Below, in pieces: positions 1 to 64,000 of a stretch of DNA of 64,000 bases. The DNA lies in contig JAOAAK010000009.1 in assembly GCA_026418905.1 (NCBI GenBank), positions 1 to 64,000 on the forward strand, read 5' to 3'. The notes beneath the pieces were generated by a model that worked only from the letters and a program-made list of their open reading frames with translations, made no database searches and had not been told where the DNA came from. Positions within the stretch are counted from its first letter, which is position 1. Every line of letters starts with the position of its first letter. The DNA is from Bacteroidales bacterium. Its GTDB lineage: Bacteria > Bacteroidota > Bacteroidia > Bacteroidales > DTU049. The position numbers were made by a program, and so were the translations under genes.

Positions 1-1032
1 AAGAGACAGACCGTATACCGAGTGACCGGGACGGATGCCAATAACTGTACTAATACAGCTCAGGTAACCGTGACAGTTAATGCCTTACCTGTAGTTACTG
101 CTTCGGCTTCTCCTAATCCCATTTGTCAAGGTCAACAAACAACACTTTCTGGGGGCGGTGCAGTCTCTTATACATGGAATCAAGGTTTAGGTTCAGGCCA
201 ATCTCATCAAGTTTCACCCAATACAACTACCGTTTATTCTGTTACAGGTACGGACAATAATGGTTGCACTAATACTGCTCAGGTAACAGTTATAGTTGAT
301 CCGCCCATTCAAGCTAGCATAAGTGGAGATACTTCGTTATGCATCGGTGAAACTACCATTCTTAATGCCATGGGTGGTACTTCTTACCAGTGGAGTGGTC
401 CAGGAATTACCAATCCAGCAGCTAATCCACAGACTGTAACACCTTCCTCAACAGGTCAATATACCGTAACAGTAACACAGGGAAGTTGTTCGGCAACAGC
501 TACCATATGGGTAAATGTTCATCCTTTGCCAGTGGCTAATGCAGGGAACGATACCACCATAGTTCTGGGTAATTCTGTTCAACTACAAGCTTCGGGTGGA
601 GTAGTCTATCAATGGAGTCCTGCCACTGGTCTTAGTTGTACGACATGCCCTAATCCTGTGGCTTCACCATCTGCAACAACACTTTACACAGTGACCGTAA
701 CCAACGAGTATGGTTGCAGCAGTACAGATGATGTATTAGTAAAGGTTGAGCTCAATTGTGGAGATGTTTTTGTTCCTCAAGCTTTTTCACCAAACGGAGA
801 TGGAAATAACGATGTATTTAAAGTTCATGGCAATTGTATTGAAACTATACAAGTGAAAATCTTTGATCGTTGGGGAAATAAGATTTTTGAAACTACCGAT
901 CCGAACCAGAGTTGGAATGGTGAATTCAACGGTAAAGAAGTCAATGGCGGAACATACACTTATGTAGTGACTGGTACGTTGGTCACAGGTGAAAGTTTTG
1001 TGAAAAAAGGAGTTGTAGTGTTAATAAAATAA
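1..1032 (+). CDS. T9SS type B sorted surface protein with Ig/PKD-like repeats, 5' truncated by window edge
   Basis: The reading frame is open from base 1, so the protein starts before the window; 343 residues are visible. It consists of repeats of about 80 residues of Ig/PKD-like type, recognisable by recurring 'CQGQQTTLSGGG', 'YTWNQGLGSG' and 'YSVTGTDNNGCT' segments. The last ~90 residues (from 'FSPNGDGNNDVF' through 'FDRWGNKIFE' to 'GVVVLIK') are the type B (gliding-motility CTERM) sorting domain. By family knowledge it is exported by Sec, crosses the outer membrane through the T9SS and is released or held at the surface. The next gene is a PorP/SprF protein, the usual genetic partner of type B cargo. 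The ligand is unknown; the repeats suggest adhesion or a structural role. Confidence 0.9.
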   Translation, partial: KRQTVYRVTGTDANNCTNTAQVTVTVNALPVVTASASPNPICQGQQTTLSGGGAVSYTWNQGLGSGQSHQVSPNTTTVYSVTGTDNNGCTNTAQVTVIVDPPIQASISGDTSLCIGETTILNAMGGTSYQWSGPGITNPAANPQTVTPSSTGQYTVTVTQGSCSATATIWVNVHPLPVANAGNDTTIVLGNSVQLQASGGVVYQWSPATGLSCTTCPNPVASPSATTLYTVTVTNEYGCSSTDDVLVKVELNCGDVFVPQAFSPNGDGNNDVFKVHGNCIETIQVKIFDRWGNKIFETTDPNQSWNGEFNGKEVNGGTYTYVVTGTLVTGESFVKKGVVVLIK

Positions 1033-1042
1033 AACATAGGTT

Positions 1043-2071
1043 ATGAAGAAAATAAGTATTTTTGCGGCTGTCATTACTTGTTGGTTCATGGATGCACAGG
1101 ACATGCATTTTACTCAGTTTTCTCAGACAGCTTTGTGGATAAATCCTGCTCAAGCTGGACTTTTTTATGGTTCTTTTAGGGGTGTAGCTGGGTTCAGAGA
1201 TCAATGGCGAAGCATAGGAACACCGTATACTACTTTTTATGTGTCTGCCGATGGAGTCGTAAAGCAATCCATGACGGCACAATTCAACGCTGGTGCATAT
1301 GGAGTTTTTGACAAGGCAGGCATTCCATCGCTTAAGCATAATCTGGCTGGCATAGTCGTTTCATCCCAGGTAAAGTTGTCAGATGGTTTTTTAGTTGGCG
1401 CAGGTTTGATGACAGGATTATATCATATGTATTTTAATCCTGAGGAATGGAGCTGGTCTTCACAATATGATGGCTTGCATTACAACCCAAATCTTCCAAG
1501 TAATGAAAATCTTTCATCATTGAGTGCTACCAAGATGGATGTGGGTGGAGGTATACTTTTTCATTATTTCCGCAATGCTAGCAATCCCTTTAATAATGAT
1601 GGTATTCGTGCAAAAATAGGATTTGCATTTTTTCACATAAATCGTCCTAAACAACTTTCCATAAACCAAGAAGACAAAAAATATATGAAATTTCACTTAC
1701 ATGGAGATGCAAGCGTGGGAATTCCCGGAACCAATACTGCTATTCAACCAGGTTTTTTATTTGCTATGCAAGGTCCTCACGTAGAAATCCTTCCGGGTTT
1801 GGCGGTTCGATATATGCTCAAAGAACAGTCTCGCTATACGGGCTTTATTAAAAGTTCAGCTATGACGTTGGGGGTATATCTACGAACTCGTGATGCAGTC
1901 AATATTATTACAGGTTTTGAATTTGCCAATTATATGTTGGGTTTTTCTTATGATGTAAATATTTCTGGTTTGAGTAAAGTTAGTAAAGGAAATGGTGCTA
2001 TGGAGTTTTTCGTTCGTTTTATTACACCTTCCCCTGAAAAAATGAGCCGCAGGAACAGCCCACTGTATTGA
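1043..2071 (+). CDS. PorP/SprF family type IX secretion membrane protein
   Basis: 342 residues with a short N-terminal signal sequence ending near 'MDAQ', followed by the family hallmark 'FTQFSQTALWINPAQAG'. The body alternates short beta strands and turns, as expected of an outer-membrane barrel, including 'GVFDKAGI' and a C-terminal 'GFSYDVNISGL'. Members of this family are needed for delivery or surface attachment of particular type B CTD cargo such as SprB. It begins 10 bases after the upstream cargo gene and ends 21 bases before a second type B cargo gene, so the three probably form one transcription unit. Which of the two neighbours it serves cannot be told from sequence. Confidence 0.9.
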   Translation: MKKISIFAAVITCWFMDAQDMHFTQFSQTALWINPAQAGLFYGSFRGVAGFRDQWRSIGTPYTTFYVSADGVVKQSMTAQFNAGAYGVFDKAGIPSLKHNLAGIVVSSQVKLSDGFLVGAGLMTGLYHMYFNPEEWSWSSQYDGLHYNPNLPSNENLSSLSATKMDVGGGILFHYFRNASNPFNNDGIRAKIGFAFFHINRPKQLSINQEDKKYMKFHLHGDASVGIPGTNTAIQPGFLFAMQGPHVEILPGLAVRYMLKEQSRYTGFIKSSAMTLGVYLRTRDAVNIITGFEFANYMLGFSYDVNISGLSKVSKGNGAMEFFVRFITPSPEKMSRRNSPLY

Positions 2072-2092
2072 AAAAAAGTAAAAGTAAAAGAT

Positions 2093-3913
2093 ATGAAAAC
2101 AAATTATCATATGTTGAAAAGAAGTTTACTGGCGATAGTAGTTAGTCAAATTATTTTGCCCTTAGGAGCGCAAACGTTGTATACTGAAAATTTTGAAGGT
2201 GGAGGTGCGGGTTGGGCCTTGAATTCTGGCGACATGGGAACTGTAGGAAACGACCCCATGGCCAATCAGTGGATTATTAACAATGTGTATCAAGGGGGAA
2301 CTTGGATGTTGGGTGGATTTTTTCCTGTAAACATTCAAAATACTCCTCAACAACCAGGGACTTTTACCAACGGTCCTACTTCGAATTATTTACATATTAC
2401 TTTTCCAGAATCAGGTATATTGAATGCAAATTACTTGGCGGGTGGTAGTGCTTTTGGCTATACTGAAGGTGCACATTTTGCTAAAATGACTACGGGAATC
2501 AATACTACAGGTTTTACTGGAGTTACTCTTGAGTTTTATTATTTAACAAGAGGTGGTGTAAACAAAGTGTATTATAGTACGGATGGAGGAAATACATGGA
2601 CCCAGGCCGGAACAAATTTATCGTATGCATCCAACTGGACACTTAAAACAATTACCAATGCTGCTTTTGACAACAAACCTGATTTGAGATTTGCCTTTTA
2701 TTTTGATGATACGCAGGGCACTCAACAGGATCCACCTTTCTGTGTTGATGAGATTAAAGTTTATGTTCCCACTCAATCGCAATTAAATGCTAATTTTACA
2801 GCTAGCCAAACCAACATTTGTGTTGGTCAGTGTATTAATTTTACAGATCAGAGTTCTGGTAATCCTACTTCATGGAGTTGGACGTTTGCCGGTGCTACGC
2901 CGGGAACAAGTACTCAACAAAATCCTACAAATATCTGCTACAATACGCCAGGTCAATATACAGTAACCTTGACTGTTTCTAATGGTAGCAGTCAAGATAC
3001 TGAAACAAAGACTGCATATATAACAGTTAATCCAGCTCCGAATGTAACCATTACTGCCTCGCAAACACAAATTTGCCCCGGTCAGCAAGTAACACTTACA
3101 GCTGGTGGAGCAAGTACCTATAGTTGGAATCAAGGGCTTGGAAATAGTAATCCCGTGACAGTATCACCTCCAAGTACTACTACTTATAGTGTCACGGGAA
3201 CTGATAATAACAATTGCACTGGATCGGCGAGCATAAATATTGTTGTTACCAATGAAATTCAAGTCCAAATTGATACTACGCTTTGTCCAGGTGGGAGTAT
3301 AGTCATTGGAGGGCAGATCTACAATTCTCCGGGCACTTATAAAGATACAACCCTCAGTGTGGGTGGATGCGACAGTATTACAACCATACAAATTAATGCC
3401 GGATCAGTGCCCAATGTCATACTCCCAAGTGATACGGCAGCTTGTATTGGTCAGTCTCTTACGTTGGTTCCAATTGTAGTTGGTAGTTATAATGTAGTGC
3501 AATGGAGTGATGGAATAAATACCCTTGCTCGTACGGTCAATGATTCTGGTTATTATACCGTGACGGTATCTAATACATGTGGCGGTGATATGGCAACTAT
3601 ACATGTACAGTTTATTGATTGTGGAGGTGATCTCTTCTTTCCAAATGTTTTTACACCTAATGGAGATGCATTTAACCAATACTTTTCCCCCATTGGCGCT
3701 AACATTGAAGATTACGAACTTTACATATATAACCGATGGGGTAACCTAGTGTTCAAAACATCAGACGTCAATCAACCTTGGGATGGGAAATACAAAGGTA
3801 AAGATGTTCCTGAAGGTGTTTACTTCTATGTGGCTAAATACAAAGCTTTTGATCCCGCTACCGGAAAACCTGAAAAGAAGCAGATACGTGGTTCGGTTAC
3901 TTTAATTAGATAA
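2093..3913 (+). CDS. PKD-domain surface protein with T9SS type B sorting domain
   Basis: 606 residues. The N-terminus is a signal peptide ending near 'LPLGAQ'; an alternative ATG six codons in (2111) would also leave a working signal. Residues about 25-225 form a jelly-roll-like region with 'VNKVYYSTDGGNTWTQAG', similar to MAM/laminin-like or choice-of-anchor modules in this phylum. A PKD domain follows at about 230-315 ('FTDQSSGNPTSWSWTFAG'), then an Ig-like repeat close in sequence to those of the protein at the left edge of the window, and a type B sorting domain in the last 90 residues ('FFPNVFTPNGDAFNQYF', 'YNRWGNLVFKT'). Exported and surface-located; binding target unknown. It is followed by a clear terminator, so it ends the unit begun upstream. 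Confidence 0.9.
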   Translation: MKTNYHMLKRSLLAIVVSQIILPLGAQTLYTENFEGGGAGWALNSGDMGTVGNDPMANQWIINNVYQGGTWMLGGFFPVNIQNTPQQPGTFTNGPTSNYLHITFPESGILNANYLAGGSAFGYTEGAHFAKMTTGINTTGFTGVTLEFYYLTRGGVNKVYYSTDGGNTWTQAGTNLSYASNWTLKTITNAAFDNKPDLRFAFYFDDTQGTQQDPPFCVDEIKVYVPTQSQLNANFTASQTNICVGQCINFTDQSSGNPTSWSWTFAGATPGTSTQQNPTNICYNTPGQYTVTLTVSNGSSQDTETKTAYITVNPAPNVTITASQTQICPGQQVTLTAGGASTYSWNQGLGNSNPVTVSPPSTTTYSVTGTDNNNCTGSASINIVVTNEIQVQIDTTLCPGGSIVIGGQIYNSPGTYKDTTLSVGGCDSITTIQINAGSVPNVILPSDTAACIGQSLTLVPIVVGSYNVVQWSDGINTLARTVNDSGYYTVTVSNTCGGDMATIHVQFIDCGGDLFFPNVFTPNGDAFNQYFSPIGANIEDYELYIYNRWGNLVFKTSDVNQPWDGKYKGKDVPEGVYFYVAKYKAFDPATGKPEKKQIRGSVTLIR

Positions 3914-3940
3914 ATAAAAACTTATTTTCACGCAAGTCAT

Positions 3941-3967
3941 ACCCCACCCATGTGGTGGGGTTTTTTT
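3941..3967 (+). terminator. Rho-independent terminator after the T9SS cassette
   Basis: Perfect 8-bp stem ACCCCACC / GGTGGGGT (3941-3948 with 3954-3961), a 5-base loop, and a T tract at 3961-3967. It points forward and ends transcription of the type B/PorP cassette, directly abutting the stop codon of the oppositely oriented recF. Read on the minus strand it lacks a T tract, so it should act in one direction only. Confidence 0.9.
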
Positions 3968-5072
3968 ATATCAACGTGATATGCGTTGGAGAATGTATGA
4001 GGTGAATGGATGAAGATGTGAAAAAGGACGGTATGATTGATTTTAACCTAGTGAAATGCGTATCTGTAATAAAAATCTGATCTGTTTCCAGTTGCGAAAT
4101 AGTGATAAGAAGACGTTCTGCTCGGCTCTCATCGAGTTTATCAAATATATCATCGATCAAAATAATAGGTTTTTTACTTAAATGCTGGTAAGTAATCTGA
4201 TACTGGCTAACTTTGAGAGCGAGAAGAAAAGATTTTTGTTGTCCTTGACTTCCAAATTTTCTCATGTTATGGCCATCTGAAAGGAAAAGGAATTCGTCAC
4301 GATGAATTCCTTTTTCAGTAAAGCCAAGTTCGATGTCGCGTTTGAGGTTATTTTTTAAAATAAGTTCATAATCTTCATTCAAAAGCTGAGAAAAGTATTC
4401 GATGGAAATAGAAGAGTTGTTATCAACGATTTTATGATGGAAAAAAGGAAGTATCGTGTTAAGGTGATTGATAAAATTTTTCCTAATTTTAAAAATGTCT
4501 ATTGAAACAGTTATTAGCCTTTCGTCGAAAAAAGCGAGTTGTTGAAGAAAATGAGGGCTATGGGATTGTTTGAGTAAGGCATTTCGTTGCATAAGAAGTT
4601 TTTGATGTTGAATCAGTAATTCAAGGTAATTTTTATCTAATTGAGAAATGAAAGCATCAAAATATTTACGACGGTGTTCTGCAGATTCACTAACAATAGA
4701 CATATCGGAAGGAGCTATGAGAATAATCGGAACAAAACCAATATGCTCTGATAAACGTTCAATGATTTTATCATTAACTTTAATTTTTTTGCCTTTCTCC
4801 CGATCGACATAGATAGAAATCAAATGTGGTAAATCGTCGTATTCATCATTAACAGCTGCTTGGATATGGAAAAAAGCTTCGTTATGCTTAATACATTCTT
4901 TATCGCTGTTTTGAAGAAAACTTTTTGTGAAGCTTACGTAATGTATGGCATCTAATATGGTGGTTTTTCCGACGCCGTTTTTTCCACAAAAAGCAATACA
5001 TTGAGCATTAAGCGAGAGGTGGAGAGAATCGTAATTTTTAAAATTTAACAATTGGAGGGAAGGGATTTTCAT
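3966..5072 (-). CDS. recF: DNA replication and repair protein RecF
   Basis: 368 residues, the normal length for RecF, an SMC-like ATPase that helps load RecA at gaps with RecO/RecR. Visible motifs are an N-terminal 'LLNFKNYDSLHLSL', Walker A 'GKNGVGKTT' (about residues 30-38), the ABC signature region 'GSQGQQKSFLLALK' and Walker B 'PIILIDDIFDKLD'. The start overlaps the cinA stop by 4 bases (ATGA), implying translational coupling. In many bacteria recF sits next to dnaN and gyrB; here it sits with cinA and a glycogen enzyme. Its 3' end lies inside the T tract of the converging terminator. Confidence 0.95.
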   Translation of the reverse strand: MKIPSLQLLNFKNYDSLHLSLNAQCIAFCGKNGVGKTTILDAIHYVSFTKSFLQNSDKECIKHNEAFFHIQAAVNDEYDDLPHLISIYVDREKGKKIKVNDKIIERLSEHIGFVPIILIAPSDMSIVSESAEHRRKYFDAFISQLDKNYLELLIQHQKLLMQRNALLKQSHSPHFLQQLAFFDERLITVSIDIFKIRKNFINHLNTILPFFHHKIVDNNSSISIEYFSQLLNEDYELILKNNLKRDIELGFTEKGIHRDEFLFLSDGHNMRKFGSQGQQKSFLLALKVSQYQITYQHLSKKPIILIDDIFDKLDESRAERLLITISQLETDQIFITDTHFTRLKSIIPSFFTSSSIHLIHSPTHITLI

Positions 5073-6298
5073 GTTGATCGGAGAAGTTTAATTGTTTCAA
5101 ACATCATGGAATAAGCAGCCCATTGTATGTTATAAAGGCGATGGTTCCCAAATTGAAACTGATATGTTTTAATCTGATCTTGGAAAGCAATTGCACCCCA
5201 AACGTAGCCGACAGGTTTTTGTGGGGTACCACCATCGGGACCGGCAATTCCGCTAATAGCTATACAGACGTCAACATTGAGGAGAGATTTTCCTTCACGA
5301 GCCATGATTTTAACTGTTTCATGGCTAACAGCTCCATAAGATTGAATGATTTCCGTAGGAACGTGCAAAATTTTTTCTTTAATTTCATTAGCGTATGAAA
5401 CGATACTTCCTTTGTAGACTTGAGATGAGCCTGGGATAGAGGTAATTTTGTGGGCAAGATAACCGCCCGTGCAGCTTTCGCATGTGCCAAGGGTAAAATA
5501 ACGATTTTTCAGTTCTGTTAGAAGGATTTCTTCCAGAGAGGATTGAGTATTGCTTACGAGATATGGTTGAATAACTGGCAATAATTTTTCTTGAATTAAT
5601 AGTTCAGCCAGAGCTTTTTCATTCTCTGGGCAAGAAAGTCGTAGTCTGATATATCCAGGCGAAGGCAGATATGCCCATGTGAAAGTGGGAGGAAGACTTT
5701 GTTCGAAGTCCTGAAGTTGACTGCTTAGAAAAGATTCGTATGTGCCTGCGACAAGAAAATGAAAATGAAAAATAGGGTTCTCTTTTAACTGTTGAAGGAT
5801 AGGAGTAGCTTGATGTTGAAAGATTTCATGAAGTTCAGTTGGGACACCAGGAAAAGCAAATATGTGCTTTTCATCTTTCTGAGCATAAATGCCAGGAGCT
5901 ATGCCAACAAAATTTGGCAGAGGTCTCGAGCCCCGTGGAAACATAGCTTGTTGAATGTTATTTTCAGTAAATGGGCGTTTTCTTTCATCGAACTTTTGAC
6001 ATATTTCAGAAAGGATGCTATGATTTAATTCCAATTCTGTTCCCATAAAAGAAGCAAGTGCTTGACGAGTTAAGTCGTCTTTCGTGGGACCGAGTCCGCC
6101 AGTCAAACAAATAATTTGGGATTTACGACTCGAAAAATTTAGGGATTCAATAATGTCATCTATATTATCTCCAGTAGTCATGGCAGAGACGACATTAAAA
6201 CCCAACATGGTAAGCTGATCGCTTAACCAGTGGGCATTAGTATTAAGTGTTTGCCCAATAAGTAACTCGTTTCCTACTGAGATTACACTGGCTTTCAT
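5069..6298 (-). CDS. cinA: CinA: competence/damage-inducible protein A, nicotinamide-nucleotide amidase
   Basis: 409 residues from the ATG at 6298 ('MKASVISVGNELLIGQ'). A longer reading from 6316 would add six residues inside the upstream gene, but the family begins at MKAxxIxxGNELL, so I chose 6298, one base after the previous stop. Residues 1-170 form the MoCF-like domain ('CLTGGLGPTKDDLTRQ'), and the last ~150 the amidase domain ('CESCTGGYLAHKIT', 'GIAGPDGGTPQKPVGYVW'). The enzyme deamidates NMN in pyridine nucleotide salvage; the N-terminal domain in relatives is an ADP-ribose/NADH pyrophosphatase. It overlaps recF by 4 bases. Confidence 0.95.
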   Translation of the reverse strand: MKASVISVGNELLIGQTLNTNAHWLSDQLTMLGFNVVSAMTTGDNIDDIIESLNFSSRKSQIICLTGGLGPTKDDLTRQALASFMGTELELNHSILSEICQKFDERKRPFTENNIQQAMFPRGSRPLPNFVGIAPGIYAQKDEKHIFAFPGVPTELHEIFQHQATPILQQLKENPIFHFHFLVAGTYESFLSSQLQDFEQSLPPTFTWAYLPSPGYIRLRLSCPENEKALAELLIQEKLLPVIQPYLVSNTQSSLEEILLTELKNRYFTLGTCESCTGGYLAHKITSIPGSSQVYKGSIVSYANEIKEKILHVPTEIIQSYGAVSHETVKIMAREGKSLLNVDVCIAISGIAGPDGGTPQKPVGYVWGAIAFQDQIKTYQFQFGNHRLYNIQWAAYSMMFETIKLLRST

Positions 6299-6299
6299 G

Positions 6300-9200
6300 T
6301 CAAAACCATTTAACAAGTGGGAAATCTTGACGATGAGGCATGAGGTCGTTGTAAGGAGTTACACGAATAGCATAATCGAAAACACCAGCCTTTTTGTTAG
6401 ATAATACGGCCTCGAATCGTGCAATATTATTTTTAAAACTAGTAGGTTTCATTTCTTCAATAAAAAGAAACTGATCAATACGATCATGAATTTTTTGTCC
6501 AAAGATGAGCTCAACTTTGATATCTCTTGGACTGAGATCTGCTAGGTAGAGCTCAATAGCAGCTATAAAGTCCTCTCCTAAAACAAGAGGTTTAATGGTA
6601 CTGTCGGGTAATTCAAGTTTTCTTTCATAAATTTCATTGAAATTTTCTTCCACTTTTCTTTTCCATTTCATCCATTCCAGAAAGAGTTCGAGATCTTTTT
6701 CTGTGAGTTGATGATAGCGTTTCATAAGAGGGAAATAATATTTCTGAAGATATTCATTTATCATTCGCTTCGTGACGTAATAAGGAGCAATTCGTGTAAA
6801 GGCGTTTCGAATAAATCCAATCCATTTACATGGTATGTCATTTGGATTTCGGTAGAAAAAAGAAGGTACGATTTCATCTTCGATGATTTCATAAAGAGTT
6901 TCAGCATCAAGTTCGTCTTGCAAGCGTTGATCTAAGTAGGTTCGTTTTTCTTCGAGAGCCCATCCGGCTTTGGGTTTGTATCCTTCAGCCCACCATCCAT
7001 CTGATACACTAAGGTTAAGAACTCCATTCATAACAGCTTTCATACCACTAGTACCGCTAGCTTCAAGGGGACGTGTTGGAGTGTTTACCCACACGTCTAC
7101 ACCGCTGACGAGCAAATGAGCAAGTTCCATGTCATAATTTTCAAGGAAGAGGATTTTTCCTCTAAATTCTGGCATTCGACTAATTTGAATGATGTTCTGA
7201 ATAAGTTTTTGTCCTTCTACATCAGCAGGATGAGCTTTACCGGCAAACACAAAGAAAACCGGTCGATCGGAATTACTTACAAGTCTTTTTAACCTTTCTG
7301 TGTTGTTTAAAATTAGATGTGCTCTTTTGTAGGTAGCAAACCTTCTAGCAAAGCCAAACCAAAGGGCATTATCAGATATAGTATTGAGAATTTCCACTAT
7401 ATGCCTTGGTGCTTCCTGGCGACGAACGAGTTCTTCGGACAATCTTATTTTAATTTTTTCAACAAGACGGCTTTTAAGTTGTTTTCTAACGTTCCAAATT
7501 TCATCTTCGTTGAGTTCGTTGAAGATTTTCCAATTGTCAGGATCGCTCATGTCTAATTCTAAGATGTTGATATATTTTTTTTGTAACAATTGTTGCCACA
7601 TAGGGTCCATCCATGTGGGAAGATGAACGGCATTGGTAATGTGTTGAATGAATAGTTCGTCGGTAAAAAAACCTGGGTAGAGTGGGGCAAACATTTCACG
7701 AGTAACCGTTCCATGAATTTTACTAACTCCATTAGTTTGAACAGATCCTTTGAGTGCAAGGATGCTCATACTAAATTTTTCGTCTTTATTATAAGGACCA
7801 ATAAGTCCTAGGGAAACAAAATCCTGCCAATTTATATTGAGTTTTTCGCAATAGTCAGCAAAGTAGATACGTAATAATTCTTGACTGAAAACATCATGTC
7901 CTGCTGGAACTGGTGTATGGGTGGTAAAAAGTGTGTTATTTCTAACTAATTCTAATGCCTGATGAAAATTAAGTACATATTGCTGCATGGCCTGTTCAAT
8001 ACGTTTGAGGATCGAGAAAGCTGCATGTCCTTCGTTGATATGGTAAACATCAATTTTTTTGCCGAGTTTTTCAAGCACCATTACACCACCGATGCCTAAT
8101 AATATTTCTTGTTTTAATCTTACTTCACTATCACCGCCATAGAGTTGGTAAGTAATGCTTCTATCTTCAGGTGCATTTTCATCAAGATCCGTATCAAGTA
8201 AAAATAGTTCTACACGTCCTACTTGAATTTTCCATACTTTAGCATGTATTTCTCGCCCAGGAAAGGTAAGCTGTATGGTAATCCATTTTCCGTCTTTGTC
8301 GCGAACCGGTATTAAGGGAAGCACAGAAAATTTCTGAGGTAGATATTGGTTGACTTGCATGCCATCATGACTTAGGGTTTGATGGAAGTAACCATATCGA
8401 AATAGTAATCCAATGCCAGTTAAAGGTAAACGTTGGTCCGAAGCTTCTTTAAGGTAATCGCCAGCAAGTATGCCGAGACCACCTGCATAAAGCTTAAGGG
8501 AAGAATGAAAACCATACTCCATACAGAAGTATGCAACTGATGGTTTCGAATAATCCAACCCTTCTTCCATGTATGATTTAAAACGATGGTAGATTTGACT
8601 GAGTTCGTCCATAAAATTTTGATCGTGAGTTAATTGAATAAGTTGCTGGTATGGTATCATTTCAAGCATTTTGAGAGGGTTATGCGCAGAAAGTTCCCAA
8701 TTTTCTGGATGGATGGAAGCAAAAAATTCCTCTACCTCAGGATGCCATGTCCACCAAAGGTTTCGCATTAGCTCCAGCAAAGGTTCAAGTTGTGGAGGGT
8801 ATTTGGGCTTGATGAGTATTTTTCTCCAAATGGGTTCCTGAAATGAAGTTTTAATTTGTTGTAGAGGTAAAGGTATTTTAGTCTTAAAATTCTCGGAACG
8901 TTGTAGTACAAGTTTAAGTCCTGTCTCATAGGCAGTAAGGTAGTGAGTGATGAAGTTTTTCCAGCTGCATTCTTTGGCTATTTCTATAGCTTTAAGACGA
9001 TCGTTCTGACGTTTTTCTTCTGAAGAATTTAAATATTCTAGAATTTTATTTGCAAGCAAATTCTTAACTTCGTCGTAGTTGTAATCGTTACGGTTAAGTA
9101 CAGTAACAGCAGTTTGGTTAGGATGATTTTTTAATATCCAGCTTCCAAAGCCAGCCAAGCTGGTGGTAATGGTGGGGATGCCGTAAGCAATGCTTTCCAT

Positions 9201-10514
9201 AGGTGTATAGCCCCATGGCTCATAGTATGAAGGGAAAGCTGTGAGGTCCATGCCCGAAAGGAGCTCGTAATATGGAATGTTAAGTAGACCATCTTGTCCG
9301 TCCAAATATGAGGGAATAAAAATGACTTGGAGAGGGTCCTCAGGATTATTATTGATTTGATGGTACTTGAGTTTCTGAATAATTGGATCGTTATTTTCAT
9401 CAAAAAGATAATGAGTTGCATAGTGGGGTATTTGAGCTAAGAAACTATTTTGGTAGTTTTTTAATATCTGAATGTTAGGACCTGCTTGATGTGCTGGCAC
9501 AGCTATGATAGCAACGACTTCGTCATTGGATTTTAGCTCTTGTCTTAATTCAGCTAAAGCATCGATGAAAAGATCGAGACCTTTGTTGTGAAACTCATAT
9601 CTACCAGAAGTTAAAATGTAGAAGGCGTGGTCTGAAACTTTTTTACCAGTGACTGCACCCACAAAACGAGGAAGCAAGGCACGCACGTTTTTTCTTTTTT
9701 TATCAAGATCATCAAGTGAATGAATTTGGTCCGAATTGAATCCATTGGGCGTGATAAAATCGGGTTTTTTTTGGAGGAAATATTTGCATTCATGAGAGGT
9801 GATTTCTGACACTGTAGTGAAGACGTCAGCAGTTTGAGCAGACAGTTTTTCGAGGTTGAATTTGGCTTCTATGTGCAGTTCTTTGGATTTTTCGTCGGAC
9901 TTTACGGCATCGAGCAAAGCATATAATGGCTGTTTGTTTCCTGCCATGCTTCTACCCATAACGGTAGCATGAGTAGTAAATACAGTACAAGCTTGTGGTA
10001 CAGCTTTTTTTAGGTAAAGAAGTGTAGACCCAGTAAGCCATTCATGTATTTGTACTACAAGTCTTTCCTCGGCACTAACAAAATATTTGTAAAAGTGTTC
10101 AATAAGTTTACCTGCCTCATAGCCAAACAATACAGGTTCAATGTAGTCCCACCCACCAGCTAATGAATCTAAACCATGTTCTGTCCATAATTCATATAAA
10201 ATCTCGTCCTTCTGTGTATAGAGTCGCGAAAAGTTAACAAGAATGGCTATAGGATTCCCTGGAATGTTCCATCTGCCAATTTTACACTGAAAACCATCTG
10301 CTTGTAATTGTTCGTGCCATGCACGAAAAAGATTGTTATCTTCTACGAAGATACTTCTGTCCAATGATTTGCCTGCAATATCAGGTCCTATGGCAAAATA
10401 TGTTCCCTCGAGATGAGAAAGCAATTCTTGAGCTTTGGTTGAAATGACGGTATTGATTCCACCAACTTTGTTGCATACTTCCCAGCTTACCTCGAAAAGA
10501 TAGTGAATTTTCAT
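6300..10514 (-). CDS. Fusion of GT3 glycogen synthase and GT35 alpha-glucan phosphorylase
   Basis: 1404 residues, two complete enzymes in one chain. Residues 1 to ~550 resemble eukaryote-type glycogen synthase: 'LFEVSWEVCNKVGGINT', 'VFTTHATVMGR', 'PDFITPNGFN' and 'FPSYYEPWGYTPMESIAYG'. From ~570 there is a DUF3417-type segment ('LMRNLWWTWHPEVEEFF') and then phosphorylase with 'HINEGHAAF', 'GFARRFATYKRA' and the PLP-lysine motif 'EASGTSGMKAVMNG'. The first half should extend alpha-1,4-glucan from a sugar nucleotide; the second should release glucose-1-phosphate. All key motifs are present in both halves, so neither looks dead. No branching or debranching gene is nearby. A -7 box lies 13 bases upstream. 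I see no stop or frameshift at the junction. Confidence 0.93.
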   Translation of the reverse strand: MKIHYLFEVSWEVCNKVGGINTVISTKAQELLSHLEGTYFAIGPDIAGKSLDRSIFVEDNNLFRAWHEQLQADGFQCKIGRWNIPGNPIAILVNFSRLYTQKDEILYELWTEHGLDSLAGGWDYIEPVLFGYEAGKLIEHFYKYFVSAEERLVVQIHEWLTGSTLLYLKKAVPQACTVFTTHATVMGRSMAGNKQPLYALLDAVKSDEKSKELHIEAKFNLEKLSAQTADVFTTVSEITSHECKYFLQKKPDFITPNGFNSDQIHSLDDLDKKRKNVRALLPRFVGAVTGKKVSDHAFYILTSGRYEFHNKGLDLFIDALAELRQELKSNDEVVAIIAVPAHQAGPNIQILKNYQNSFLAQIPHYATHYLFDENNDPIIQKLKYHQINNNPEDPLQVIFIPSYLDGQDGLLNIPYYELLSGMDLTAFPSYYEPWGYTPMESIAYGIPTITTSLAGFGSWILKNHPNQTAVTVLNRNDYNYDEVKNLLANKILEYLNSSEEKRQNDRLKAIEIAKECSWKNFITHYLTAYETGLKLVLQRSENFKTKIPLPLQQIKTSFQEPIWRKILIKPKYPPQLEPLLELMRNLWWTWHPEVEEFFASIHPENWELSAHNPLKMLEMIPYQQLIQLTHDQNFMDELSQIYHRFKSYMEEGLDYSKPSVAYFCMEYGFHSSLKLYAGGLGILAGDYLKEASDQRLPLTGIGLLFRYGYFHQTLSHDGMQVNQYLPQKFSVLPLIPVRDKDGKWITIQLTFPGREIHAKVWKIQVGRVELFLLDTDLDENAPEDRSITYQLYGGDSEVRLKQEILLGIGGVMVLEKLGKKIDVYHINEGHAAFSILKRIEQAMQQYVLNFHQALELVRNNTLFTTHTPVPAGHDVFSQELLRIYFADYCEKLNINWQDFVSLGLIGPYNKDEKFSMSILALKGSVQTNGVSKIHGTVTREMFAPLYPGFFTDELFIQHITNAVHLPTWMDPMWQQLLQKKYINILELDMSDPDNWKIFNELNEDEIWNVRKQLKSRLVEKIKIRLSEELVRRQEAPRHIVEILNTISDNALWFGFARRFATYKRAHLILNNTERLKRLVSNSDRPVFFVFAGKAHPADVEGQKLIQNIIQISRMPEFRGKILFLENYDMELAHLLVSGVDVWVNTPTRPLEASGTSGMKAVMNGVLNLSVSDGWWAEGYKPKAGWALEEKRTYLDQRLQDELDAETLYEIIEDEIVPSFFYRNPNDIPCKWIGFIRNAFTRIAPYYVTKRMINEYLQKYYFPLMKRYHQLTEKDLELFLEWMKWKRKVEENFNEIYERKLELPDSTIKPLVLGEDFIAAIELYLADLSPRDIKVELIFGQKIHDRIDQFLFIEEMKPTSFKNNIARFEAVLSNKKAGVFDYAIRVTPYNDLMPHRQDFPLVKWF

Positions 10515-10527
10515 AAATACTTTTTTA

Positions 10528-10535
10528 CAAAATTA
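10528..10535 (-). promoter_or_regulatory. -7 promoter box (TAATTTTG) of the glycogen fusion gene
   Basis: TAATTTTG on the minus strand fits the Bacteroidetes -7 consensus TAnnTTTG and ends 13 bases before the start codon. No TTG at the expected 19-21 base distance was found, so only the -7 element is supported. The rest of the 253-base gap up to 10767, between divergent genes, holds nothing else I can name except a possible -7 box for the methyltransferase gene. Confidence 0.5.
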
Positions 10536-10729
10536 GGGAATGAAAATAATTACGTTGATTCTAATTCAATACCATTGCTCATACGATTTTGAAGCATTGT
10601 TAGTTTGGTGAAAAATTTTAAAGATCTGTTTAAACGTAATTTGTCCAATTGGGCAAAATCTTTTAATACTTTCGTATTTTTTCAACATGCTCGATATGCA
10701 ACAGAGAAAGCCATGAATAGTTAAAGTTT

Positions 10730-10737
10730 TACTTTTG
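10730..10737 (+). promoter_or_regulatory. Possible -7 box (TACTTTTG) for the methyltransferase gene
   Basis: TACTTTTG matches TAnnTTTG and lies 30 bases before the ATG at 10768. There is no TTG partner at the usual spacing, so support is limited to the -7 match and its position. Confidence 0.4.
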
Positions 10738-10767
10738 ACAAAAGAAATTTTCAAAATACTACGATAT

Positions 10768-11295
10768 ATGAAAAAATTAAATCTAGGATGTGGTAAGGAT
10801 ATTCGTGAAGGATATATAAATCTTGATAGATATCCTCTTGATGGGGTGGATGTAGTTTACGATATCGAACAATTACCACTTCCTTTTCACGATGAAGAGT
10901 TTGACGAAATACTTTGCAACAGTATTCTTGAGCATGTAAATTACATTCCTTTGATGAAAGAACTCTACCGTATCCTTAAAAAAGGTGGGATTTTAAAGAT
11001 TATAGTTCCGCACTTTACATCAGCTAACAATTTTATAGATCCTACGCATAAGCATATGTTTTCTATTCAAACGTTCAAATTTTTTGTTGGAGGAGCCTCG
11101 GAACGAGATTACTATTTTGATTTTCATTTTACTCAAATAGTGTACAGACGTATAACTTTCCCCAAGGGAAAGCACCTATATAATTATTTCATAGAGTGGT
11201 TGATTAATTTAAGTAATACCATGCGTCATGTATACGAATTTTCATTTCTGCGAATTTTTCCTGCAGAAAACATCATCATCTGGCTAAAAAAGTGA
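10768..11295 (+). CDS. Class I SAM-dependent methyltransferase
   Basis: 175 residues from the ATG at 10768. An in-frame TTG 33 bases earlier exists, but the protein family begins at 'MKKLNLGCGKDIREGY', so I use the ATG. Motif I is 'LNLGCGKD'; 'DVVYDIEQLPLPFHDEEFD' and 'NSILEHVNYIPLMKELYRILKKGG' are the acidic loop and post-motif region of Methyltransf_11-type enzymes. It binds S-adenosylmethionine; the acceptor cannot be read from sequence. It is transcribed away from the glycogen fusion gene and is followed 40 bases later by thyA, which has its own -7 box, so functional linkage with thyA is doubtful. Confidence 0.85.
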   Translation: MKKLNLGCGKDIREGYINLDRYPLDGVDVVYDIEQLPLPFHDEEFDEILCNSILEHVNYIPLMKELYRILKKGGILKIIVPHFTSANNFIDPTHKHMFSIQTFKFFVGGASERDYYFDFHFTQIVYRRITFPKGKHLYNYFIEWLINLSNTMRHVYEFSFLRIFPAENIIIWLKK

Positions 11296-11320
11296 ATTCG
11301 AATTTTGAGGTCTTTTTGCT

Positions 11321-11328
11321 TATTTTTG
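11321..11328 (+). promoter_or_regulatory. -7 box (TATTTTTG) of thyA
   Basis: TATTTTTG matches TAnnTTTG and ends 7 bases before the thyA ATG, so the transcript would be almost leaderless. A TTG exists at 11305-11307, but 13 bases is too short a spacing for the usual -33. Confidence 0.5.
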
Positions 11329-11335
11329 TAAAAAA

Positions 11336-12130
11336 ATGCGTCAGTATCTAGAACTTTTAGATTATGTATTAAAGAATGGAATTAGAAAATCCAACAGAAC
11401 TGGCATAGATACCTTGAGTGTTTTTGGTTATCAGATGCGTTTTAATTTACAGAATGGTTTTCCTTTGCTTACAACTAAAAAACTTCATTGGAAGAGTATT
11501 GTCTATGAACTTCTTTGGTTTTTGCGTGGCGATAGCAACATACGTTTTTTACATGAAAATGGTGTAACTATTTGGGATGAATGGGCCGATGAAAATGGAG
11601 ATCTGGGACCTATTTATGGGGTTCAATGGCGTAGTTGGAAATCTCATGATGGTCGAACGATAGATCAAATTACCGAAGTTATAAAAGAAATCAAGTCAAA
11701 TCCAAATAGCAGGCGTCTTGTTGTTAGTGCTTGGAATGTTGGTGAATTGCCTTATATGAAGCTTCCACCTTGCCATATTCTTTTTCAGTTTTATGTGGCT
11801 GAAGGGAAATTATCGTGCCAGCTTTATCAACGGAGTGCTGATGTATTTCTAGGAGTACCCTTTAACATTGCTTCTTACGCTTTGCTCACGCACATGATTG
11901 CACATGTGACAGGTCTTGATGTAGGAGAATTTATTCATACTCTTGGCGACACTCATCTATATGTCAATCATATTGAACAAGCAAAATTGCAGCTTACACG
12001 TGAACCGAGGCCTCTCCCTACTGTAGTATTGAATTCAGATATTAAAAATATTTTCGATTTTACGTATGAAGATATTCAATTGTTGAATTATCATCCTCAT
12101 CCCCACATTAAAGCCGATGTTGCCATTTGA
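11336..12130 (+). CDS. thyA: Thymidylate synthase ThyA
   Basis: 264 residues, the exact length of the Escherichia coli enzyme. Catalytic Cys146 lies in '[12 protein letters not shown]'; the dUMP and folate motifs '[19 protein letters not shown]', '[12 protein letters not shown]' and N-terminal '[11 protein letters not shown]' are intact. It converts dUMP to dTMP using methylenetetrahydrofolate, producing dihydrofolate, which the next gene's product reduces. The gene overlaps folA by 14 bases, so the two are translationally linked as a dTMP/folate pair. Confidence 0.97.
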
Positions 12131-12641
12131 AAACTTGTTTGCTATCGTTGCTGCTGATATTGCAGGAGGAATTGGTAAAGACAACCGTTTACCTTGGCAT
12201 ATTTCACAAGATCTGAAAAAGTTCAAAACGCTTACATTGAACCATTTTATCATTATGGGAAGGAAGACATGGGAGTCTTTACCTCGAAAACCTTTACCTG
12301 GAAGAAAACATATCGTGCTAACTAGGCAATATATTTATAAGGAAGATGTTTTGTCTTTGGGTTCCGTTGAAAAAGTTTTAGATTTTGTTGCTGATCACGT
12401 AGAACAATTGTTTTTCGTAGTTGGGGGTGAAAGCATTTATAGAGAGTTGTTACCTTTTTGTTCCAGAATTTATTTAACCAGAGTTTTTAAGTTGTTTGAT
12501 GTAGATACATTTTTTCCTCCTCTTACGGATACTATGGAACTAAAAGAAATAAGCTCGTTTCTCTATGATCCAATCTCTGATGTTTATTTCCGTTTTTGCA
12601 CTTACGAGAACACGAGAGGTAATAAAGAATTAGACCATTAA
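12117..12641 (+). CDS. folA: Dihydrofolate reductase
   Basis: 174 residues. '[20 protein letters not shown]' holds the Met20-type loop and the catalytic acid (Asp32); '[10 protein letters not shown]' and '[12 protein letters not shown]' bind NADPH; '[14 protein letters not shown]' is the C-terminal cofactor motif. It reduces dihydrofolate to tetrahydrofolate and regenerates the folate consumed by ThyA, whose gene it overlaps by 14 bases. The stop codon lies one base before the convergent tRNA-Leu gene. Confidence 0.96.
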
Positions 12642-12642
12642 G

Positions 12643-12726
12643 TGCCCGAGGCCGGACTCGAACCGGCACGGAGTTGCCTCCATTGGTTTTTGAGACCAAC
12701 GCGTCTACCATTTCCGCCACTCGGGC
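12643..12726 (-). tRNA. tRNA-Leu (anticodon CAA)
   Basis: On the minus strand an 84-base class II tRNA folds with acceptor stem GCCCGAG/CTCGGGC, discriminator A, a D arm, anticodon stem TTGGT/ACCAA with loop CTCAAAA (anticodon CAA, reading UUG), a long variable arm (TGGAGGCAACTCCGT) and the T arm GCCGG-TTCGAGT-CCGGC. The long variable arm and A73 fit leucine. The 3' CCA is not encoded (ACT follows), so it must be added by the CCA-adding enzyme. Confidence 0.97.
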
Positions 12727-12733
12727 TGGTTTG

Positions 12734-12741
12734 CAAAATTA
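12734..12741 (-). promoter_or_regulatory. -7 box (TAATTTTG) of tRNA-Leu
   Basis: TAATTTTG on the minus strand ends 7 bases before the mature 5' end of tRNA-Leu, so transcription would start at or next to the mature end. It shares the 105-base divergent gap with the Fur-family gene promoter. Confidence 0.45.
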
Positions 12742-12768
12742 GAAAAAATTTTTTTCTCGTTTATAATT

Positions 12769-12791
12769 TTTTTGTTACAATTTAACAAAAA
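12769..12791. promoter_or_regulatory. Perfect 9-bp inverted repeat, candidate Fur/Zur operator
   Basis: TTTTTGTTA (12769-12777), 5-base spacer, TAACAAAAA (12783-12791): a perfect 23-base palindromic site. It covers the -33 TTG and most of the spacer of the promoter of the Fur-family gene, which is where a repressor would act. A further half-site TAACAAA occurs at 12812-12818. Size and symmetry fit a Fur-family dimer site; the assignment to this regulator is inference. Confidence 0.55.
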
Positions 12792-12803
12792 TTGGTATTT
12801 TTG
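12772..12803 (+). promoter_or_regulatory. Promoter of the Fur-family/zinc locus
   Basis: A -33 TTG (12772-12774) and a -7 TATTTTTG (12796-12803) are separated by 21 bases, matching the Bacteroidetes consensus TTG-N19-21-TAnnTTTG. The box ends 28 bases before the regulator's ATG at 12832. This is one of only two promoters in the window where both elements are convincing. Confidence 0.7.
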
Positions 12804-12831
12804 CAACATTGTAACAAATAAAAAAATCCAC

Positions 12832-13245
12832 ATGTCTAATCATGTCATTTTCAATCCTGTTCGTATTTTAAAAGATAAAAGGGTATCAGTAACTGACCAT
12901 CGAATAAAGTTACTTGAGTACTTGGTTGGGGTAGGTAGACCAGCTACCAAAGCTGAAATAGCCAAAGCTTTTCCACATATTCACCGAGTAACCCTATATC
13001 GCCTATTACAACACCTTGTGCGTGCTGGCGTAATTGAAATGCAGAAAAATCAGAACTCAGAAATTTATTTCTTAAAACTTTGGAATGAGGAAACCAATCA
13101 CCTGCATTTTACCTGTGTCCTTTGTCAAAATTTATTTTGTTTACCAAATATTGAGGTGAACATTCCTGCCGAAATAAATGGCTTTTTGATTCATCATATA
13201 AATTTCACCGCATCTGGGTTATGTGCAAATTGTGCCAAATCTTAA
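12832..13245 (+). CDS. Fur-family transcriptional regulator, probably Zur-like
   Basis: 137 residues from ATG 12832; a longer reading frame from 12772 would run through the promoter and is rejected. The N-terminal half is a winged helix ('KAEIAKAFPHIHRVTLYRLLQHLVRAGVI' region, a divergent form of the Fur VYRTL motif). The C-terminal half has 'HFTCVLCQNLFCL' and a terminal 'LCANCAKS', two CxxC pairs of the structural zinc site. It is a metal-responsive repressor. Zinc rather than iron is inferred from the next genes, a ZnuD-like receptor and a DUF4625 lipoprotein. The stop overlaps the receptor start by 25 bases. The palindrome over its own promoter suggests autoregulation. Confidence 0.85.
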   Translation: MSNHVIFNPVRILKDKRVSVTDHRIKLLEYLVGVGRPATKAEIAKAFPHIHRVTLYRLLQHLVRAGVIEMQKNQNSEIYFLKLWNEETNHLHFTCVLCQNLFCLPNIEVNIPAEINGFLIHHINFTASGLCANCAKS

Positions 13246-15542
13246 TTTTTTTATTCCTGCAAAATTATTTTTTAAATTCCTTAGCACAGCCTACGGTGAT
13301 TGCTTTGCGAGATTCTTCAGGAAAAGGTATTCCTGGCGTGGCAGTTTTGTTGTTTTCGTCCCATGAAAAATTTATTTCGGATCAAAATGGAAATTTAGTT
13401 TTATATCTCAAGCCCGGCGTTTTTGAAATTTTATTTGAACACGAAGATTATTTACCCATGATAGCTCATGTTACTATTCCTACAAATGATACTATTTTTT
13501 TCTTTTTAAAATCACGTGTAAAAACACTACCCCCGGTTGTAATTCAGGATGAGCGTGTCCCAAGAATAGATCACAAACAAGTCATTGTCCACAAAGGTAT
13601 TCAATGGAAAAATACACGGGATGATCTGGCAAGCTCACTTGCAAGGGAAGCAGGCATTAGCAGTGCCAGGATAGGCAGTGAGAACTCTCGAATTGTTATT
13701 CGTGGATTGGGATTGGATAGGGTTAAAGTTCAAGAAAGAGAATTCACGTATACCGGTCATTATTGGGGTCTCGATCATGAATTGGAAGTGGATGCAATTA
13801 TGTTTCAAAAAACCATCTTGCATCGTGGTGTTGGGGCTATACTCCGAGGAGGTGGGGCATCTTTTGAACTGATTGAAATACTACCATCTTTAAACATAAC
13901 TCATTCTAGTTTCAATGTTACGTATTATACATCATTTCTTTCTTCGAATTTGGCTTTTAAACAAGGCATCCAAATAGCTCAAAAAAAGAAAAATTTTTTT
14001 ATCCAAGGTTCAGGATCTTTTCTTCGTTATGCATCACTTAGGGTTCCTGCTGACAGTTTTTATTATCTAGGTTATCGATTTCCTTTGGAGGATCGTATTC
14101 TAAAAAATACCTCTGGAACTAGATCAATTATACGATTAGATGCTACATACTACAGAAATAAGCACATTTTTTTCTACGTATTTGAGCATTATCGTAATCG
14201 AATGGGCTTTTTTGCGTATGCACACGGACTGCCATCAGTAAACATCGATGAGCAAGCTGACCCACCTCGATATAAGTTTAATTTACCATACCATGATGTT
14301 TTTTTGGTAAAAACCTATTTTAAATATGTTGTTACTCTTCCAAATAAATGGAACTTTCAATCTTTGGCAGGTTATCAGTTCAATCGGCGAACTGAATTTA
14401 GTTACCCTCATACGCATGGTCTCCCATTGTCAGGACTGACAAATAATCGCGAAATAGGACTTCTTCTCAGAAATATTCAATTTCAGCTTGGCGTTGAGAA
14501 TTATTCGGAAAAATTCAATTTTAAGTCTAGATTGATCTCAGAATATACAACTCACCATCGAGATGGATATTTTTACATCCTACCCGATTACCGGCTTTTT
14601 CATAATGGTTGGAGTATCAGCACGAGTGTAATTAGGAGTCAAAGACTTACTATTGATTTAGCTTCTCGTATTGATTACCATCATTTTTCCACAGGCAGTC
14701 TACTTAACCCATGGATAAAGGATTCAGCTTTTCAAATTTTCTTTACTGACCTCCTACGAAATTACATCACTTTTAATGCAGGAGGATCAGTTTATCTTTC
14801 CCCTCGTCACGATGAAGATACTCTCATTTTTTTTCTTGGAGCAGGTCAACGCGTGCCATCTCCTCATGAAATTACCATGAATGGTTTACACCATAATGCT
14901 TTTCGACATGAAATGGGGAATCCATTCCTGAAACCCGAATTAAGTTTTCTATGGGAGATGATATACAAAAAGAATTTTGCTGAATGGAAATTTAAAACCA
15001 ATCCATATATTGTTTATTATTTTGATTACATTTATCTATCACCTTCCGGAATATTTTCACCTCTTCCTGAAGGGGGCCAGTTGTATGTTTATAGGTCCAC
15101 ACGTGCCATTAAACCTGGTTTTGAGAGTCAAGTCACTAAATCGTGGTTTAAATTTTTAACCATGCGTTTTACTTTTGATGCTAGTTATCCTTATAATCTA
15201 GAAGATCACTATCCATTACCTTTCAGTCCACCTATGAAGTTTCTATCGGAATGGGATTTTAAAATTAAATCTCGTTTACTATGTGGCTTAGATGTGATTC
15301 ATCAATTCGCTCAAAAATGGGTAGATCGCAATGAAAAGTCTACGCCAGGCTGGACAACTTTTCATCTTCGTTTCCACTATGAGAAAATGTTAAAAAATGC
15401 AGGTGTCATCCAATTCATGCTTCTTCTTGCTAATCTAACTAATAAAACTTATTATGATCATCTCAGTTATTACCGAACTCTCAATATTCCAGAACCAGGT
15501 CGTGAGTTGAGAATTCAATTGATTTATTCTTTAAAACCATAA
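13221..15542 (+). CDS. TonB-dependent outer-membrane receptor, ZnuD-like (probable zinc uptake)
   Basis: 773 residues. A signal peptide ends near 'FLNSLAQ', then a carboxypeptidase-regulatory-like domain (about 25-100) usual in this phylum, a TonB plug (about 110-230, 'NSRIVIRGLGLDRVKVQ') and a 22-strand-type barrel ending 'LRIQLIYSL'. Around residues 545-575 the segment 'PSPHEITMNGLHHNAFRHEM' followed by 'GNPFLKPE' matches the motif of zinc receptors of the ZnuD group (G-x-H-H ... E-x-G-N ... L-x-x-E). Several His-rich loops ('YPHTHGLPLSG', 'FAYAHGLP') could bind metal. It overlaps the Fur-family gene and is followed 4 bases on by a lipoprotein gene, so a three-gene unit is likely. Confidence 0.85.
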   Translation: MCKLCQILIFLFLQNYFLNSLAQPTVIALRDSSGKGIPGVAVLLFSSHEKFISDQNGNLVLYLKPGVFEILFEHEDYLPMIAHVTIPTNDTIFFFLKSRVKTLPPVVIQDERVPRIDHKQVIVHKGIQWKNTRDDLASSLAREAGISSARIGSENSRIVIRGLGLDRVKVQEREFTYTGHYWGLDHELEVDAIMFQKTILHRGVGAILRGGGASFELIEILPSLNITHSSFNVTYYTSFLSSNLAFKQGIQIAQKKKNFFIQGSGSFLRYASLRVPADSFYYLGYRFPLEDRILKNTSGTRSIIRLDATYYRNKHIFFYVFEHYRNRMGFFAYAHGLPSVNIDEQADPPRYKFNLPYHDVFLVKTYFKYVVTLPNKWNFQSLAGYQFNRRTEFSYPHTHGLPLSGLTNNREIGLLLRNIQFQLGVENYSEKFNFKSRLISEYTTHHRDGYFYILPDYRLFHNGWSISTSVIRSQRLTIDLASRIDYHHFSTGSLLNPWIKDSAFQIFFTDLLRNYITFNAGGSVYLSPRHDEDTLIFFLGAGQRVPSPHEITMNGLHHNAFRHEMGNPFLKPELSFLWEMIYKKNFAEWKFKTNPYIVYYFDYIYLSPSGIFSPLPEGGQLYVYRSTRAIKPGFESQVTKSWFKFLTMRFTFDASYPYNLEDHYPLPFSPPMKFLSEWDFKIKSRLLCGLDVIHQFAQKWVDRNEKSTPGWTTFHLRFHYEKMLKNAGVIQFMLLLANLTNKTYYDHLSYYRTLNIPEPGRELRIQLIYSLKP

Positions 15543-15546
15543 ACCT

Positions 15547-16008
15547 ATGAAGGAGAAAAAAATTATGCTAATGTTTTCCAGGAGTTTTCTCCTGGTGTTT
15601 TTTTCATTTATTGGAATCCTCCTTATCTCTTGCAAAAAAGAAAATGACACTATCCCACCTCAGATTTCGATCTCTGAACCAAAGGAAAATGAGATTTTTA
15701 AAATTGATTCTTTGGGAAAGGTAGAGATTCATTTTAATGCAACTTTTTCAGATGATGAAGAACTGGGAAGCTATAAAATAGACATACATAGTGCAGCAGG
15801 ACATTCTCATAAATCTAACTTATTAATTTCTTCTTTCGATACTTCGATAACTGGAGCTCTTTCAGGAAGACAATATGTTTTACATCAACACATTCTCATT
15901 CCCCATTTTCCTCTTTCAGATACAGGTCAGTATCATCTTCTTGTATTTTGCTTAGACAAAGCTGGCAACCAAACGACAACATTTAGGACTTTCGAAATAA
16001 CGAAATAG
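15547..16008 (+). CDS. DUF4625-like lipoprotein
   Basis: 153 residues. The N-terminus 'LVFFSFIGILLISCKKEND' is a lipoprotein signal with the lipobox Cys, so the mature protein is membrane anchored. The rest is one beta-sandwich-like domain starting 'PPQISISEPKENEIF', with 'FSDDEELGSYKIDIH' and the histidine cluster 'HSAAGHSHK'; this is how DUF4625 proteins look to me. It lies 4 bases after the ZnuD-like receptor. A metal- or ligand-binding partner of that receptor at the cell surface is a reasonable inference; no function is established by sequence alone. Confidence 0.75.
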   Translation: MKEKKIMLMFSRSFLLVFFSFIGILLISCKKENDTIPPQISISEPKENEIFKIDSLGKVEIHFNATFSDDEELGSYKIDIHSAAGHSHKSNLLISSFDTSITGALSGRQYVLHQHILIPHFPLSDTGQYHLLVFCLDKAGNQTTTFRTFEITK

Positions 16009-16079
16009 TAAGCTACGATATTTTATCCAATGATTTAACGAGACAGCTCCATTGGTATATAATATAAGGGGAAAAAATT

Positions 16080-16087
16080 TATTTTTG
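16080..16087 (+). promoter_or_regulatory. -7 box (TATTTTTG) of the Rrf2-nth unit
   Basis: TATTTTTG ends 17 bases before the ATG at 16105. The nearest upstream TTG (16052-16054) is 25 bases away, somewhat longer than the usual 19-21. Confidence 0.5.
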
Positions 16088-16104
16088 CTATAAAGATAAC
16101 AATC

Positions 16105-16536
16105 ATGAGTAAGCCTGTTCATTTTTCTGAGGCTGCTTTTATCGGGATACATTCTTTGGTCATCATAGCTCTCAGTAAAAATAATTTTGTAAATGTCAAT
16201 ACCATAGCTAATATAACAGGGGCAAGCAGAAATCATATTAGTAAAATCATGCAATTACTCGTCAAAGCAGGCCTGGTATCATCCGTCCGAGGTCCAAACG
16301 GAGGCTTCTCTCTTGCTAAAGATCCTTCGCAAATTACTTTTTTGGACATTTACGAAGCGACAGAAGGTAAGATTCTTATTAAATCATGCCCGTTCGAAAA
16401 ACCCATTTGCCCTTTTGACATTTGCCTAGTCAACAATATTTTTGGTAAAATTACACACGAACTCATTCAATTCCTACAAAATACCACCTTGAAAACAATA
16501 CAGGATTACCATAGTCTAAAAAATGACGAAGTCTGA
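16105..16536 (+). CDS. Rrf2-family transcriptional regulator
   Basis: 143 residues. Winged helix-turn-helix of the Rrf2 family with 'VNTIANITGASRNHISKIMQ' and the wing 'VSSVRGPNGGFSLAK'. A cysteine-rich loop 'CPFEKPICPFDIC' (spacing C-x6-C-x4-C) sits where IscR/NsrR-type members bind an Fe-S cluster, so it may sense iron-sulfur status, NO or oxygen. Spacing differs slightly from IscR (C-x5-C-x5-C, as I recall). It overlaps the endonuclease III gene by 14 bases, and that enzyme itself carries an Fe-S cluster. Confidence 0.88.
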   Translation: MSKPVHFSEAAFIGIHSLVIIALSKNNFVNVNTIANITGASRNHISKIMQLLVKAGLVSSVRGPNGGFSLAKDPSQITFLDIYEATEGKILIKSCPFEKPICPFDICLVNNIFGKITHELIQFLQNTTLKTIQDYHSLKNDEV

Positions 16537-17191
16537 AAGAAGAAACTTACTCTTTTGGTTGTTGGATGTATTTTCGCGCGAGAATCCATTTCCTCAAACC
16601 GAATTACATTATAAGGATGCATATCAATTGACGGTAGCGGTTATTCTAAGTGCACAATGTACGGATATAAGAGTTAATAAGATTACTCCTCTTTTTTTCG
16701 AACGTTTTCCCGATTTCAAATCGTTAGCTAAGGCAACTGTTGATGAAGTAGTTGCTTATATTTCCTCTTGTTCTTATCCCAATAATAAGGCACGGCACTT
16801 AACGGCCCTAGCACGGATGGTTATGCAAAAGCATGAGGGTAAACTTCCACTTGAGGAAAAAGAACTTCTCGCTTTGCCTGGCATTGGACGTAAAAGTGCT
16901 AATGTTCTTCTTTCCATTCTGGCCCAGAAAAATGTGTTGGCTGTGGATACTCATGTATTTCGTGTGGCTCATCGTCTTGGGCTCGTTTACAATGCTCGTA
17001 CACCTGAAGCAGTCGAGAAACAAATTCGAGAATTAGCTGATGATAGTTTCCCTTTGTATAAATTACATCATTGGCTTATTTTACATGGTAGATATGTTTG
17101 TAAGTCTAGAAAGCCAAGATGCACAAGTTGCATTTTAAAATCTCGTTGCCATTTTTTTCATACACTGTTGAGGAGCAAAGATCATACGTGA
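16523..17191 (+). CDS. nth: Endonuclease III (DNA glycosylase/AP lyase)
   Basis: 222 residues, typical length. It removes oxidised pyrimidines in base excision repair. Visible are 'LSAQCTDIRVNKITP', the helix-hairpin-helix 'LPGIGRKSANVLL' with catalytic Lys124, catalytic Asp142 in 'AVDTHVFRVAHRLGL', and the C-terminal [4Fe-4S] ligands C-x6-C-x2-C-x5-C in 'CKSRKPRCTSCILKSRC'. The ATG lies inside the end of the Rrf2 gene, so both are co-expressed. Confidence 0.96.
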   Translation: MTKSERRNLLFWLLDVFSRENPFPQTELHYKDAYQLTVAVILSAQCTDIRVNKITPLFFERFPDFKSLAKATVDEVVAYISSCSYPNNKARHLTALARMVMQKHEGKLPLEEKELLALPGIGRKSANVLLSILAQKNVLAVDTHVFRVAHRLGLVYNARTPEAVEKQIRELADDSFPLYKLHHWLILHGRYVCKSRKPRCTSCILKSRCHFFHTLLRSKDHT

Positions 17192-17298
17192 TTTAAACAT
17201 GAAGTAGAGTTTTTGCTTTATTGTTAGAAATAAGTGATCTTTATCATAGCCATTAAACTTTTTGCAGAAAAAAAAGTCTAATATTAAAATACCAACAT

Positions 17299-18945
17299 AT
17301 GGGAAAACAATTATTTGTTTTAGTATTTTTACTTAACATTGTTTTTGCTCATGCTCAAAGCATTGGCATTGGAAATTCCGTTTTTACACCAGATGCTTCA
17401 TCGATTTTGGAAGTACAATCTAGCAATCGAGGAGTTTTATTACCCAGAGTTGCTTTGGCAAGTGTATCAGACAACACCACCATTCCGAGCCCAGCCACAT
17501 CGCTTATAGTTTACAATACCGGTACTGGAGGTTTAGCTCCAGCGGGTTATTATTACAACAGTGGAACTCCTGCAGCACCAATTTGGGTGAGAATGGTTAC
17601 CAATCGTGATGCATGGTTGCTTACAGGCAATAGTGGCACCAATCCTACTACCGATTTCATAGGAACCACTGATAATCAGCATTTGATCATCAGAACCAAC
17701 AATCTTGAGCGCATGCGAGTGCGAAATGGAGGTGACTTTATCGTTGGAGGTACAGATCCTGGCATAGCTGGTGATCTTTTTAGTGTGATATCTACTGCTA
17801 CTTTTCCTCATGCCGTAAATGGTTATACAAGTCAAGATGGTTGCGCTGTATATGGTTCAATATTTAGCGGAAACGCTACCAATTTTGGAGCTGTACAAGC
17901 TGAACATTTAGGCAGTGGAACCAGTGGAGCTTTGGTAGGTATTTATTCTGGAAACGGGCCAGGTCGAGCATTGTATGCACGTCGATATTATACAACATCT
18001 TCGGGTAATGGTACTGGTTATTATTGGAGTCAAACAAGAAATGCAGTTCATGCAGACCTGGATGCCCCTACAGCAAATAACATTTATTATTTTGCTTTAC
18101 ATGGCTCAACATGGGTTTTAGGAACTACTGGTGGCAGAAGAAGTGGTGGTGTGCTGGGCTCCCATGAAGATAATGACACATACAACAGTTGGGGAGTTTT
18201 AGGTTATTTAACCAGTGGAGGCACGAACGCTGCTGTGTACGGGACAACTACTTATGCTTCTGGTACTGGTTTCATGGGTTCGCAGATTTATCGTGGGGCT
18301 GGTGGGGCCTTTTATGGAGATTTGTTAGGAAGTTGGTCTCGAGGAGAGCTCATGGGAACCATTTCAGCTGGTGAAGCTTTGGCTCATTATAACCTAGGGA
18401 ACGAATTTACATCAGGTTTTCAAGCTCAAATACTCAATGTTGAAGGAGATCGCATTGTGGCTTTTACTCCTGTAACCAATGAACTGAAAGTTTATTTTGA
18501 TGGAAAAGAACAATTACAAGGAGGTGAAAAATTCGTCGCATTTGATAAGAACTTCAAAAAAATTGCCAACAAAGAAAAGCTTACCATAGTTGTTACGCCA
18601 GTAGGAGAATGGGCTGCCCTCTACGTAGCCGAAGTGCGAGATGATGGTTTTTTAGTCAGAGATCATCTCAATCCTCAAAGTAACGTCACTTTCAATTATG
18701 TCATCATAGCTCATCGAGTAGATGATAAAAATAAAACCATACCTGAGTTTATCTATTATCCTGATTTGGATGAAAAATTGAAAGGTTTTCTCTTTAATGA
18801 AAACATAACCGACAGGGATGCTACTCCGATGTGGTGGGATGGGAAAAAACTTAGATTTGATCCTATCGTAGAACCAGAATCGCATGTAAGAAAGACAAGA
18901 TCAACTCTTGTCGAAACAAGAATGAAATTCGAAAGTAAACAGTAA
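17299..18945 (+). CDS. Secreted protein of unknown function
   Basis: 548 residues with a clear signal peptide (cleavage after 'VFAHAQ'). The start 'SIGIGNSVFTPDASSILEVQ' followed by 'GVLLPRVAL' is a common N-terminal module of large exported Bacteroidetes proteins, some annotated as tail-fibre-like. The middle is Gly/Ser/Thr/Tyr-rich and probably beta-structured; residues ~370-510 change to a charged domain ('GKEQLQGGEKFVAFDKNFKK', 'VTPVGEWAALYVAEVRDDGF'). No T9SS sorting domain is visible at the C-terminus. I do not recognise a function. The M28 peptidase gene starts 8 bases after its stop. The 107-base gap before it shows no convincing promoter. Confidence 0.7.
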   Translation: MGKQLFVLVFLLNIVFAHAQSIGIGNSVFTPDASSILEVQSSNRGVLLPRVALASVSDNTTIPSPATSLIVYNTGTGGLAPAGYYYNSGTPAAPIWVRMVTNRDAWLLTGNSGTNPTTDFIGTTDNQHLIIRTNNLERMRVRNGGDFIVGGTDPGIAGDLFSVISTATFPHAVNGYTSQDGCAVYGSIFSGNATNFGAVQAEHLGSGTSGALVGIYSGNGPGRALYARRYYTTSSGNGTGYYWSQTRNAVHADLDAPTANNIYYFALHGSTWVLGTTGGRRSGGVLGSHEDNDTYNSWGVLGYLTSGGTNAAVYGTTTYASGTGFMGSQIYRGAGGAFYGDLLGSWSRGELMGTISAGEALAHYNLGNEFTSGFQAQILNVEGDRIVAFTPVTNELKVYFDGKEQLQGGEKFVAFDKNFKKIANKEKLTIVVTPVGEWAALYVAEVRDDGFLVRDHLNPQSNVTFNYVIIAHRVDDKNKTIPEFIYYPDLDEKLKGFLFNENITDRDATPMWWDGKKLRFDPIVEPESHVRKTRSTLVETRMKFESKQ

Positions 18946-18953
18946 GACTTGAT

Positions 18954-19850
18954 TTGAAAGGAATTGTCTGTGGCTTGCTCCTGTGTTTTTTCATAGTAAA
19001 ATCACAGGAGCAATTATGTTCGAAAGAAGATGTAACTCTTTACATACAGAAGGTGATTGATACGCTTGCAAGTCATTCTTTTTTAGGTCGACTTGCTGGA
19101 ACAAAGGGAGATAGCTTGACACGAGAGTTTATTAAGAAAGAGTTAAAAAAGCTTAAAAAAGTTCATTTGAGAGAATGTTTTTTTACTTATCATAGAGATT
19201 CTCAGCTTGTTAAAACAGCGAATGTCCAAGCATGGTTAGGGGACACGTCTGCAGGAAAGTTTGTTGTTCTCATGGCTCATTACGATCACATTGGATATGG
19301 TGAAATCAAATCACGATCTTTTTTTAAACATGAAATTCATCCAGGAGCTGACGATAATGCTAGCGGGGTAGCACTGCTTCTTGCTCTAGCGGGTTGGCTT
19401 ACTTCATATCTCGAAATGAAGCAGACTTCATATGCTTTTCTTGTAGTTTTTATTTCGGGTCATGAGGATGGATTGTTTGGTTCCAAAGAATTGCTAGCAG
19501 ACTTAGAGAAAAGAAAAAAATATCCAAACCTTGTCATCAATTTCGACATGGTGGGTAGGTTAAAAGATGAAATTATTGTAAAAAATCGAACTGTGTGGAA
19601 GGATTCTTTAATTGATAAGCTTAAGCCTCGAGAAGTGCGGATCCGTTTTTCAAACAATGAAATGTTTTTGACAGATGCATACGTTTTTGAAAATATAGCC
19701 ATTCCTGTCTTACATATTACCACAGGTTGGCATGATGATTATCATCGTACGACCGACACACCTGAAAAAATCAATTTTCCTGGAATTCAATTGGTTTACG
19801 ATTTTGTCATTACATTACTTACCCGTCTCCATGAATTTGAGGCTCATTAG
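18954..19850 (+). CDS. M28-family zinc aminopeptidase, secreted
   Basis: 298 residues starting at a TTG (18954); no ATG is available between the in-frame stop upstream and the signal peptide 'KGIVCGLLLCFFIVKSQ'. All M28 metal and catalytic residues are visible: His109 in 'MAHYDHIG', Asp133 in 'HPGADDNASG', Glu171 in 'SGHEDGLFGS', Asp198 in 'INFDMVGR' and a late His in 'DDYHRTTDTPEKI'. The fold removes N-terminal residues from peptides in the periplasm or outside. Its 3' end overlaps convergent recX by 32 bases. Confidence 0.9.
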   Translation: MKGIVCGLLLCFFIVKSQEQLCSKEDVTLYIQKVIDTLASHSFLGRLAGTKGDSLTREFIKKELKKLKKVHLRECFFTYHRDSQLVKTANVQAWLGDTSAGKFVVLMAHYDHIGYGEIKSRSFFKHEIHPGADDNASGVALLLALAGWLTSYLEMKQTSYAFLVVFISGHEDGLFGSKELLADLEKRKKYPNLVINFDMVGRLKDEIIVKNRTVWKDSLIDKLKPREVRIRFSNNEMFLTDAYVFENIAIPVLHITTGWHDDYHRTTDTPEKINFPGIQLVYDFVITLLTRLHEFEAH

Positions 19851-20325
19851 ATTGATTTTCTTTGCTAGTAAGACGACTTATCATTTCCATAATTTTTTCC
19901 ACATCATAACCTTTTCGAGTAGCTGACCTGAAGAGACGAGTTGTTAATTTCTCGTTTGGTAGGTAGTGATATTGAGCTAATTGTTTTTGTAAAAATTCTT
20001 TAAGGTGTTCATCTTCGTCGACGTTTTGGTTTTTTTCTAGCAAGTGTTTGATGATTTCCTCTTTCAGGTGAAGGGATCGAAGTTCTAGAGCTATACGTTT
20101 AGGTGCAACATGACGGGATAATCTATGTTCGAAATAACGTTGAGCATATCTTTCGTCGTCAAGATATTGTAACTTTATTAGTTCTTGTATGATCTGTTCG
20201 TGCCACTGAGGTGGAATCTGTAATTGAAATAGTTTAAGTCGAACTGTGTAAGTGCATTGCTCGTGTAACGAACAAAATTTTTTCATTCGTTCAAGAGCAG
20301 ATGAATATGTCCAAGTTTTCATCAA
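19819..20325 (-). CDS. recX: RecX family regulator of RecA
   Basis: 168 residues made of three-helix repeats, with 'LDDERYAQRYFEHRLSRHV' and 'APKRIALELRSLHLKEEII', the two best-conserved RecX segments, and a third repeat 'RLFRSATRKGYDVEKIMEMI'. RecX caps or inhibits RecA filaments. It overlaps the upstream RNase G gene by 4 bases and converges on the M28 peptidase gene, sharing 32 bases of 3' coding sequence. Confidence 0.9.
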   Translation of the reverse strand: MMKTWTYSSALERMKKFCSLHEQCTYTVRLKLFQLQIPPQWHEQIIQELIKLQYLDDERYAQRYFEHRLSRHVAPKRIALELRSLHLKEEIIKHLLEKNQNVDEDEHLKEFLQKQLAQYHYLPNEKLTTRLFRSATRKGYDVEKIMEMISRLTSKENQSNEPQIHGDG

Positions 20326-21866
20326 AAGTAGATTTTATTACCTTTTCGGTCAAAAAAATGATATTCTAATAAATCGTATTGTTTAGAGCATTTGATAGAC
20401 AAAAAAATACGATATTTCAACATCCATTTGAGTCGAAGGGATGGAAATCCTTTGGTTAAATAAGCATGAAGAATTGGGGAAGCTTTAATGGTCAATTTTT
20501 TTTCATTTTGCTCGTAACGGAGGTATTGTATGCGATCCTCAAGCATGCGGAGGATAGCTACTTGATTACTGATGTAACCTGTTCCTTGACATGCAGGACA
20601 TTTTTCTGATACTGCTATATTTTTTTCTGGTCTTAGTCGTTGTCGGGTGATTTGAACAAGTCCGAACTTCGTAGGTGGCAAAATGGTGTGAATGGCCCTA
20701 TCTTTTTGCATTTCTTTTTTGAGAGTTTGATATAAAAGTTTTTGGTTGTTCTTATCTTTCATGTCGATAAAGTCAATGATGATGATACCACCCATGTCAC
20801 GCAATTTGATTTGTCTAGCTATTTCTTTGGCTGCATCCAGATTGGTTTCAATGGCAATATCTTCGAGGTTTTTTTTCTGATCGTTTTTAAAGCCACTATT
20901 AACATCTATGACGTGTAAAGCTTCTGTTTTTTCGATAATTAAGTATGCACCGGATTTGATATGTACTTTTTGGCCAAAAAGTGTTTTGATTTGCTTATCA
21001 ACTCCAAAATGTTCGAAAATTGGTTTTTTCCCCGTATATAATTTTACAATAGGAACCAATTCGGCAGAAACATGAGATAGATAATCGGTAATTTTTTTGT
21101 AATAATTAGCATTGTCGACATAGATTCCACTAAAGGAAGCATTAGCAATGTCGCGGATGATGGCTAAGGAAGGACTTATTTCGCTCATAACTTTGGCAGG
21201 TGGTGAAAGTGTTTTAAATTTATTTACTAAATTCTTCCATTTAGCTAAGGTTTCATCTAAATCAGTTTTGATTTCATCCAGCAACTTGCCTTCTGCAGCT
21301 GTTCGTACGATGATTCCAAAATTAGATGGTTGGATGCTTGAAGCTATTTTTATTAATCTGTTTTTTTCGACCTTCGATTGGATTTTTTGACTTACGGAAA
21401 TGCGATTTGAGAATGGGATCAAAACGATATATCTTCCCGGGAGGCTTAGTTCTGTAGTGATGGTAGGACCCTTACTTAAATATGGTTCTTTGGTGATTTG
21501 AACCAAAATTTCCTGATTAACCTGTAAAACGTCTGAAATCTTACCGTGTTTATCTGTATCTGGGAGGAGTTGGAATGTTTCTAGACTTACGTGTTTACCA
21601 CTTTTAACATCTTGGAGAAATTTTTGTAATGACAAAATTTGAGGTCCAAGATCAGTATAGTGCAGAAAAGCATCCTTTTCGTGGCCGATATCTACGAATG
21701 CTCCATTTAAACTAGCATTAATTCTTTTGACTTTGCCAATGTAAAAATCACCTAAACTGAATTCTTTCTCATCGATTTCATGGTGAAGTTCAACAAGTTC
21801 TTTATCTTCTAAAATAGCTATCTCAACCTCTTGAGGTTTGGCATAAATAATAATTTCTTTGTTCAT
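20322..21866 (-). CDS. rng: Ribonuclease E/G family endoribonuclease
   Basis: 514 residues, RNase G length, without the long RNase E tail. The S1-like domain is at about 35-125 ('FYIGKVKRINASLNGAFVDI'). The catalytic Asp pair is in 'HVIDVNSGFKN' and 'GGIIIIDFIDMKD', and the zinc-link is 'CPACQGTGYIS'. It cleaves single-stranded A/U-rich RNA in rRNA maturation and mRNA decay. It follows the small AURKAIP1-like gene by 15 bases and is coupled to recX by a 4-base overlap. Confidence 0.95.
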   Translation of the reverse strand: MNKEIIIYAKPQEVEIAILEDKELVELHHEIDEKEFSLGDFYIGKVKRINASLNGAFVDIGHEKDAFLHYTDLGPQILSLQKFLQDVKSGKHVSLETFQLLPDTDKHGKISDVLQVNQEILVQITKEPYLSKGPTITTELSLPGRYIVLIPFSNRISVSQKIQSKVEKNRLIKIASSIQPSNFGIIVRTAAEGKLLDEIKTDLDETLAKWKNLVNKFKTLSPPAKVMSEISPSLAIIRDIANASFSGIYVDNANYYKKITDYLSHVSAELVPIVKLYTGKKPIFEHFGVDKQIKTLFGQKVHIKSGAYLIIEKTEALHVIDVNSGFKNDQKKNLEDIAIETNLDAAKEIARQIKLRDMGGIIIIDFIDMKDKNNQKLLYQTLKKEMQKDRAIHTILPPTKFGLVQITRQRLRPEKNIAVSEKCPACQGTGYISNQVAILRMLEDRIQYLRYEQNEKKLTIKASPILHAYLTKGFPSLRLKWMLKYRIFLSIKCSKQYDLLEYHFFDRKGNKIYF

Positions 21867-21881
21867 TGACTAATTTGGCTG

Positions 21882-21977
21882 CTAACGATTCTTTTTCTTA
21901 TGTCTGTTTTTGCGTAATCTTTTTTTTCTTTTGTGAGTGTTCATTTTTTTTCTTTTCCTTTTCCTACCACAGGGCAT
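21882..21977 (-). CDS. 31-residue AURKAIP1/COX24-domain-like basic protein (putative small ribosomal protein)
   Basis: A short gene between HU and RNase G on the minus strand. The 31 residues begin 'MPCGRKRKRKKMNTHKRKKR' and end 'LRKNRHKKKNR'; over 60% are Lys or Arg. The 'HKRKKRLRKNRHKKK' core is what I recall from tiny Bacteroidetes proteins annotated as AURKAIP1/COX24 domain, related to the mitochondrial small-subunit protein mS38. A ribosomal role is inference from that family and from composition. It lies 32 bases after HU and 15 before RNase G, in an order I believe is common in the phylum. Confidence 0.8.
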   Translation of the reverse strand: MPCGRKRKRKKMNTHKRKKRLRKNRHKKKNR

Positions 21978-22009
21978 AGATTCTTGATTTTAGGTTAGAC
22001 AAATATGAT

Positions 22010-22294
22010 TTACTTAATGCTTTCCTTGATTTTATTTAAAAATTCATTGGCAGGTTTAAAAGCAGGAATATAATGACCGGGTATGAGGATAGTTTCTTTT
22101 CTGGAAATAATTCTTCCTTTTTTAGGGCGGCGGTATTTTAGAATGAAACTTCCAAACCCTCTATAATGGACGGGTTCACCTTTGGATAGATTTATTTTGA
22201 TAAGTTCAGTGTAAGTTTCAATAACTTTACGGACAATATTTTTTTCAATCCCGGTTTCTTCGGATATAGTTGCTATGAGATCAGCTTTTTTCAT
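22010..22294 (-). CDS. HU/IHF family DNA-binding protein
   Basis: 94 residues. 'MKKADLIATISEETGI' and 'VHYRGFGSFILKYRRPKKGR' are the dimer helix and the start of the DNA-binding arm, and 'IPGHYIPAFKPANEFLNKI' closes the fold. It is a nucleoid protein that bends DNA. It heads a likely unit with the small basic gene, RNase G and recX. Confidence 0.95.
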   Translation of the reverse strand: MKKADLIATISEETGIEKNIVRKVIETYTELIKINLSKGEPVHYRGFGSFILKYRRPKKGRIISRKETILIPGHYIPAFKPANEFLNKIKESIK

Positions 22295-22319
22295 GGTCTT
22301 TGTATTAAAAAAATGTTTG

Positions 22320-22327
22320 CAAAAATA
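22320..22327 (-). promoter_or_regulatory. -7 box (TATTTTTG) of the HU gene
   Basis: TATTTTTG on the minus strand ends 25 bases before the HU start codon, in the 63-base gap after the thiolase gene. It separates the HU-rng-recX unit from the amino-acid operon upstream. Confidence 0.5.
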
Positions 22328-22357
22328 TGAAATTTTTAACAGAAAAAAAGCATTCTT

Positions 22358-23566
22358 TTAAAGCTTTTCGATAAGGCAAGAAATTCCTTGGCCTACTCCG
22401 ATACACATGGTACAGAGAGCGTATGTGAGTTTTTTTCTTTGAAGTTGAAGCATAGCAGTTAGCACAAGTCTAGTTCCCGACATACCAAGGGGATGTCCTA
22501 AAGCTATAGCTCCACCTTGGGGATTGATGCGTGGGTCTTGATCGTCTAGTTTCCAACTTCTTATGCATGCAAGGGCTTGAGCAGCAAAAGCTTCGTTTAT
22601 TTCGATAAGATCGATGTCTTTCCATTCAATACGAAGCCGGGAAAATAATTTTTCAGTAGCAAGTACAGGTCCTATGCCCATGATGCGAGGTGGCACACCA
22701 GCAACGGCTGAGTCGATATAACGAGCTACAGGCGTTAAGTTATATTTCTTAATGGCTTCTTCGGAGGCTACCAATACTACGGCTGCTCCATCGTTAATAC
22801 CACTAGCATTGCCTGCAGTTATCGTACCATGAGGAAAAGTAACAGGTTTAAGAGCAGCAAGTTTCTCGAGCGAAGTTTGCCGCATATGTTCGTCTCGATT
22901 AAATAAAATAGGGTCACCTTTTGGTTGAGGGAGAGGGAAAGGAATTACTTCTTCGTTAAAATAGCCAGCTTCCCATGCAGACCAGGCTTTTTCTTGACTC
23001 CATAAAGCAAACTTATCTTGGTCCTCACGAGATATGTTCATTTCACGGGCAAGGTTCTCAGCTGTTTCAGCCATGCTTTCGATGCCATATAGCTTTTCCA
23101 TGATGGGATTCGGAAAGCGCCAACCAAGAGTGGTATCATATACCTTTACTTCACGAGAAAATGGAACTTCAGTTTTAGAAAAAACAAATGGGGCGCGACT
23201 CATATTTTCAACACCTCCAGCTATAATCAGATGGGCACTTCCCATTTTGATCTTACGGACTGCATAATCGATAGCTTCCATACCAGAACCACAGAGCCTA
23301 TTAACAGTGACACCAGGTACGGTGTGGGGGAGACCAGCTAACAATAAAGCCATCCTAGCAACGTTTCTGTTGTCTTCTCCGGCTTGATTCGAACAACCTA
23401 AAACCACTTCGTCAAAATCAGAAGGTGGAATTTGAGGTAGTTTTTCAACAAGTTTCTTGATGACATAAGCAGCTAAATCATCTGCACGAATGGTACTTAA
23501 AGATCCCCCGTATTTTCCAATGGGGGTTCTAAGGCCTATGCAAAGAAATGCTTCCTTCATCTCCAT
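22358..23566 (-). CDS. PcaF-like thiolase (3-oxoacyl-CoA thiolase), last gene of the beta-amino acid operon
   Basis: 402 residues. Catalytic Cys92 is in '[10 protein letters not shown]', His358 in '[14 protein letters not shown]' and Cys388 in 'CIGVGQG'. Stretches such as '[20 protein letters not shown]' and '[15 protein letters not shown]' are nearly as I remember 3-oxoadipyl-CoA thiolase (PcaF), more than acetoacetyl-CoA thiolases. It would cleave a 3-oxoacyl-CoA with CoA into acetyl-CoA plus a shorter acyl-CoA (succinyl-CoA if the substrate is 3-oxoadipyl-CoA). It overlaps the aminotransferase gene by 10 bases. No other beta-oxidation gene is near, so it probably works only on the product of this operon. 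Confidence 0.93.
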
Positions 23567-24876
23567 TCTTTAATGAGTGGTTTAACATGTTTGAACATAC
23601 CCAAGATAACTTCTGAAAGTCGATCAATTTCTTTTTCCGTCATCACAGTGCTTGGCATGAATGTAAGGGAATTAATGGCAATGATACCATTTTCATATAG
23701 ATAATCGAGGGCTGCTTTAATGGCTTGTTTATTGGCTTGTTCGTACAAATAAGTCTCTCGGTAATGTTGAGGAGCGGGATGTGTAAAAAATAGACGAAAG
23801 AATGTCCCCATTCCTGTTAGGCTTATGGGAATTCCTACTGATTTTGCTGCATCTAAAATTTGAGTTTTTGCACGTTCGGTGAGTGCTTTTAAGTAGTTAA
23901 CTTTTTCTTGGGTGTAATGTTCCATTGCTATTTTTCCAGCTGTCATAGAAATTGGATTAGCTGAAAAAGTACCTGACAAAGCATATCTATAATTGGTACT
24001 ACGAGGATTGAGGATATCCATAATTTTCTTGGAACCGGCCAATGCCCCTATAGGAAATCCACCCCCGATAATCTTACCTAAGCTTGTCAGGTCTGGTTTA
24101 ACTGGATAATTTTCCTGAGCTCCTTGAAAATCGCATCGAAAAGTAACTACTTCGTCAAAACAAAGTAAAACATTATGTGCTTTACACCAATCGTAAATAG
24201 CATATATAAAATCGCGTTGGGCAGGAACCATAGAAATACGGTGTGGAACTGGATCGATTAAAATGGCTGCTAATTTGTCTTTGTAGTTATTCAAAATTTG
24301 AATAGTAGTTTGAGCATCGTTGAAAGGAAAAACTACTACATTGTTAAGCACCCCATCGGGTGTTCCGACGACATGAGGGACGGATTTAGGATTGTTATAG
24401 CTTCCCCAATTGTCTGGATTAGGGTCTTGACTAACTTCTGCTGTATCATAACTGCCGTGATAAGCTCCCTCAGCTTTAGCGATCATAGGTCTGTTGGTAA
24501 AAGCTCGTGCAGCTTTAACCATAGCCATGACAGCTTCTGTCCCTGAGTTGACAAAACGTACTTGCTCAAATTGAGGCACCCGGCTGGTTAGAAGTTCAGC
24601 AAACTCAATCTCAATTTCTGTACCCAACATGTAGGCAGTTCCTTTTTTTAATTGTTCAGTTACTGCTTCTACAATAGGTGGGTATGCGTGACCATGAATA
24701 AGGGATGCCACATTGTTAGAGAAGTCAATGTAATTTTTTCCATCAACATCAGTTACAGTAAAACCTGATGCTTTTGCTACATAAACAGGATGTGGATCTC
24801 TTAAAATTAAATTTCTGCTAATGCCACCAGGTAAAACATGAAGAGCCCTTTCGTATAAAAACTTACTTTTTGACAT
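23557..24876 (-). CDS. Class III aminotransferase, beta-transaminase-like (GSAM-related)
   Basis: 439 residues. PLP lysine is Lys268 in 'LTSLGKIIGGGFPIGA'; 'NSGTEAVMAMVKAARAFT' and 'LLCFDEVVTFR' are the cofactor motifs. It would be annotated as glutamate-1-semialdehyde aminomutase, but there is no tetrapyrrole gene here, and the N-terminal 'LPGGISRNLI' has an Arg (Arg21) at the place where the Variovorax beta-phenylalanine aminotransferase, as I recall it, has Arg41 ('PGANSRSVL'), the residue that holds the carboxylate of beta-amino acids. I infer that it turns a beta-amino acid into the 3-oxo acid. The gene starts 3 bases after the CoA-transferase stop and overlaps the thiolase gene. Confidence 0.88.
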   Translation of the reverse strand: MSKSKFLYERALHVLPGGISRNLILRDPHPVYVAKASGFTVTDVDGKNYIDFSNNVASLIHGHAYPPIVEAVTEQLKKGTAYMLGTEIEIEFAELLTSRVPQFEQVRFVNSGTEAVMAMVKAARAFTNRPMIAKAEGAYHGSYDTAEVSQDPNPDNWGSYNNPKSVPHVVGTPDGVLNNVVVFPFNDAQTTIQILNNYKDKLAAILIDPVPHRISMVPAQRDFIYAIYDWCKAHNVLLCFDEVVTFRCDFQGAQENYPVKPDLTSLGKIIGGGFPIGALAGSKKIMDILNPRSTNYRYALSGTFSANPISMTAGKIAMEHYTQEKVNYLKALTERAKTQILDAAKSVGIPISLTGMGTFFRLFFTHPAPQHYRETYLYEQANKQAIKAALDYLYENGIIAINSLTFMPSTVMTEKEIDRLSEVILGMFKHVKPLIKEWR

Positions 24877-24879
24877 ACG

Positions 24880-25521
24880 TTATATAATTATATGAGCATC
24901 TGTATGTTGCATTAAATACTCAAGGTTAACATGGGGGGCAAGTCTAATAACTTTAAGTCCAGCTTTTGTCACTTCTAATATAGCAAGTTCAGTATAAATT
25001 CTGGTTACTACACCTTTACCTGTAAGAGGATAAGTGCATTCTTTAACGATTTTAGGTTTCCCGTCTTTAGTGGTGTGTCTCATCATGACAAACACATTTT
25101 TTACTCCTTGTACTAAATCCATTGCTCCACCGACAGCAGGAATATCATCAGCGTTCCCAGTCGACCAATTGGCCAGATCACCTTTTTCGTTTACCTGATA
25201 AGCTCCCAGTATGGTATAGTCTAGGTGTCCCCCTCGTATCATAGCAAAGCTATCAGCATGATGAAAAAAAGATGCACCTTTGATAGCAGTTACAGGTTTT
25301 TTTCCTGCATTGATCAACTCATAGTCTTCTTCATTAGGAGAGGGGGATGGACCAACTCCTAACAATCCATTCTCTGTATGGATAATAATTTCCCTTCCTT
25401 CTGGTATATAATTGGCCACAAGTTCAGGTAATCCAATTCCAAGATTGACGTAAGCCCCATCTGGTAAATCTTCTGCTACATTACGTGCTATTTCTTCATT
25501 TGACCATCCAATGGTATTCAT
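24880..25521 (-). CDS. 3-oxoacid CoA-transferase subunit B (PcaJ/ScoB-like)
   Basis: 213 residues. The catalytic glutamate that forms the CoA thioester is Glu50 in 'IIIHTENGLLGVGP'. Other family segments are 'GAYVNLGIGLPELVANYI', 'FFHHADSFAMIRGGHLDY' and 'IPAVGGAMDLVQG'. With subunit A it moves CoA from succinyl-CoA (or another donor) to a 3-oxo acid. Sequence detail looks closest to 3-oxoadipate CoA-transferase, though acetoacetate-type (Sco) enzymes are similar. It overlaps the A subunit gene by 4 bases. Confidence 0.93.
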   Translation of the reverse strand: MNTIGWSNEEIARNVAEDLPDGAYVNLGIGLPELVANYIPEGREIIIHTENGLLGVGPSPSPNEEDYELINAGKKPVTAIKGASFFHHADSFAMIRGGHLDYTILGAYQVNEKGDLANWSTGNADDIPAVGGAMDLVQGVKNVFVMMRHTTKDGKPKIVKECTYPLTGKGVVTRIYTELAILEVTKAGLKVIRLAPHVNLEYLMQHTDAHIII

Positions 25522-26228
25522 GGATATCTAACATTTTGAGCTATTAAATAATGTTCATGTTGTGGGTTTGGCACATGAACAACTCGTTGAACAAATATGC
25601 CGGGTGTTACGACACATTCGGGATCAATTTCTCCGGGTTCTACTATTTTCTCAACTTGAACAATGGTTGTTCGTGCAGCCATACACATAATAGGGCCAAA
25701 ATTGCGAGCAGTTTTGTTGTAGGTTAAATTTCCATAGCGATCAGCACATTTAGCTTTAATTAAAGCAAAATCTGCTTTTAATGCAAATTCAAGTACGTAT
25801 TCTTTATTGTCGAAAATTCTCTTTTCTTTGCCAAGCTCAAGAGGAGTACCGACACTGGTAGGCGTGTAAAAGGCAGGAATACCTGCGCCGCCAGCTCGTA
25901 TTCGTTCAGCTAAAGTTCCTTGAGGAACAAGTTCAAGTTCTATTTCTTTTTTCCTATAGAGTTCAGGAAATACTTCAGAGTGAGAAGTTTTAGGGTAAGA
26001 GCAAATAATTTTTTTCACGCGTCTTTGTTCCAACAAGGCAGCCAAACCTACATGACCACTTCCTGCATTATTGCTTATAATGGTAAGATCTTTAGCACCC
26101 TGATCAATAAGAGCGTGTATGAGTTCGATTGGGCTACCCGCCTCACCAAACCCACTGATCATGATGATTGCCCCATCAAAGATATCTGCAACAGCATGAT
26201 GTATATCTGGATAAATTTTGTTGATCAT
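25518..26228 (-). CDS. 3-oxoacid CoA-transferase subunit A (PcaI/ScoA-like)
   Basis: 236 residues. 'IIMISGFGEAGSPIELIHAL', 'LTIISNNAGSGHVGLAALL' and 'LVPQGTLAERIRAGGAGIPA' are the CoA-transferase family I alpha-subunit motifs; 'SVGTPLELGKEKRIFDNKEY' lies in the substrate lid. 'ISNNAGSGHVGLAALL' and 'KIICSYPKTSHSEVFPELY' are closer to PcaI than to acetoacetate enzymes as I remember them. It begins 10 bases after the radical SAM aminomutase gene and overlaps subunit B by 4 bases, so all are one transcript. Confidence 0.93.
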   Translation of the reverse strand: MINKIYPDIHHAVADIFDGAIIMISGFGEAGSPIELIHALIDQGAKDLTIISNNAGSGHVGLAALLEQRRVKKIICSYPKTSHSEVFPELYRKKEIELELVPQGTLAERIRAGGAGIPAFYTPTSVGTPLELGKEKRIFDNKEYVLEFALKADFALIKAKCADRYGNLTYNKTARNFGPIMCMAARTTIVQVEKIVEPGEIDPECVVTPGIFVQRVVHVPNPQHEHYLIAQNVRYP

Positions 26229-26238
26229 ACATCATAAT

Positions 26239-27816
26239 TTAGTGTATAGCCTCTTTGTGAGTTCTCATGGCTTCGCGAATATTCGAATCTAATTTTTCTT
26301 CAATTTCGTGAAGTTCGTCAATAAAGAAAAATTTATCAGATCTGAAAGGTTTCAGATGCATAATGTTGGTTACTTTATCGTCATATTCAGCAAAAAAGAC
26401 CGTGTCCATCCAATCCATATTACGACCCTCGTTCACTTTCAAAGCAATGACTTTTTGACCGTCAATTTCTGTAATACCCAGTAAGCTGATTTTACCAGCA
26501 GATACAGTCATTGTGATATAACGACTTGGACGATTAATAGATGAAAGTTCTTTATAAATTTTGTTGAAAATTTTAATAATGTCCACAAGAGGACGTGTGA
26601 AATATTGGACTTCACCAGTAGGTCTTGGCACATACATAGCGTGAAAACCTACGCCCAACATGGCCATCATATTACCAAGATCAATCCAATTTTGGGCAGA
26701 TCTGTCAACATCAATTTCGCCGTTTTCCTTAGTCCACATGCTAATATTTAACATGATAGGGCTTTGAGATTTAAGTGTTACCCCATATTTTTTTAATCTG
26801 CGTATGGCAGCAATGGTAGTAATATTCATCAGTTCGCGGGGTGTTGAAAAATGTGCGGTCATGAAAGGTTGGATACCATTATCATAAAGTAGCTTAAAAA
26901 GATTTAGCATATCATCGTAGGAATGAGAAAGAATCATTTCAGGGTAGTAAGATAGAACACGAGAACCTATACGTACAGTTCGGATATGCGATAACTCAGG
27001 ATCGTTAATAATGGGCTCGATGTATTGACGAAAACGTTCAGGTTGTATGTAACCACCATCACCCCCCGTGATCAGAATGTCTGATACCTCCTTATGTTTT
27101 TTGAGATAATTGATTATTTGTTCAACACTTTTCTGAACAAACATGTCTTCATCACCACGTACTTGAGCATGACGAAAACAATATGTACAAAAAGCAAAAC
27201 AGCTTTGCGTTTGTTCGTCAAGAATTAAAGCAATGGGGGGATATTTGTGTTGTACGCCGTGTAAAATTTCTACTTCATCATTTTCGTTGATAAATATAGG
27301 CTTATTAAGCAATTGTTTTCCATCGTGGGGATTTGTTTCCTTGATATATTCTTTGATAAGTTTGTCTCTTTCATTGTCCGAAGTGGCTTCAAGAATGCGT
27401 TTTCTAGCATCTTCTCTAACCATATCTGGTTGAGGAAAAGTCAAATAGAACAAAGGATCATTTTGGTAGTTATCCCAATCGATCAAATTTAAGACATGGC
27501 GAGTTACCATGAATCGATATACGTGAATGAATACTTCCCGTTCAGGAATGCGATCGATAACAATACCATGGTCAGATAATTTCTGGACAATTTCGCGAAA
27601 TCCTTCCAGACCTACCCATCGTTTTTTTTCATTAAACAAAACTCGAGGCTTTTTTTGCATTAAAGAATATTGGGAATAAGCCCTTTGAAGCCTATTTAAA
27701 ACGCCAAGTGGTAAAAGATCTTCGCTCTCTGCGATTTCTTTCATTTCATCTGTGAAAAAATATTGATCCATCAGGGATGCAAGATCCTCATGGGTAATTG
27801 ACTTAAATTGGCTCAT
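26239..27816 (-). CDS. KamA-family radical SAM 2,3-aminomutase, likely for an acidic amino acid
   Basis: 525 residues, about 100 longer than typical lysine 2,3-aminomutase, with extra sequence at the N-terminus. The radical SAM cluster ligands are Cys206, Cys210 and Cys213 in 'CFAFCTYCFRHAQVRGD'; 'DILITGGDGGYI' follows. PLP lysine appears to be Lys442 in 'TVSAGKISLL'. Aligned without gaps on PLP-Lys and the HFRT-like 'YFTRP', the two Asp residues that bind the lysine side chain in the clostridial enzyme (293 and 330, 37 apart) fall on Arg398 and Thr435, also 37 apart. That argues against lysine and for a substrate with a side-chain carboxylate. First gene of the five-gene operon; a -7 box is 13 bases upstream. 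Lysine fermentation partners (kamDE, kdd, kce, kal) are absent. Confidence 0.9.
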   Translation of the reverse strand: MSQFKSITHEDLASLMDQYFFTDEMKEIAESEDLLPLGVLNRLQRAYSQYSLMQKKPRVLFNEKKRWVGLEGFREIVQKLSDHGIVIDRIPEREVFIHVYRFMVTRHVLNLIDWDNYQNDPLFYLTFPQPDMVREDARKRILEATSDNERDKLIKEYIKETNPHDGKQLLNKPIFINENDEVEILHGVQHKYPPIALILDEQTQSCFAFCTYCFRHAQVRGDEDMFVQKSVEQIINYLKKHKEVSDILITGGDGGYIQPERFRQYIEPIINDPELSHIRTVRIGSRVLSYYPEMILSHSYDDMLNLFKLLYDNGIQPFMTAHFSTPRELMNITTIAAIRRLKKYGVTLKSQSPIMLNISMWTKENGEIDVDRSAQNWIDLGNMMAMLGVGFHAMYVPRPTGEVQYFTRPLVDIIKIFNKIYKELSSINRPSRYITMTVSAGKISLLGITEIDGQKVIALKVNEGRNMDWMDTVFFAEYDDKVTNIMHLKPFRSDKFFFIDELHEIEEKLDSNIREAMRTHKEAIH

Positions 27817-27829
27817 ATGATTTTTTTTG

Positions 27830-27837
27830 CAAAAATA
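27830..27837 (-). promoter_or_regulatory. -7 box (TATTTTTG) of the beta-amino acid operon
   Basis: TATTTTTG on the minus strand ends 13 bases before the aminomutase ATG. No TTG is seen at 19-21 bases; the nearest is 24 bases upstream. It lies in the 61-base gap after the Tim44-like gene, which suggests that the operon is transcribed on its own. Confidence 0.5.
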
Positions 27838-27877
27838 AGCAAATCATTTAGTCTGTTTAACCAAAAGTTAAGCAAAA

Positions 27878-29731
27878 TTAAGCAGCATTTTTTTCGAAAC
27901 TTATCAAAACAGTTTTTTCTTCTTCAGTAATATTTTGGTTGGCTTCAGCTGCTTTTTTCATTTGTTTTAACACTTTTTCCTTCTGTTTTTGAGATGGGTA
28001 CATCAATTTAAGTCGACCCTTCTGTGCAGCTTTTAAAAAGCCGTTTATTTTTTTGGTAGAATAACCTAATTTTTTAGCAAGTTCATTGATGTAATTCATT
28101 TCAGCTTCGTCAATTTGACCATCAGATGCAAGGATTACACAAATGTTGTTAAATACATAATCACGAATATTGTACAATTCGTTTAGTGTATCTTTTTTAG
28201 TTTTCAGTAAATATTTGTCTTGTATGTATTGTTGATATTCTTCTGATTTCATCATGATGTGAACGATCCATTCATGTTTAGCGCTGTTAATGAGTTCTCC
28301 GCAATAAGAGCAAGTAAGTAAAGTAGTATCTTCCAGTGTCCCACCGCAGCAAGGGCATTGATGCACGTAGATTGAACCCTTGGGTAAAGCTGCGTTGACG
28401 TCTCTTTTAAGAATGAGTATGTATGACTCAGATGTAAGAGCATAATCTATCCAATCGATTGAGTCGTTAAGAATACGAAGTCTCCGGTATGAAACTTTGA
28501 TATGGAAAGATAGATAGTCCATATTATTTTGTTGCCACATGTTTGTAAGCGTAACAAAATTCAAATAAAGCCTGGAATATATGGTTTTTTCTTGGGGGAT
28601 GTAGCTTTCGAAAAAATCATCACTTGAAAACCTGCGAATTCGAATAGAATCATCGAGAGCATGAGCTATAAGAATTTGCATAAATGCGTTGCTAGCTTTG
28701 TCTTCCATCCACTGAATAGAAAAATAAGGATCTCTCGAATATAACGATGAAAGTTCTGTTTTGAAAGTATTCAATTTAGTTGACAATTTTTTTGCAATGG
28801 GATAATCGTCTATTTGAGTAATTTCAGATAAAATCCAATCAAACTCTCCTGTGTTAAGAATAGTATTACAATAGGGACATTGACATACTTCACTTTCAAG
28901 TTCTTCCAAGATTGCTCCACACTGAGGGCAATGTTGCCCTTGATAAAGATTGGCATCTTTCCTAAATCCAGTTTTTCTTATAAAAGTCCATATTTCTACA
29001 AATGGCTCAGTGTAAACTTCCTTAAGAGAGGGAATTTTTTTTGATCTAAATTGATCAGTCATAGAAGCAGCGATGGCTACATCCATTACAAGGTAATTTC
29101 CATCAATTTTTATATCAATGATTTTAATATTTTGAATTTTTATGTCTGTTATTATATTTTTTTGTTCTATTTGTTTCATCATAATAAATTGGGCATTGAA
29201 TCGCTGAAATAAACCATCGCTAATGAATTTACGTATTGATCGTATAGATTGCTTACTCCAAGCCTCTTGTATTTTAATAAAAGCATGTTTCACTTTCTCA
29301 GAAAAAGAAATGAGATCAAAATCAGGATCAATGTTTTTTACTTCTTGAAACTTATCGATAAAATCATCTGTCGTTGCAGGAATTTTATTTAGGATGGTTT
29401 TTTGTTTAGTTTTTTTGTTGTAGAAATATATTGCACCTATTAAGCCACCAATAATTATCAGATTCCATGGAAATGGGACGTACACTAGAATAAAAAAAAT
29501 AAGGTCACCAATAAGATTATCTCCACTACCACTATAGCCTCCACCACCATTGCTCTCTCCACCTCCACCACCGGCTCTAGCTAGAAGAAAGAGAATAGTT
29601 CCTAAGGAAAGAATTAAAAAAAATACTGCTCTAAAATTTAGATGGCCTTTTTTCACTTTTTTACAAAAATATTTATTTAATTCAGATGAAAAAAAATACA
29701 TGTGATAAAAATTTAGTTTTAGTACGTACAT
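27878..29731 (-). CDS. Tim44-like domain protein with two zinc ribbons and a C-terminal TerB-like domain
   Basis: 617 residues from the first ATG; a second ATG (29701) is possible. Order: hydrophobic segment 'FRAVFFLILSLGTILFLLAR', a Gly-rich linker 'AGGGGGESNGGGGYSGSG', a second hydrophobic segment ('NLIIIGGLIGAIYF'), a Tim44/TimA-like domain (about 130-270), zinc ribbon 1 ('CPQCGAILEELESEVCQCPYC'-like, CxxC pairs), a second alpha/beta domain, zinc ribbon 2 ('CPCCGGTLED', 'CSYCGELI') and a C-terminal helical domain with 'VILASDGQIDEAEMNYINEL', the acidic loop of TerB-like proteins. It is a membrane-anchored cytoplasmic protein of unknown role. Confidence 0.75.
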   Translation of the reverse strand: MYVLKLNFYHMYFFSSELNKYFCKKVKKGHLNFRAVFFLILSLGTILFLLARAGGGGGESNGGGGYSGSGDNLIGDLIFFILVYVPFPWNLIIIGGLIGAIYFYNKKTKQKTILNKIPATTDDFIDKFQEVKNIDPDFDLISFSEKVKHAFIKIQEAWSKQSIRSIRKFISDGLFQRFNAQFIMMKQIEQKNIITDIKIQNIKIIDIKIDGNYLVMDVAIAASMTDQFRSKKIPSLKEVYTEPFVEIWTFIRKTGFRKDANLYQGQHCPQCGAILEELESEVCQCPYCNTILNTGEFDWILSEITQIDDYPIAKKLSTKLNTFKTELSSLYSRDPYFSIQWMEDKASNAFMQILIAHALDDSIRIRRFSSDDFFESYIPQEKTIYSRLYLNFVTLTNMWQQNNMDYLSFHIKVSYRRLRILNDSIDWIDYALTSESYILILKRDVNAALPKGSIYVHQCPCCGGTLEDTTLLTCSYCGELINSAKHEWIVHIMMKSEEYQQYIQDKYLLKTKKDTLNELYNIRDYVFNNICVILASDGQIDEAEMNYINELAKKLGYSTKKINGFLKAAQKGRLKLMYPSQKQKEKVLKQMKKAAEANQNITEEEKTVLISFEKNAA

Positions 29732-29777
29732 TAATTCATTATTTTGTATTGTTTCAATTTCTGCATTTTAAAACCAT

Positions 29778-29785
29778 TAACTTTG
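29778..29785 (+). promoter_or_regulatory. -7 box (TAACTTTG) of the BatA-type gene
   Basis: TAACTTTG matches TAnnTTTG and ends 14 bases before the ATG at 29800. A TTG lies 26 bases upstream, longer than usual. Confidence 0.45.
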
Positions 29786-29799
29786 CATAAATTCTTTTC

Positions 29800-31812
29800 A
29801 TGGCTTTTTTACAACCAGCTTTTCTTTGGGGGATCATGGGGATAATTATTCCTATTGTTATTCATTTTCTTGAGCTTCGTCGATTTCGTAAACAATATTT
29901 TTCGGATAATTATTTTCTTATTGATTTATTGAAAAAGAAACGTCGTCAACAGAAAATCAAACAATGGCTAGTCTTACTTTCTAGAATTTTGTTCATTGTT
30001 TTTCTTAGTCTAGCTTTTGCACAGCCAGTTCGTACGGATGAAAAATCCATGTTTCAATTTTCAAGAGCTATTTTATATATCGATAATAGTTTTTCCATGC
30101 AGACCTTTGATCAAAAAATGTCCCTTTTTGAACGAGCAAAACAGTTTGCACTACGAATGATCGATCAGTTACCACCCCAGACATTGTGGCTCATTCTTAC
30201 CAACGATGAGACCTACCCTCTCTGGTTATTACCCGACGAAGCAAAAAATAAAATCAAAAGTATACAGGTAGCGCCTTTTTCATTTTCGTACGAACTGTTA
30301 GTAAAAAAAGTACAGGACTATTTGGCTCAACACGAGCAAGAACATATATATTTTTTTCTGTTAACCGATTTTCAACGCTCTCAAGGAAAGCTAGATGCAC
30401 TAAAAAATTTTCAAGGAAAAATTTTTTTAATACCATTTTGGGGTTTTCAAAGAAAAAACATTTGTGTTGATACTACATGGCTTGAAAATCTTACAGCCTC
30501 CAACGAAGGAGGTAAATTTGTTCTTATGGCAAGGATAAAAAATTTCTCGGAGGAAAACATCGAACAGTTACCTGTTTCTGTTTTTTTGAACCAAACACTG
30601 GTTTCAACTTCGATGATGCAAATTCCTGCCCGTGGGCAAGCAGACATTAAGTTTGATATAAACTCAACTCATCGTGAAGTTTACAATGGTTATGTTGAAA
30701 TAGATGATCCCATGGTTCCTTTTGACAATCGCTCTTATTTTGGTTTTCGTAGTAGACCTCCAATCTCTATTATGCATATTGCTGGAAAAGGAAGAACGCA
30801 AGTCATTCCCGCTATTTTCGCCGATGAAAAAATTTTTCAGTTTCGCTCATATTTGCCTTCCCAACTGGATTATGAATGGATGAGAACTACCAAATTGATC
30901 ATCCTGGAGGAAATTGACTTTATATCAGAAAATTTTCTTAACAAAATTCGTGATTTTTTAGTTAATGGTGGAGTGGTGGCCATTATACCTCCTCAAAAAA
31001 AAGAATTAAAAAAAACTTACGAGCAGCTTTTTAATCATCTTCGGATTCCGATGTGGACGTATTTAGATACCAATGTCACAAAAGTCACTGATTTACAATA
31101 TCAACATTTTCTTTTTAGGGGAGTTTTTATAGCTCCCCCAGACAAACAAAGCATTATCCACGTAAAAAAACATTATGTCTTTCCTGTGAATTCTGGTATT
31201 CCTATAATATCGATGGCTAACCAACACTCTTTTTTGATCGATTTTCCGATGGGAAAGGGTCATGTGTTTGTTCTCTCTGTTCCTCTCAGTGAAGGATATA
31301 GTAGTCTCCCATCCAATGCATTGGTGGTTCCTCTTTTTATTCAAATGGCCTTTAAAACTGAAGCTATTCCTACCATTGCATATTCACTTGAAGATCAAAA
31401 TGGAATTCCGCTTAACGTTCCGTATGTTCAGCAAGAACAGCCACCTTACCTCAAGATGAATGAGCAAATCTATTATTTATCTTTTTCAAGAGGTAATCCT
31501 CTTCAAATTTTTCTTAATAGATCCGTACAAAATCCTGGATTTGCTGAAGTTTGGTATGGAAATTCCATGGTTTCTGCTTTCGGCCTTAATTATTCACGAC
31601 GAGAAAGTAATCCTGAAACTTATTCTCTCCACGAATTGGATAGCCTTTTTAGAAATTTATCTCATGTGCGCTTGATCCGTGAAGGTGAAAAAATATCTGT
31701 CGAAAGAATGAATGAAATTATTGCACCCTCTATATCATGGTGGAAGTGGTCTTTGCTTGCCTCTCTTTTTTTCTTGTTGCTTGAGATTTTCATGTTAAGG
31801 TTGTGGAAGTAA
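29800..31812 (+). CDS. BatA-domain membrane protein (aerotolerance regulator N-terminal) with VWA-like region
   Basis: 670 residues. The N-terminus 'FLQPAFLWGIMGIIIPIVIH' plus 'LELRRFRKQYFSDN' and a second membrane helix near residue 60 form the BatA/aerotolerance N-terminal module. 'AILYIDNSFSMQTFD' is a VWA-like segment with a DxSxS-type site altered to D-N-S-F-S. The rest is a long periplasmic part, and a C-terminal membrane helix ('WSLLASLFFLLLEIFMLRL') closes it. Such proteins are common in Bacteroidetes; function is not established. No MoxR ATPase or other Bat gene is adjacent. Confidence 0.8.
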   Translation: MAFLQPAFLWGIMGIIIPIVIHFLELRRFRKQYFSDNYFLIDLLKKKRRQQKIKQWLVLLSRILFIVFLSLAFAQPVRTDEKSMFQFSRAILYIDNSFSMQTFDQKMSLFERAKQFALRMIDQLPPQTLWLILTNDETYPLWLLPDEAKNKIKSIQVAPFSFSYELLVKKVQDYLAQHEQEHIYFFLLTDFQRSQGKLDALKNFQGKIFLIPFWGFQRKNICVDTTWLENLTASNEGGKFVLMARIKNFSEENIEQLPVSVFLNQTLVSTSMMQIPARGQADIKFDINSTHREVYNGYVEIDDPMVPFDNRSYFGFRSRPPISIMHIAGKGRTQVIPAIFADEKIFQFRSYLPSQLDYEWMRTTKLIILEEIDFISENFLNKIRDFLVNGGVVAIIPPQKKELKKTYEQLFNHLRIPMWTYLDTNVTKVTDLQYQHFLFRGVFIAPPDKQSIIHVKKHYVFPVNSGIPIISMANQHSFLIDFPMGKGHVFVLSVPLSEGYSSLPSNALVVPLFIQMAFKTEAIPTIAYSLEDQNGIPLNVPYVQQEQPPYLKMNEQIYYLSFSRGNPLQIFLNRSVQNPGFAEVWYGNSMVSAFGLNYSRRESNPETYSLHELDSLFRNLSHVRLIREGEKISVERMNEIIAPSISWWKWSLLASLFFLLLEIFMLRLWK

Positions 31813-31878
31813 TAATGATTTTTAACAATTCAATATAATCATTTCTTAAAACGTTGTACTTTAGCAAAAAATGAATTT

Positions 31879-33099
31879 ATGAGACCGATTGATGATAAGA
31901 TTATTCCCGTGAGTGATAAAGTTCAATGGGTAGGAGTTCTCGATTACGATATTGTAACTTTCGATATCGTCATGGAAACTGAATTTGGTACAACCTACAA
32001 CAGCTATCTCATTCAGAGCAAACAGAAAACGCTTATAGAAACCGTAAAAGAAACTTTTTGGCCTATTTATAGGAAAAAATTAGAACAGCTAACCCATTTG
32101 CAAGACATCAAATACGTTGTATTGAATCATACTGAGCCAGATCACAGTGGTAGTTTAAAGTTTCTTCTTGAAGAAGCTCCAGACATTACCGTAGTTGGTT
32201 CAGGTAATGCTATTCGTTATTTAAAAGATCAGGTGAATCGTGAGTTTAAACATATCATTGTTAAAGATGGCGATATACTGGATTTGGGTGATACACAGCT
32301 TAGGTTTATCTCTGCTCCCAACTTGCATTGGCCTGATTCTATGTACACCTATCTCGAAAATGATCAACTACTTTTTACCTGTGATAGTTTTGGTTGTCAT
32401 TATTGTCATGAAGAAATGATAGACACCAAGGTTGGCGATTTTGATAAAGCTTTTGACTATTATTTTGATGTTATTCTCAAACCTTACAGCAAGTTTATGT
32501 TAAAAGCACTAGAAAAAATTGAAAATCTTCCTATCAGGGCAGTTTTAACAGGTCATGGTCCATTGCTTTTGAATAAGTGGAAATATTACGTGGATCGCAC
32601 GAAGTCTCTCTCTGAAGAATATTTAAGCAAGCCACAACCAAATTTTGTATTTATTTCCTACGTGAGTGCGTACAAGAACACGGCCAAAATAGCTGAAGCC
32701 ATTGCCCAGGGAGTTGAGGAAGGTGGTTGCAAACCCATTGTAATGGACATCGAGAAAGCACCACTTGGCGATCTTGAGCAGCATTTAATATTGTCTAAAG
32801 GATTGGTGGTAGGAACACCTGTGATCAACCAAAACATTCTATTGCCAACTTATAAACTTTTTGCTGCTGTCAATCCCATTAGAGATAGAGGTAAAATTGC
32901 TGGGGCTTTTGGTTCTTATGGTTGGAGCGGCGAGAACAAAACCATCGTCAAAACAATTCTTGAATCTTTGAAATGGAAATTCATCGGTGATGGGCTTTTC
33001 TTTAAGTTTTCACCTAACTCTGATGATTTTGCTGATGCTAAGGAATACGGAAAACAAATTGCCCAAGCAGTTTTGCAACTCAATATTGAAACAGCATAA
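31879..33099 (+). CDS. FprA-type A flavoprotein (diiron flavodoxin oxidoreductase)
   Basis: 406 residues. The N-terminal metallo-beta-lactamase domain has diiron ligands H84-x-E86-x-D88-H89 in 'NHTEPDHSGSL' and a late His in 'VLTGHGPLL'; the C-terminal half is flavodoxin-like ('FISYVSAYKNTAKIAEAIA', 'GAFGSYGWSGENKTI'). The family reduces O2 to water or NO to N2O and protects anaerobes; the electron donor (rubredoxin or ferredoxin) is not encoded nearby. A near-consensus -7 (TACTTTAG, 31857-31864) precedes it. The upstream ATG at 31871 is followed at once by a stop, so 31879 is the start. Confidence 0.93.
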   Translation: MRPIDDKIIPVSDKVQWVGVLDYDIVTFDIVMETEFGTTYNSYLIQSKQKTLIETVKETFWPIYRKKLEQLTHLQDIKYVVLNHTEPDHSGSLKFLLEEAPDITVVGSGNAIRYLKDQVNREFKHIIVKDGDILDLGDTQLRFISAPNLHWPDSMYTYLENDQLLFTCDSFGCHYCHEEMIDTKVGDFDKAFDYYFDVILKPYSKFMLKALEKIENLPIRAVLTGHGPLLLNKWKYYVDRTKSLSEEYLSKPQPNFVFISYVSAYKNTAKIAEAIAQGVEEGGCKPIVMDIEKAPLGDLEQHLILSKGLVVGTPVINQNILLPTYKLFAAVNPIRDRGKIAGAFGSYGWSGENKTIVKTILESLKWKFIGDGLFFKFSPNSDDFADAKEYGKQIAQAVLQLNIETA

Positions 33100-33104
33100 T
33101 TTTG
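33073..33104 (+). promoter_or_regulatory. Promoter of the DUF4468 gene
   Basis: TTG (33073-33075), 21-base spacer, TAATTTTG (33097-33104): both Bacteroidetes promoter elements at consensus spacing, overlapping the end of the FprA gene. The box ends 28 bases before the ATG at 33133. Confidence 0.6.
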
Positions 33105-33132
33105 GTTTAATTTTTGTTATCATTGCAAAAAA

Positions 33133-33660
33133 ATGGAAATGAAACCATATGGTTTTATATTATTAGGTGTGTTATGTGGGTTATATGCCCAATTACCGAT
33201 TGACAGTATAACCCAGAAAATTACTTACAAAGAAGTAGTCCAGGTTGAAGGCAGTAAGGATTCTCTTTACAATCGAGCTATCGCATGGATTCATTCTTAT
33301 TTTAAAAATCCTCAAGGAGTTACCAAAGTTCGGGATCCTCAAAATGGACTGATCATAGGCGATCATCGTATTCGTATGGTCGATACTCAAAAAGATGGAT
33401 CTAAAATTAATTCCAATACTGTTGTAGAGTATACTTTTAAAATTGAACTCAAGGATGGAAAATATCGTTATACTTTCACGGATTTCGAAATGAAGGCAAC
33501 ATCCAAGTTTCCATTGGAACGCTGGCTTAATAAAGCAGATCCATCCTATTCGCCACTCTGGGAAACATATATACCTCAAGTTGACGAACATATCCGCGAA
33601 GTAATTCAAAGCTTGAAAAAAGGAATGCAACCTAAAAAGAAGGTTAAGGACGAATGGTGA
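33133..33660 (+). CDS. DUF4468 (TBP-like fold) secreted protein
   Basis: 175 residues. A signal peptide ends near 'GLYAQ', then one domain beginning 'ITYKEVVQVEGSKDSLYNRA' with 'AIAWIHSYFK' and 'YTFKIELKDGKYRYTFTDFE', the pattern of the DUF4468 TBP-like fold common in Bacteroidetes. The C-terminus is Lys-rich. Periplasmic or surface location is likely; function unknown. Its stop codon directly abuts the stop of the convergent gene at 33661. Confidence 0.8.
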   Translation: MEMKPYGFILLGVLCGLYAQLPIDSITQKITYKEVVQVEGSKDSLYNRAIAWIHSYFKNPQGVTKVRDPQNGLIIGDHRIRMVDTQKDGSKINSNTVVEYTFKIELKDGKYRYTFTDFEMKATSKFPLERWLNKADPSYSPLWETYIPQVDEHIREVIQSLKKGMQPKKKVKDEW

Positions 33661-34455
33661 TCAGTCCTTGGTAGGAATAGTATAAACCGTTAAGATTTGA
33701 TTATCGTAACTGGCAGCTACCTTGCCATTGGAAATCCATTCTTTGCCATTCGGCAACACAACTACGTAAGTAAGTTTTTCGTTTGCTTTATCAAAGTGAT
33801 TGATGCGATAGGGTGTTGTAATGATGATTGTATTGTCTTGAACATAAACCCGATCAGAGGGAGTAATGAAAAAGGTATTTAAATTTCCAGTGAAATCAAC
33901 TTGAAGTATTTGTTCCATTTGGACCAACAAGAATGATCCATTTAATTCGAAGATGTCTCTGAGAAGGTTGTTTTTTAATACCTCAACGGGTATTCTTATT
34001 TTGCGAATAATATAATCAGGGTAATGAAATTCAATAAATTCTCTTGCTTGAGAATACCATGCCAGGAAAGTATTTTGGGAAGATAACTTAACAACGTCCA
34101 ATGGGAACGGAAACTGAAACTTGTACTGAGCAATGAGTGCAAGTTGTTTGTCAAAGACAATCATTTCTTGTCGAGAACTACTGAAAAGAGTTATTTTAAA
34201 TGGATTATTGGTTGAGATTTTCCAATCCATAGCTAGAGGTAGATCAGATGAAGCAAAAGTTAGCTTTTGATCAAAACTTAATTTCATAAATTGCCCGTTT
34301 TGCATAATTATATAAATGTTGTTTTCACTGTCAAGATTAAGGTCAAGAGGCCGATGTAGCAAGCGGATTTCGTGTTTTTTTTGAAATTCGTTTACTTGAG
34401 GAAAAATGAATAAGAAAATAAGAGTAGAAAAAATTGAAAAAAAACAAAATTTCAT
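33661..34455 (-). CDS. Secreted beta-propeller-like protein of unknown function
   Basis: 264 residues with an N-terminal hydrophobic signal ('FFSIFSTLIFLFIFPQV'). The mature part has repeated short strands such as 'LDLNLDSENNIYIIMQNGQF' and 'DNQILTVYTIP', consistent with a small propeller. I do not recognise the family. It is the last gene of a run of four whose stops and starts overlap (with cvpA by 4 bases), so it is probably co-expressed with the CvpA and Mla-type genes. Confidence 0.65.
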   Translation of the reverse strand: MKFCFFSIFSTLIFLFIFPQVNEFQKKHEIRLLHRPLDLNLDSENNIYIIMQNGQFMKLSFDQKLTFASSDLPLAMDWKISTNNPFKITLFSSSRQEMIVFDKQLALIAQYKFQFPFPLDVVKLSSQNTFLAWYSQAREFIEFHYPDYIIRKIRIPVEVLKNNLLRDIFELNGSFLLVQMEQILQVDFTGNLNTFFITPSDRVYVQDNTIIITTPYRINHFDKANEKLTYVVVLPNGKEWISNGKVAASYDNQILTVYTIPTKD

Positions 34456-35000
34456 GGAATTTTTTCATTCATATTGGCTGATGATTCAAGATCTTCATGA
34501 TTTCGCGATAATTCTGACCATTTTTCATCCAAAATAGGGATAATAGTTTCTCCCAAATGAACAAGTGGGTAAAATGTTAAGCTTCTTTCTCTTTGTTCTT
34601 CCTTCATGATGATATTAGCTTTATCGAGTTTAGAAATAGCAACGGCAATAAATGACATAAGTATGAGAGCTTTAAGCGTGGAGAAAGCAAGTCCTAGCAG
34701 CTTGTTGATTGTACTGATTTGCATGATATGAAATATAGATTCCACCATTTTGGAAATCATAAAACACAATATAACAGTTCCTATAAAGAGTAAAGCAAAA
34801 GCGATTAAAAAAGTATAGGCTGCGTCGATAGAAAACTCATTTCTAAGCCATTGGGCAAGCCAGTCAGAAAATTTAAAAGCTATGAAAATACCCAGCCCAT
34901 ATCCTACAATTTGGAAAATTTCTTGTACGAAGCCTTTCATAAACCCTCGTACCATATTCCATCCAACAAAAATGATAACAATAATATCAAACAGGTTCAT
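34452..35000 (-). CDS. CvpA family membrane protein
   Basis: 182 residues with four predicted membrane segments. The start 'MNLFDIIVIIFVGWNMVRGF' followed by 'MKGFVQEIFQIVGYGLGIFI' is typical of CvpA/colicin V production proteins, inner-membrane proteins of uncertain role often tied to envelope homeostasis. It overlaps the MlaF-type ATPase gene by 14 bases and the following gene by 4. Confidence 0.88.
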   Translation of the reverse strand: MNLFDIIVIIFVGWNMVRGFMKGFVQEIFQIVGYGLGIFIAFKFSDWLAQWLRNEFSIDAAYTFLIAFALLFIGTVILCFMISKMVESIFHIMQISTINKLLGLAFSTLKALILMSFIAVAISKLDKANIIMKEEQRERSLTFYPLVHLGETIIPILDEKWSELSRNHEDLESSANMNEKIP

Positions 35001-35745
35001 TTTTCTTTAAGGTTTGTGTTAATTTGGTTGCATAAATAAACGAATTCAATTCTGGATTGTTCGTATGCAAAATTTCTTTTGCAGTTCCGGTCCACCATGA
35101 CTTGCCTTTGTAGATGAATAAAATATTTTCACCAATTTCCAGCACTGAGTTCATATCATGAGTATTGATTATGGTTGTAATTTCAAATTCATGAGTAATC
35201 TCGTATAACAATTTATCGATCACATTGGCAGTAACAGGATCCAGTCCACTGTTGGGTTCGTCACAGAAAAGATATTTAGGATTTAGGACGATGGCTCGGG
35301 CTATGGCAACTCTTTTTTTCATCCCACCACTGAGTTCAGCTGGATATAGGTGATTGACGTCAATGAGATTTACTCGTTCAAGGCAAAAATTAACTCGTCT
35401 TTTCTTTTCACTATAAGTCATGTTGGTAAACATATTCAGAGGAAACATAACATTTTCTTCGACGGTCATGAAGTCGAAAAGAGCTCCTCCTTGAAATACT
35501 GTACCTATTTCTTGCCGTATCAGTTTTTGCTGTTTTTCATTCATTGAAGTAAAATCTCGATTATCGAAATAGATTTTGCCTTTGTCAGGAATATAAAGTC
35601 CCAAGAGAAGTTTCATAAGAACAGTCTTACCCGATCCACTTTGACCAATAATAAGATTAACTATTCCTTTTTGGAAGGTAGCATTCACATTTTCAAGGAC
35701 ATTTTTGTCCTCAAAGCTTTTGTAAAGGCCTTCAACTTCGATCAT
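34987..35745 (-). CDS. ABC transporter ATP-binding protein, MlaF type
   Basis: 252 residues. Walker A 'IIGQSGSGKTVLMK', signature 'ELSGGMKKRVAIARAI', Walker B 'KYLFCDEPNSGLDP' and the H-loop 'TIINTHDMNS'. With the MlaE-type permease encoded just upstream (4-base overlap), it forms an importer/exporter of the phospholipid-trafficking (Mla) class. An MlaD-type MCE subunit gene, usually next in line, is not in this run; cvpA takes its place. Confidence 0.93.
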   Translation of the reverse strand: MIEVEGLYKSFEDKNVLENVNATFQKGIVNLIIGQSGSGKTVLMKLLLGLYIPDKGKIYFDNRDFTSMNEKQQKLIRQEIGTVFQGGALFDFMTVEENVMFPLNMFTNMTYSEKKRRVNFCLERVNLIDVNHLYPAELSGGMKKRVAIARAIVLNPKYLFCDEPNSGLDPVTANVIDKLLYEITHEFEITTIINTHDMNSVLEIGENILFIYKGKSWWTGTAKEILHTNNPELNSFIYATKLTQTLKKNEPV

Positions 35746-36494
35746 GTCATAAAGATTTGAGTCAGAATAAGATTAAAGATAATAATAAGCAAACTACTTT
35801 GTACCATGGCTTTGGTGCTGGCAGTGCCTACTTCAAGAGCACCTCCGTGGACACGGTAACCAAAAAAACCACTAACAGATGTAATGATATAAGCAAATAC
35901 AATAGCTTTAGTCAAAGCATATCTGATCTCAAAAGGAGAAAAGAAAGAACGGACCCCATACATATAAGTTTCAACGGAAGTTACGTGAGCAAAAAGACAA
36001 ATGAGATAACCGCCAAGAATACCTAAAAAAATTGAAAAAATGACCAGTATAGGAAAATACAAAACAAAAGCTACGATTTTAGGTAAAATCAAAAAGTTAG
36101 CAGAATTAATTCCCATTACTTCCAATGCATCGATTTGCTCTGTTACTTTCATCGTACCTATTTCACTTGCAATTCGACTTCCTACTTTACCAGCAAGTAT
36201 GAGACTCATGATGGTAGTTGAAAATTCAAGTACCAGTGTGGATCTTGTGATGTAACCGACAGTGTATTTGGGGATAAGTGGACTTTCAATGGAGTAAGCT
36301 GTTTGCATCGCGACAACCGCACCCATAAATATACTAATAAGGCCAATAATTCCTAAAGAATCAATGCCAAGCAACTTAAATTCTAGCAAAACACGCTTTC
36401 TGAATTCACTAAAATTATCAGGTACAGCAAATACTTTTTTCATCAACAAAACATATTCACCTATGATAGAAAATAAGTTTGTAAAGAATTTCAT
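35742..36494 (-). CDS. MlaE family ABC transporter permease
   Basis: 250 residues with five to six membrane helices. 'GLISIFMGAVVAMQTAYSIE' and 'GKVGSRIASEIGTMKVTEQI' then 'DALEVMGINSANFLILPK' are the hallmark MlaE segments. It is the inner-membrane channel part of an Mla-type lipid transporter. First gene of the run mlaE-mlaF-cvpA-unknown on the minus strand. Confidence 0.94.
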   Translation of the reverse strand: MKFFTNLFSIIGEYVLLMKKVFAVPDNFSEFRKRVLLEFKLLGIDSLGIIGLISIFMGAVVAMQTAYSIESPLIPKYTVGYITRSTLVLEFSTTIMSLILAGKVGSRIASEIGTMKVTEQIDALEVMGINSANFLILPKIVAFVLYFPILVIFSIFLGILGGYLICLFAHVTSVETYMYGVRSFFSPFEIRYALTKAIVFAYIITSVSGFFGYRVHGGALEVGTASTKAMVQSSLLIIIFNLILTQIFMT

Positions 36495-36511
36495 TTTTAA
36501 GTGAATCTTTG

Positions 36512-36519
36512 CAAATATA
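36512..36519 (-). promoter_or_regulatory. -7 box (TATATTTG) of the Mla-type run
   Basis: TATATTTG on the minus strand ends 17 bases before the MlaE-type start codon, in the 72-base gap after the GWxTD gene. No TTG partner is seen. Confidence 0.45.
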
Positions 36520-36566
36520 AAGCAAAAATTACTATTTATGAACTTCCCCGTTTGTTATTACTTCCT

Positions 36567-38027
36567 TTAATGCGGATTTTTAAAATAGTCATTGATTTTA
36601 CTTCCCCACCCAAAGTCAGGATCTTGTTCATCGATATTGCTTGAGGCAAAATTTCTTTTGACCAATTTTGCACGCCAGTTATAATCACGTAATTCACCAA
36701 TTACATCGCTATATAAAAGCTGATAATCATTGGTAACTAGATCAGGATTGTAAAAAACAAATTTGCGATTGCTTTGATTATTGATTTTATAATAATGCCA
36801 TATTTCATAAGGATAGGTCGAAGGTTCATGTGAAACAGAAGTTATCGAGTTTGGTGGCCCATATTGTAAATAAACTCTTCCACGATCTGTCTCAAAACCA
36901 TGTTTAATTTGAGTACTATACATCTTTTCAACATAATCAACTTGAGCTTTATACCGTAGCCATGCTTCTTCTGGTTTAATCGGATCCCTCCTTACCCAGA
37001 AACTGTAAAAGAAATTTTGCATCTCTGATAGACTTATCTTCTTTAATTTATTGATGAAAATTCTTTCATTTAATGAAGCTATAGGATACAATGATTCAAT
37101 AAAATATTTGAGACTATCTTTGCTTTTAATGGATTGCACAAAATGTTTGGTAGGAACAGACGTTAAGGTATATTGTGTGTCAGACGCAATTTTGTTATTA
37201 ATACGCTCGATGAATATGCTGTTTTTTGCCAACAATTCCTGCTTTTTGTTTCTCACTTCTATGACAAATAAGTAATAGCCCGTTGGCAAATCAGTTATAT
37301 CTATCGTATCGGTTAAGGATTGAATAAAGGAAGGGGTGAATTTTTTAGTGAAAACAAAATTACTTTTAACGATGTTGATAGGTAATTCCTCGAAGTAATA
37401 ACGTGTAAGATATTCTTCACCTGATGGTAATATTTGCGAATTATAGACTTCTGCATAAAAATAGAAGGTATTCATGTTTTCGTGAAAAACATTGGATGGA
37501 TAAGGAACAATGATATAATTTTTTTTGAAAAATGGACTATTTGCATCTTCACCACGCGAAATATTCCAAGCCAGTTCAATGCCTGATACCATAATTTTAT
37601 CTAGTTGATATTCAGGAATGTAAATATCTTCGTTAAAATAGGCAGGTATTTGCTTACTATTGATATCTTTAATACCTATTTCTAGGTTGTAATTGCCTGG
37701 TAGGATTTCCATTTGACTTACGTACAAAAAAACTTGATTGTTATTAGTATCTGACAGAAGAGGCATGGTAATGTTTATTCTATCAGCAAACTTCACAGTA
37801 TCCTTCTGTTGAAAGAGAATAACGACATCTAAGCCACCAGTCCAATAACCTGAACTATCACGCTTGAAGTAAAGGGATTTGCTCTCGAAAGCAAAATAAA
37901 ATTCTATAACTGGTCTGTATAGATAATAAAACAAAGCATATGAAACATTAACAATAGGCTTCTTTTGAGCTGCAATGCTTAACACACTGAATAAAAAATA
38001 AATAAAAAGCAAAAATTGTTTCTTCAT
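36567..38027 (-). CDS. GWxTD-domain exported protein
   Basis: 486 residues with a signal peptide ('FLLFIYFLFSVLSIAAQ'). The C-terminal ~130 residues hold the GWxTD signature region, here with Phe for Trp and Glu for the usual basic residue ('HGFETDRGRVYLQYGPPN'), followed by 'PYEIWHYYKINNQSNRKFVF' and the terminal 'DYNWRAK'. The N-terminal part is beta-rich. GWxTD proteins are frequent in Bacteroidetes and Acidobacteria and have no settled function; envelope location is expected. Confidence 0.85.
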   Translation of the reverse strand: MKKQFLLFIYFLFSVLSIAAQKKPIVNVSYALFYYLYRPVIEFYFAFESKSLYFKRDSSGYWTGGLDVVILFQQKDTVKFADRINITMPLLSDTNNNQVFLYVSQMEILPGNYNLEIGIKDINSKQIPAYFNEDIYIPEYQLDKIMVSGIELAWNISRGEDANSPFFKKNYIIVPYPSNVFHENMNTFYFYAEVYNSQILPSGEEYLTRYYFEELPINIVKSNFVFTKKFTPSFIQSLTDTIDITDLPTGYYLFVIEVRNKKQELLAKNSIFIERINNKIASDTQYTLTSVPTKHFVQSIKSKDSLKYFIESLYPIASLNERIFINKLKKISLSEMQNFFYSFWVRRDPIKPEEAWLRYKAQVDYVEKMYSTQIKHGFETDRGRVYLQYGPPNSITSVSHEPSTYPYEIWHYYKINNQSNRKFVFYNPDLVTNDYQLLYSDVIGELRDYNWRAKLVKRNFASSNIDEQDPDFGWGSKINDYFKNPH

Positions 38028-38050
38028 GTTTATTCTTCAAAAATCATTAA

Positions 38051-38058
38051 CAAATTTA
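38051..38058 (-). promoter_or_regulatory. -7 box (TAAATTTG) of the GWxTD gene
   Basis: TAAATTTG on the minus strand ends 23 bases before the start codon at 38027. The rest of the 121-base gap up to tsaD is A/T-rich with nothing else recognisable. Confidence 0.45.
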
Positions 38059-38148
38059 ATAAATTTAAAATGTTAGTTATTTGAAATAATGGAAAATATT
38101 GAAATAGGAAAAACATTTACATGAAGAAGTCGTAAGATAGAAGTTCAC

Positions 38149-39168
38149 CTAAAAAATCAATTTTCCACTAGCATAGGGTGTAACATCTAGAGGTGCAAAA
38201 TCATTTTTTAGGTATTTGTAATAACCTGCTATGGCGATCATCGCACCATTGTCGGTAGTAAAAATTGGTTCAGGTAAATACAATCTAATATTATTTTCAG
38301 CACAGTAATTTGTGAGTCTTTTTCTTAGATAAGAATTAGCTGCCACACCTCCAGCTAAAAGAAATGTTTTAAGTTTCGTTTGCTGAAGAGCAAGGTGAAT
38401 TTTATCCAGCAAAATTTCAACGATCGTATGTTGTATCGAAGCACAAAGATCTGCAAGATTATCGTCAATGAATGTTGGGTCTTCTTTTAATTTATCGCGT
38501 AAGAAGTAGAGGATGGAGGTTTTGAGTCCTGAAAAACTAAAATCAAAATTGTTAACTTTAGGTTTTGCAAAAGTGAAAGCAAAAGGGTTTCCCTGAGATG
38601 CATGCTTGTCAATCACTGGACCACCAGGATAAGGAAGGTTAAGCATCTTGGCAGCTTTGTCGAAAACCTCACCTGCTGCGTCGTCGATAGTTTTTCCGAT
38701 AGTTTTGAGTGTTAAATGGTCTTCCATGCGGACAAAAAGTGTATGACCTCCTGATACAACTAATGCAAGAAGAGGAAAAGATGGAAGATCTTTCGTTTTA
38801 CCACTTTCGGTAATAAAATGAACCAAAATATGTGCGTGTAGATGATCAACCGTAATGATTGGAATTTGAAGAGCCCAAGCTAATGATTTAGCAAAACTAA
38901 CACCGACCATTAATGATCCTGGTAGACCGGGGCCTAATGTGAATGCAATAGCATTTAATTGTTGCTTTGAGATACCAGCTTTCCTAAGGGCCATTTCAAC
39001 TACGGGAACAATATTTTGTTGATGTGCACGAGAAGCTAACTCTGGAACTACACCACCGTATTGCTGATGTACAGTTTGGTTCGAAATAATAAGACTAAGT
39101 AATTCGTTATTATGTAAAACAGCTGCTGAAGTTTCATCACATGATGTTTCAATTCCTAAAATGTACAT
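38149..39168 (-). CDS. tsaD: tRNA N6-threonylcarbamoyladenosine synthase subunit TsaD
   Basis: 339 residues. Start 'MYILGIETSCDETSAAVL', the metal-binding His pair in 'TVDHLHAHILVHF', 'ALVVSGGHTLFVRM', 'AGEVFDKAAKMLNLPYPGGP' and 'FLLAGGVAANSYLR' are all present. With TsaB/TsaE it transfers the threonylcarbamoyl group to A37 of ANN-decoding tRNAs. Only 12 bases separate its start from the divergent tamB start, so its own promoter must lie in the tamB coding sequence. Confidence 0.97.
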   Translation of the reverse strand: MYILGIETSCDETSAAVLHNNELLSLIISNQTVHQQYGGVVPELASRAHQQNIVPVVEMALRKAGISKQQLNAIAFTLGPGLPGSLMVGVSFAKSLAWALQIPIITVDHLHAHILVHFITESGKTKDLPSFPLLALVVSGGHTLFVRMEDHLTLKTIGKTIDDAAGEVFDKAAKMLNLPYPGGPVIDKHASQGNPFAFTFAKPKVNNFDFSFSGLKTSILYFLRDKLKEDPTFIDDNLADLCASIQHTIVEILLDKIHLALQQTKLKTFLLAGGVAANSYLRKRLTNYCAENNIRLYLPEPIFTTDNGAMIAIAGYYKYLKNDFAPLDVTPYASGKLIF

Positions 39169-39175
39169 ATTTTTG
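39168..39175 (+). promoter_or_regulatory. -7 box (TATTTTTG) of tamB, overlapping the tsaD start
   Basis: TATTTTTG begins on the last base of the tsaD start codon complement and ends 5 bases before the tamB ATG, so the tamB transcript may begin at or one or two bases from its start codon. Confidence 0.5.
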
Positions 39176-39180
39176 TTAAG

Positions 39181-42100
39181 ATGATGAGCAAAATTAGAAA
39201 TATTCTCAAAATCTTGTTTTGGAGTTGGTTAGTTGTTGGATTTTTTCCTGCTTTTTTCGTCTTTATGCTTAAAATCGATTTTTTTCAGAACAAAATAAAG
39301 AATGAAGTTGAAAGTTATCTTGAATCATCATTAAAAACACAGGTTGATATTGGTCACGTGTGGTTGGCGTTTCCATCGAATTTATTATTGGAAAAAACAA
39401 CAATTCTTGATCATCACAATAATTCTTTGCTTCAAGTTGATGGGTTATCTATAAGTTTGAAATCATTTTCGCTAGATGTATCAACAATTACGGTGGATTA
39501 TATCAAACTCTTATCCCCTCAGCTTTTTATGATTACGTATCCTGGCGAAAAAGAAACTAATCTGAATATCCTGTTGTCGCGACTTTCCGATACTACTTCT
39601 TCGCAGGAAAGTAGTTCTTCATTTGATCTCAAAATAAATGAATTGGAAGTTTTAAATGGCCGTTTTGTATTAGCTGATTTAACTCAGAAGAAAGATGTGC
39701 ATCGCCCCGGGATTGATTTCGATCATCTTGATGTTCAAAACATTCAACTCAAAGTCAATGATTTTTGCTTTCGAGACAATACGGTTGGTGGCTTTATTGA
39801 AAAACTTTCTTTTTCTGAGAATGAAAGTGGGTTTCACCTCCATCATTTTGCTTCGAAATTTAAGATTAGCGATACTTTGATATCCTTACCTTTCGTTGGT
39901 TTTCTTACAGATAGTAGCCATTTCATCGGGCGTCTTTCTTTTCATTTTCAAGATTGGCAAAACTTTAATGATTTTGTGGATAGTGTTCAACTTTGTGCTG
40001 ATATCCTAAAAAGTTATATTCACCTCAATGATTTGAGATATTTTATTTCCGAATTGAAAGTTTTTCCCATATCAGTTAACATTAATGGTCAATTAAAAGG
40101 AACTATTAATGATATCGTTTTGCAAGACTTACGAATTAAATCGGATATACATAATGAACTTACTTTAAAAGGAATAGTAAAGAACATCACTCAAATAGAA
40201 AAGATTCATTTAGAAAGATTCAAAGCAAAAGGAATATTATCGCTAGCATTTTTAGCTTCTTTACCTAAATTAAGCGATATTCTTAATTTACATTCCCCCG
40301 ATACCTCCAAACAGAAAATTGAGTTTCAGTTAACTGCAAATGGAGGAATTGAGAATTTGCATGGGAAGTTGCTCTTAGCTGGATCTCTGGGGACTCTTGA
40401 AGCACACTTTAATGCCAATATGTTGAATGATAAGCTGAATGGTTTTGCTCAATGTCAAGTTCAGAATTTTACATTATCTTCTTTAATATCCGGCGCACCT
40501 GTTAATTACCTTACAGGAAATTTTGACATTGATTTTACTGATCTACTTCACTCGTTTAGAGTTGTTGGAAAAGGAAAAATTGAGAATATTAACCTTTTTC
40601 AAAATAATTTTTCCGGTGTTGCTTTTGACGTAGCTTTTACTCCCGAATATATTGATGGCAAAATAAATATAACTGATACGTTTCTTAAAGCTTCGTTGGA
40701 CGGCACAGTAAATTTGAAGCAAAAATCCATCGATGCAAATGGGGTTGTGAATTATTTTCTCTTAAATGCTTTTAAACTCAATCGTGAACAAAACATATTA
40801 ACGACATGTAATGGTATTTTTTCCTTAAGCTTGCGGGGGTTTATTCCTGATAGCATGGAGGGAGTGTTTAACGGAAAAAATTTGTTTTATCGGGAAGGGA
40901 AGCGTCTTATTTGTTTTGAGGCATTGAACATTTCATTAGATAGGATTGATAGTAACAAATGGCAATTTGAAGTAAATAGTGATTTTGCTCACATTCGTGC
41001 AGCTGGAACAAAAAGTCTTACAGAAGCTATACCAATGCTTCAAAATTTCTTTTCTTCATATTTTCCAGCTATTATTCAACCAGTCTCATTAGCTCACAGT
41101 GAGAAAGATAGTGGATCGTTTGTTCTTAACGTTGATGCTAGTTTTAAGCATGTGGATAGTTTGTTTTCATTTTTTAACCTGGACATTCATGCTCCCGAGT
41201 TAGATCTGAAAGGAAGTATAAATGAAAAAGAGAAAAAATTTTACTTTAAACTTGCAGGTTCTTCGGGAAAATTTTTTGGTTTGGAAGCGTCTGACCCTGA
41301 TTTAACACTTGAAGGGTTCGACAATAAAGTTTTTTTAACCCTTATGGCTTCATTAATCAGCTACCAAGATTTAAAAATGCAAAACACTCATCTTTCGATG
41401 GTTCAAACAGGAAATCAAGGTAAATTTTCTTTTCACTGGCAAAACACAGGAGATAAATTTGAAGGAGATTTAAATGGTGAGTTATTTTCCAATCCCGAAG
41501 AGTACATTGTTTTATTTACAAATTCGTACATTTCATACATTGATTCAACATATTACATAAAAAACGGGTCTCTTTTTGTTTATGATTCTACTGGATTAAG
41601 AGTAAAAAACATGAAAATATATACACCCAATCAATCATTAGAGCTTGAAGGGATCATTTCCTCCTCCATAACCGATGCATTACAGTTGACATTTTCTCAA
41701 GTGGATGTCAAGCAAATCAATTCTTTCATTCCATCTTTTCCTTTTCTTCTTGATGGATCAGTAAATGGTTACGTTTTATTATTTAATCTCTTAGGCAGTC
41801 AACCTTCATATTTGGCTGATGTTAATATTAATGAGCTCAAAATAAACAAAAAACACTTAGGTAACCTCAGTGTTAAAAGTTTTTATGATTATGAGAAAAA
41901 TGCTATTAAAGGTAATGTCGTACTTTCCTACACTGGAAGTAGCGGAACTATTAATCCAATACATCTAGATGGATATTATTTTCTTGGTCCAAGAAATGGA
42001 GAAATTGACGTAAAAGCTGAGATAAGCCGATTAAACATAGCCTTTGTTGAACCATTTTTGCAAGGGGTGATGAGTAAGATTATGGGGTATGCAGAAGGTA

Positions 42101-43593
42101 ATATACATATATCCGGTGACATAAAGAATCCAACCCTCAATGGAAGTCTAACGTTACGCAGGGCTCATTTTAAAATTGATTACCTTAACACTTTTTACTC
42201 ATTTTCTCATACTTTTCAAATTAATGATTCTTTGATCGAAGGAAAAAATATGGTTATATTTGATGCATTGGGGAATGGTGCTAATGGCAATATAGTTATC
42301 CGTCATAATCATTTTAAAGATTTTGTGGTTGATATTTTTCTCGAACCTCGTAATTTTTTGGTATTAAATACGACGGCTTCGGATAATGAATATTTTTATG
42401 GTAAAGGGGCTTTTACAGGAGTAGTAAAGATTAAAGGACCATTTGATAGAATTTCGATTGATGTTGTAGGGAAAGCCGAGAAGGAGAGCCAATTGTTTTT
42501 GCCATTGAACAATCCAGCTACTGTTTATACCAATGATTTCATAGTTTTTAGAACATCCTCGATCGATACAACAGAGTTGGTAACAATGAGTAGCACTGGA
42601 ATCGATGTTAATTTAGATTTGATAGTTACACCCGATGTAGAAATGCAGATTTTATTCGATCCCCGGGTAGGTGATATTATCAAGGGTGCGGCCGAAGGTC
42701 GTATTCGCATTTTTGTCAATGATAAAGGGGACATGAACATGTTTGGAAATCTACAGATAGCAAGAGGAGACTATCTTTTTACTTTGCAGAATTTAGTTAA
42801 CAAGAAGTTTTATATTGAACCTGGAGGAACCATTACGTGGAGTGGTGACCCCTATGAAGGGCAGATGGATATTACAGCTCGTTATTCACTGAAGACTTCG
42901 CTTTACCAAATCCTTTCAGTTGCTGATGAGTCCGAGCAATATAAGAAAAAAATACCTGTCCATTGCATGATGTATTTAAAGGGCAAGTTGCTTAACCCTG
43001 ATATTACTTTTGATATTGTTCTTCCCGAATCGGATGAGAATACAAGAAACCTTCTCAGATCTGTCATCAACACCGACGACGAACTCACGCGTCAGTTTTT
43101 TGCTTTGCTTACGTTGAATACGTTCATCCCCAAGAGCATAGGAGTTACAAATACGAGTTTGGCAATGGGGGCTAGCTCTACTTCTTTTGAAATGCTTTCG
43201 TCTCAATTTAGTCACTGGCTATCCCAAATTAGCAAGGATTTCAACATTGACGTAAGTTATCATCAAGGAGATCAACAAAGTGCATCACAAGTCGATATAG
43301 CCTTAGGAACTCAGCTTTTTAACGACAGATTATCTCTAGAAACTAACGTACAATATGGATGGGGACAAACTCAAATGATATCTGCAAATCAAGCATCTGC
43401 ACTTACTGGAGACGTGGTGGTTGAATATAAAGTGACCAAAGACGGAAACTTTCGTATTAAAGCTTTTAATAAATCGAACACGTATGATATTTCTACCAAT
43501 AGTCCATATACCCAAGGCATTGCCTTTTTTTATAGGAAAGATTTCGAACGTTTCCGTGATATCTGGTTTAGAAAGAAAAAAACAAAAAAATGA
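39181..43593 (+). CDS. tamB: TamB-like translocation and assembly module protein
   Basis: 1470 residues. One N-terminal membrane anchor ('LFWSWLVVGFFPAFFVFML'), then a very long repetitive beta-structure typical of AsmA/TamB/VPS13-type lipid-transfer bridges, and the C-terminal TamB (DUF490) domain from about 1130 onward, including 'DIIKGAAEGRIRIFVNDKGD', 'GDYLFTLQNLVNKKFYIEPG' and 'ITARYSLKTSLYQIL'. It spans the periplasm and is thought to move phospholipid or assist outer-membrane assembly. A TamA partner is not in the window. A double ATG (39181, 39184) leaves the exact start open. It overlaps the next gene by 4 bases. Confidence 0.92.
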   Translation: MMSKIRNILKILFWSWLVVGFFPAFFVFMLKIDFFQNKIKNEVESYLESSLKTQVDIGHVWLAFPSNLLLEKTTILDHHNNSLLQVDGLSISLKSFSLDVSTITVDYIKLLSPQLFMITYPGEKETNLNILLSRLSDTTSSQESSSSFDLKINELEVLNGRFVLADLTQKKDVHRPGIDFDHLDVQNIQLKVNDFCFRDNTVGGFIEKLSFSENESGFHLHHFASKFKISDTLISLPFVGFLTDSSHFIGRLSFHFQDWQNFNDFVDSVQLCADILKSYIHLNDLRYFISELKVFPISVNINGQLKGTINDIVLQDLRIKSDIHNELTLKGIVKNITQIEKIHLERFKAKGILSLAFLASLPKLSDILNLHSPDTSKQKIEFQLTANGGIENLHGKLLLAGSLGTLEAHFNANMLNDKLNGFAQCQVQNFTLSSLISGAPVNYLTGNFDIDFTDLLHSFRVVGKGKIENINLFQNNFSGVAFDVAFTPEYIDGKINITDTFLKASLDGTVNLKQKSIDANGVVNYFLLNAFKLNREQNILTTCNGIFSLSLRGFIPDSMEGVFNGKNLFYREGKRLICFEALNISLDRIDSNKWQFEVNSDFAHIRAAGTKSLTEAIPMLQNFFSSYFPAIIQPVSLAHSEKDSGSFVLNVDASFKHVDSLFSFFNLDIHAPELDLKGSINEKEKKFYFKLAGSSGKFFGLEASDPDLTLEGFDNKVFLTLMASLISYQDLKMQNTHLSMVQTGNQGKFSFHWQNTGDKFEGDLNGELFSNPEEYIVLFTNSYISYIDSTYYIKNGSLFVYDSTGLRVKNMKIYTPNQSLELEGIISSSITDALQLTFSQVDVKQINSFIPSFPFLLDGSVNGYVLLFNLLGSQPSYLADVNINELKINKKHLGNLSVKSFYDYEKNAIKGNVVLSYTGSSGTINPIHLDGYYFLGPRNGEIDVKAEISRLNIAFVEPFLQGVMSKIMGYAEGNIHISGDIKNPTLNGSLTLRRAHFKIDYLNTFYSFSHTFQINDSLIEGKNMVIFDALGNGANGNIVIRHNHFKDFVVDIFLEPRNFLVLNTTASDNEYFYGKGAFTGVVKIKGPFDRISIDVVGKAEKESQLFLPLNNPATVYTNDFIVFRTSSIDTTELVTMSSTGIDVNLDLIVTPDVEMQILFDPRVGDIIKGAAEGRIRIFVNDKGDMNMFGNLQIARGDYLFTLQNLVNKKFYIEPGGTITWSGDPYEGQMDITARYSLKTSLYQILSVADESEQYKKKIPVHCMMYLKGKLLNPDITFDIVLPESDENTRNLLRSVINTDDELTRQFFALLTLNTFIPKSIGVTNTSLAMGASSTSFEMLSSQFSHWLSQISKDFNIDVSYHQGDQQSASQVDIALGTQLFNDRLSLETNVQYGWGQTQMISANQASALTGDVVVEYKVTKDGNFRIKAFNKSNTYDISTNSPYTQGIAFFYRKDFERFRDIWFRKKKTKK
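39189..39196 (-). promoter_or_regulatory. -7 box (TAATTTTG) of tsaD, inside tamB codons 3-6
   Basis: TAATTTTG on the minus strand ends 20 bases before the tsaD start codon and lies inside the first codons of tamB. The two divergent promoters are thus interleaved with both start codons. Confidence 0.45.
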
Positions 43594-44441
43594 AAAAATT
43601 AACCATTATTTTTAATATCATTCATTTAATCAATGCTTTTTCACAATATTTTTATTGCATCGAACAATATCGTAATGATACTTTAATTGAGCAATATTAC
43701 TTCAATTCAAGAGGACAATTGGTTAAACAAATTCAACAAATATTTACCCCAAATGGAAAAGATGTTGTTGTTCGCGAATGGGAATACAAAGACAGTTTAT
43801 TGGCGTCCGAAAAAATTACTACCGGTCCAAGTGATGTTTTGCAATATGTTTATTTATACGATGAAAACAATCGAGTGGTGCGAATCAAATGGTATGGAAA
43901 CAACAGGTATGAAGGAAAGGATGTTTTTATTTATCAGGGAAATCTTCTAGAGAGGCGTGTACATTATGGCCCCAAACAAATTCAATGGGAAAAAATATTT
44001 ACTTATGATTCATCTCAGCATGTAACTCAAATGGATTTTATCATTTATATGGATAGTCTATCGAGCTATCAAAAAAGTTACCATTATTTGCGTGACACAA
44101 ACGGAAATATCTTACATGAATTTTGTTTATCAGGAAATGATACTTTACACGTGGTAAAATATAGCTATGATAAAATGGGTAGAAAAATAGAACAAACAAC
44201 CTTCATCCCTGGTGTTGGAGAAGTATTGGCAATTTCATGGAAGTATCAAAAGCGCTTGCATCGACCCGTTGTAGAAATCCACCGCCAAAACAACTATGTA
44301 GTTTATAAAGAATTTTTTTCATATTCAAAAGATGGAAGAATTCTCAAAAAACAAACCATCGAATATAGGAATTTTTCAGGAAAAATGAAACCCGTCAAAA
44401 ATAAATATCGTTACAAATACTATAAACAGAGAAAAGTATAA
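43590..44441 (+). CDS. Exported YD/RHS-like repeat protein
   Basis: 283 residues with a short signal ('IIFNIIHLINAFSQ'). Six or so degenerate repeats of about 35 residues follow, each with a Y-x-Y/F-D-x-x-N/G-x core, for example 'YVYLYDENNRVVRIKWYGNN' and 'YSYDKMGRKIEQTTFIPG', like the YD repeats of Rhs proteins but without a core cage or toxin tail. No sorting domain. Its start overlaps the tamB stop by 4 bases (ATGA), a sign of co-translation. Function unknown. It has the same repeat style as the three T9SS proteins encoded convergently. Confidence 0.75.
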   Translation: MKKLTIIFNIIHLINAFSQYFYCIEQYRNDTLIEQYYFNSRGQLVKQIQQIFTPNGKDVVVREWEYKDSLLASEKITTGPSDVLQYVYLYDENNRVVRIKWYGNNRYEGKDVFIYQGNLLERRVHYGPKQIQWEKIFTYDSSQHVTQMDFIIYMDSLSSYQKSYHYLRDTNGNILHEFCLSGNDTLHVVKYSYDKMGRKIEQTTFIPGVGEVLAISWKYQKRLHRPVVEIHRQNNYVVYKEFFSYSKDGRILKKQTIEYRNFSGKMKPVKNKYRYKYYKQRKV

Positions 44442-44761
44442 ATAAACAAACAGTTTATAATCTCTGTGAAATCGACATTTTATCTATGATATTTGTGTGT
44501 ACCATCATATAGAAATTTCATTAAAGCTTTTTATATGTAGGAAAAAATAAGAATTGAATTAATTGCTTTTAGTTTTTTTCACGTTTTTGAATAATTGCTG
44601 GACAGTCTATGAGTTATTTCTCACATGTCATTTGATCTTGATGTAAATTTAGATGGTATAGATGATTGAGGTGATAATCACTTTATATTACCTCCTTTAA
44701 AAAACAGCATAAGGCAGGAATTGATAGGAAGTTTTAATTTAAACAATGTGCTAATAATGTA
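44442..44761. other. 320-base convergent intergenic gap
   Basis: This lies between two converging 3' ends and has no convincing ORF or RNA gene. It is A/T-rich. One imperfect 9-bp hairpin, GAGGTGATA / TATTACCTC with one G-T pair (44668-44694), is the only structure I see; it has no T tract on either strand, so I do not call it a terminator. Confidence 0.6.
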
Positions 44762-46363
44762 CTAATTCTTTATAACCAGTTTTCTAATTTTTCCATGTGA
44801 GGTCATGACGTCAAGAAGGTATGTTCCACGAGGATAGGGAGTAAGGGAAAGAATACAGTTTCTAGAGTTCGGATTTAAAATGTTAAGAGTTTTACCAGTT
44901 ATGTCGTATAATTGAATGTATTGAATGGAATAATCAGATGAAATAAGGATTTCATTTTGAGAGGGGTTGGGGTAAATGTTTAAAGAGAAATTTTCGGGGT
45001 CAGGTAAGGCATTGGCATTCCAATCGGACCAATAGTAAATGTATTTATAGTCGGGAATCCATGAGCTTGTTCCATTATCCCAGGTTGAATATATATACAT
45101 GGTTGGATTGTTGTAGGAATCATAAGTAGTAGAATATCTGCTAAAAGGTGTAGGTGGGTCACCTACATAATTAATCCTTTCCGTTTCGTATAAGCCTGTT
45201 GGATCGTATTGGTAAGTAGTTTTATAATAAATAATCCATGTGGAAGTAACTTTGTCGTAGCCTTCTTGAAGAAGCTGAGTTAATTTCCCTTGGGCGTTAT
45301 ATGTATAAGTGTTCCTAAAGTACAGATCCCAGTTTGTACCGTTCCATTGTTCGAAGAGTTCTTGTAATAAAAGTTCTTGTGCATTGTATGTATATGTGCT
45401 CCTTTGCCAGGGGATCCATTGATTTTGAACATTATTCCATCCATAGTAATATTTCTTGATAAGCAATCCATTCGAATTGTAGACCATGCTGTCTTTGTAA
45501 TCAGGAATAAATTGATTCATACTATTGGTGATATATGATACAGAAGTTTTCTTCAATCCATTAGGATAATATGTATATTCTTCTTTGTTACTGTTCAACC
45601 AAATGGTTGAAAAATATTGATGCACATAAGTTTTTAATAGACCATTGTTATAATATGCGTACATATATCGTTCACTGTTTTCATATGTTTCAGTGGATGT
45701 GTTCCAGTTATAGAATGTTTTTATTGCAGGCAGATTTTGGGAATTATATTCATAAGTTTCTTTTTCTTGTTTAATATCGTATTTTTCAGTTGCGGGGTTG
45801 TATGCGTACGAATATCTTTCATGATATTGGGAGTCCGTTAAGAAAACAGAGTAAGTCTTATAGCCATAGGTGAGAGAGTTGACATTAAAATCATAATTTG
45901 CTTCAATTTCCATAATACGAAGAGAATCGCTAAATTGATCTCTATACGGTGCTCGATGGTCGAAAAAAACTGTGTCTATAAATTCTTCGAGGAAATCATT
46001 GTAAGCTTTGACCAAAATTTTTTCCAAACTATGATTGGGAAAATAATCAAATTTTTGATAATAATAGACTTTCCAGGCGTTATCCTTATATGAATAATAT
46101 AGCATTTCATTTGGCCATCCATCTGTTCCCCAATGACGGCTGATGATGGCAAATTTATCCTTGGGTTTCCATTCCGATAGAACAAGATCATAAACAAATT
46201 TTACGATAGAGTCAAGAACTCTAATAGTCCCATGGCTGGTTTTTACAGGGTTCAAAAAAGTCAATTTATTGGCGTTTTCATTAAAAAAATGCGTCTCTTC
46301 CTGTGCTGTCGTGAAGGAAAAAGCGACGCTAACAAAAAAAAGAAACGTTAAACCTTTTTTCAT
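44762..46363 (-). CDS. T9SS type A sorted YD-like repeat protein (paralogue 1 of 3)
   Basis: 533 residues: signal peptide ('TFLFFVSVAFSFTTAQ'), a conserved N-terminal part with 'ISRHWGTDGWPNEMLYYSY', about eight repeats of 35-40 residues with 'YTYNAQGKLTQLLQEGYD' cores and paired Trp residues, a 'YYWSDWNANAL' linker, and a type A sorting domain at the end ('LNIYPNPSQNEILIS', 'PRGTYLLDVMTSHGKIRKL'). It is exported by Sec and the T9SS to the surface. Most of the sequence is repeat, suggesting binding or a scaffold; no enzyme motif is visible. Starts 4 bases after the stop of the next paralogue. Confidence 0.88.
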   Translation of the reverse strand: MKKGLTFLFFVSVAFSFTTAQEETHFFNENANKLTFLNPVKTSHGTIRVLDSIVKFVYDLVLSEWKPKDKFAIISRHWGTDGWPNEMLYYSYKDNAWKVYYYQKFDYFPNHSLEKILVKAYNDFLEEFIDTVFFDHRAPYRDQFSDSLRIMEIEANYDFNVNSLTYGYKTYSVFLTDSQYHERYSYAYNPATEKYDIKQEKETYEYNSQNLPAIKTFYNWNTSTETYENSERYMYAYYNNGLLKTYVHQYFSTIWLNSNKEEYTYYPNGLKKTSVSYITNSMNQFIPDYKDSMVYNSNGLLIKKYYYGWNNVQNQWIPWQRSTYTYNAQELLLQELFEQWNGTNWDLYFRNTYTYNAQGKLTQLLQEGYDKVTSTWIIYYKTTYQYDPTGLYETERINYVGDPPTPFSRYSTTYDSYNNPTMYIYSTWDNGTSSWIPDYKYIYYWSDWNANALPDPENFSLNIYPNPSQNEILISSDYSIQYIQLYDITGKTLNILNPNSRNCILSLTPYPRGTYLLDVMTSHGKIRKLVIKN

Positions 46364-46367
46364 ACGA

Positions 46368-47969
46368 TTATTGTTTTATAATGGAACGAATTATTTTCTT
46401 ATTTGATGAATCCGTGAAGCTAAAGCAGACGAAATAATTGGCTGGTTTCAGTTCTGAAAGATCGAAAGAAAAAGACAAAGAATTATCGGTGCCTTTTGAG
46501 AGGAGTATCTGTCCCATTGAGTTGTATATGTCAATTTTACATACAGGTAAGGAACTCCGAATGAAACATATGTCTTCAACGGGGTTAGGAGATAAGGTAA
46601 TTTCAACATCCGGGTCCTCAGAGAGTGCATTGGCATTCCAATCGGACCAATAGTAAGCCAGTTTATCATTGGGGATCCAAGAACTGCTCATATTGTCCCA
46701 AAAAAAATTTGTATGAATGTTGAGGTTATTATATGAGTCGTAAGAAAAAGTTTCTTTAAATTGAGGTGTTAAAGGTGATCCTGTGTAAATAATGTGTTCT
46801 TCTACTTGGCCTGTGACATGATATTGCCATGTAAATTTGAGAACATCCTCCCATGATGAAGTGATTGTATTATATTGTTCTTCAACATATTGAATTAATT
46901 TTCCTTGAGCGTTGTAGGTGTAAGTACCTCTGCAATTAGGTATCCAATTTGTTCCATTCCAGTTTTCGTATAGAACTGTTTTGATTGAATCGTCACCGTT
47001 GTATGTTTTACTCATTTTTGCGTAATTAACCCACAATTTTTGTAAATCGTCCCAACGAAAGATATAGTTGAGAGTTACTTTGCCAGTTGGACTGTAACAA
47101 AAACTGTCTTTATAATATGGAACAAATTCATTAAACGAGTTGATGGAGTAGCTAGTAATAGTTTCCGGATAGCCATTAGAATTATATGTATAGTGATTTT
47201 TACCATTATTAAGCCACACGCCAGATGACATATATTGGTATGTAAGGGATTTAATTTTACCAGTAGAATAGTAGGAATATAGAATACGATGATTGTTTTC
47301 ATATTGTGCTGTGCTTGCATTCCATGAAGCAGTAGTTTTCGTCTGTAAAAGTTGATTGTTGGTATATTCATATGAAATCTTATAGTTATTTAAATCATAG
47401 TTGCCAGTAGCAGTATTATAACCGTAGGAAATGATTTCATGGTATTGAGAATTTGTTAGCATATGTGAGATTATTTTTTCTCCACCAGAAATGCTGTTGG
47501 TATTAAAATCGTAATAATTACTAATTGTTGAAAGCAAAATACTGTCATTAAACTGGTCTTTGTAGCCATTAAAATGTTCGAAAACCAACGTGTCTCTAAA
47601 ACTCTCCAAAAAAGAATTATATGCTTTAATGACATGCTTTTCTATCTTTTGATTAGGGAAAAACTGCCATGTAAAAAGGTAACGAGATTTCCATGTATTA
47701 TCTTCAAAGTCATATCGAACCATTTCATTTGGCCATCCATCAGTACCCCAATGGCGACTGAGAACATAGGTCTTACGAATGGGATCCCATCCAAGAGTTG
47801 AACTATTGTAAGTAAATAAGATCGTTGAATCAAGTACGCGAATCATTCCTTGAGAAGACTTAATTGGGAAAAATGAGTAAGGCGAGATTTCAAGTAATTT
47901 TTTGGTTGACTGACTCATACATGTAAATAAAAAAAGAGTCAAGAAAATGCTTAAATAAAATTGTTTCAT
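46368..47969 (-). CDS. T9SS type A sorted YD-like repeat protein (paralogue 2 of 3)
   Basis: 533 residues, the same length and plan as paralogue 1: signal peptide, 'SRHWGTDGWPNEMVRYDF' near residue 75, about eight repeats ('YTYNAQGKLIQYVEEQYN', 'ENWNGTNWIPNCRGT'), the 'YYWSDWNANAL' linker and a type A sorting domain ('ITLSPNPVEDICFIRSS', 'LKPANYFVCFSF'). It shares a 30-base identical stretch with paralogue 1 at the linker, which suggests recent duplication or gene conversion in that spot. Four bases separate it from each neighbour. Confidence 0.88.
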   Translation of the reverse strand: MKQFYLSIFLTLFLFTCMSQSTKKLLEISPYSFFPIKSSQGMIRVLDSTILFTYNSSTLGWDPIRKTYVLSRHWGTDGWPNEMVRYDFEDNTWKSRYLFTWQFFPNQKIEKHVIKAYNSFLESFRDTLVFEHFNGYKDQFNDSILLSTISNYYDFNTNSISGGEKIISHMLTNSQYHEIISYGYNTATGNYDLNNYKISYEYTNNQLLQTKTTASWNASTAQYENNHRILYSYYSTGKIKSLTYQYMSSGVWLNNGKNHYTYNSNGYPETITSYSINSFNEFVPYYKDSFCYSPTGKVTLNYIFRWDDLQKLWVNYAKMSKTYNGDDSIKTVLYENWNGTNWIPNCRGTYTYNAQGKLIQYVEEQYNTITSSWEDVLKFTWQYHVTGQVEEHIIYTGSPLTPQFKETFSYDSYNNLNIHTNFFWDNMSSSWIPNDKLAYYWSDWNANALSEDPDVEITLSPNPVEDICFIRSSLPVCKIDIYNSMGQILLSKGTDNSLSFSFDLSELKPANYFVCFSFTDSSNKKIIRSIIKQ

Positions 47970-47973
47970 ATTG

Positions 47974-49560
47974 TCATAACTTTATGATTGGACAAGAAAA
48001 TCTTTTCCCCTTTAGGTCAGTAACTACCATAAAATAGATTCCTGACTTATATTGTGATACGAGAATCGAATAAAATTGGTCATTGGTTTTTTCTTCAGAA
48101 TATAATACCTTACCTGTTCTATCATAAATTTCAAGTCTATCAGTAGGAAACGAAGTAATAACATTACACCAATCTTTGCAAGGATTGGGAAAAATAGAAA
48201 TAGGTGCAGGAAAGATCTCGGTGACGGAATTCGCATTCCACGTTGACCAATAATACTCTTTTTTTGATATTGAATCCCACTGATTAGTTGTCAAATTATA
48301 GATTAAATAATAGTAGATAGAATCCTCTTTGAATGAATTTAACACATATATTTCCTTAGAATTTGGTGTATAATTAATAAAATCGTAACTGAAAAAAGTA
48401 TTGTGCATCAATAGGTTAGTGTCGGTGACATCGTACGTATAAGTTTCTTTCCAGTTTTTTTTCCATGAAGTGGAATAATATTCGAATTCATTCGTAGATA
48501 TTTTGTTGGCAGGATTATAAGTGTAAGTATAACGATTAGATGGGATCCATTGTGTTCCATTCCATGTTTCATTTAAAATAAGAGTTATCAGATTCTGAGC
48601 GTAAGAGATAGTTGTTCTTTCAAAATATATCCATTGATTTATAACTTGGTCCCACTTAAGCTTAATTTTTTTTATGACATTATGGTTTCCATCGTAATAT
48701 GTGCTGTCCATGGTATTAGCGATAAATTGATTAGCGTTATTAGATTTATAATATTTCTTACATATGTTATTTCCTGATGGATCGTATTCGTATTCGTATT
48801 TTTCGTAATTTTTCCAGGAAGAATTAAATGTTTGAATTATTTGGCTACATAGTTTTTGATTACTGTTGTATTGATAGTAAATACGTATATAATTTTCAAA
48901 CTGATTTGCTGAGCTATTCCAGATTTTTTTTGTTACCAATTGAATTTGATTTAAGTTATTGTAAGAAAAATCGAAATCATAAAGGGGCATGTCATATTTT
49001 GATGTTGCGGCATTATATTGATAAACAGTCAAATTTTGATATAAAGAATCATGATAAACTTGAGCTTTCATTAAATTTCCGTTTTCAATGGCCTGTGTGT
49101 TTATGTTGTAATAAGCGTTTAGGCTAACTAAAGACATGGTGTCACCAAAGGGATTAAGGTAGGGAAGAAGTTTAAGATATTCCGTTGTATCTTTAAATAC
49201 GCCTATAAATTTATTGTATCTTTTCTTACAATATTCGTTTCGATGATTATTAGGAAAAAAATTTTCTTGCATATATATATCGTGAGTCCATGATTGAGTA
49301 GATACATCGTATACATCTTCCATGAGTTGATGTGGCATTCCTGAACTATGTCTGCTGATGACATATGTTTTAAATATAGGAGCCCACATGGTTGAGTATG
49401 AATAATTCACCACAGAATCAATCACTATTGTTAGATTCCCCATAGTTTTAATCTGATGAAAAAGATTAAGATTCGGATTTTCTTTTAAGTACGAACTTTC
49501 AGGTATTTGTGCTTGAATGAGCCATGGAAGAATACAAAAAGGAACAATAAATTTTCTCAT
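47974..49560 (-). CDS. T9SS type A sorted YD-like repeat protein (paralogue 3 of 3)
   Basis: 528 residues and the most diverged of the three: signal peptide ('FIVPFCILPWLIQAQ'), 'VISRHSSGMPHQLMEDVYDV' where the others have SRHWGTDGWPNEM, repeats such as 'ETWNGTQWIPSNRYTYTYNP', linker 'YYWSTWNANSV' and a type A sorting domain ('SIFPNPCKDWCNVITS', 'YKSGIYFMVVTDLKGKRF'). First gene of the three-gene run, with a -7 box 13 bases upstream. Confidence 0.88.
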   Translation of the reverse strand: MRKFIVPFCILPWLIQAQIPESSYLKENPNLNLFHQIKTMGNLTIVIDSVVNYSYSTMWAPIFKTYVISRHSSGMPHQLMEDVYDVSTQSWTHDIYMQENFFPNNHRNEYCKKRYNKFIGVFKDTTEYLKLLPYLNPFGDTMSLVSLNAYYNINTQAIENGNLMKAQVYHDSLYQNLTVYQYNAATSKYDMPLYDFDFSYNNLNQIQLVTKKIWNSSANQFENYIRIYYQYNSNQKLCSQIIQTFNSSWKNYEKYEYEYDPSGNNICKKYYKSNNANQFIANTMDSTYYDGNHNVIKKIKLKWDQVINQWIYFERTTISYAQNLITLILNETWNGTQWIPSNRYTYTYNPANKISTNEFEYYSTSWKKNWKETYTYDVTDTNLLMHNTFFSYDFINYTPNSKEIYVLNSFKEDSIYYYLIYNLTTNQWDSISKKEYYWSTWNANSVTEIFPAPISIFPNPCKDWCNVITSFPTDRLEIYDRTGKVLYSEEKTNDQFYSILVSQYKSGIYFMVVTDLKGKRFSCPIIKL

Positions 49561-49573
49561 GAATGATTTTCTA

Positions 49574-49581
49574 CAAATTTA
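49574..49581 (-). promoter_or_regulatory. -7 box (TAAATTTG) of the three-paralogue run
   Basis: TAAATTTG on the minus strand ends 13 bases before the start codon at 49560, in the 177-base gap shared with the divergent kdsD-like gene. Confidence 0.45.
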
Positions 49582-49721
49582 ATTTATTTCATAAAGTGAA
49601 AAATTTTTTTATCGAAAATTGGTTAATTTTATTTACCTGCATACAAAAATTTTTTATAATTAAAAAAAAAATATAGTGACTAATTTTAGATCAACAAGCA
49701 ATCAAATTTCGTCAAAACCAG

Positions 49722-49729
49722 TACTTTTG
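49722..49729 (+). promoter_or_regulatory. -7 box (TACTTTTG) of the kdsD-kdsA unit
   Basis: TACTTTTG matches TAnnTTTG and ends 8 bases before the ATG at 49738, giving an almost leaderless transcript. No TTG partner is seen. Confidence 0.45.
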
Positions 49730-49737
49730 CTAAAAAA

Positions 49738-50340
49738 ATGGATTTTGTGCGAACAATATTAGAAAAAGAGTCTCGTGCTATTTTATCCATTCCTGTGGGG
49801 AAAGAATATGATCTTGCCGTTGAGCTTATCTACGAACACGTACACCAAAAGAATGGAAAGGTGGTAGCATCCGGAGTAGGCAAAGCAGGGCAGATTGCTT
49901 TAAATATTGCCACGACATTTTCTTCGACAGGTACACCTGCTGTTTTTCTGCATCCAGCCGATGCTCAGCATGGCGATTTGGGAGTTTTGCAGAAAAACGA
50001 TATTCTATTACTTGTGTCAAATTCTGGTAAGACGCGTGAAATTATTGAATTGCTACAATTAGCACGCAACTTATATCCCGACATTCCATCTATTCTCATA
50101 ACAGGTAATCGTCAAAGTGTACTTGCTTCTCAGGTAAACGTATTGCTTTTTACCGGTGCACCTGAAGAAGTTTGTCCACTTGGACTGACTCCGACAACAT
50201 CAACCACTGTGATGACTGTCATAGGAGATATTCTTATAACATTGATGATGAAAAAAATACAATTTACTATTGAAGATTACGCTAAACGTCATCATGCTGG
50301 ATATCTTGGCCAAAAGTCAAGAGAGTTTATCAACAAATAA
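49738..50340 (+). CDS. kdsD: Arabinose-5-phosphate isomerase, KdsD/KpsF-type SIS protein without CBS domains
   Basis: 200 residues, a single SIS domain. 'GKVVASGVGKAGQIALNIAT', 'FSSTGTPAVFLHPADAQHGD', 'LLLVSNSGKTREIIELLQ' and 'VCPLGLTPTTSTTVMTVIGD' are the KpsF/GutQ motifs; 'KRHHAGYLGQK' ends the domain. It converts ribulose-5-phosphate to arabinose-5-phosphate, the first step to Kdo of lipopolysaccharide. E. coli KdsD is about 330 residues with two CBS domains; this is the short form. kdsA follows 12 bases later, supporting the role. Confidence 0.92.
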   Translation: MDFVRTILEKESRAILSIPVGKEYDLAVELIYEHVHQKNGKVVASGVGKAGQIALNIATTFSSTGTPAVFLHPADAQHGDLGVLQKNDILLLVSNSGKTREIIELLQLARNLYPDIPSILITGNRQSVLASQVNVLLFTGAPEEVCPLGLTPTTSTTVMTVIGDILITLMMKKIQFTIEDYAKRHHAGYLGQKSREFINK

Positions 50341-50352
50341 AAATAATTTACC

Positions 50353-51138
50353 ATGATATGTATTGCAGGACCTTGTGTGGTTGAAAATGAGAAGATTCTC
50401 TCTAGGGTAGCCGAAGTCATTGTTTCTTTACAACAACGTTTTCCTGATATTCAATTTTACTTTAAAAGTTCCTACAAGAAAGCCAATCGAACAAAATATA
50501 GTAGTTTTCAAGGGATAGATAGACAACAAGCTTTGAAATTATTACAAGACATTCGAATGGAATTCCGAATTCCCGTGCTGACCGATGTTCATGAAAGTTG
50601 GGAGTGTGAAGAAGTAAGCCAGTATGTAGATGTGTTACAAATTCCTGCTTTTTTATGCAGGCAAACCGATTTGTTACTAGCAGCTGCTAAGACAGGTAAA
50701 CCCGTAAATATTAAAAAGGGCCAATTTATGTCGCCTGAATCTATGGCTTTTGCTGTCGAGAAAGTCAGAAGCACAGGGAATCAACAGATATGGTTAACGG
50801 AGCGGGGTACCACTTTTGGTTACGAAAGACTCGTGGTCGATATGACCGGCATACCGGAAATGAAAAAACATGAAGTCCCCGTTATAATCGATGTAACTCA
50901 TTCTCTACAAAGACCAAACCAGGATTCAGGTGTAACTGGTGGCAAACGTGAAATGATTCAAACAATCGCGCTTGCTGGGATAGCAGCTGGAGCAGATGGT
51001 ATTTTTGTAGAAACACATCCCTCTCCACCCACTGCCTTGAGTGATGCAGCAACTCAATTGCCACTCGATGAACTTCCATTGCTCATCGAAAGGGTGAAAA
51101 AGTTATATGATTTTATGAAAACCCTCACCGTTGAATGA
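50353..51138 (+). CDS. kdsA: 3-deoxy-8-phosphooctulonate (Kdo-8-P) synthase, metal-dependent type
   Basis: 261 residues. It joins phosphoenolpyruvate and arabinose-5-phosphate. Motifs: 'CIAGPCVVENEK', 'YFKSSYKKANRTKYSSFQGI', 'IPAFLCRQTDLLLAAAKTGK', 'WLTERGTTFGYERLVVD' and 'VETHPSPPTALSDAATQLPL'. Cys7 in AGPC, with later His, Glu and Asp, fits the metal-dependent class known from Aquifex rather than the Asn-containing metal-free class of E. coli. It forms a Kdo unit with the isomerase gene. Its 3' end overlaps the convergent T9SS gene by 14 bases. Confidence 0.96.
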   Translation: MICIAGPCVVENEKILSRVAEVIVSLQQRFPDIQFYFKSSYKKANRTKYSSFQGIDRQQALKLLQDIRMEFRIPVLTDVHESWECEEVSQYVDVLQIPAFLCRQTDLLLAAAKTGKPVNIKKGQFMSPESMAFAVEKVRSTGNQQIWLTERGTTFGYERLVVDMTGIPEMKKHEVPVIIDVTHSLQRPNQDSGVTGGKREMIQTIALAGIAAGADGIFVETHPSPPTALSDAATQLPLDELPLLIERVKKLYDFMKTLTVE

Positions 51139-52195
51139 TAAATTTTCGCTGATAAACATTTTCAGATTTCTTTAGTTGCAGGAAGTATATTCCGTCGTTA
51201 AAATCGGTAACTGGAAAAACAAATATTGACTTCTTTTCAGTGATATATTCAGATAAGATGATTTTACCTAGAGGATCAAACACTTGCAAAAAAAATGGAG
51301 GTTCGCATGAAGTAAGTATGTTAATTTGATCTGAAGCAGGAACAGGATAAATGGTGAAAGGGACGGCTAAATAGGAAGCAAGACCTGTGATGTTTGAAGT
51401 ATCGATGAATTCTATACGATTCATTTGAAAATTCTGAATAATTCTGACGAGAGGGATTGAAAAATCGGGAGTATACCATTCGTATATGGTTTCACTTCGT
51501 TGAATAGGAAAACCAAAACCAAATTGTTCGTAGTAAATGGAGTCATGGTATTGCATATTGGTTCTAACTCTTAGAGTGTTAAATGTTCCCATAGGAGTTA
51601 CTGCGTTTCCATAGGCATTTACTTCATACTGACGCCATCTTTTTTCGCTAAAATAACCTATGGATGGAATATTGATATCATAAAACGAATATGAGCTACC
51701 ACTGCTTTGGTAGGATAATGGTAAATCGTAAATAGTATCTGTTGGTGTCCACTGGATAGCAGTAGGAACTCCATTAATAGTAGCACCAGTTCCAACTTGA
51801 ATAAATGCACTTGATGTTAGTTTGAAAAACGAAAAAACATCGGTCGCTTCGACAGAAGGACCCATCGAAAAGTCATCGTCTCTCTTACAAACAGTAGCTT
51901 TATGTGAAGGATTCAGGGGGTTATAGAAAACAGTGGCATATACCAGAGGAACTTCACTAGAGATAACATGATAAAAATTGATGGTGTCTCGAGATAAACT
52001 GATTAGTGATGAAAAATCCCAGCTTAAATTTTCACCAGGTGCAAAATAGGAAGGGTCAAGGTTATCCGTACTTTTGCTGATGTAAAAATATTGATTTGGT
52101 TTGGGCATGTGACTTTCAGTTATAACAGGTTGGGCCATCATGAATCTACATGCCCCCAAAAATAAATAAACAATTTTAAATATTTTCCAATACAT
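51125..52195 (-). CDS. T9SS type A sorted secreted protein of unknown function
   Basis: 356 residues from the ATG at 52195, which gives the signal peptide 'YWKIFKIVYLFLGACRFMMA'; a longer reading from 52246 would put a non-signal leader in front and run deeper into the upstream gene. The body is beta-rich ('NLSWDFSSLISLSRDTINFY', 'GTFNTLRVRTNMQYHDS'). The C-terminal ~75 residues are a type A sorting domain ('FTIYPVPASDQINILTS', 'FNDGIYFLQLKKSENVYQ'). No enzyme motif seen. It overlaps the nucleoside phosphorylase gene by 20 bases. Confidence 0.85.
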   Translation of the reverse strand: MYWKIFKIVYLFLGACRFMMAQPVITESHMPKPNQYFYISKSTDNLDPSYFAPGENLSWDFSSLISLSRDTINFYHVISSEVPLVYATVFYNPLNPSHKATVCKRDDDFSMGPSVEATDVFSFFKLTSSAFIQVGTGATINGVPTAIQWTPTDTIYDLPLSYQSSGSSYSFYDINIPSIGYFSEKRWRQYEVNAYGNAVTPMGTFNTLRVRTNMQYHDSIYYEQFGFGFPIQRSETIYEWYTPDFSIPLVRIIQNFQMNRIEFIDTSNITGLASYLAVPFTIYPVPASDQINILTSCEPPFFLQVFDPLGKIILSEYITEKKSIFVFPVTDFNDGIYFLQLKKSENVYQRKFIIQR

Positions 52196-53042
52196 GGTGA
52201 ATAAGTTTTTCGACATAAGGTTTGTAATCTGAAAGGAATTCTCCACGTTTTCGATTTGCGATGATCACGCAAGCGGTACAGGCTTTGTGTCCCATCATCT
52301 TACTGAGGCCATAAAGGGCACTAGTTTCCATTTCATAGTTCGTACACCGCAGGTTGTTCCATGAAAAAGAAGAAATAAGTTCATTAAATTCTGGATGTTT
52401 TACGGGAAGTCTTAATTTTCTTCCTTGTGGCCCATAGAAACCACCAGCTGTAACTGTAATTCCTGATGGATGATCTCCAACGAGCTGTTGAAATAATGTT
52501 AAATCGGCACTTACGACGTATGGTGATGGCCAATTAGTATCCCAACGAGTATGCTTCTCAATAGCTTTCTCCATTGCTATGTCTCTGACTTTTTCACTAT
52601 CGGCATAAAAATGCAAAAGACCATCCAGTCCCAAAGCATAAGATGAAAAAACAAAAGCTCCCAAGGATATGTCGGGTTGTAAGGCACCTGAGGTACCTAT
52701 TCTAACAAGCGTAAGTGATTTCACGTGGTCTTTGACCGTAGATTTTTGTAAATCAAAATTGGCAAGTACATCTAGTTCGTTAATGACAATGTCTATATTG
52801 TCAGGTCCCATCCCTGTACTGAGGACGCTAATGGTTTTATTTTTATAAAAACCGGTGCGTGTAAATATTTCTCGATTTTCTTTTTTAACTGTAACTTTGT
52901 CGAAGAAAGAAGCTACCATGTCTGCTCGGGAAGGATCTCCCACTAAAATGATTTTGTCGGCAATTTCATCGGGGAATAATTTAAGATGGTATACACTACC
53001 ATCGGGTTGTAATACCAATTCAGATGCTTCAAAAGTTAACAT
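52176..53042 (-). CDS. Nucleoside phosphorylase (uridine phosphorylase-like, PNP/UDP family)
   Basis: 288 residues from the ATG at 53042; the frame could extend to a TTG at 53054, but a -7 box (TATCTTTG) ends just 9 bases upstream of the ATG and covers that region. Motifs: 'IILVGDPSRADMVASFFD', 'TGMGPDNIDIVINEL', 'LVRIGTSGALQPDISLGAFV', 'TAGGFYGPQGRKLRL' and 'RCTNYEMETSALYGLSKMMG'. It cleaves a nucleoside with phosphate to base and ribose-1-phosphate in salvage. The exact base is uncertain, with uridine the best guess. Confidence 0.9.
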   Translation of the reverse strand: MLTFEASELVLQPDGSVYHLKLFPDEIADKIILVGDPSRADMVASFFDKVTVKKENREIFTRTGFYKNKTISVLSTGMGPDNIDIVINELDVLANFDLQKSTVKDHVKSLTLVRIGTSGALQPDISLGAFVFSSYALGLDGLLHFYADSEKVRDIAMEKAIEKHTRWDTNWPSPYVVSADLTLFQQLVGDHPSGITVTAGGFYGPQGRKLRLPVKHPEFNELISSFSWNNLRCTNYEMETSALYGLSKMMGHKACTACVIIANRKRGEFLSDYKPYVEKLIHHVLENI

Positions 53043-53051
53043 TTTTTTATA

Positions 53052-53059
53052 CAAAGATA
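53052..53059 (-). promoter_or_regulatory. -7 box (TATCTTTG) of the nucleoside phosphorylase gene
   Basis: TATCTTTG on the minus strand ends 9 bases before the ATG at 53042 and lies in the 31-base gap with the divergent Usp gene. It decides between the ATG and the longer TTG start. Confidence 0.45.
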
Positions 53060-53073
53060 AAAATTAGTTTTTC

Positions 53074-53946
53074 ATGTCTGAGTACTATAACTCCATTCTC
53101 GTTCCTATTGATTTCACAAAACGAAGTGAATTACAGATTTTGCAGGCTTATTACGTGGCAAAAATTTTTAATAAACCTGTTACCATCATGCACGTTGTGC
53201 ATTCAATAAAAAGCATGATATTTCAAGGTGGTAAAGTTGAAAAAAGATATGAAGATGCTTCACGAAGTTTAGAAGAAAGATTGAGAAGAATAGCTTCTTT
53301 TTATCAAAATAAGTTTAAACATGAATTTCTTCCTAATTGGGCAAGCGGGTCAGTGAAGGATGTCATAGTTGATTTTGCAAAAAAAGAAGATATTCAACTT
53401 ATAGTCATAGGGAAGTCCGGCCACTCATCCGTTTTTCAGAATTCCATTGGTAAGCATGCTTTTCAGATTTTGTATTCATCTCCCAGTCCTGTTTTGGTTA
53501 TTGATCAGATTGTCAAACAAACATTTAGAAAAATATTGCTTCCATTAGATTTAAAGAAACCTGTACAGAACAAATTGCTTGCTGCTATGTTATTTAGCCG
53601 GCAATACGGTGCACCTCTCAAAATCATCCATATTGTAACTCCTGAATATAGATCAAATGTTCAAGAATATGAGGAAAAATTGCTTCAAATCAAAAACTAT
53701 CTCACGGACTACAATATTGCCAGTTCCTACGAATTGGTTTATGATTTTGATTATCCCTCTAAAATACCACAAAAAATTGTTGACTATGCGAAATACAACG
53801 AATGTGACTTAATTATGATGATGACCCAACAAGAATTTGACTTCAAAGACATGTTTATAGGTTCGACGGCATCTGGCGTAATACGATACAGTAAAATTCC
53901 TGTACTTTCCATAACACCTTCGTTTAGTTTGGTGCAAATTTTATGA
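53074..53946 (+). CDS. Tandem universal stress protein (two Usp domains)
   Basis: 290 residues. Domain 1 (about 1-150) begins 'YNSILVPIDFTKRSELQILQ' and has the ATP-binding 'VIGKSGHSSVFQNSIGKHAF'; domain 2 (about 150-285) begins 'FRKILLPLDLKKPVQNKLLA' and has the weaker 'FIGSTASGVIRYSKIPVLSI'. Cytoplasmic stress-related protein; no partner is evident. It is divergent from the nucleoside phosphorylase gene and 57 bases before the peroxiredoxin start. Confidence 0.9.
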   Translation: MSEYYNSILVPIDFTKRSELQILQAYYVAKIFNKPVTIMHVVHSIKSMIFQGGKVEKRYEDASRSLEERLRRIASFYQNKFKHEFLPNWASGSVKDVIVDFAKKEDIQLIVIGKSGHSSVFQNSIGKHAFQILYSSPSPVLVIDQIVKQTFRKILLPLDLKKPVQNKLLAAMLFSRQYGAPLKIIHIVTPEYRSNVQEYEEKLLQIKNYLTDYNIASSYELVYDFDYPSKIPQKIVDYAKYNECDLIMMMTQQEFDFKDMFIGSTASGVIRYSKIPVLSITPSFSLVQIL

Positions 53947-54003
53947 TAAAAGTCATGATTGTCGTATCTTTTTTCTAAGATATTTATTTTTCAAAAAAAC
54001 TTT

Positions 54004-54636
54004 ATGAGAAATTTGATTGGAAAACCAGCTCCTTATTTTAATGCACCCGCTATTGTAGGCGGAGAGAAAATTATTGAAAACTTTTCTCTAAAGCAGTATT
54101 TGGGAGAAAAGTATGTAATTTTCTTCTTTTATCCGATGGATTTTACTTTTGTTTGCCCAACTGAAATTTTAGCTTTCCAGAAAGATTTACCTGAATTTGA
54201 AAAAAGAAACGTACAAGTGGTGGCCTGTAGTACTGATGCTATTTATTCTCATTATGCATGGCTTCATACGCCGCGCAATAAGGGTGGCATACAGGGCGTT
54301 ACTTATCCTTTGGTAGCAGACGCAACAAAAACTATAGCGGCTGCTTATGGTGTGCTAGATGGAGAATATTCTTTCAACGATCAAGGTGAACTTATCTACG
54401 ATGGTAGTGGAGTTGCCTATCGAGGTTTATTTCTTATTGATAAACAAGGTATAATTCGACACATGTTGATTAATGATAACTTTTTGGGTCGTAGTACTGA
54501 AGAGGCTTTGCGCTTGGTGGATGCGTTGCAGTATTATGAAAAGTATGGTGAAGTCTGTCCTGCAAATTGGCAACCAGGAAAGAAGGCACTAAAAGCAACA
54601 CCTGAAAGTATTAGTGAATACTTGATAAATAATTAA
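54004..54636 (+). CDS. Typical 2-Cys peroxiredoxin (AhpC/Prx1 type)
   Basis: 210 residues from the ATG at 54004; an in-frame TTG 45 bases earlier would add residues not seen in the family. Peroxidatic Cys51 is in 'DFTFVCPTEILAFQ', resolving Cys185 in 'YGEVCPANWQPGKKA', and 'RGLFLIDKQGIIRHMLIND' is the conserved core. It reduces peroxides using thioredoxin or AhpF. The C-terminus ends soon after Cys185 without a YF tail, so it should resist over-oxidation. A strong terminator follows. Confidence 0.95.
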   Translation: MRNLIGKPAPYFNAPAIVGGEKIIENFSLKQYLGEKYVIFFFYPMDFTFVCPTEILAFQKDLPEFEKRNVQVVACSTDAIYSHYAWLHTPRNKGGIQGVTYPLVADATKTIAAAYGVLDGEYSFNDQGELIYDGSGVAYRGLFLIDKQGIIRHMLINDNFLGRSTEEALRLVDALQYYEKYGEVCPANWQPGKKALKATPESISEYLINN

Positions 54637-54654
54637 GGAAACCATGCATGAAAG

Positions 54655-54678
54655 AGCCACCATTGGGTGGCTTTTTTT
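54655..54678 (+). terminator. Rho-independent terminator after the peroxiredoxin gene
   Basis: Perfect 7-bp stem AGCCACC (54655-54661) / GGTGGCT (54666-54672) with loop ATTG, then seven T (54672-54678). It ends the Usp/peroxiredoxin transcripts. The last T belongs to the next gene's -7 box. Confidence 0.9.
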
Positions 54679-54685
54679 ATTTTTG
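54678..54685 (+). promoter_or_regulatory. -7 box (TATTTTTG) of the Elp3-like gene, joined to the preceding terminator
   Basis: TATTTTTG starts at the last T of the terminator tract and ends 5 bases before the ATG at 54691. The terminator hairpin would occupy the spacer and -33 region of this promoter. Confidence 0.5.
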
Positions 54686-54690
54686 CTTGG

Positions 54691-55680
54691 ATGAAAAAAA
54701 GAATTCTACCTATTTTCATACCTGAGGCTGGATGCTCACGTTCTTGTGTCTATTGCAATCAATTTATCATTACTGGGAGACAAGTAAGTATCGACTTTGA
54801 ACAAATAAAGTTCTTTGTAAACAGTGTTTTGAGTGTTCACATCAAAGAACCTTTAGAAGTGGCTTTCTATGGAGGTTCATTTTCGGGCTTACCTTTTGAA
54901 ACACAAGAAAAATTGTTAAAAATTATTAAGCCTTTCATTGAGGAAGGCAAAGTGATCTCGATTCGTTTGTCGACAAGACCTGATTTGATTAACAAAGATA
55001 AACTCGACTTTCTTTCAAATTTTTACATAAAGCACATAGAATTGGGAGTTCAGTCCACAGATGACGATGTTTTGAAGCTTTCTGGTAGGCTTTATAACCG
55101 TGACGATGTATTTCATTCAGCCCAACTTATTAAAAGTTTTGGTTTTTTGCTTGGTTTACAGATCATGATTGGGTTACCAGGTGATAATGATGAAAAAACA
55201 CGACAAACGGCTTTTGATGTTTCTGCTTTGCAACCAGACGGAGTACGGATTTATCCGACACTTGTGTTAAAAAATACTTCCCTTGAGAATTGGTACAAAC
55301 GTGGGATTTATGAACCTCTTACACTCGATAGGGCTATAGAACAATGTTGTTGGCTGTACGATTTTTTTCGAAGTCAACATATCAAAATATATAAAATGGG
55401 CATTCATCCCGGAATGCAATTAGAAAAAAACCTAGTAGCAGGGCCATTTCATCCGAATTTTCATCAATTGGTCATGACGGAATATTATTATCGTAACATA
55501 ACTTCTTATTTAAAACTAGATTTAGAGAACATTATTTATTCTTCACCATCGTTGATACCTTCCATAGTCGGATTTGAAAGAAAAAACATAAAACGTTGGA
55601 TTCATTCCAGGTTTAAGTGTAAAGTTTTACCAGATTATTCGATAGCAAATGAATCAGAATGGTACGTATGTTATCATTGA
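54691..55680 (+). CDS. Elp3-like radical SAM protein
   Basis: 329 residues from the ATG at 54691; the frame extends 24 bases upstream into the terminator hairpin, which I reject as start. The cluster motif is 'EAGCSRSCVYCNQ' (CxxxCxxC), followed by 'VAFYGGSFSGLP', 'IRLSTRPDLINKDKLDFL', 'HIELGVQSTDDDVLKLSGR' and 'GLQIMIGLPGDNDEKTRQTA', the order seen in Elp3-type radical SAM enzymes. The acetyltransferase half of Elp3 is missing. It may modify RNA or a small molecule; substrate unknown. Its 3' end overlaps the next gene by 32 bases, a tight pairing with a GME-fold-like protein. Confidence 0.85.
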   Translation: MKKRILPIFIPEAGCSRSCVYCNQFIITGRQVSIDFEQIKFFVNSVLSVHIKEPLEVAFYGGSFSGLPFETQEKLLKIIKPFIEEGKVISIRLSTRPDLINKDKLDFLSNFYIKHIELGVQSTDDDVLKLSGRLYNRDDVFHSAQLIKSFGFLLGLQIMIGLPGDNDEKTRQTAFDVSALQPDGVRIYPTLVLKNTSLENWYKRGIYEPLTLDRAIEQCCWLYDFFRSQHIKIYKMGIHPGMQLEKNLVAGPFHPNFHQLVMTEYYYRNITSYLKLDLENIIYSSPSLIPSIVGFERKNIKRWIHSRFKCKVLPDYSIANESEWYVCYH

Positions 55681-56341
55681 TTATAGAGCTCATGAAATTC
55701 AATTAGCATTAACCAAGTTAGGTTACAAAGTATTTCCTTTTTCTGCTAAAGGATTAGTTTATCCTGCTATCGAAGGTCATCCAGATATTTTTCTTTTTAC
55801 GGATGGATCTCAGTGGATTTTAGCACCCAATACGCCTAAAGAAATTATTGGAATATTCGAACAAAAAAAAGTTGCCTTCAAATTTGGTCATCAACCTGTT
55901 GGGAAAAAATACCCTGAAACAGTAAGATACAATATCTACATAGATAAAGATGTCAGCATCATTCATGTTCATATTGATAAGATTTTCGAAGAAATTATGA
56001 CGGACCAAAAGATAGTGAAAGTTACTCAGGGGTATGTAAGATGTAATGTATTTCGATTAGGAAATGAATTTATAACTTCTGATGTTCATATCCATAATGC
56101 TTTGATATCAGGAGGCTTCGCATCTCACTATGTAAATCCTTCGGAGATTAGGCTTTTCAATGTAAATCACGGATTTATTGGAGGATGTCTGGGAAGAAAG
56201 GACTCTGAAGTTTTCTTTACAGGGAGTAGATCCTTTGTTTTTTTTCCTTTGATAAAAAAGTTATGCAAGAAATATAATCTGAATCTCACTTGTTTAACTC
56301 ATCATTTACCTCTTGATGTTGGAGGTATTTTTTTTATATAG
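55649..56341 (+). CDS. DUF6873-like (GME-fold) protein
   Basis: 230 residues. I recognise the layout of proteins annotated DUF6873 family GME fold: 'AIEGHPDIFLFTDGSQWILA', 'VGKKYPETVRYNIYI', 'KVTQGYVRCNVFRLGNEFIT', 'NVNHGFIGGCLGRKDSEVFF' and the ending 'LTHHLPLDVGGIFFI'. The GME fold is that of guanidine-modifying enzymes such as agmatine deiminases, but I cannot identify a full catalytic set here; Cys and His in 'YVRCNVF' and 'NHGFIGGC' are candidates. It overlaps the radical SAM gene by 32 bases, so the two probably work together. Function unknown. Confidence 0.7.
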   Translation: MNQNGTYVIIDYRAHEIQLALTKLGYKVFPFSAKGLVYPAIEGHPDIFLFTDGSQWILAPNTPKEIIGIFEQKKVAFKFGHQPVGKKYPETVRYNIYIDKDVSIIHVHIDKIFEEIMTDQKIVKVTQGYVRCNVFRLGNEFITSDVHIHNALISGGFASHYVNPSEIRLFNVNHGFIGGCLGRKDSEVFFTGSRSFVFFPLIKKLCKKYNLNLTCLTHHLPLDVGGIFFI

Positions 56342-56356
56342 ATTTTTCATTTTACT

Positions 56357-56364
56357 TAATTTTG
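56357..56364 (+). promoter_or_regulatory. -7 box (TAATTTTG) of lpdA
   Basis: TAATTTTG ends 13 bases before the ATG at 56378. It lies just after the end of the DUF6873-like gene. Confidence 0.5.
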
Positions 56365-56377
56365 GGAAAATTTGAAT

Positions 56378-57769
56378 ATGAATTTTGATGTCATAATCAT
56401 TGGCAGTGGCCCGGGCGGTTATGTGGCTGCCATTCGCGCCTCTCAATTAGGAATGAAAGTAGCTGTGGTGGAAAAAGCAGAACTCGGTGGCATTTGTCTT
56501 AATTGGGGGTGTATACCAACCAAAGCTTTACTCAAAAGTGCTGAAGTTTATTCTTACTTTCAAGAGGCTAAGCACTTTGGAATTCATATTTCTGGAGAAA
56601 TTAAGCCCGATTTTCAATCCATTATCCAGCGAAGTCGTGAGGTTGCTCAAACCATGAGTAAAGGAATCCAGTTTTTATTCAAAAAAAACAACATTATCGT
56701 ATTCGAAGGCTATGGTAGTTTGACTCCAGACAAAAAAGTTTTAGTGCAAAGAAACAATGGTGTAACTGAACTACTCGAAGCTAAACATATCATCATTGCA
56801 ACTGGTGCTAGAGCAAAAGAACTACCTCATATACCCATCGATGGTAAGAAAGTTATTAGCTACCGTGAAGCCATGTCTTTGTCAGATCAACCTCAAAAAT
56901 TGCTTGTTATTGGCAGCGGTGCGATTGGGGTTGAATTTGCTTATTTTTATAGGATGATGGGAACAGAGGTTTATTTAGTAGAGTTTTTACCACGCATAAT
57001 TCCTTTAGAGGATGAAGAAGCTTCTAAAGAACTGGAAAGAACTTTCAGAAGAATGGGAATTCGAATTTACACATCTTCCGAGGTAAAAGAAATAAATTCA
57101 AATAATGAAAAATGCCAAGTTTGCATCAAGACGCCTAAAGGTGAAGAGGTAATTGAAGTTGATCAGGTGCTCTCAGCAATTGGAGTAAAAGCTAATATTG
57201 AAAATATTGGACTTGCTGAGGTTGGCGTGAAAACGGATGGAGAAAAAATATTAGTCGATGAATTTTATCGTACATCGGTGCCAGGTATTTGTGCCATAGG
57301 TGATGTGGTGCCCGGGCCTGCATTAGCTCATGTTGCTTCTCACGAAGGTATAGTCTGTGTCGAAAAAATAGCCGGTCTACCACCTCAACCAATTAACTAT
57401 CAACATGTACCTTTTGCTATTTACACTCACCCAGAAATAGCTTCTGTTGGATTGAAAGAAAAAGATGCATTAGATAAAGGGCTTCGGATAAAAGTGGGTA
57501 AGTTTCCCTTCATTGCCAATGGAAAAGCTAAGGCATCGGGGCAAACCACTGGTTTTGCAAAACTCGTTTTTGATGAAGAAAGCCTTGAGCTTTTAGGTGC
57601 CACGTTAGTTGGAGCTCATGCTACTGAAATGATTTCAGGAATCGTTCTTGCTCTAAAACAAAGAGTTAAAGCTCACGATATCGTAAAAACCATTCATCCC
57701 CATCCAACACTATCCGAAGCAATTATGGAAGCAGCTGCAGTGGCTGAAGGCGAAGTGATTCATTTATAA
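56378..57769 (+). CDS. lpdA: Dihydrolipoyl dehydrogenase
   Basis: 463 residues from the ATG at 56378 (a TTG two codons earlier is possible). FAD motif 'VIIIGSGPGGYVAAIRASQL', redox disulfide in 'GGICLNWGCIPTKALL', NAD motif 'LLVIGSGAIGVEFAYFYRMM', FAD-binding 'GICAIGDVVPGPALAHVASH' and the C-terminal His-Glu pair in 'IHPHPTLSEAIMEAA'. It is the E3 component of 2-oxoacid dehydrogenase complexes or the glycine cleavage system; E1 and E2 genes are not in the window. asnB follows 4 bases later. Confidence 0.96.
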   Translation: MNFDVIIIGSGPGGYVAAIRASQLGMKVAVVEKAELGGICLNWGCIPTKALLKSAEVYSYFQEAKHFGIHISGEIKPDFQSIIQRSREVAQTMSKGIQFLFKKNNIIVFEGYGSLTPDKKVLVQRNNGVTELLEAKHIIIATGARAKELPHIPIDGKKVISYREAMSLSDQPQKLLVIGSGAIGVEFAYFYRMMGTEVYLVEFLPRIIPLEDEEASKELERTFRRMGIRIYTSSEVKEINSNNEKCQVCIKTPKGEEVIEVDQVLSAIGVKANIENIGLAEVGVKTDGEKILVDEFYRTSVPGICAIGDVVPGPALAHVASHEGIVCVEKIAGLPPQPINYQHVPFAIYTHPEIASVGLKEKDALDKGLRIKVGKFPFIANGKAKASGQTTGFAKLVFDEESLELLGATLVGAHATEMISGIVLALKQRVKAHDIVKTIHPHPTLSEAIMEAAAVAEGEVIHL

Positions 57770-57773
57770 CTGT

Positions 57774-59633
57774 ATGTGTGGAATTCTTGGTATTGTAGCA
57801 CTCAAAGGTAATTTAGATGATGTAATTTTAGACTTTAAAGATGGTTTGCAAAGTCTATACCATCGCGGACCCGATGGCAGTGGATGGTATATTTCTCCCA
57901 ATGGTCGGATCATTTTGGGCCATCGAAGACTTTGTATTATGGATACATCGGAACTATCCGCACAACCCTTTTTTGACGAATCTAAAAATTACGTGCTTGT
58001 TTTTAATGGTGCAATATTTAATTTTAATGAATTGCGTTTAATACTTCAAAAAGAAGGGTATATCTTTAGAACCACAGGTGATACTGAAGTTGTTTTGCGG
58101 TCCTACCAACATTGGGGGCCTTATTGTTTTAATCTTTTTAACGGTTTTTTTGCTATAGCAATTTATGATGTGAAGAAAGACGAACTTGTTTTGGCACGAG
58201 ATAGATATGGAGAAAAACCACTTGTTTTATACCGAAACTCACACTATATTGCTTTCTCATCAGAAATACGTGCTTTTAAAGCATTGAATTTTCCCCTTAG
58301 CATCGATAAAAAATCAGTAGGTTTGTACTTTAAATACACATATATTCCTGAACCTCATTCAATTTACAAAGAAATTACCAAAGTAGTTCCTGGCACATAT
58401 CTTTTTATTCATAATGGTAATGTTCAGCAGCATCGCTATTATACTTTTTCATCTCAATCAAAGGAACATCTAACTCAACAGGAAAGTAGAATCGTTATCA
58501 GAAATTTATTTGAAGACAGCGTAAAATTACGACTTCATGCCAAGGTGCCTGTAGCGGTATTTTTAAGTGGAGGCATTGATTCTACATTGGTGTCTTATTT
58601 TGCGTCGAAAATTGTTCCTGACATTCAGGCCTTTACCATCAGTTTTCCTGAATATCCGTACTTAAACGAAGCTGAAATAGCTTCCGAAACAGCTAAAGTA
58701 TATCATTTGAAACATGAAATTGTACCAATTGCAAAAGACTTGTTGCATAATAATGCAATGGAACTTTTAGATGGCTTAGATGAGCCATTTGCCGATTCTT
58801 CTGCTATTGCAGCTTATACACTTTTCCGAGCTGTAAAAGGACGATACAAAGTTGTTCTTACAGGGGATGGTGGCGATGAATTGTTTGCAGGGTACAGAAA
58901 ACACGTTGCATGGTATAAAGCTATGCGTTTTCCATTTTACCTTTATCCACTTTTTTTTGCAGTAAGCAGTATGCCATTACCTGCCAATCGATACAATCCT
59001 TTTGCTGATTGGTTCAGAAAAATTAAAAAATTTTCCGAATTGATACGATGCAAAACTTCGGAGTATTATGATTTTCTGGCTTCATTTCATCAGCATGATG
59101 TGCTAAAAGATTTAATAATTCATTCTGAATGTTACGACTTACTTCAACTTCAATCGCTTGATATACATACTTTAAATGATTTTTTATTAAGAGATTTTCA
59201 GTTCGTTCTCCCATCCGACATGTTGAGGAAAGTTGATGCAGTGTCTATGTTTAACAGTGTTGAAGCTCGGTCTCCTTTGTTGGATTATCGGCTTGTGGAC
59301 TACGTTTTTTCTTTACCTGAAGAGTGGAAATTAGACGGTCGGAATGGCAAAAAATTGCTTAGAGAGTTTTTTAGCGACTTATTGCCCGATCATGTTAGAA
59401 AACAGCGAAAACGAGGATTCGAAATACCGCTTGATTTACTTTTAAGTTCTATGCTGAAAGTTGATTCTAAGATTTTTGATGTGACTTTTGTGCAAAAGCA
59501 AGGTATATTTAAGCAAAAAGGAGTAGAGCGTTTGAAAAATATGGTACGACAGGGAAAAATTAAAGAGCAAGCATATTTGATTTGGGCCTATGTAGTTTTT
59601 CAAAATTGGTATTTGAAGTATGGAGAAGACTAA
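57774..59633 (+). CDS. asnB: Asparagine synthase (glutamine-hydrolysing)
   Basis: 619 residues. Cys2 is the glutaminase nucleophile ('MCGILGIVALKG'), followed by 'LYHRGPDGSGWYI', 'ARDRYGEKPLVLY' and, in the synthetase half, the PP-loop 'VAVFLSGGIDSTLVSYF' and 'VLTGDGGDELFAGY'. It makes an amide using glutamine and ATP. Because the next gene is a glycosyltransferase overlapping by 14 bases, this may be an amidotransferase for a surface polysaccharide rather than free asparagine synthesis; AsnB paralogues of that kind are common in polysaccharide clusters. Confidence 0.93.
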   Translation: MCGILGIVALKGNLDDVILDFKDGLQSLYHRGPDGSGWYISPNGRIILGHRRLCIMDTSELSAQPFFDESKNYVLVFNGAIFNFNELRLILQKEGYIFRTTGDTEVVLRSYQHWGPYCFNLFNGFFAIAIYDVKKDELVLARDRYGEKPLVLYRNSHYIAFSSEIRAFKALNFPLSIDKKSVGLYFKYTYIPEPHSIYKEITKVVPGTYLFIHNGNVQQHRYYTFSSQSKEHLTQQESRIVIRNLFEDSVKLRLHAKVPVAVFLSGGIDSTLVSYFASKIVPDIQAFTISFPEYPYLNEAEIASETAKVYHLKHEIVPIAKDLLHNNAMELLDGLDEPFADSSAIAAYTLFRAVKGRYKVVLTGDGGDELFAGYRKHVAWYKAMRFPFYLYPLFFAVSSMPLPANRYNPFADWFRKIKKFSELIRCKTSEYYDFLASFHQHDVLKDLIIHSECYDLLQLQSLDIHTLNDFLLRDFQFVLPSDMLRKVDAVSMFNSVEARSPLLDYRLVDYVFSLPEEWKLDGRNGKKLLREFFSDLLPDHVRKQRKRGFEIPLDLLLSSMLKVDSKIFDVTFVQKQGIFKQKGVERLKNMVRQGKIKEQAYLIWAYVVFQNWYLKYGED

Positions 59634-60834
59634 CAAAATACGTATTTTTCGACTTTTAAATAGATTCAACCTAGGTGGACCAACGTATAACGTCAGTATT
59701 TTAACTCGTTCCATAGGTGAACCTTTTGAAACCATGTTGGTTGGTGGAGTTCATCAAGTTTATGAAACTCATTCATTACACATTCCTCATAGTATGGGTC
59801 TTGATCCAATAGTACTACCTTGCTTGAAGCGCAGCCTTTTGCCATGGAATGACCTTCGAGCTTTATTTAAACTTCGCGATATGATGAGAGACTATCAACC
59901 TCTGATTTTTCATTCTCATGCTTCCAAAGCTGGTGTTCTTGGCAGAATAGCAGCTTATCAGATGGGGATACCAATTATAGTACATACATTTCATGGTCAT
60001 GTATTCGAAGCGTACTTTAATCGATCTATTTCTTCTTTTTTTACTTGGATAGAACGAAGACTTACTAGAATTTCAGATGCAATTATTGCTTTAAGTGAGC
60101 GACAGAAAAAAGATCTGGTTGAAAAGTTTAAAATAGCCCCAGAAGAAAAAGTTCATATCATTCCCAATGGTTTTGATCTAGAGAAATTTTTTAATTGTGA
60201 TGTTCAGTTAAAAAGATCAGAAATCAGATCTCAGTTTAGGCTCGATGATGATCATTTTGTTCTTGGGTGGGTAGGTAGGTTAGTGCCAGTCAAAAATCCT
60301 TTGATGTTTGCAGAAGTCATTTATCAACTAGTTAAACTAGGGAAAAAAATCAAAGCTTTTGTTGTGGGTGATGGAATGATGATGAAACCATTTGAACTGT
60401 ATTTGAACAAACATGCAATTACCTACTCGTTTCATACTGATAAAGATGCTGTTGTTTACTTTTTATCTTGGCAAAGGGAAATGACTTCAGTTTTACCAGC
60501 GTTAGATGCCCTTGTTTTAACTTCAGATAATGAAGGAACACCCGTTTCTCTGATTGAAGCACAGGCTTGTCAAATCCCAGTAATTACAACTGACGTTGGC
60601 GGCATTCCTGATATTGTCATCTCAGAAAAAACGGCTTTACTATCTCCCAAAAGAAATATACCTGCCATGGTAAAAAATATTATAACTTTGATAGAAAACA
60701 GCCAGCTACGAGAAGAAATGCGAAGATATGGTCAGGAATTTGTGAAGCAAAATTTTACATACGAACTTCTTATTCAACGTATGAGGTCATTGTATTTTGA
60801 TTTGTTGCGTAAAAAAGGCATCATAGAAATATGA
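59620..60834 (+). CDS. Glycosyltransferase family 4
   Basis: 404 residues with a GT-B fold: N-terminal 'IRIFRLLNRFNLGGPTYN', 'FHSHASKAGVLGRIAAYQMG' and 'VHTFHGHVFEAYF' in the acceptor half; 'VHIIPNGFDLEKF', 'LGWVGRLVPVKNP' and the donor-binding E-x7-E region 'NEGTPVSLIEAQACQIPVIT' in the C-terminal half. It transfers a sugar from a nucleotide donor, probably to a lipid-linked surface glycan. It overlaps asnB by 14 bases and the dehydrogenase by 4. Confidence 0.93.
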   Translation: MEKTNKIRIFRLLNRFNLGGPTYNVSILTRSIGEPFETMLVGGVHQVYETHSLHIPHSMGLDPIVLPCLKRSLLPWNDLRALFKLRDMMRDYQPLIFHSHASKAGVLGRIAAYQMGIPIIVHTFHGHVFEAYFNRSISSFFTWIERRLTRISDAIIALSERQKKDLVEKFKIAPEEKVHIIPNGFDLEKFFNCDVQLKRSEIRSQFRLDDDHFVLGWVGRLVPVKNPLMFAEVIYQLVKLGKKIKAFVVGDGMMMKPFELYLNKHAITYSFHTDKDAVVYFLSWQREMTSVLPALDALVLTSDNEGTPVSLIEAQACQIPVITTDVGGIPDIVISEKTALLSPKRNIPAMVKNIITLIENSQLREEMRRYGQEFVKQNFTYELLIQRMRSLYFDLLRKKGIIEI

Positions 60835-61769
60835 AAAAAATTGTTTTTGCTGAACCTATTCATTACTTAGAGAGTGAAATTCTTGATTTACAAAAAAATA
60901 TCCAAGAGTTAGGTCATATTGTGGAATTTTATCTTGAAAAACCTTCGTCAGAAGAGGATATAGTTAATCGTTGTTTCGATGCTCATATGGTAATTGTGAG
61001 TAATTATCCTCTGAAAAGGATATTACTTGAACGTCTTACGAATCTCGAACATATTGGAGTGGCTTTCAGTGGCTTAGATCATATAGACTTAAATTATTGT
61101 CGTGAAAAAGGAATTCGAGTTTCAAATACTCCTGGTTATTCAACTCAAGCAGTTGCTGAGCAGACCATACTTATGACATTGATGCTACTTAGAAATGCAA
61201 TAAAAATGCATGAACTAACATTGGCAAGCAGGGATCGTGGTGGTTTTCTTGGACAAGAACTTGCAGGAAAAACTGTTGGAATTATTGGTTTTGGCAAGAT
61301 TGGGAGAAGAGTGGCCGAGCTATTTGACTCTTTTGGTTCTAACATACTCATAGCAGAACATCCTTCCATTATAGATTCCCCTTATCCTATCGTAAGTATT
61401 AATGAACTTTTAAGAACTTCTGACATTGTTACTCTCCATGTTCCTCTAAAAGAGGGAAATTATCATTTATTATCGCGAGACCGTATTTTTTCTATGAAAA
61501 AAGGATCCTATTTGATAAATGTTGCACGTGGGAAAGTGGTAGATTACGAAGCACTTAGGGATGCATTGATTAATCGGCATTTGGCAGGTGCAGCTTTGGA
61601 TGTTTATGAAATAGAACCACCATTACCTAATGATTATCCTCTTCTTAAATTACCGAACGTTATTTTATTCCCTCATACTGCTTATGCTACACAAGAAGCT
61701 ATCAGTAGACGTTTCTCTATGTTAAAACATATCATTTTGAATTGGTTAATGGAGGAAGAAAGTTCATGA
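60831..61769 (+). CDS. D-2-hydroxyacid dehydrogenase (NAD-dependent)
   Basis: 312 residues. NAD motif 'VGIIGFGKIGRRVAELFD', catalytic Arg in 'LINVARGKVVDYEAL', Glu in 'DVYEIEPPLPNDYPL' and His in 'ILFPHTAYATQEAI'. The family includes D-lactate, phosphoglycerate and erythronate-4-phosphate dehydrogenases; the substrate cannot be fixed by sequence. The start overlaps the glycosyltransferase stop by 4 bases, and its own stop overlaps the start of the sensor gene, so it may supply a hydroxy-acid to a glycan. Confidence 0.92.
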   Translation: MKKIVFAEPIHYLESEILDLQKNIQELGHIVEFYLEKPSSEEDIVNRCFDAHMVIVSNYPLKRILLERLTNLEHIGVAFSGLDHIDLNYCREKGIRVSNTPGYSTQAVAEQTILMTLMLLRNAIKMHELTLASRDRGGFLGQELAGKTVGIIGFGKIGRRVAELFDSFGSNILIAEHPSIIDSPYPIVSINELLRTSDIVTLHVPLKEGNYHLLSRDRIFSMKKGSYLINVARGKVVDYEALRDALINRHLAGAALDVYEIEPPLPNDYPLLKLPNVILFPHTAYATQEAISRRFSMLKHIILNWLMEEESS

Positions 61770-64000
61770 ATAGGAGCTTTTTTATTGTATTTTTTGGCAT
61801 TCATTGTTTAATATTTTTTGCTCAAAGCTGGCAAGGGGGGATACCTATCATAAAAAATTATAGACCTGCTGACTACAAAGGTTATTCGCAAAACTGGTCT
61901 GTTATTCAAAACGACAATCGTATTTTAATGGTTGCCAACGGTGATGGAGTGTTGATGTATGATGGTTTTACTTGGGAAAAAATTATTCTTCCTAATTACG
62001 CAACCCCTCTGCGTTTTTTAAAAGGCAAGAATGGGATTATTTGGGTAAGTGGCTTTTCCGAATTAGGCTATCTTTTCCCTAACATTAAAGAAGGTTACAC
62101 GTATGTTTCTCTTAAACCATTGCTTCCTTCAGAACATCGTGTTTTTTCTTTTATTAAGGAAATGGCAGTAACGTCTTCGGGGGTATATTTTAATACTAAA
62201 ACTCATATTTTTCAATTTTCACTTAAAGGAGTCCATGTTATTTCTGTTCCATCTGGAATTCATTTATCTCAGTGGAACGATCAGGCTTTTTTGTTTTCTG
62301 AAGGCAACATATACGTATTAGATGATCACAAACTTAACAGAATTGACAGTTCACGGTTGATTACTCGAGTGTTAGCTTCATCAGCCATCGCTTCTGATAC
62401 TTTATTGTTATGGGATGAAACCAATGGTTTACTATGTGTTTCAAGTAGAAAAGAAAAAAACAATATTTCGCTTCATGTCACAAAAATACCAGTACCCATT
62501 GAACCTATTTTAAAAGAGAATAGCGTTTCTCATTTTATCAAATTAAGTTTAGGGGGATATGCTTTTGCAACACTTAAAAAAGGAACATTTTTAATGGATC
62601 ACCGGTTTAATCTTATCACACATCTATCGAGAGAAACTGGTTTGATCAACGAGACTCATAACTATTTGTACGAAGATCCGAATCGGAATTTGTGGATTTC
62701 AATGGATTATGGTCTCGCAAAAATCAATTTAAATGCTCCACTTTTTCAGTTCAATTACAGTAAAGGAATACGCGGTAGTGTGCTGGATGTTACTAGAATT
62801 GGAAGTAAAATACTTGCGGGGACTTGGCAGGGATTATTTATTCTCGATACAAAGTTGACTGATCATTATTTTCATCTTCACCCTCAGATATCTACTCAGG
62901 TCTGGAAATTTTTGCCCATAAAACTTTCCCATCATTTATATCAGGTTATGATTACCTCTTCTGGGGTTTTCCTTTTGGATAGTTTACTGAATTTGAAAAA
63001 AATAGACGAAGGTAACTTTTTTCACCTTGCCACTTTGAAGAATCCTGACTTAATTGCAAGTGCGCAAAGAATGTCTATTTCTGTTTACCAGTATCAGAAC
63101 AAAAGATGGTCTAAATGGACGATCTTCATAGGTGATAACATCCGTTCCATGGTTGGATGGGAAAATCATTTATATGTTTCTACAATGAACAAAGGTATTT
63201 TTCATATTACTTTTTTTCAGGCTAAAGACCAATTGATTTGGAAGAAAGATAGTTTAATACTTCCCCCCGAGGTGAGCAAAAATGAATTAAAAACTCTTTT
63301 TTTGTCAAGCAACAAAGTATTGCTTTCGACAAACAATGGGCTTTATCATTTGCAAGGTTCTTTTATAGTGCCCTGGATCAGTACTCAAAATTCCCTCTAT
63401 AAATTGTTTCCTACTTTTCGTGTATCTTACATTGCTCAAGGAAATGATTCTGTTTACTGGGTTCAGCTTGATTCAAAAGAATTAGGGAAAAAAATTTTAT
63501 TGACATATCACCCACTTAGCAATTGGGTTTTAAGGACTTTGAGCTTTTTTCCTCCTCTGGAAATTTACAATATTTACCTAGACGGAGACAGTCTCATTTG
63601 GTTTTCAACTGATGAAGGGGTGTTTTGTTATGACAGACGGTTGGAATTTCTTTCCATCAAAAAACAAAAAGATGTCATTTCTAGTATTAGTGTTCAAATA
63701 GATGACAGTCTTCTTTATCATGGAATCAGTGATCAAGGAAATTGGATATATTTAGGAAATATATCATATTCTAAGAAACTTATTCGTTTTGTTTTTTCGT
63801 CATCAAATTATGAAGATGAGAGTCAAAATATTTTTATATGCAAACTCAATAATCATGATCATAACTGGCAAGTGCTCGAAAATCGAAATGTAAAAGAGTA
63901 TAGTAATTTATCGCCTGGACATTATACGTTTCAGGTCAAAAGTATTTCTCCTTCTGGCACTGAAACAGATATTAAACTTGTTGAGTTTAGAGTTTTGTCT
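61766..64000 (+). CDS. Two-component regulator propeller / Y_Y_Y domain sensor, 3' truncated by window edge
   Basis: Open from ATG 61766 to the last base, 745 codons without a stop. A signal peptide ('FFIVFFGIHCLIFFAQS') is followed by about ten propeller blades typical of periplasmic sensor domains, e.g. 'NYLYEDPNRNLWISMDYGLA' and 'VASNGDGVLMYDG'-like segments near the start, then the beginning of a Y_Y_Y domain at about 670-745 ('HNWQVLENR', 'YSNLSPGHYTFQVKSISPSG'). The part outside the window should hold a membrane helix and either a kinase/response regulator or a LuxR/HTH output. Starts by ATGA overlap with the dehydrogenase gene. Ligand unknown. Confidence 0.88.
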   Translation, partial: MNRSFFIVFFGIHCLIFFAQSWQGGIPIIKNYRPADYKGYSQNWSVIQNDNRILMVANGDGVLMYDGFTWEKIILPNYATPLRFLKGKNGIIWVSGFSELGYLFPNIKEGYTYVSLKPLLPSEHRVFSFIKEMAVTSSGVYFNTKTHIFQFSLKGVHVISVPSGIHLSQWNDQAFLFSEGNIYVLDDHKLNRIDSSRLITRVLASSAIASDTLLLWDETNGLLCVSSRKEKNNISLHVTKIPVPIEPILKENSVSHFIKLSLGGYAFATLKKGTFLMDHRFNLITHLSRETGLINETHNYLYEDPNRNLWISMDYGLAKINLNAPLFQFNYSKGIRGSVLDVTRIGSKILAGTWQGLFILDTKLTDHYFHLHPQISTQVWKFLPIKLSHHLYQVMITSSGVFLLDSLLNLKKIDEGNFFHLATLKNPDLIASAQRMSISVYQYQNKRWSKWTIFIGDNIRSMVGWENHLYVSTMNKGIFHITFFQAKDQLIWKKDSLILPPEVSKNELKTLFLSSNKVLLSTNNGLYHLQGSFIVPWISTQNSLYKLFPTFRVSYIAQGNDSVYWVQLDSKELGKKILLTYHPLSNWVLRTLSFFPPLEIYNIYLDGDSLIWFSTDEGVFCYDRRLEFLSIKKQKDVISSISVQIDDSLLYHGISDQGNWIYLGNISYSKKLIRFVFSSSNYEDESQNIFICKLNNHDHNWQVLENRNVKEYSNLSPGHYTFQVKSISPSGTETDIKLVEFRVLS

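Follow-up and report, generated by a model that had tools for sequence, protein, structure and literature searches.

The five-gene operon at positions 22358-27816 of the window (the whole 64,000-nucleotide stretch of DNA that was analysed) probably converts 2-aminoadipate to succinate and acetyl-CoA, with transamination and CoA transfer in either order, judging from gene order, protein families, catalytic motifs, the predicted fold of its first protein (KAM) and gene co-occurrence, all read from sequence. We are also inclined to regard KAM as the first 2-aminoadipate 2,3-aminomutase, and the cluster as an undescribed lysine route of Bacteroidota, Ignavibacteria and Neomarinimicrobiota that ends in the manner of the beta-ketoadipate pathway. 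In the proposed scheme, lysine-ketoglutarate reductase (LKR) and saccharopine dehydrogenase (SDH), encoded elsewhere in the window's genome, would convert lysine to 2-aminoadipate semialdehyde, and an aldehyde dehydrogenase would convert this to 2-aminoadipate. KAM, using radical SAM and PLP chemistry, would then move the amino group from C2 to C3 to give 3-aminoadipate, the aminotransferase (AT3) would transaminate this to 3-oxoadipate, the CoA-transferase (CTA/CTB) would transfer CoA from succinyl-CoA to 3-oxoadipate, and the thiolase (THL) would cleave 3-oxoadipyl-CoA into acetyl-CoA and succinyl-CoA. Since THL would release succinyl-CoA, the CoA donor would be restored. The operon would thus form the lower half of lysine degradation, bypassing 2-oxoadipate, glutaryl-CoA and oxygen; here we infer every substrate, the direction of the pathway, and which of transamination and CoA transfer comes first.

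If the proposal is true, several bacterial phyla have a radical SAM activity that is new, and 2-aminoadipate has one more fate in them; lysine catabolism could then continue beyond 2-aminoadipate with neither glutaryl-CoA nor oxygen. Some annotations as "lysine 2,3-aminomutase", "HemL" or "beta-ketoadipate" in such genomes would be wrong, and KAM would be an enzyme source of 3-aminoadipate, a C6 dicarboxylate building block.

Operon layout and conservation of gene order

ORF calling in the window identified five intact minus-strand ORFs in the order KAM-CTA-CTB-AT3-THL, with intergenic gaps of +10, -4, +3 and -10 bases. The ORF calls and family searches agree with the first-pass annotation, which had described five minus-strand genes with gaps of -10 to +10 bases. 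KAM (26239-27816, 525 aa) is a radical SAM/PLP protein with a predicted lysine 2,3-aminomutase fold and, in our reading, a predicted 2-aminoadipate 2,3-aminomutase. It is followed by 3-oxoacid CoA-transferase subunits A (CTA, 25518-26228, 236 aa, TIGR02429) and B (CTB, 24880-25521, 213 aa, TIGR02428; the Glu of its ENG motif is residue 50), a class III aminotransferase of the HemL-like group (AT3, 23557-24876, 439 aa, PF00202; GK motif at 267-268), and a thiolase of the 3-oxoadipyl-CoA (PcaF) type (THL, 22358-23566, 402 aa, TIGR02430) with LCGSG, GHPLG and CIGVGQG motifs. Predicted promoters were no more numerous than in shuffled sequence, predicted terminators were fewer than in shuffled sequence, and Rfam at gathering scores returned one tRNA and nothing else. 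Repeats were unremarkable.

The first-pass annotation had proposed a search of genomes for the five-gene order and had named homologues lying apart as an argument against its reading. The order proved to be conserved, as a genome scan across several phyla found it complete in 18 of 19 KAM loci (a contig end truncates the 19th), where all 19 records are MAGs and the counts include related genomes and are not independent. Because all 19 are MAGs, the phylum label of single records may be wrong. The identical order was also present in genomes G005, G009 and G133. Since it recurs across several phyla and in these three genomes, chance grouping of the five genes was rejected. KAM2, a sister clade of KAM, was likewise dismissed as a cluster member, with the other four genes found in 0/7 KAM2 scan loci; one of these loci (L055) has a single ORF with a borderline CTB label. 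Among the flanking genes scanned, which covered part of the flanking ORFs, most fell outside amino acid metabolism.

KAM and its partner enzymes

KAM is only remotely KamA-like, and its model has the predicted lysine 2,3-aminomutase (LAM) fold. It scored below the curated cut-off of the KamA family (TIGR00238; 86.6 vs 199.2 bits), below the gathering threshold of PF04055 (24.9 vs 29.5 bits), and below the equivalog cut-offs for both lysine 2,3-aminomutase (TIGR03820; 77.1 vs 525.4 bits) and glutamate 2,3-aminomutase (TIGR04368; 61.7 vs 650 bits). Nevertheless, a KAM profile matched LAM-like proteins with an hhalign probability of 99.8, and in a fold search the KAM model matched lysine 2,3-aminomutase (2a5h) with Z 23.4 and rmsd 3.1 over 313 residues, the next row reaching 10.2; the model has a pLDDT of 76, with low confidence at 188-228, the region of the cluster cysteines. 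The remaining fold-search rows, at Z 10.2 and below, were attributed to the shared radical SAM barrel. In the tree, KAM formed a separate clade with support of 100/100, under a long-branch warning.

The alignment showed that the catalytic residues are each kept in 17/17 KAM rows, i.e., the three radical SAM cysteines (C206, C210 and C213 in the window's protein), the equivalent of LAM R134 (R215) and the PLP lysine, LAM K337 (K442). By contrast, LAM D293 is Arg in all 17 (R398 here), and D330 is Thr in 15 and Ser in two (T435 here), whereas LAM-like rows have Asp in 7/9 at each position. Since both aspartates that bind the lysine side chain are replaced, the substrate of KAM is likelier to be acidic than to be lysine. 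Together with the sub-cut-off scores, these replacements led us to reject the idea that KAM is an ordinary lysine 2,3-aminomutase. Arg plus Thr would fit 2-aminoadipate and glutamate alike, so these residues do not separate the two.

AT3 exceeded the PF00202 cut-off (190.5 vs 30.5 bits) and scored 342.2 bits against the HemL equivalog TIGR00713, below its cut-off of 527.3; it was therefore rejected as a true HemL (glutamate-1-semialdehyde aminomutase). Its nearest solved relatives are 6k8h (349 bits) and ForI (315 bits), then HemL enzymes at 228 bits or less, with the beta-transaminases 2yku and 4ao9 weaker (176 and 170 bits). AT3 is predicted to be a beta-transaminase acting on 3-aminoadipate or its CoA ester. 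CTA and CTB exceeded the subfamily cut-offs of TIGR02429 (355.8 vs 128.5 bits) and TIGR02428 (304.7 vs 243.55 bits), respectively, and the best solved relatives of CTA are succinyl-CoA:3-ketoacid CoA-transferases. The window's THL scored 601.5 bits against the pcaF equivalog TIGR02430, only 4.5 over the cut-off of 597, which was passed by 4/4 THL orthologues tested (the others at 675.7, 638.9 and 633.7 bits). Among solved structures, the window's THL lies nearest to beta-ketoadipyl-CoA thiolases (487-496 bits; 6pca, 496) and to one entry labelled simply thiolase (494 bits), whereas entries named acetyl-CoA acetyltransferase reached 318 bits or less, except the "putative" 1ulq at 464.

Proposed supply of 2-aminoadipate and alternative readings

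In genome G056, a piperideine-6-carboxylate (P6C) dehydrogenase gene (804 vs 730 bits) lies 47 bases after THL and is followed by a saccharopine dehydrogenase gene. In G054, a single strand carries P6C dehydrogenase, KAM, CTA, CTB, AT3, THL and a lysine/saccharopine-dehydrogenase-like gene. A saccharopine dehydrogenase of ~450 aa is encoded in 18/24 KAM genomes vs 80/345 (by hand count) in a phylum sample, and 4/6 KAM genomes lacking it have a lysine 6-aminotransferase (LAT) over cut-off. In G051, none of the front-end genes exceeded its cut-off, and neither LKR nor saccharopine dehydrogenase had a match. P6C dehydrogenase is widespread across the phylum (172/345), so its presence alone says little and was dropped as evidence. 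The window's genome encodes both LKR and SDH (contigs C40 and C14), the former closest to the LKR domain of human AASS (248.6 bits) and the latter to saccharopine dehydrogenases/reductases (218 bits); the gene adjoining SDH was considered as LKR and proved to be Ffh, LKR being on another contig. The best match to P6C/aminoadipate semialdehyde dehydrogenase (NF050084) in this genome was 225.6 vs 730 bits, and 0/6 genomes of the window's own family had a P6C dehydrogenase over cut-off. The semialdehyde step in this family would need another enzyme, and our guess is one such as the family's P5C dehydrogenase.

Considering that genes leading from lysine to 2-aminoadipate are both linked to the cluster and co-occurring with it, context points to 2-aminoadipate. 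The first-pass annotation had proposed passage of an alpha-amino acid through its beta-isomer, a 3-oxo acid and a CoA ester to acetyl-CoA, with 2-aminoadipate as a fitting substrate; this reading is supported by the conserved order, the lost aspartates, the PcaF-type thiolase and these linked and co-occurring genes.

Within this explanation the order of steps could conceivably differ, such that CTA/CTB would act first on 3-aminoadipate, AT3 on 3-aminoadipyl-CoA, and then THL. The order of genes (mutase, CoA-transferase, aminotransferase, thiolase) matches this variant, as may the analogy with Kat (CLOAM0809) of Cloacamonas, a class III enzyme resembling HemL for which PMC3149608 reports transamination of 3-aminobutyryl-CoA in a lysine-fermentation pathway. 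However, the placement of CTA/CTB in 3-oxoacid transferase subfamilies, the likeness of CTA to succinyl-CoA:3-ketoacid transferases, and the weaker resemblance of AT3 to transaminases of free beta-amino acids make it possible but rather unlikely. Glutamate, an abundant substrate, would fit the acidic-side-chain reading of KAM equally well, and could pass via 3-aminoglutarate (KAM) and 3-oxoglutarate (AT3), CoA transfer and thiolysis to acetyl-CoA and malonyl-CoA. Such a route appears improbable, however, as THL scores as a 3-oxoadipyl-CoA thiolase, the linked and co-occurring genes make 2-aminoadipate, and KAM falls far from the glutamate 2,3-aminomutase equivalog. As for lysine itself, the fold and the retained catalytic residues would suit a divergent lysine 2,3-aminomutase, with the other genes degrading a beta-lysine product; we give this almost no credence in view of the two aspartates lost from every KAM row, the very low lysine 2,3-aminomutase score, and lysine 5,6-aminomutase (PF09043), which had matches in 0/25 genomes, although no control genome matched either.

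In Neomarinimicrobiota and G133, there is a slim chance of a biosynthetic link, in which homocitrate enzymes would feed the cluster or its reverse would make 2-aminoadipate from succinyl-CoA and acetyl-CoA. In locus L042, KAM is preceded on its own strand by a homoaconitase gene (782 vs 530 bits) and one resembling homoisocitrate dehydrogenase, loci L044 and L045 carry members of the same sequence clusters, and G133 has the pair too, on a contig other than that of KAM. If they feed it, 2-oxoadipate or 2-aminoadipate would enter the cluster, and 2-oxoglutarate plus acetyl-CoA would yield succinyl-CoA and recovered acetyl-CoA; that the Neomarinimicrobiota thereby possess an acetyl-CoA-primed bypass of 2-oxoglutarate dehydrogenase is very doubtful indeed. 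Several points speak against the link. The scanned neighbours (in one scan at E 1e-60 only) included no recognisable homocitrate synthase, and the homoisocitrate-dehydrogenase-like gene reaches none of the listed families' cut-offs. The genomes at issue also carry genes for lysine degradation, the pair itself may be part of lysine synthesis, and G000, G003 and G010 lack the homoaconitase.

Comparison with known systems

The first-pass annotation knew of no described pathway with this gene set. In open-licence literature we found neither a 2-aminoadipate 2,3-aminomutase nor a 3-aminoadipate route, which does not prove absence. A partial precedent for the gene set exists in Bacillus subtilis. 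There, from kamA to yodT, a 2,3-aminomutase, CoA-transferase subunits and a class III aminotransferase are encoded close together, as in the operon. Between them lie yodP-yodS, which we take to encode the CoA-transferase subunits, an acetyltransferase and a deacylase, and we know of no thiolase in this region. PMC6522883 gives BSU19690 and BSU19740 for this region and reports that its aminomutase is, by assay, a true lysine 2,3-aminomutase, whereas KAM is predicted to act on 2-aminoadipate.

With lysine 2,3-aminomutase (KamA/AblA; 2a5h), KAM shares the fold, CxxxCxxC, R134 and K337, but differs in its 525-aa length, its own clade, the changes of D293 to Arg and D330 to Thr/Ser, and its sub-cut-off score. 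Glutamate 2,3-aminomutase resembles KAM in that its lysine-binding aspartates are replaced, one by a basic residue; according to PMC3965090 the replacements are Lys and Asn, where KAM has Arg and Thr/Ser. The Cloacamonas variant with Kat (PMC3149608) likewise combines aminomutase-based lysine breakdown with a HemL-like transaminase and a CoA-transferase; however, that route reaches acetoacetyl-CoA by way of lysine 5,6-aminomutase, 3,5-diaminohexanoate dehydrogenase and a cleavage enzyme, and the operon is without all three. The lower beta-ketoadipate pathway (PcaIJ, PcaF) has the CoA-transferase and thiolase families and the predicted 3-oxoadipate intermediate in common with the operon, but its 3-oxoadipate comes from aromatics, whereas the operon would draw it from an amino acid. 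Finally, as in saccharopine and LAT-P6C lysine degradation, 2-aminoadipate would be supplied by LKR, SDH, LAT and P6C dehydrogenase; in those pathways it proceeds to 2-oxoadipate and glutaryl-CoA, whereas the operon would give 3-aminoadipate instead.

Organization and distribution of the five-gene cluster

The first-pass annotation had described five closely packed minus-strand genes at 22358-27816, and all five ORFs were found, with spacings of +10, -4, +3 and -10 bases. They encode KAM (26239-27816; 525 aa), a KamA-like radical SAM/PLP protein, 3-oxoacid CoA-transferase A and B (CTA, 25518-26228; CTB, 24880-25521), a class III aminotransferase (AT3, 23557-24876), and a PcaF-type thiolase (THL, 22358-23566). 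Inspection of motifs located the radical SAM cysteines (C206/C210/C213) and PLP lysine (K442) of KAM, together with catalytic motifs of the CoA-transferase (ENG at 50 in CTB), aminotransferase (GK at 267-268 in AT3), and thiolase (LCGSG, GHPLG, and CIGVGQG in THL) families. Upstream, a Tim44/TimA-like gene that scores below cut-off (27878-29731, minus strand) ends 61 bases before KAM, while 491 bases separate THL from a downstream RNase E/G-family gene.

A scan of genome contigs produced 26 loci, 19 with KAM (L032-L049 and L057; ~48-73% identity) and seven with a sister family (L050-L056; 33-36%). Conservation of gene order, proposed earlier as a check on the cluster, was borne out, as all five genes occur in order at 18 of the 19 KAM loci and complete sets are also present in genomes G005, G009, and G133. 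At the nineteenth locus, L041, a contig end truncates the cluster after CTA. Only KAM, CTA, and CTB were seen in G007 and G010, the contig of the latter ending shortly afterwards. The KAM gene of L046 (5033-6771), from a Desulfuromonadales MAG, is split across two overlapping frames, through either assembly error or decay, and at L032 ~4.5 kb separates CTB from AT3 and THL is truncated by the contig end. All 19 scan loci derive from MAGs, with record titles naming Bacteroidota, Chlorobiaceae, Ignavibacterium, Neomarinimicrobiota, a Desulfuromonadales, and a Gammaproteobacteria bacterium. KAM itself (>900 bits) occurred in two genomes (G000 and G133) of an evenly drawn phylum sample of 345, and 32 others had sister-type matches only (~244-323 bits). 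Because of the order at the scan loci and these sample counts, we conclude that the cluster is rare, widely distributed, and cohesive.

The L032 insert (3469-7462), in one close relative, encodes DUF134, two Nitro_FeMo-Co proteins, two ParA/ferredoxin ATPases, and a CobA-type adenosyltransferase, and is absent from G005 and G009. Elsewhere in the window, a flavorubredoxin-like protein (31879-33099, plus strand; 280 bits, under the equivalog cut-off of 635) would fit an anaerobe meeting some oxygen or NO. Three tandem, similar ORFs of ~530 aa (44762-49560, minus strand) have, by eye, tyrosine-rich repeats and an apparent secretion tail, and a tRNA gene (12643-12726, minus strand) is the window's sole Rfam match at gathering score.

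Enzyme families and predicted substrate

The KamA-type label fits KAM remotely: it falls far under every KamA family cut-off, whereas profile and fold comparisons tie it to lysine 2,3-aminomutase (LAM). Its profile matched nine lysine-2,3-aminomutase-like proteins (probability 99.8, E 1.6e-29), and its predicted model (mean pLDDT 76, pTM 0.82) matched LAM structure 2a5h with Z 23.4 (rmsd 3.1 across 313 residues); no other entry exceeded Z 10.2. In a tree that carries a warning that long branches meet, 17 KAM rows formed one group (100/100), separate from the sister clade (87/99) and LAM-like rows. At the positions of the aspartates that bind the lysine side chain in LAM (D293 and D330; 2a5h numbering, anchored via a close canonical relative), KAM has Arg (17/17) and Thr (15/17) or Ser (2/17). 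Glutamate 2,3-aminomutase likewise lacks both aspartates but has Lys and Asn instead, according to PMC3965090. We infer that the KAM substrate has an acid side chain; these residues would fit glutamate, the alternative raised in the first-pass annotation, and 2-aminoadipate alike, and do not discriminate between them.

In the sister clade (KAM2; L008, L010, and L050-L056), D293 is replaced by Arg and D330 by Ser in all nine members, and none of its seven scan loci has the five-gene cluster; at L051, KAM2 sits 3' of mreB, mreC, pbp2, and rodA genes. Two relatives of the window's family (L026 in G005; L027 in G010) each carry a second KamA-like gene. Since the second gene of G005 has the score of a true lysine 2,3-aminomutase (775 bits), both kinds can share one genome.

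THL clears the cut-off of TIGR02430, the equivalog for 3-oxoadipyl-CoA thiolase, with a margin of 4.5 bits, and three orthologues do so by 37-79 bits. Among solved structures, its closest relatives are beta-ketoadipyl-CoA thiolases (487-496 bits), in agreement with the PcaF-like assignment; entries named only thiolase scored 392-494, with one more at 293, and acetyl-CoA acetyltransferase entries at most 318, except 1ulq, which scored 464 and is named "putative acetyl-CoA acetyltransferase". CTA/CTB belong with the 3-oxoacid transferases, a class that does not fix which acid is used. AT3 is HemL-like, yet under the HemL cut-off; its solved relatives include known beta-transaminases, but others lie closer.

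Association with lysine-degradation genes

The strongest single facts favoring 2-aminoadipate are linkages in two genomes. G056 (L048, L153, L154) has, on one strand, KAM, CTA, CTB, AT3, THL, piperideine-6-carboxylate (P6C) dehydrogenase, and saccharopine dehydrogenase, and G054 (L046, L164) has P6C dehydrogenase, KAM, CTA, CTB, AT3, THL, and a 358 aa saccharopine-dehydrogenase-family protein. The best solved relative of the latter is PH1688, which we take to be a lysine dehydrogenase. On stretches other than KAM's, P6C dehydrogenase adjoins saccharopine dehydrogenase and lysine-ketoglutarate reductase (LKR) in G050 and G053, and LKR in G133. Upstream of KAM in L042 (1576-6765; a Neomarinimicrobiota MAG) lie a fused homoaconitase and a homoisocitrate-dehydrogenase-like gene, and L044 and L045 hold members of the same sequence clusters. 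G133 has such a pair on a contig different from KAM's (L233, 5317-9669); no homocitrate synthase was recognized among the scanned neighbors.

Co-occurrence counts ignore kinship among these related genomes. A ~450 aa saccharopine dehydrogenase (>190 bits) was present in 18 of 24 KAM genomes (G007 on a partial match), against a base rate of 80/345 in the phylum sample, including G000 and G133 (hand count). Four of the remaining six (G043, G048, G049, and G058; Chlorobi/Ignavibacteria) had lysine 6-aminotransferase over cut-off; G054, outside both groups, has its cluster-linked dehydrogenase, and G051 had neither enzyme at these thresholds. Among 30 genomes searched for LKR, 20 had it: the same 18 (G056 weakly, at 154 bits), G133, and one of five sister-clade-only genomes. 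Outside the window's family, 15 of 18 KAM genomes had a P6C dehydrogenase over cut-off (exceptions: G044, with a 488-bit partial match, and G049 and G051, with none over cut-off). Within the family none of six did; in this count G040 (source of L032), identical to G003 in match place and score, was not entered twice. Since P6C dehydrogenase was also over cut-off in 172 of the 345 sample genomes, as well as in G133, its presence discriminates little.

The window's own genome has LKR on contig C40 (248.6 bits against the LKR domain of human AASS) and saccharopine dehydrogenase on contig C14 (218 bits against saccharopine dehydrogenases/reductases). A search there for P6C dehydrogenase gave none over cut-off and showed two aldehyde dehydrogenases. 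One, at 762.9 bits against a cut-off of 613.6, is a P5C dehydrogenase; the other stays below cut-off for each of the 25 top-ranked families listed. The lack of a P6C dehydrogenase over cut-off across the family is where a lysine reading of this genome is weakest.

Proposed route and relation to known pathways

With the G056 and G054 linkages as its strongest support, the first-pass proposal of 2-aminoadipate conversion to succinyl-CoA and acetyl-CoA is the best reading. Lysine would pass through saccharopine and 2-aminoadipate semialdehyde to 2-aminoadipate, which KAM would convert to 3-aminoadipate and AT3 to 3-oxoadipate. CTA/CTB would then form 3-oxoadipyl-CoA with succinyl-CoA as donor, and THL would release acetyl-CoA and succinyl-CoA; as THL would restore the donor, net products would be succinate and acetyl-CoA. 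CoA transfer may instead precede transamination, an order that agrees with that of the genes and for which PMC3149608 offers a precedent in Kat. Sequence does not separate the two orders; we consider the second the less likely.

No description of the 2-aminoadipate route was found in the open-licence papers searched. The protein families are known. New, relative to what is searchable there, are the way they are combined, the clade that KAM forms, and the reaction predicted. We therefore rate the putative route not as categorically new, but as belonging to amino acid catabolism through an aminomutase.
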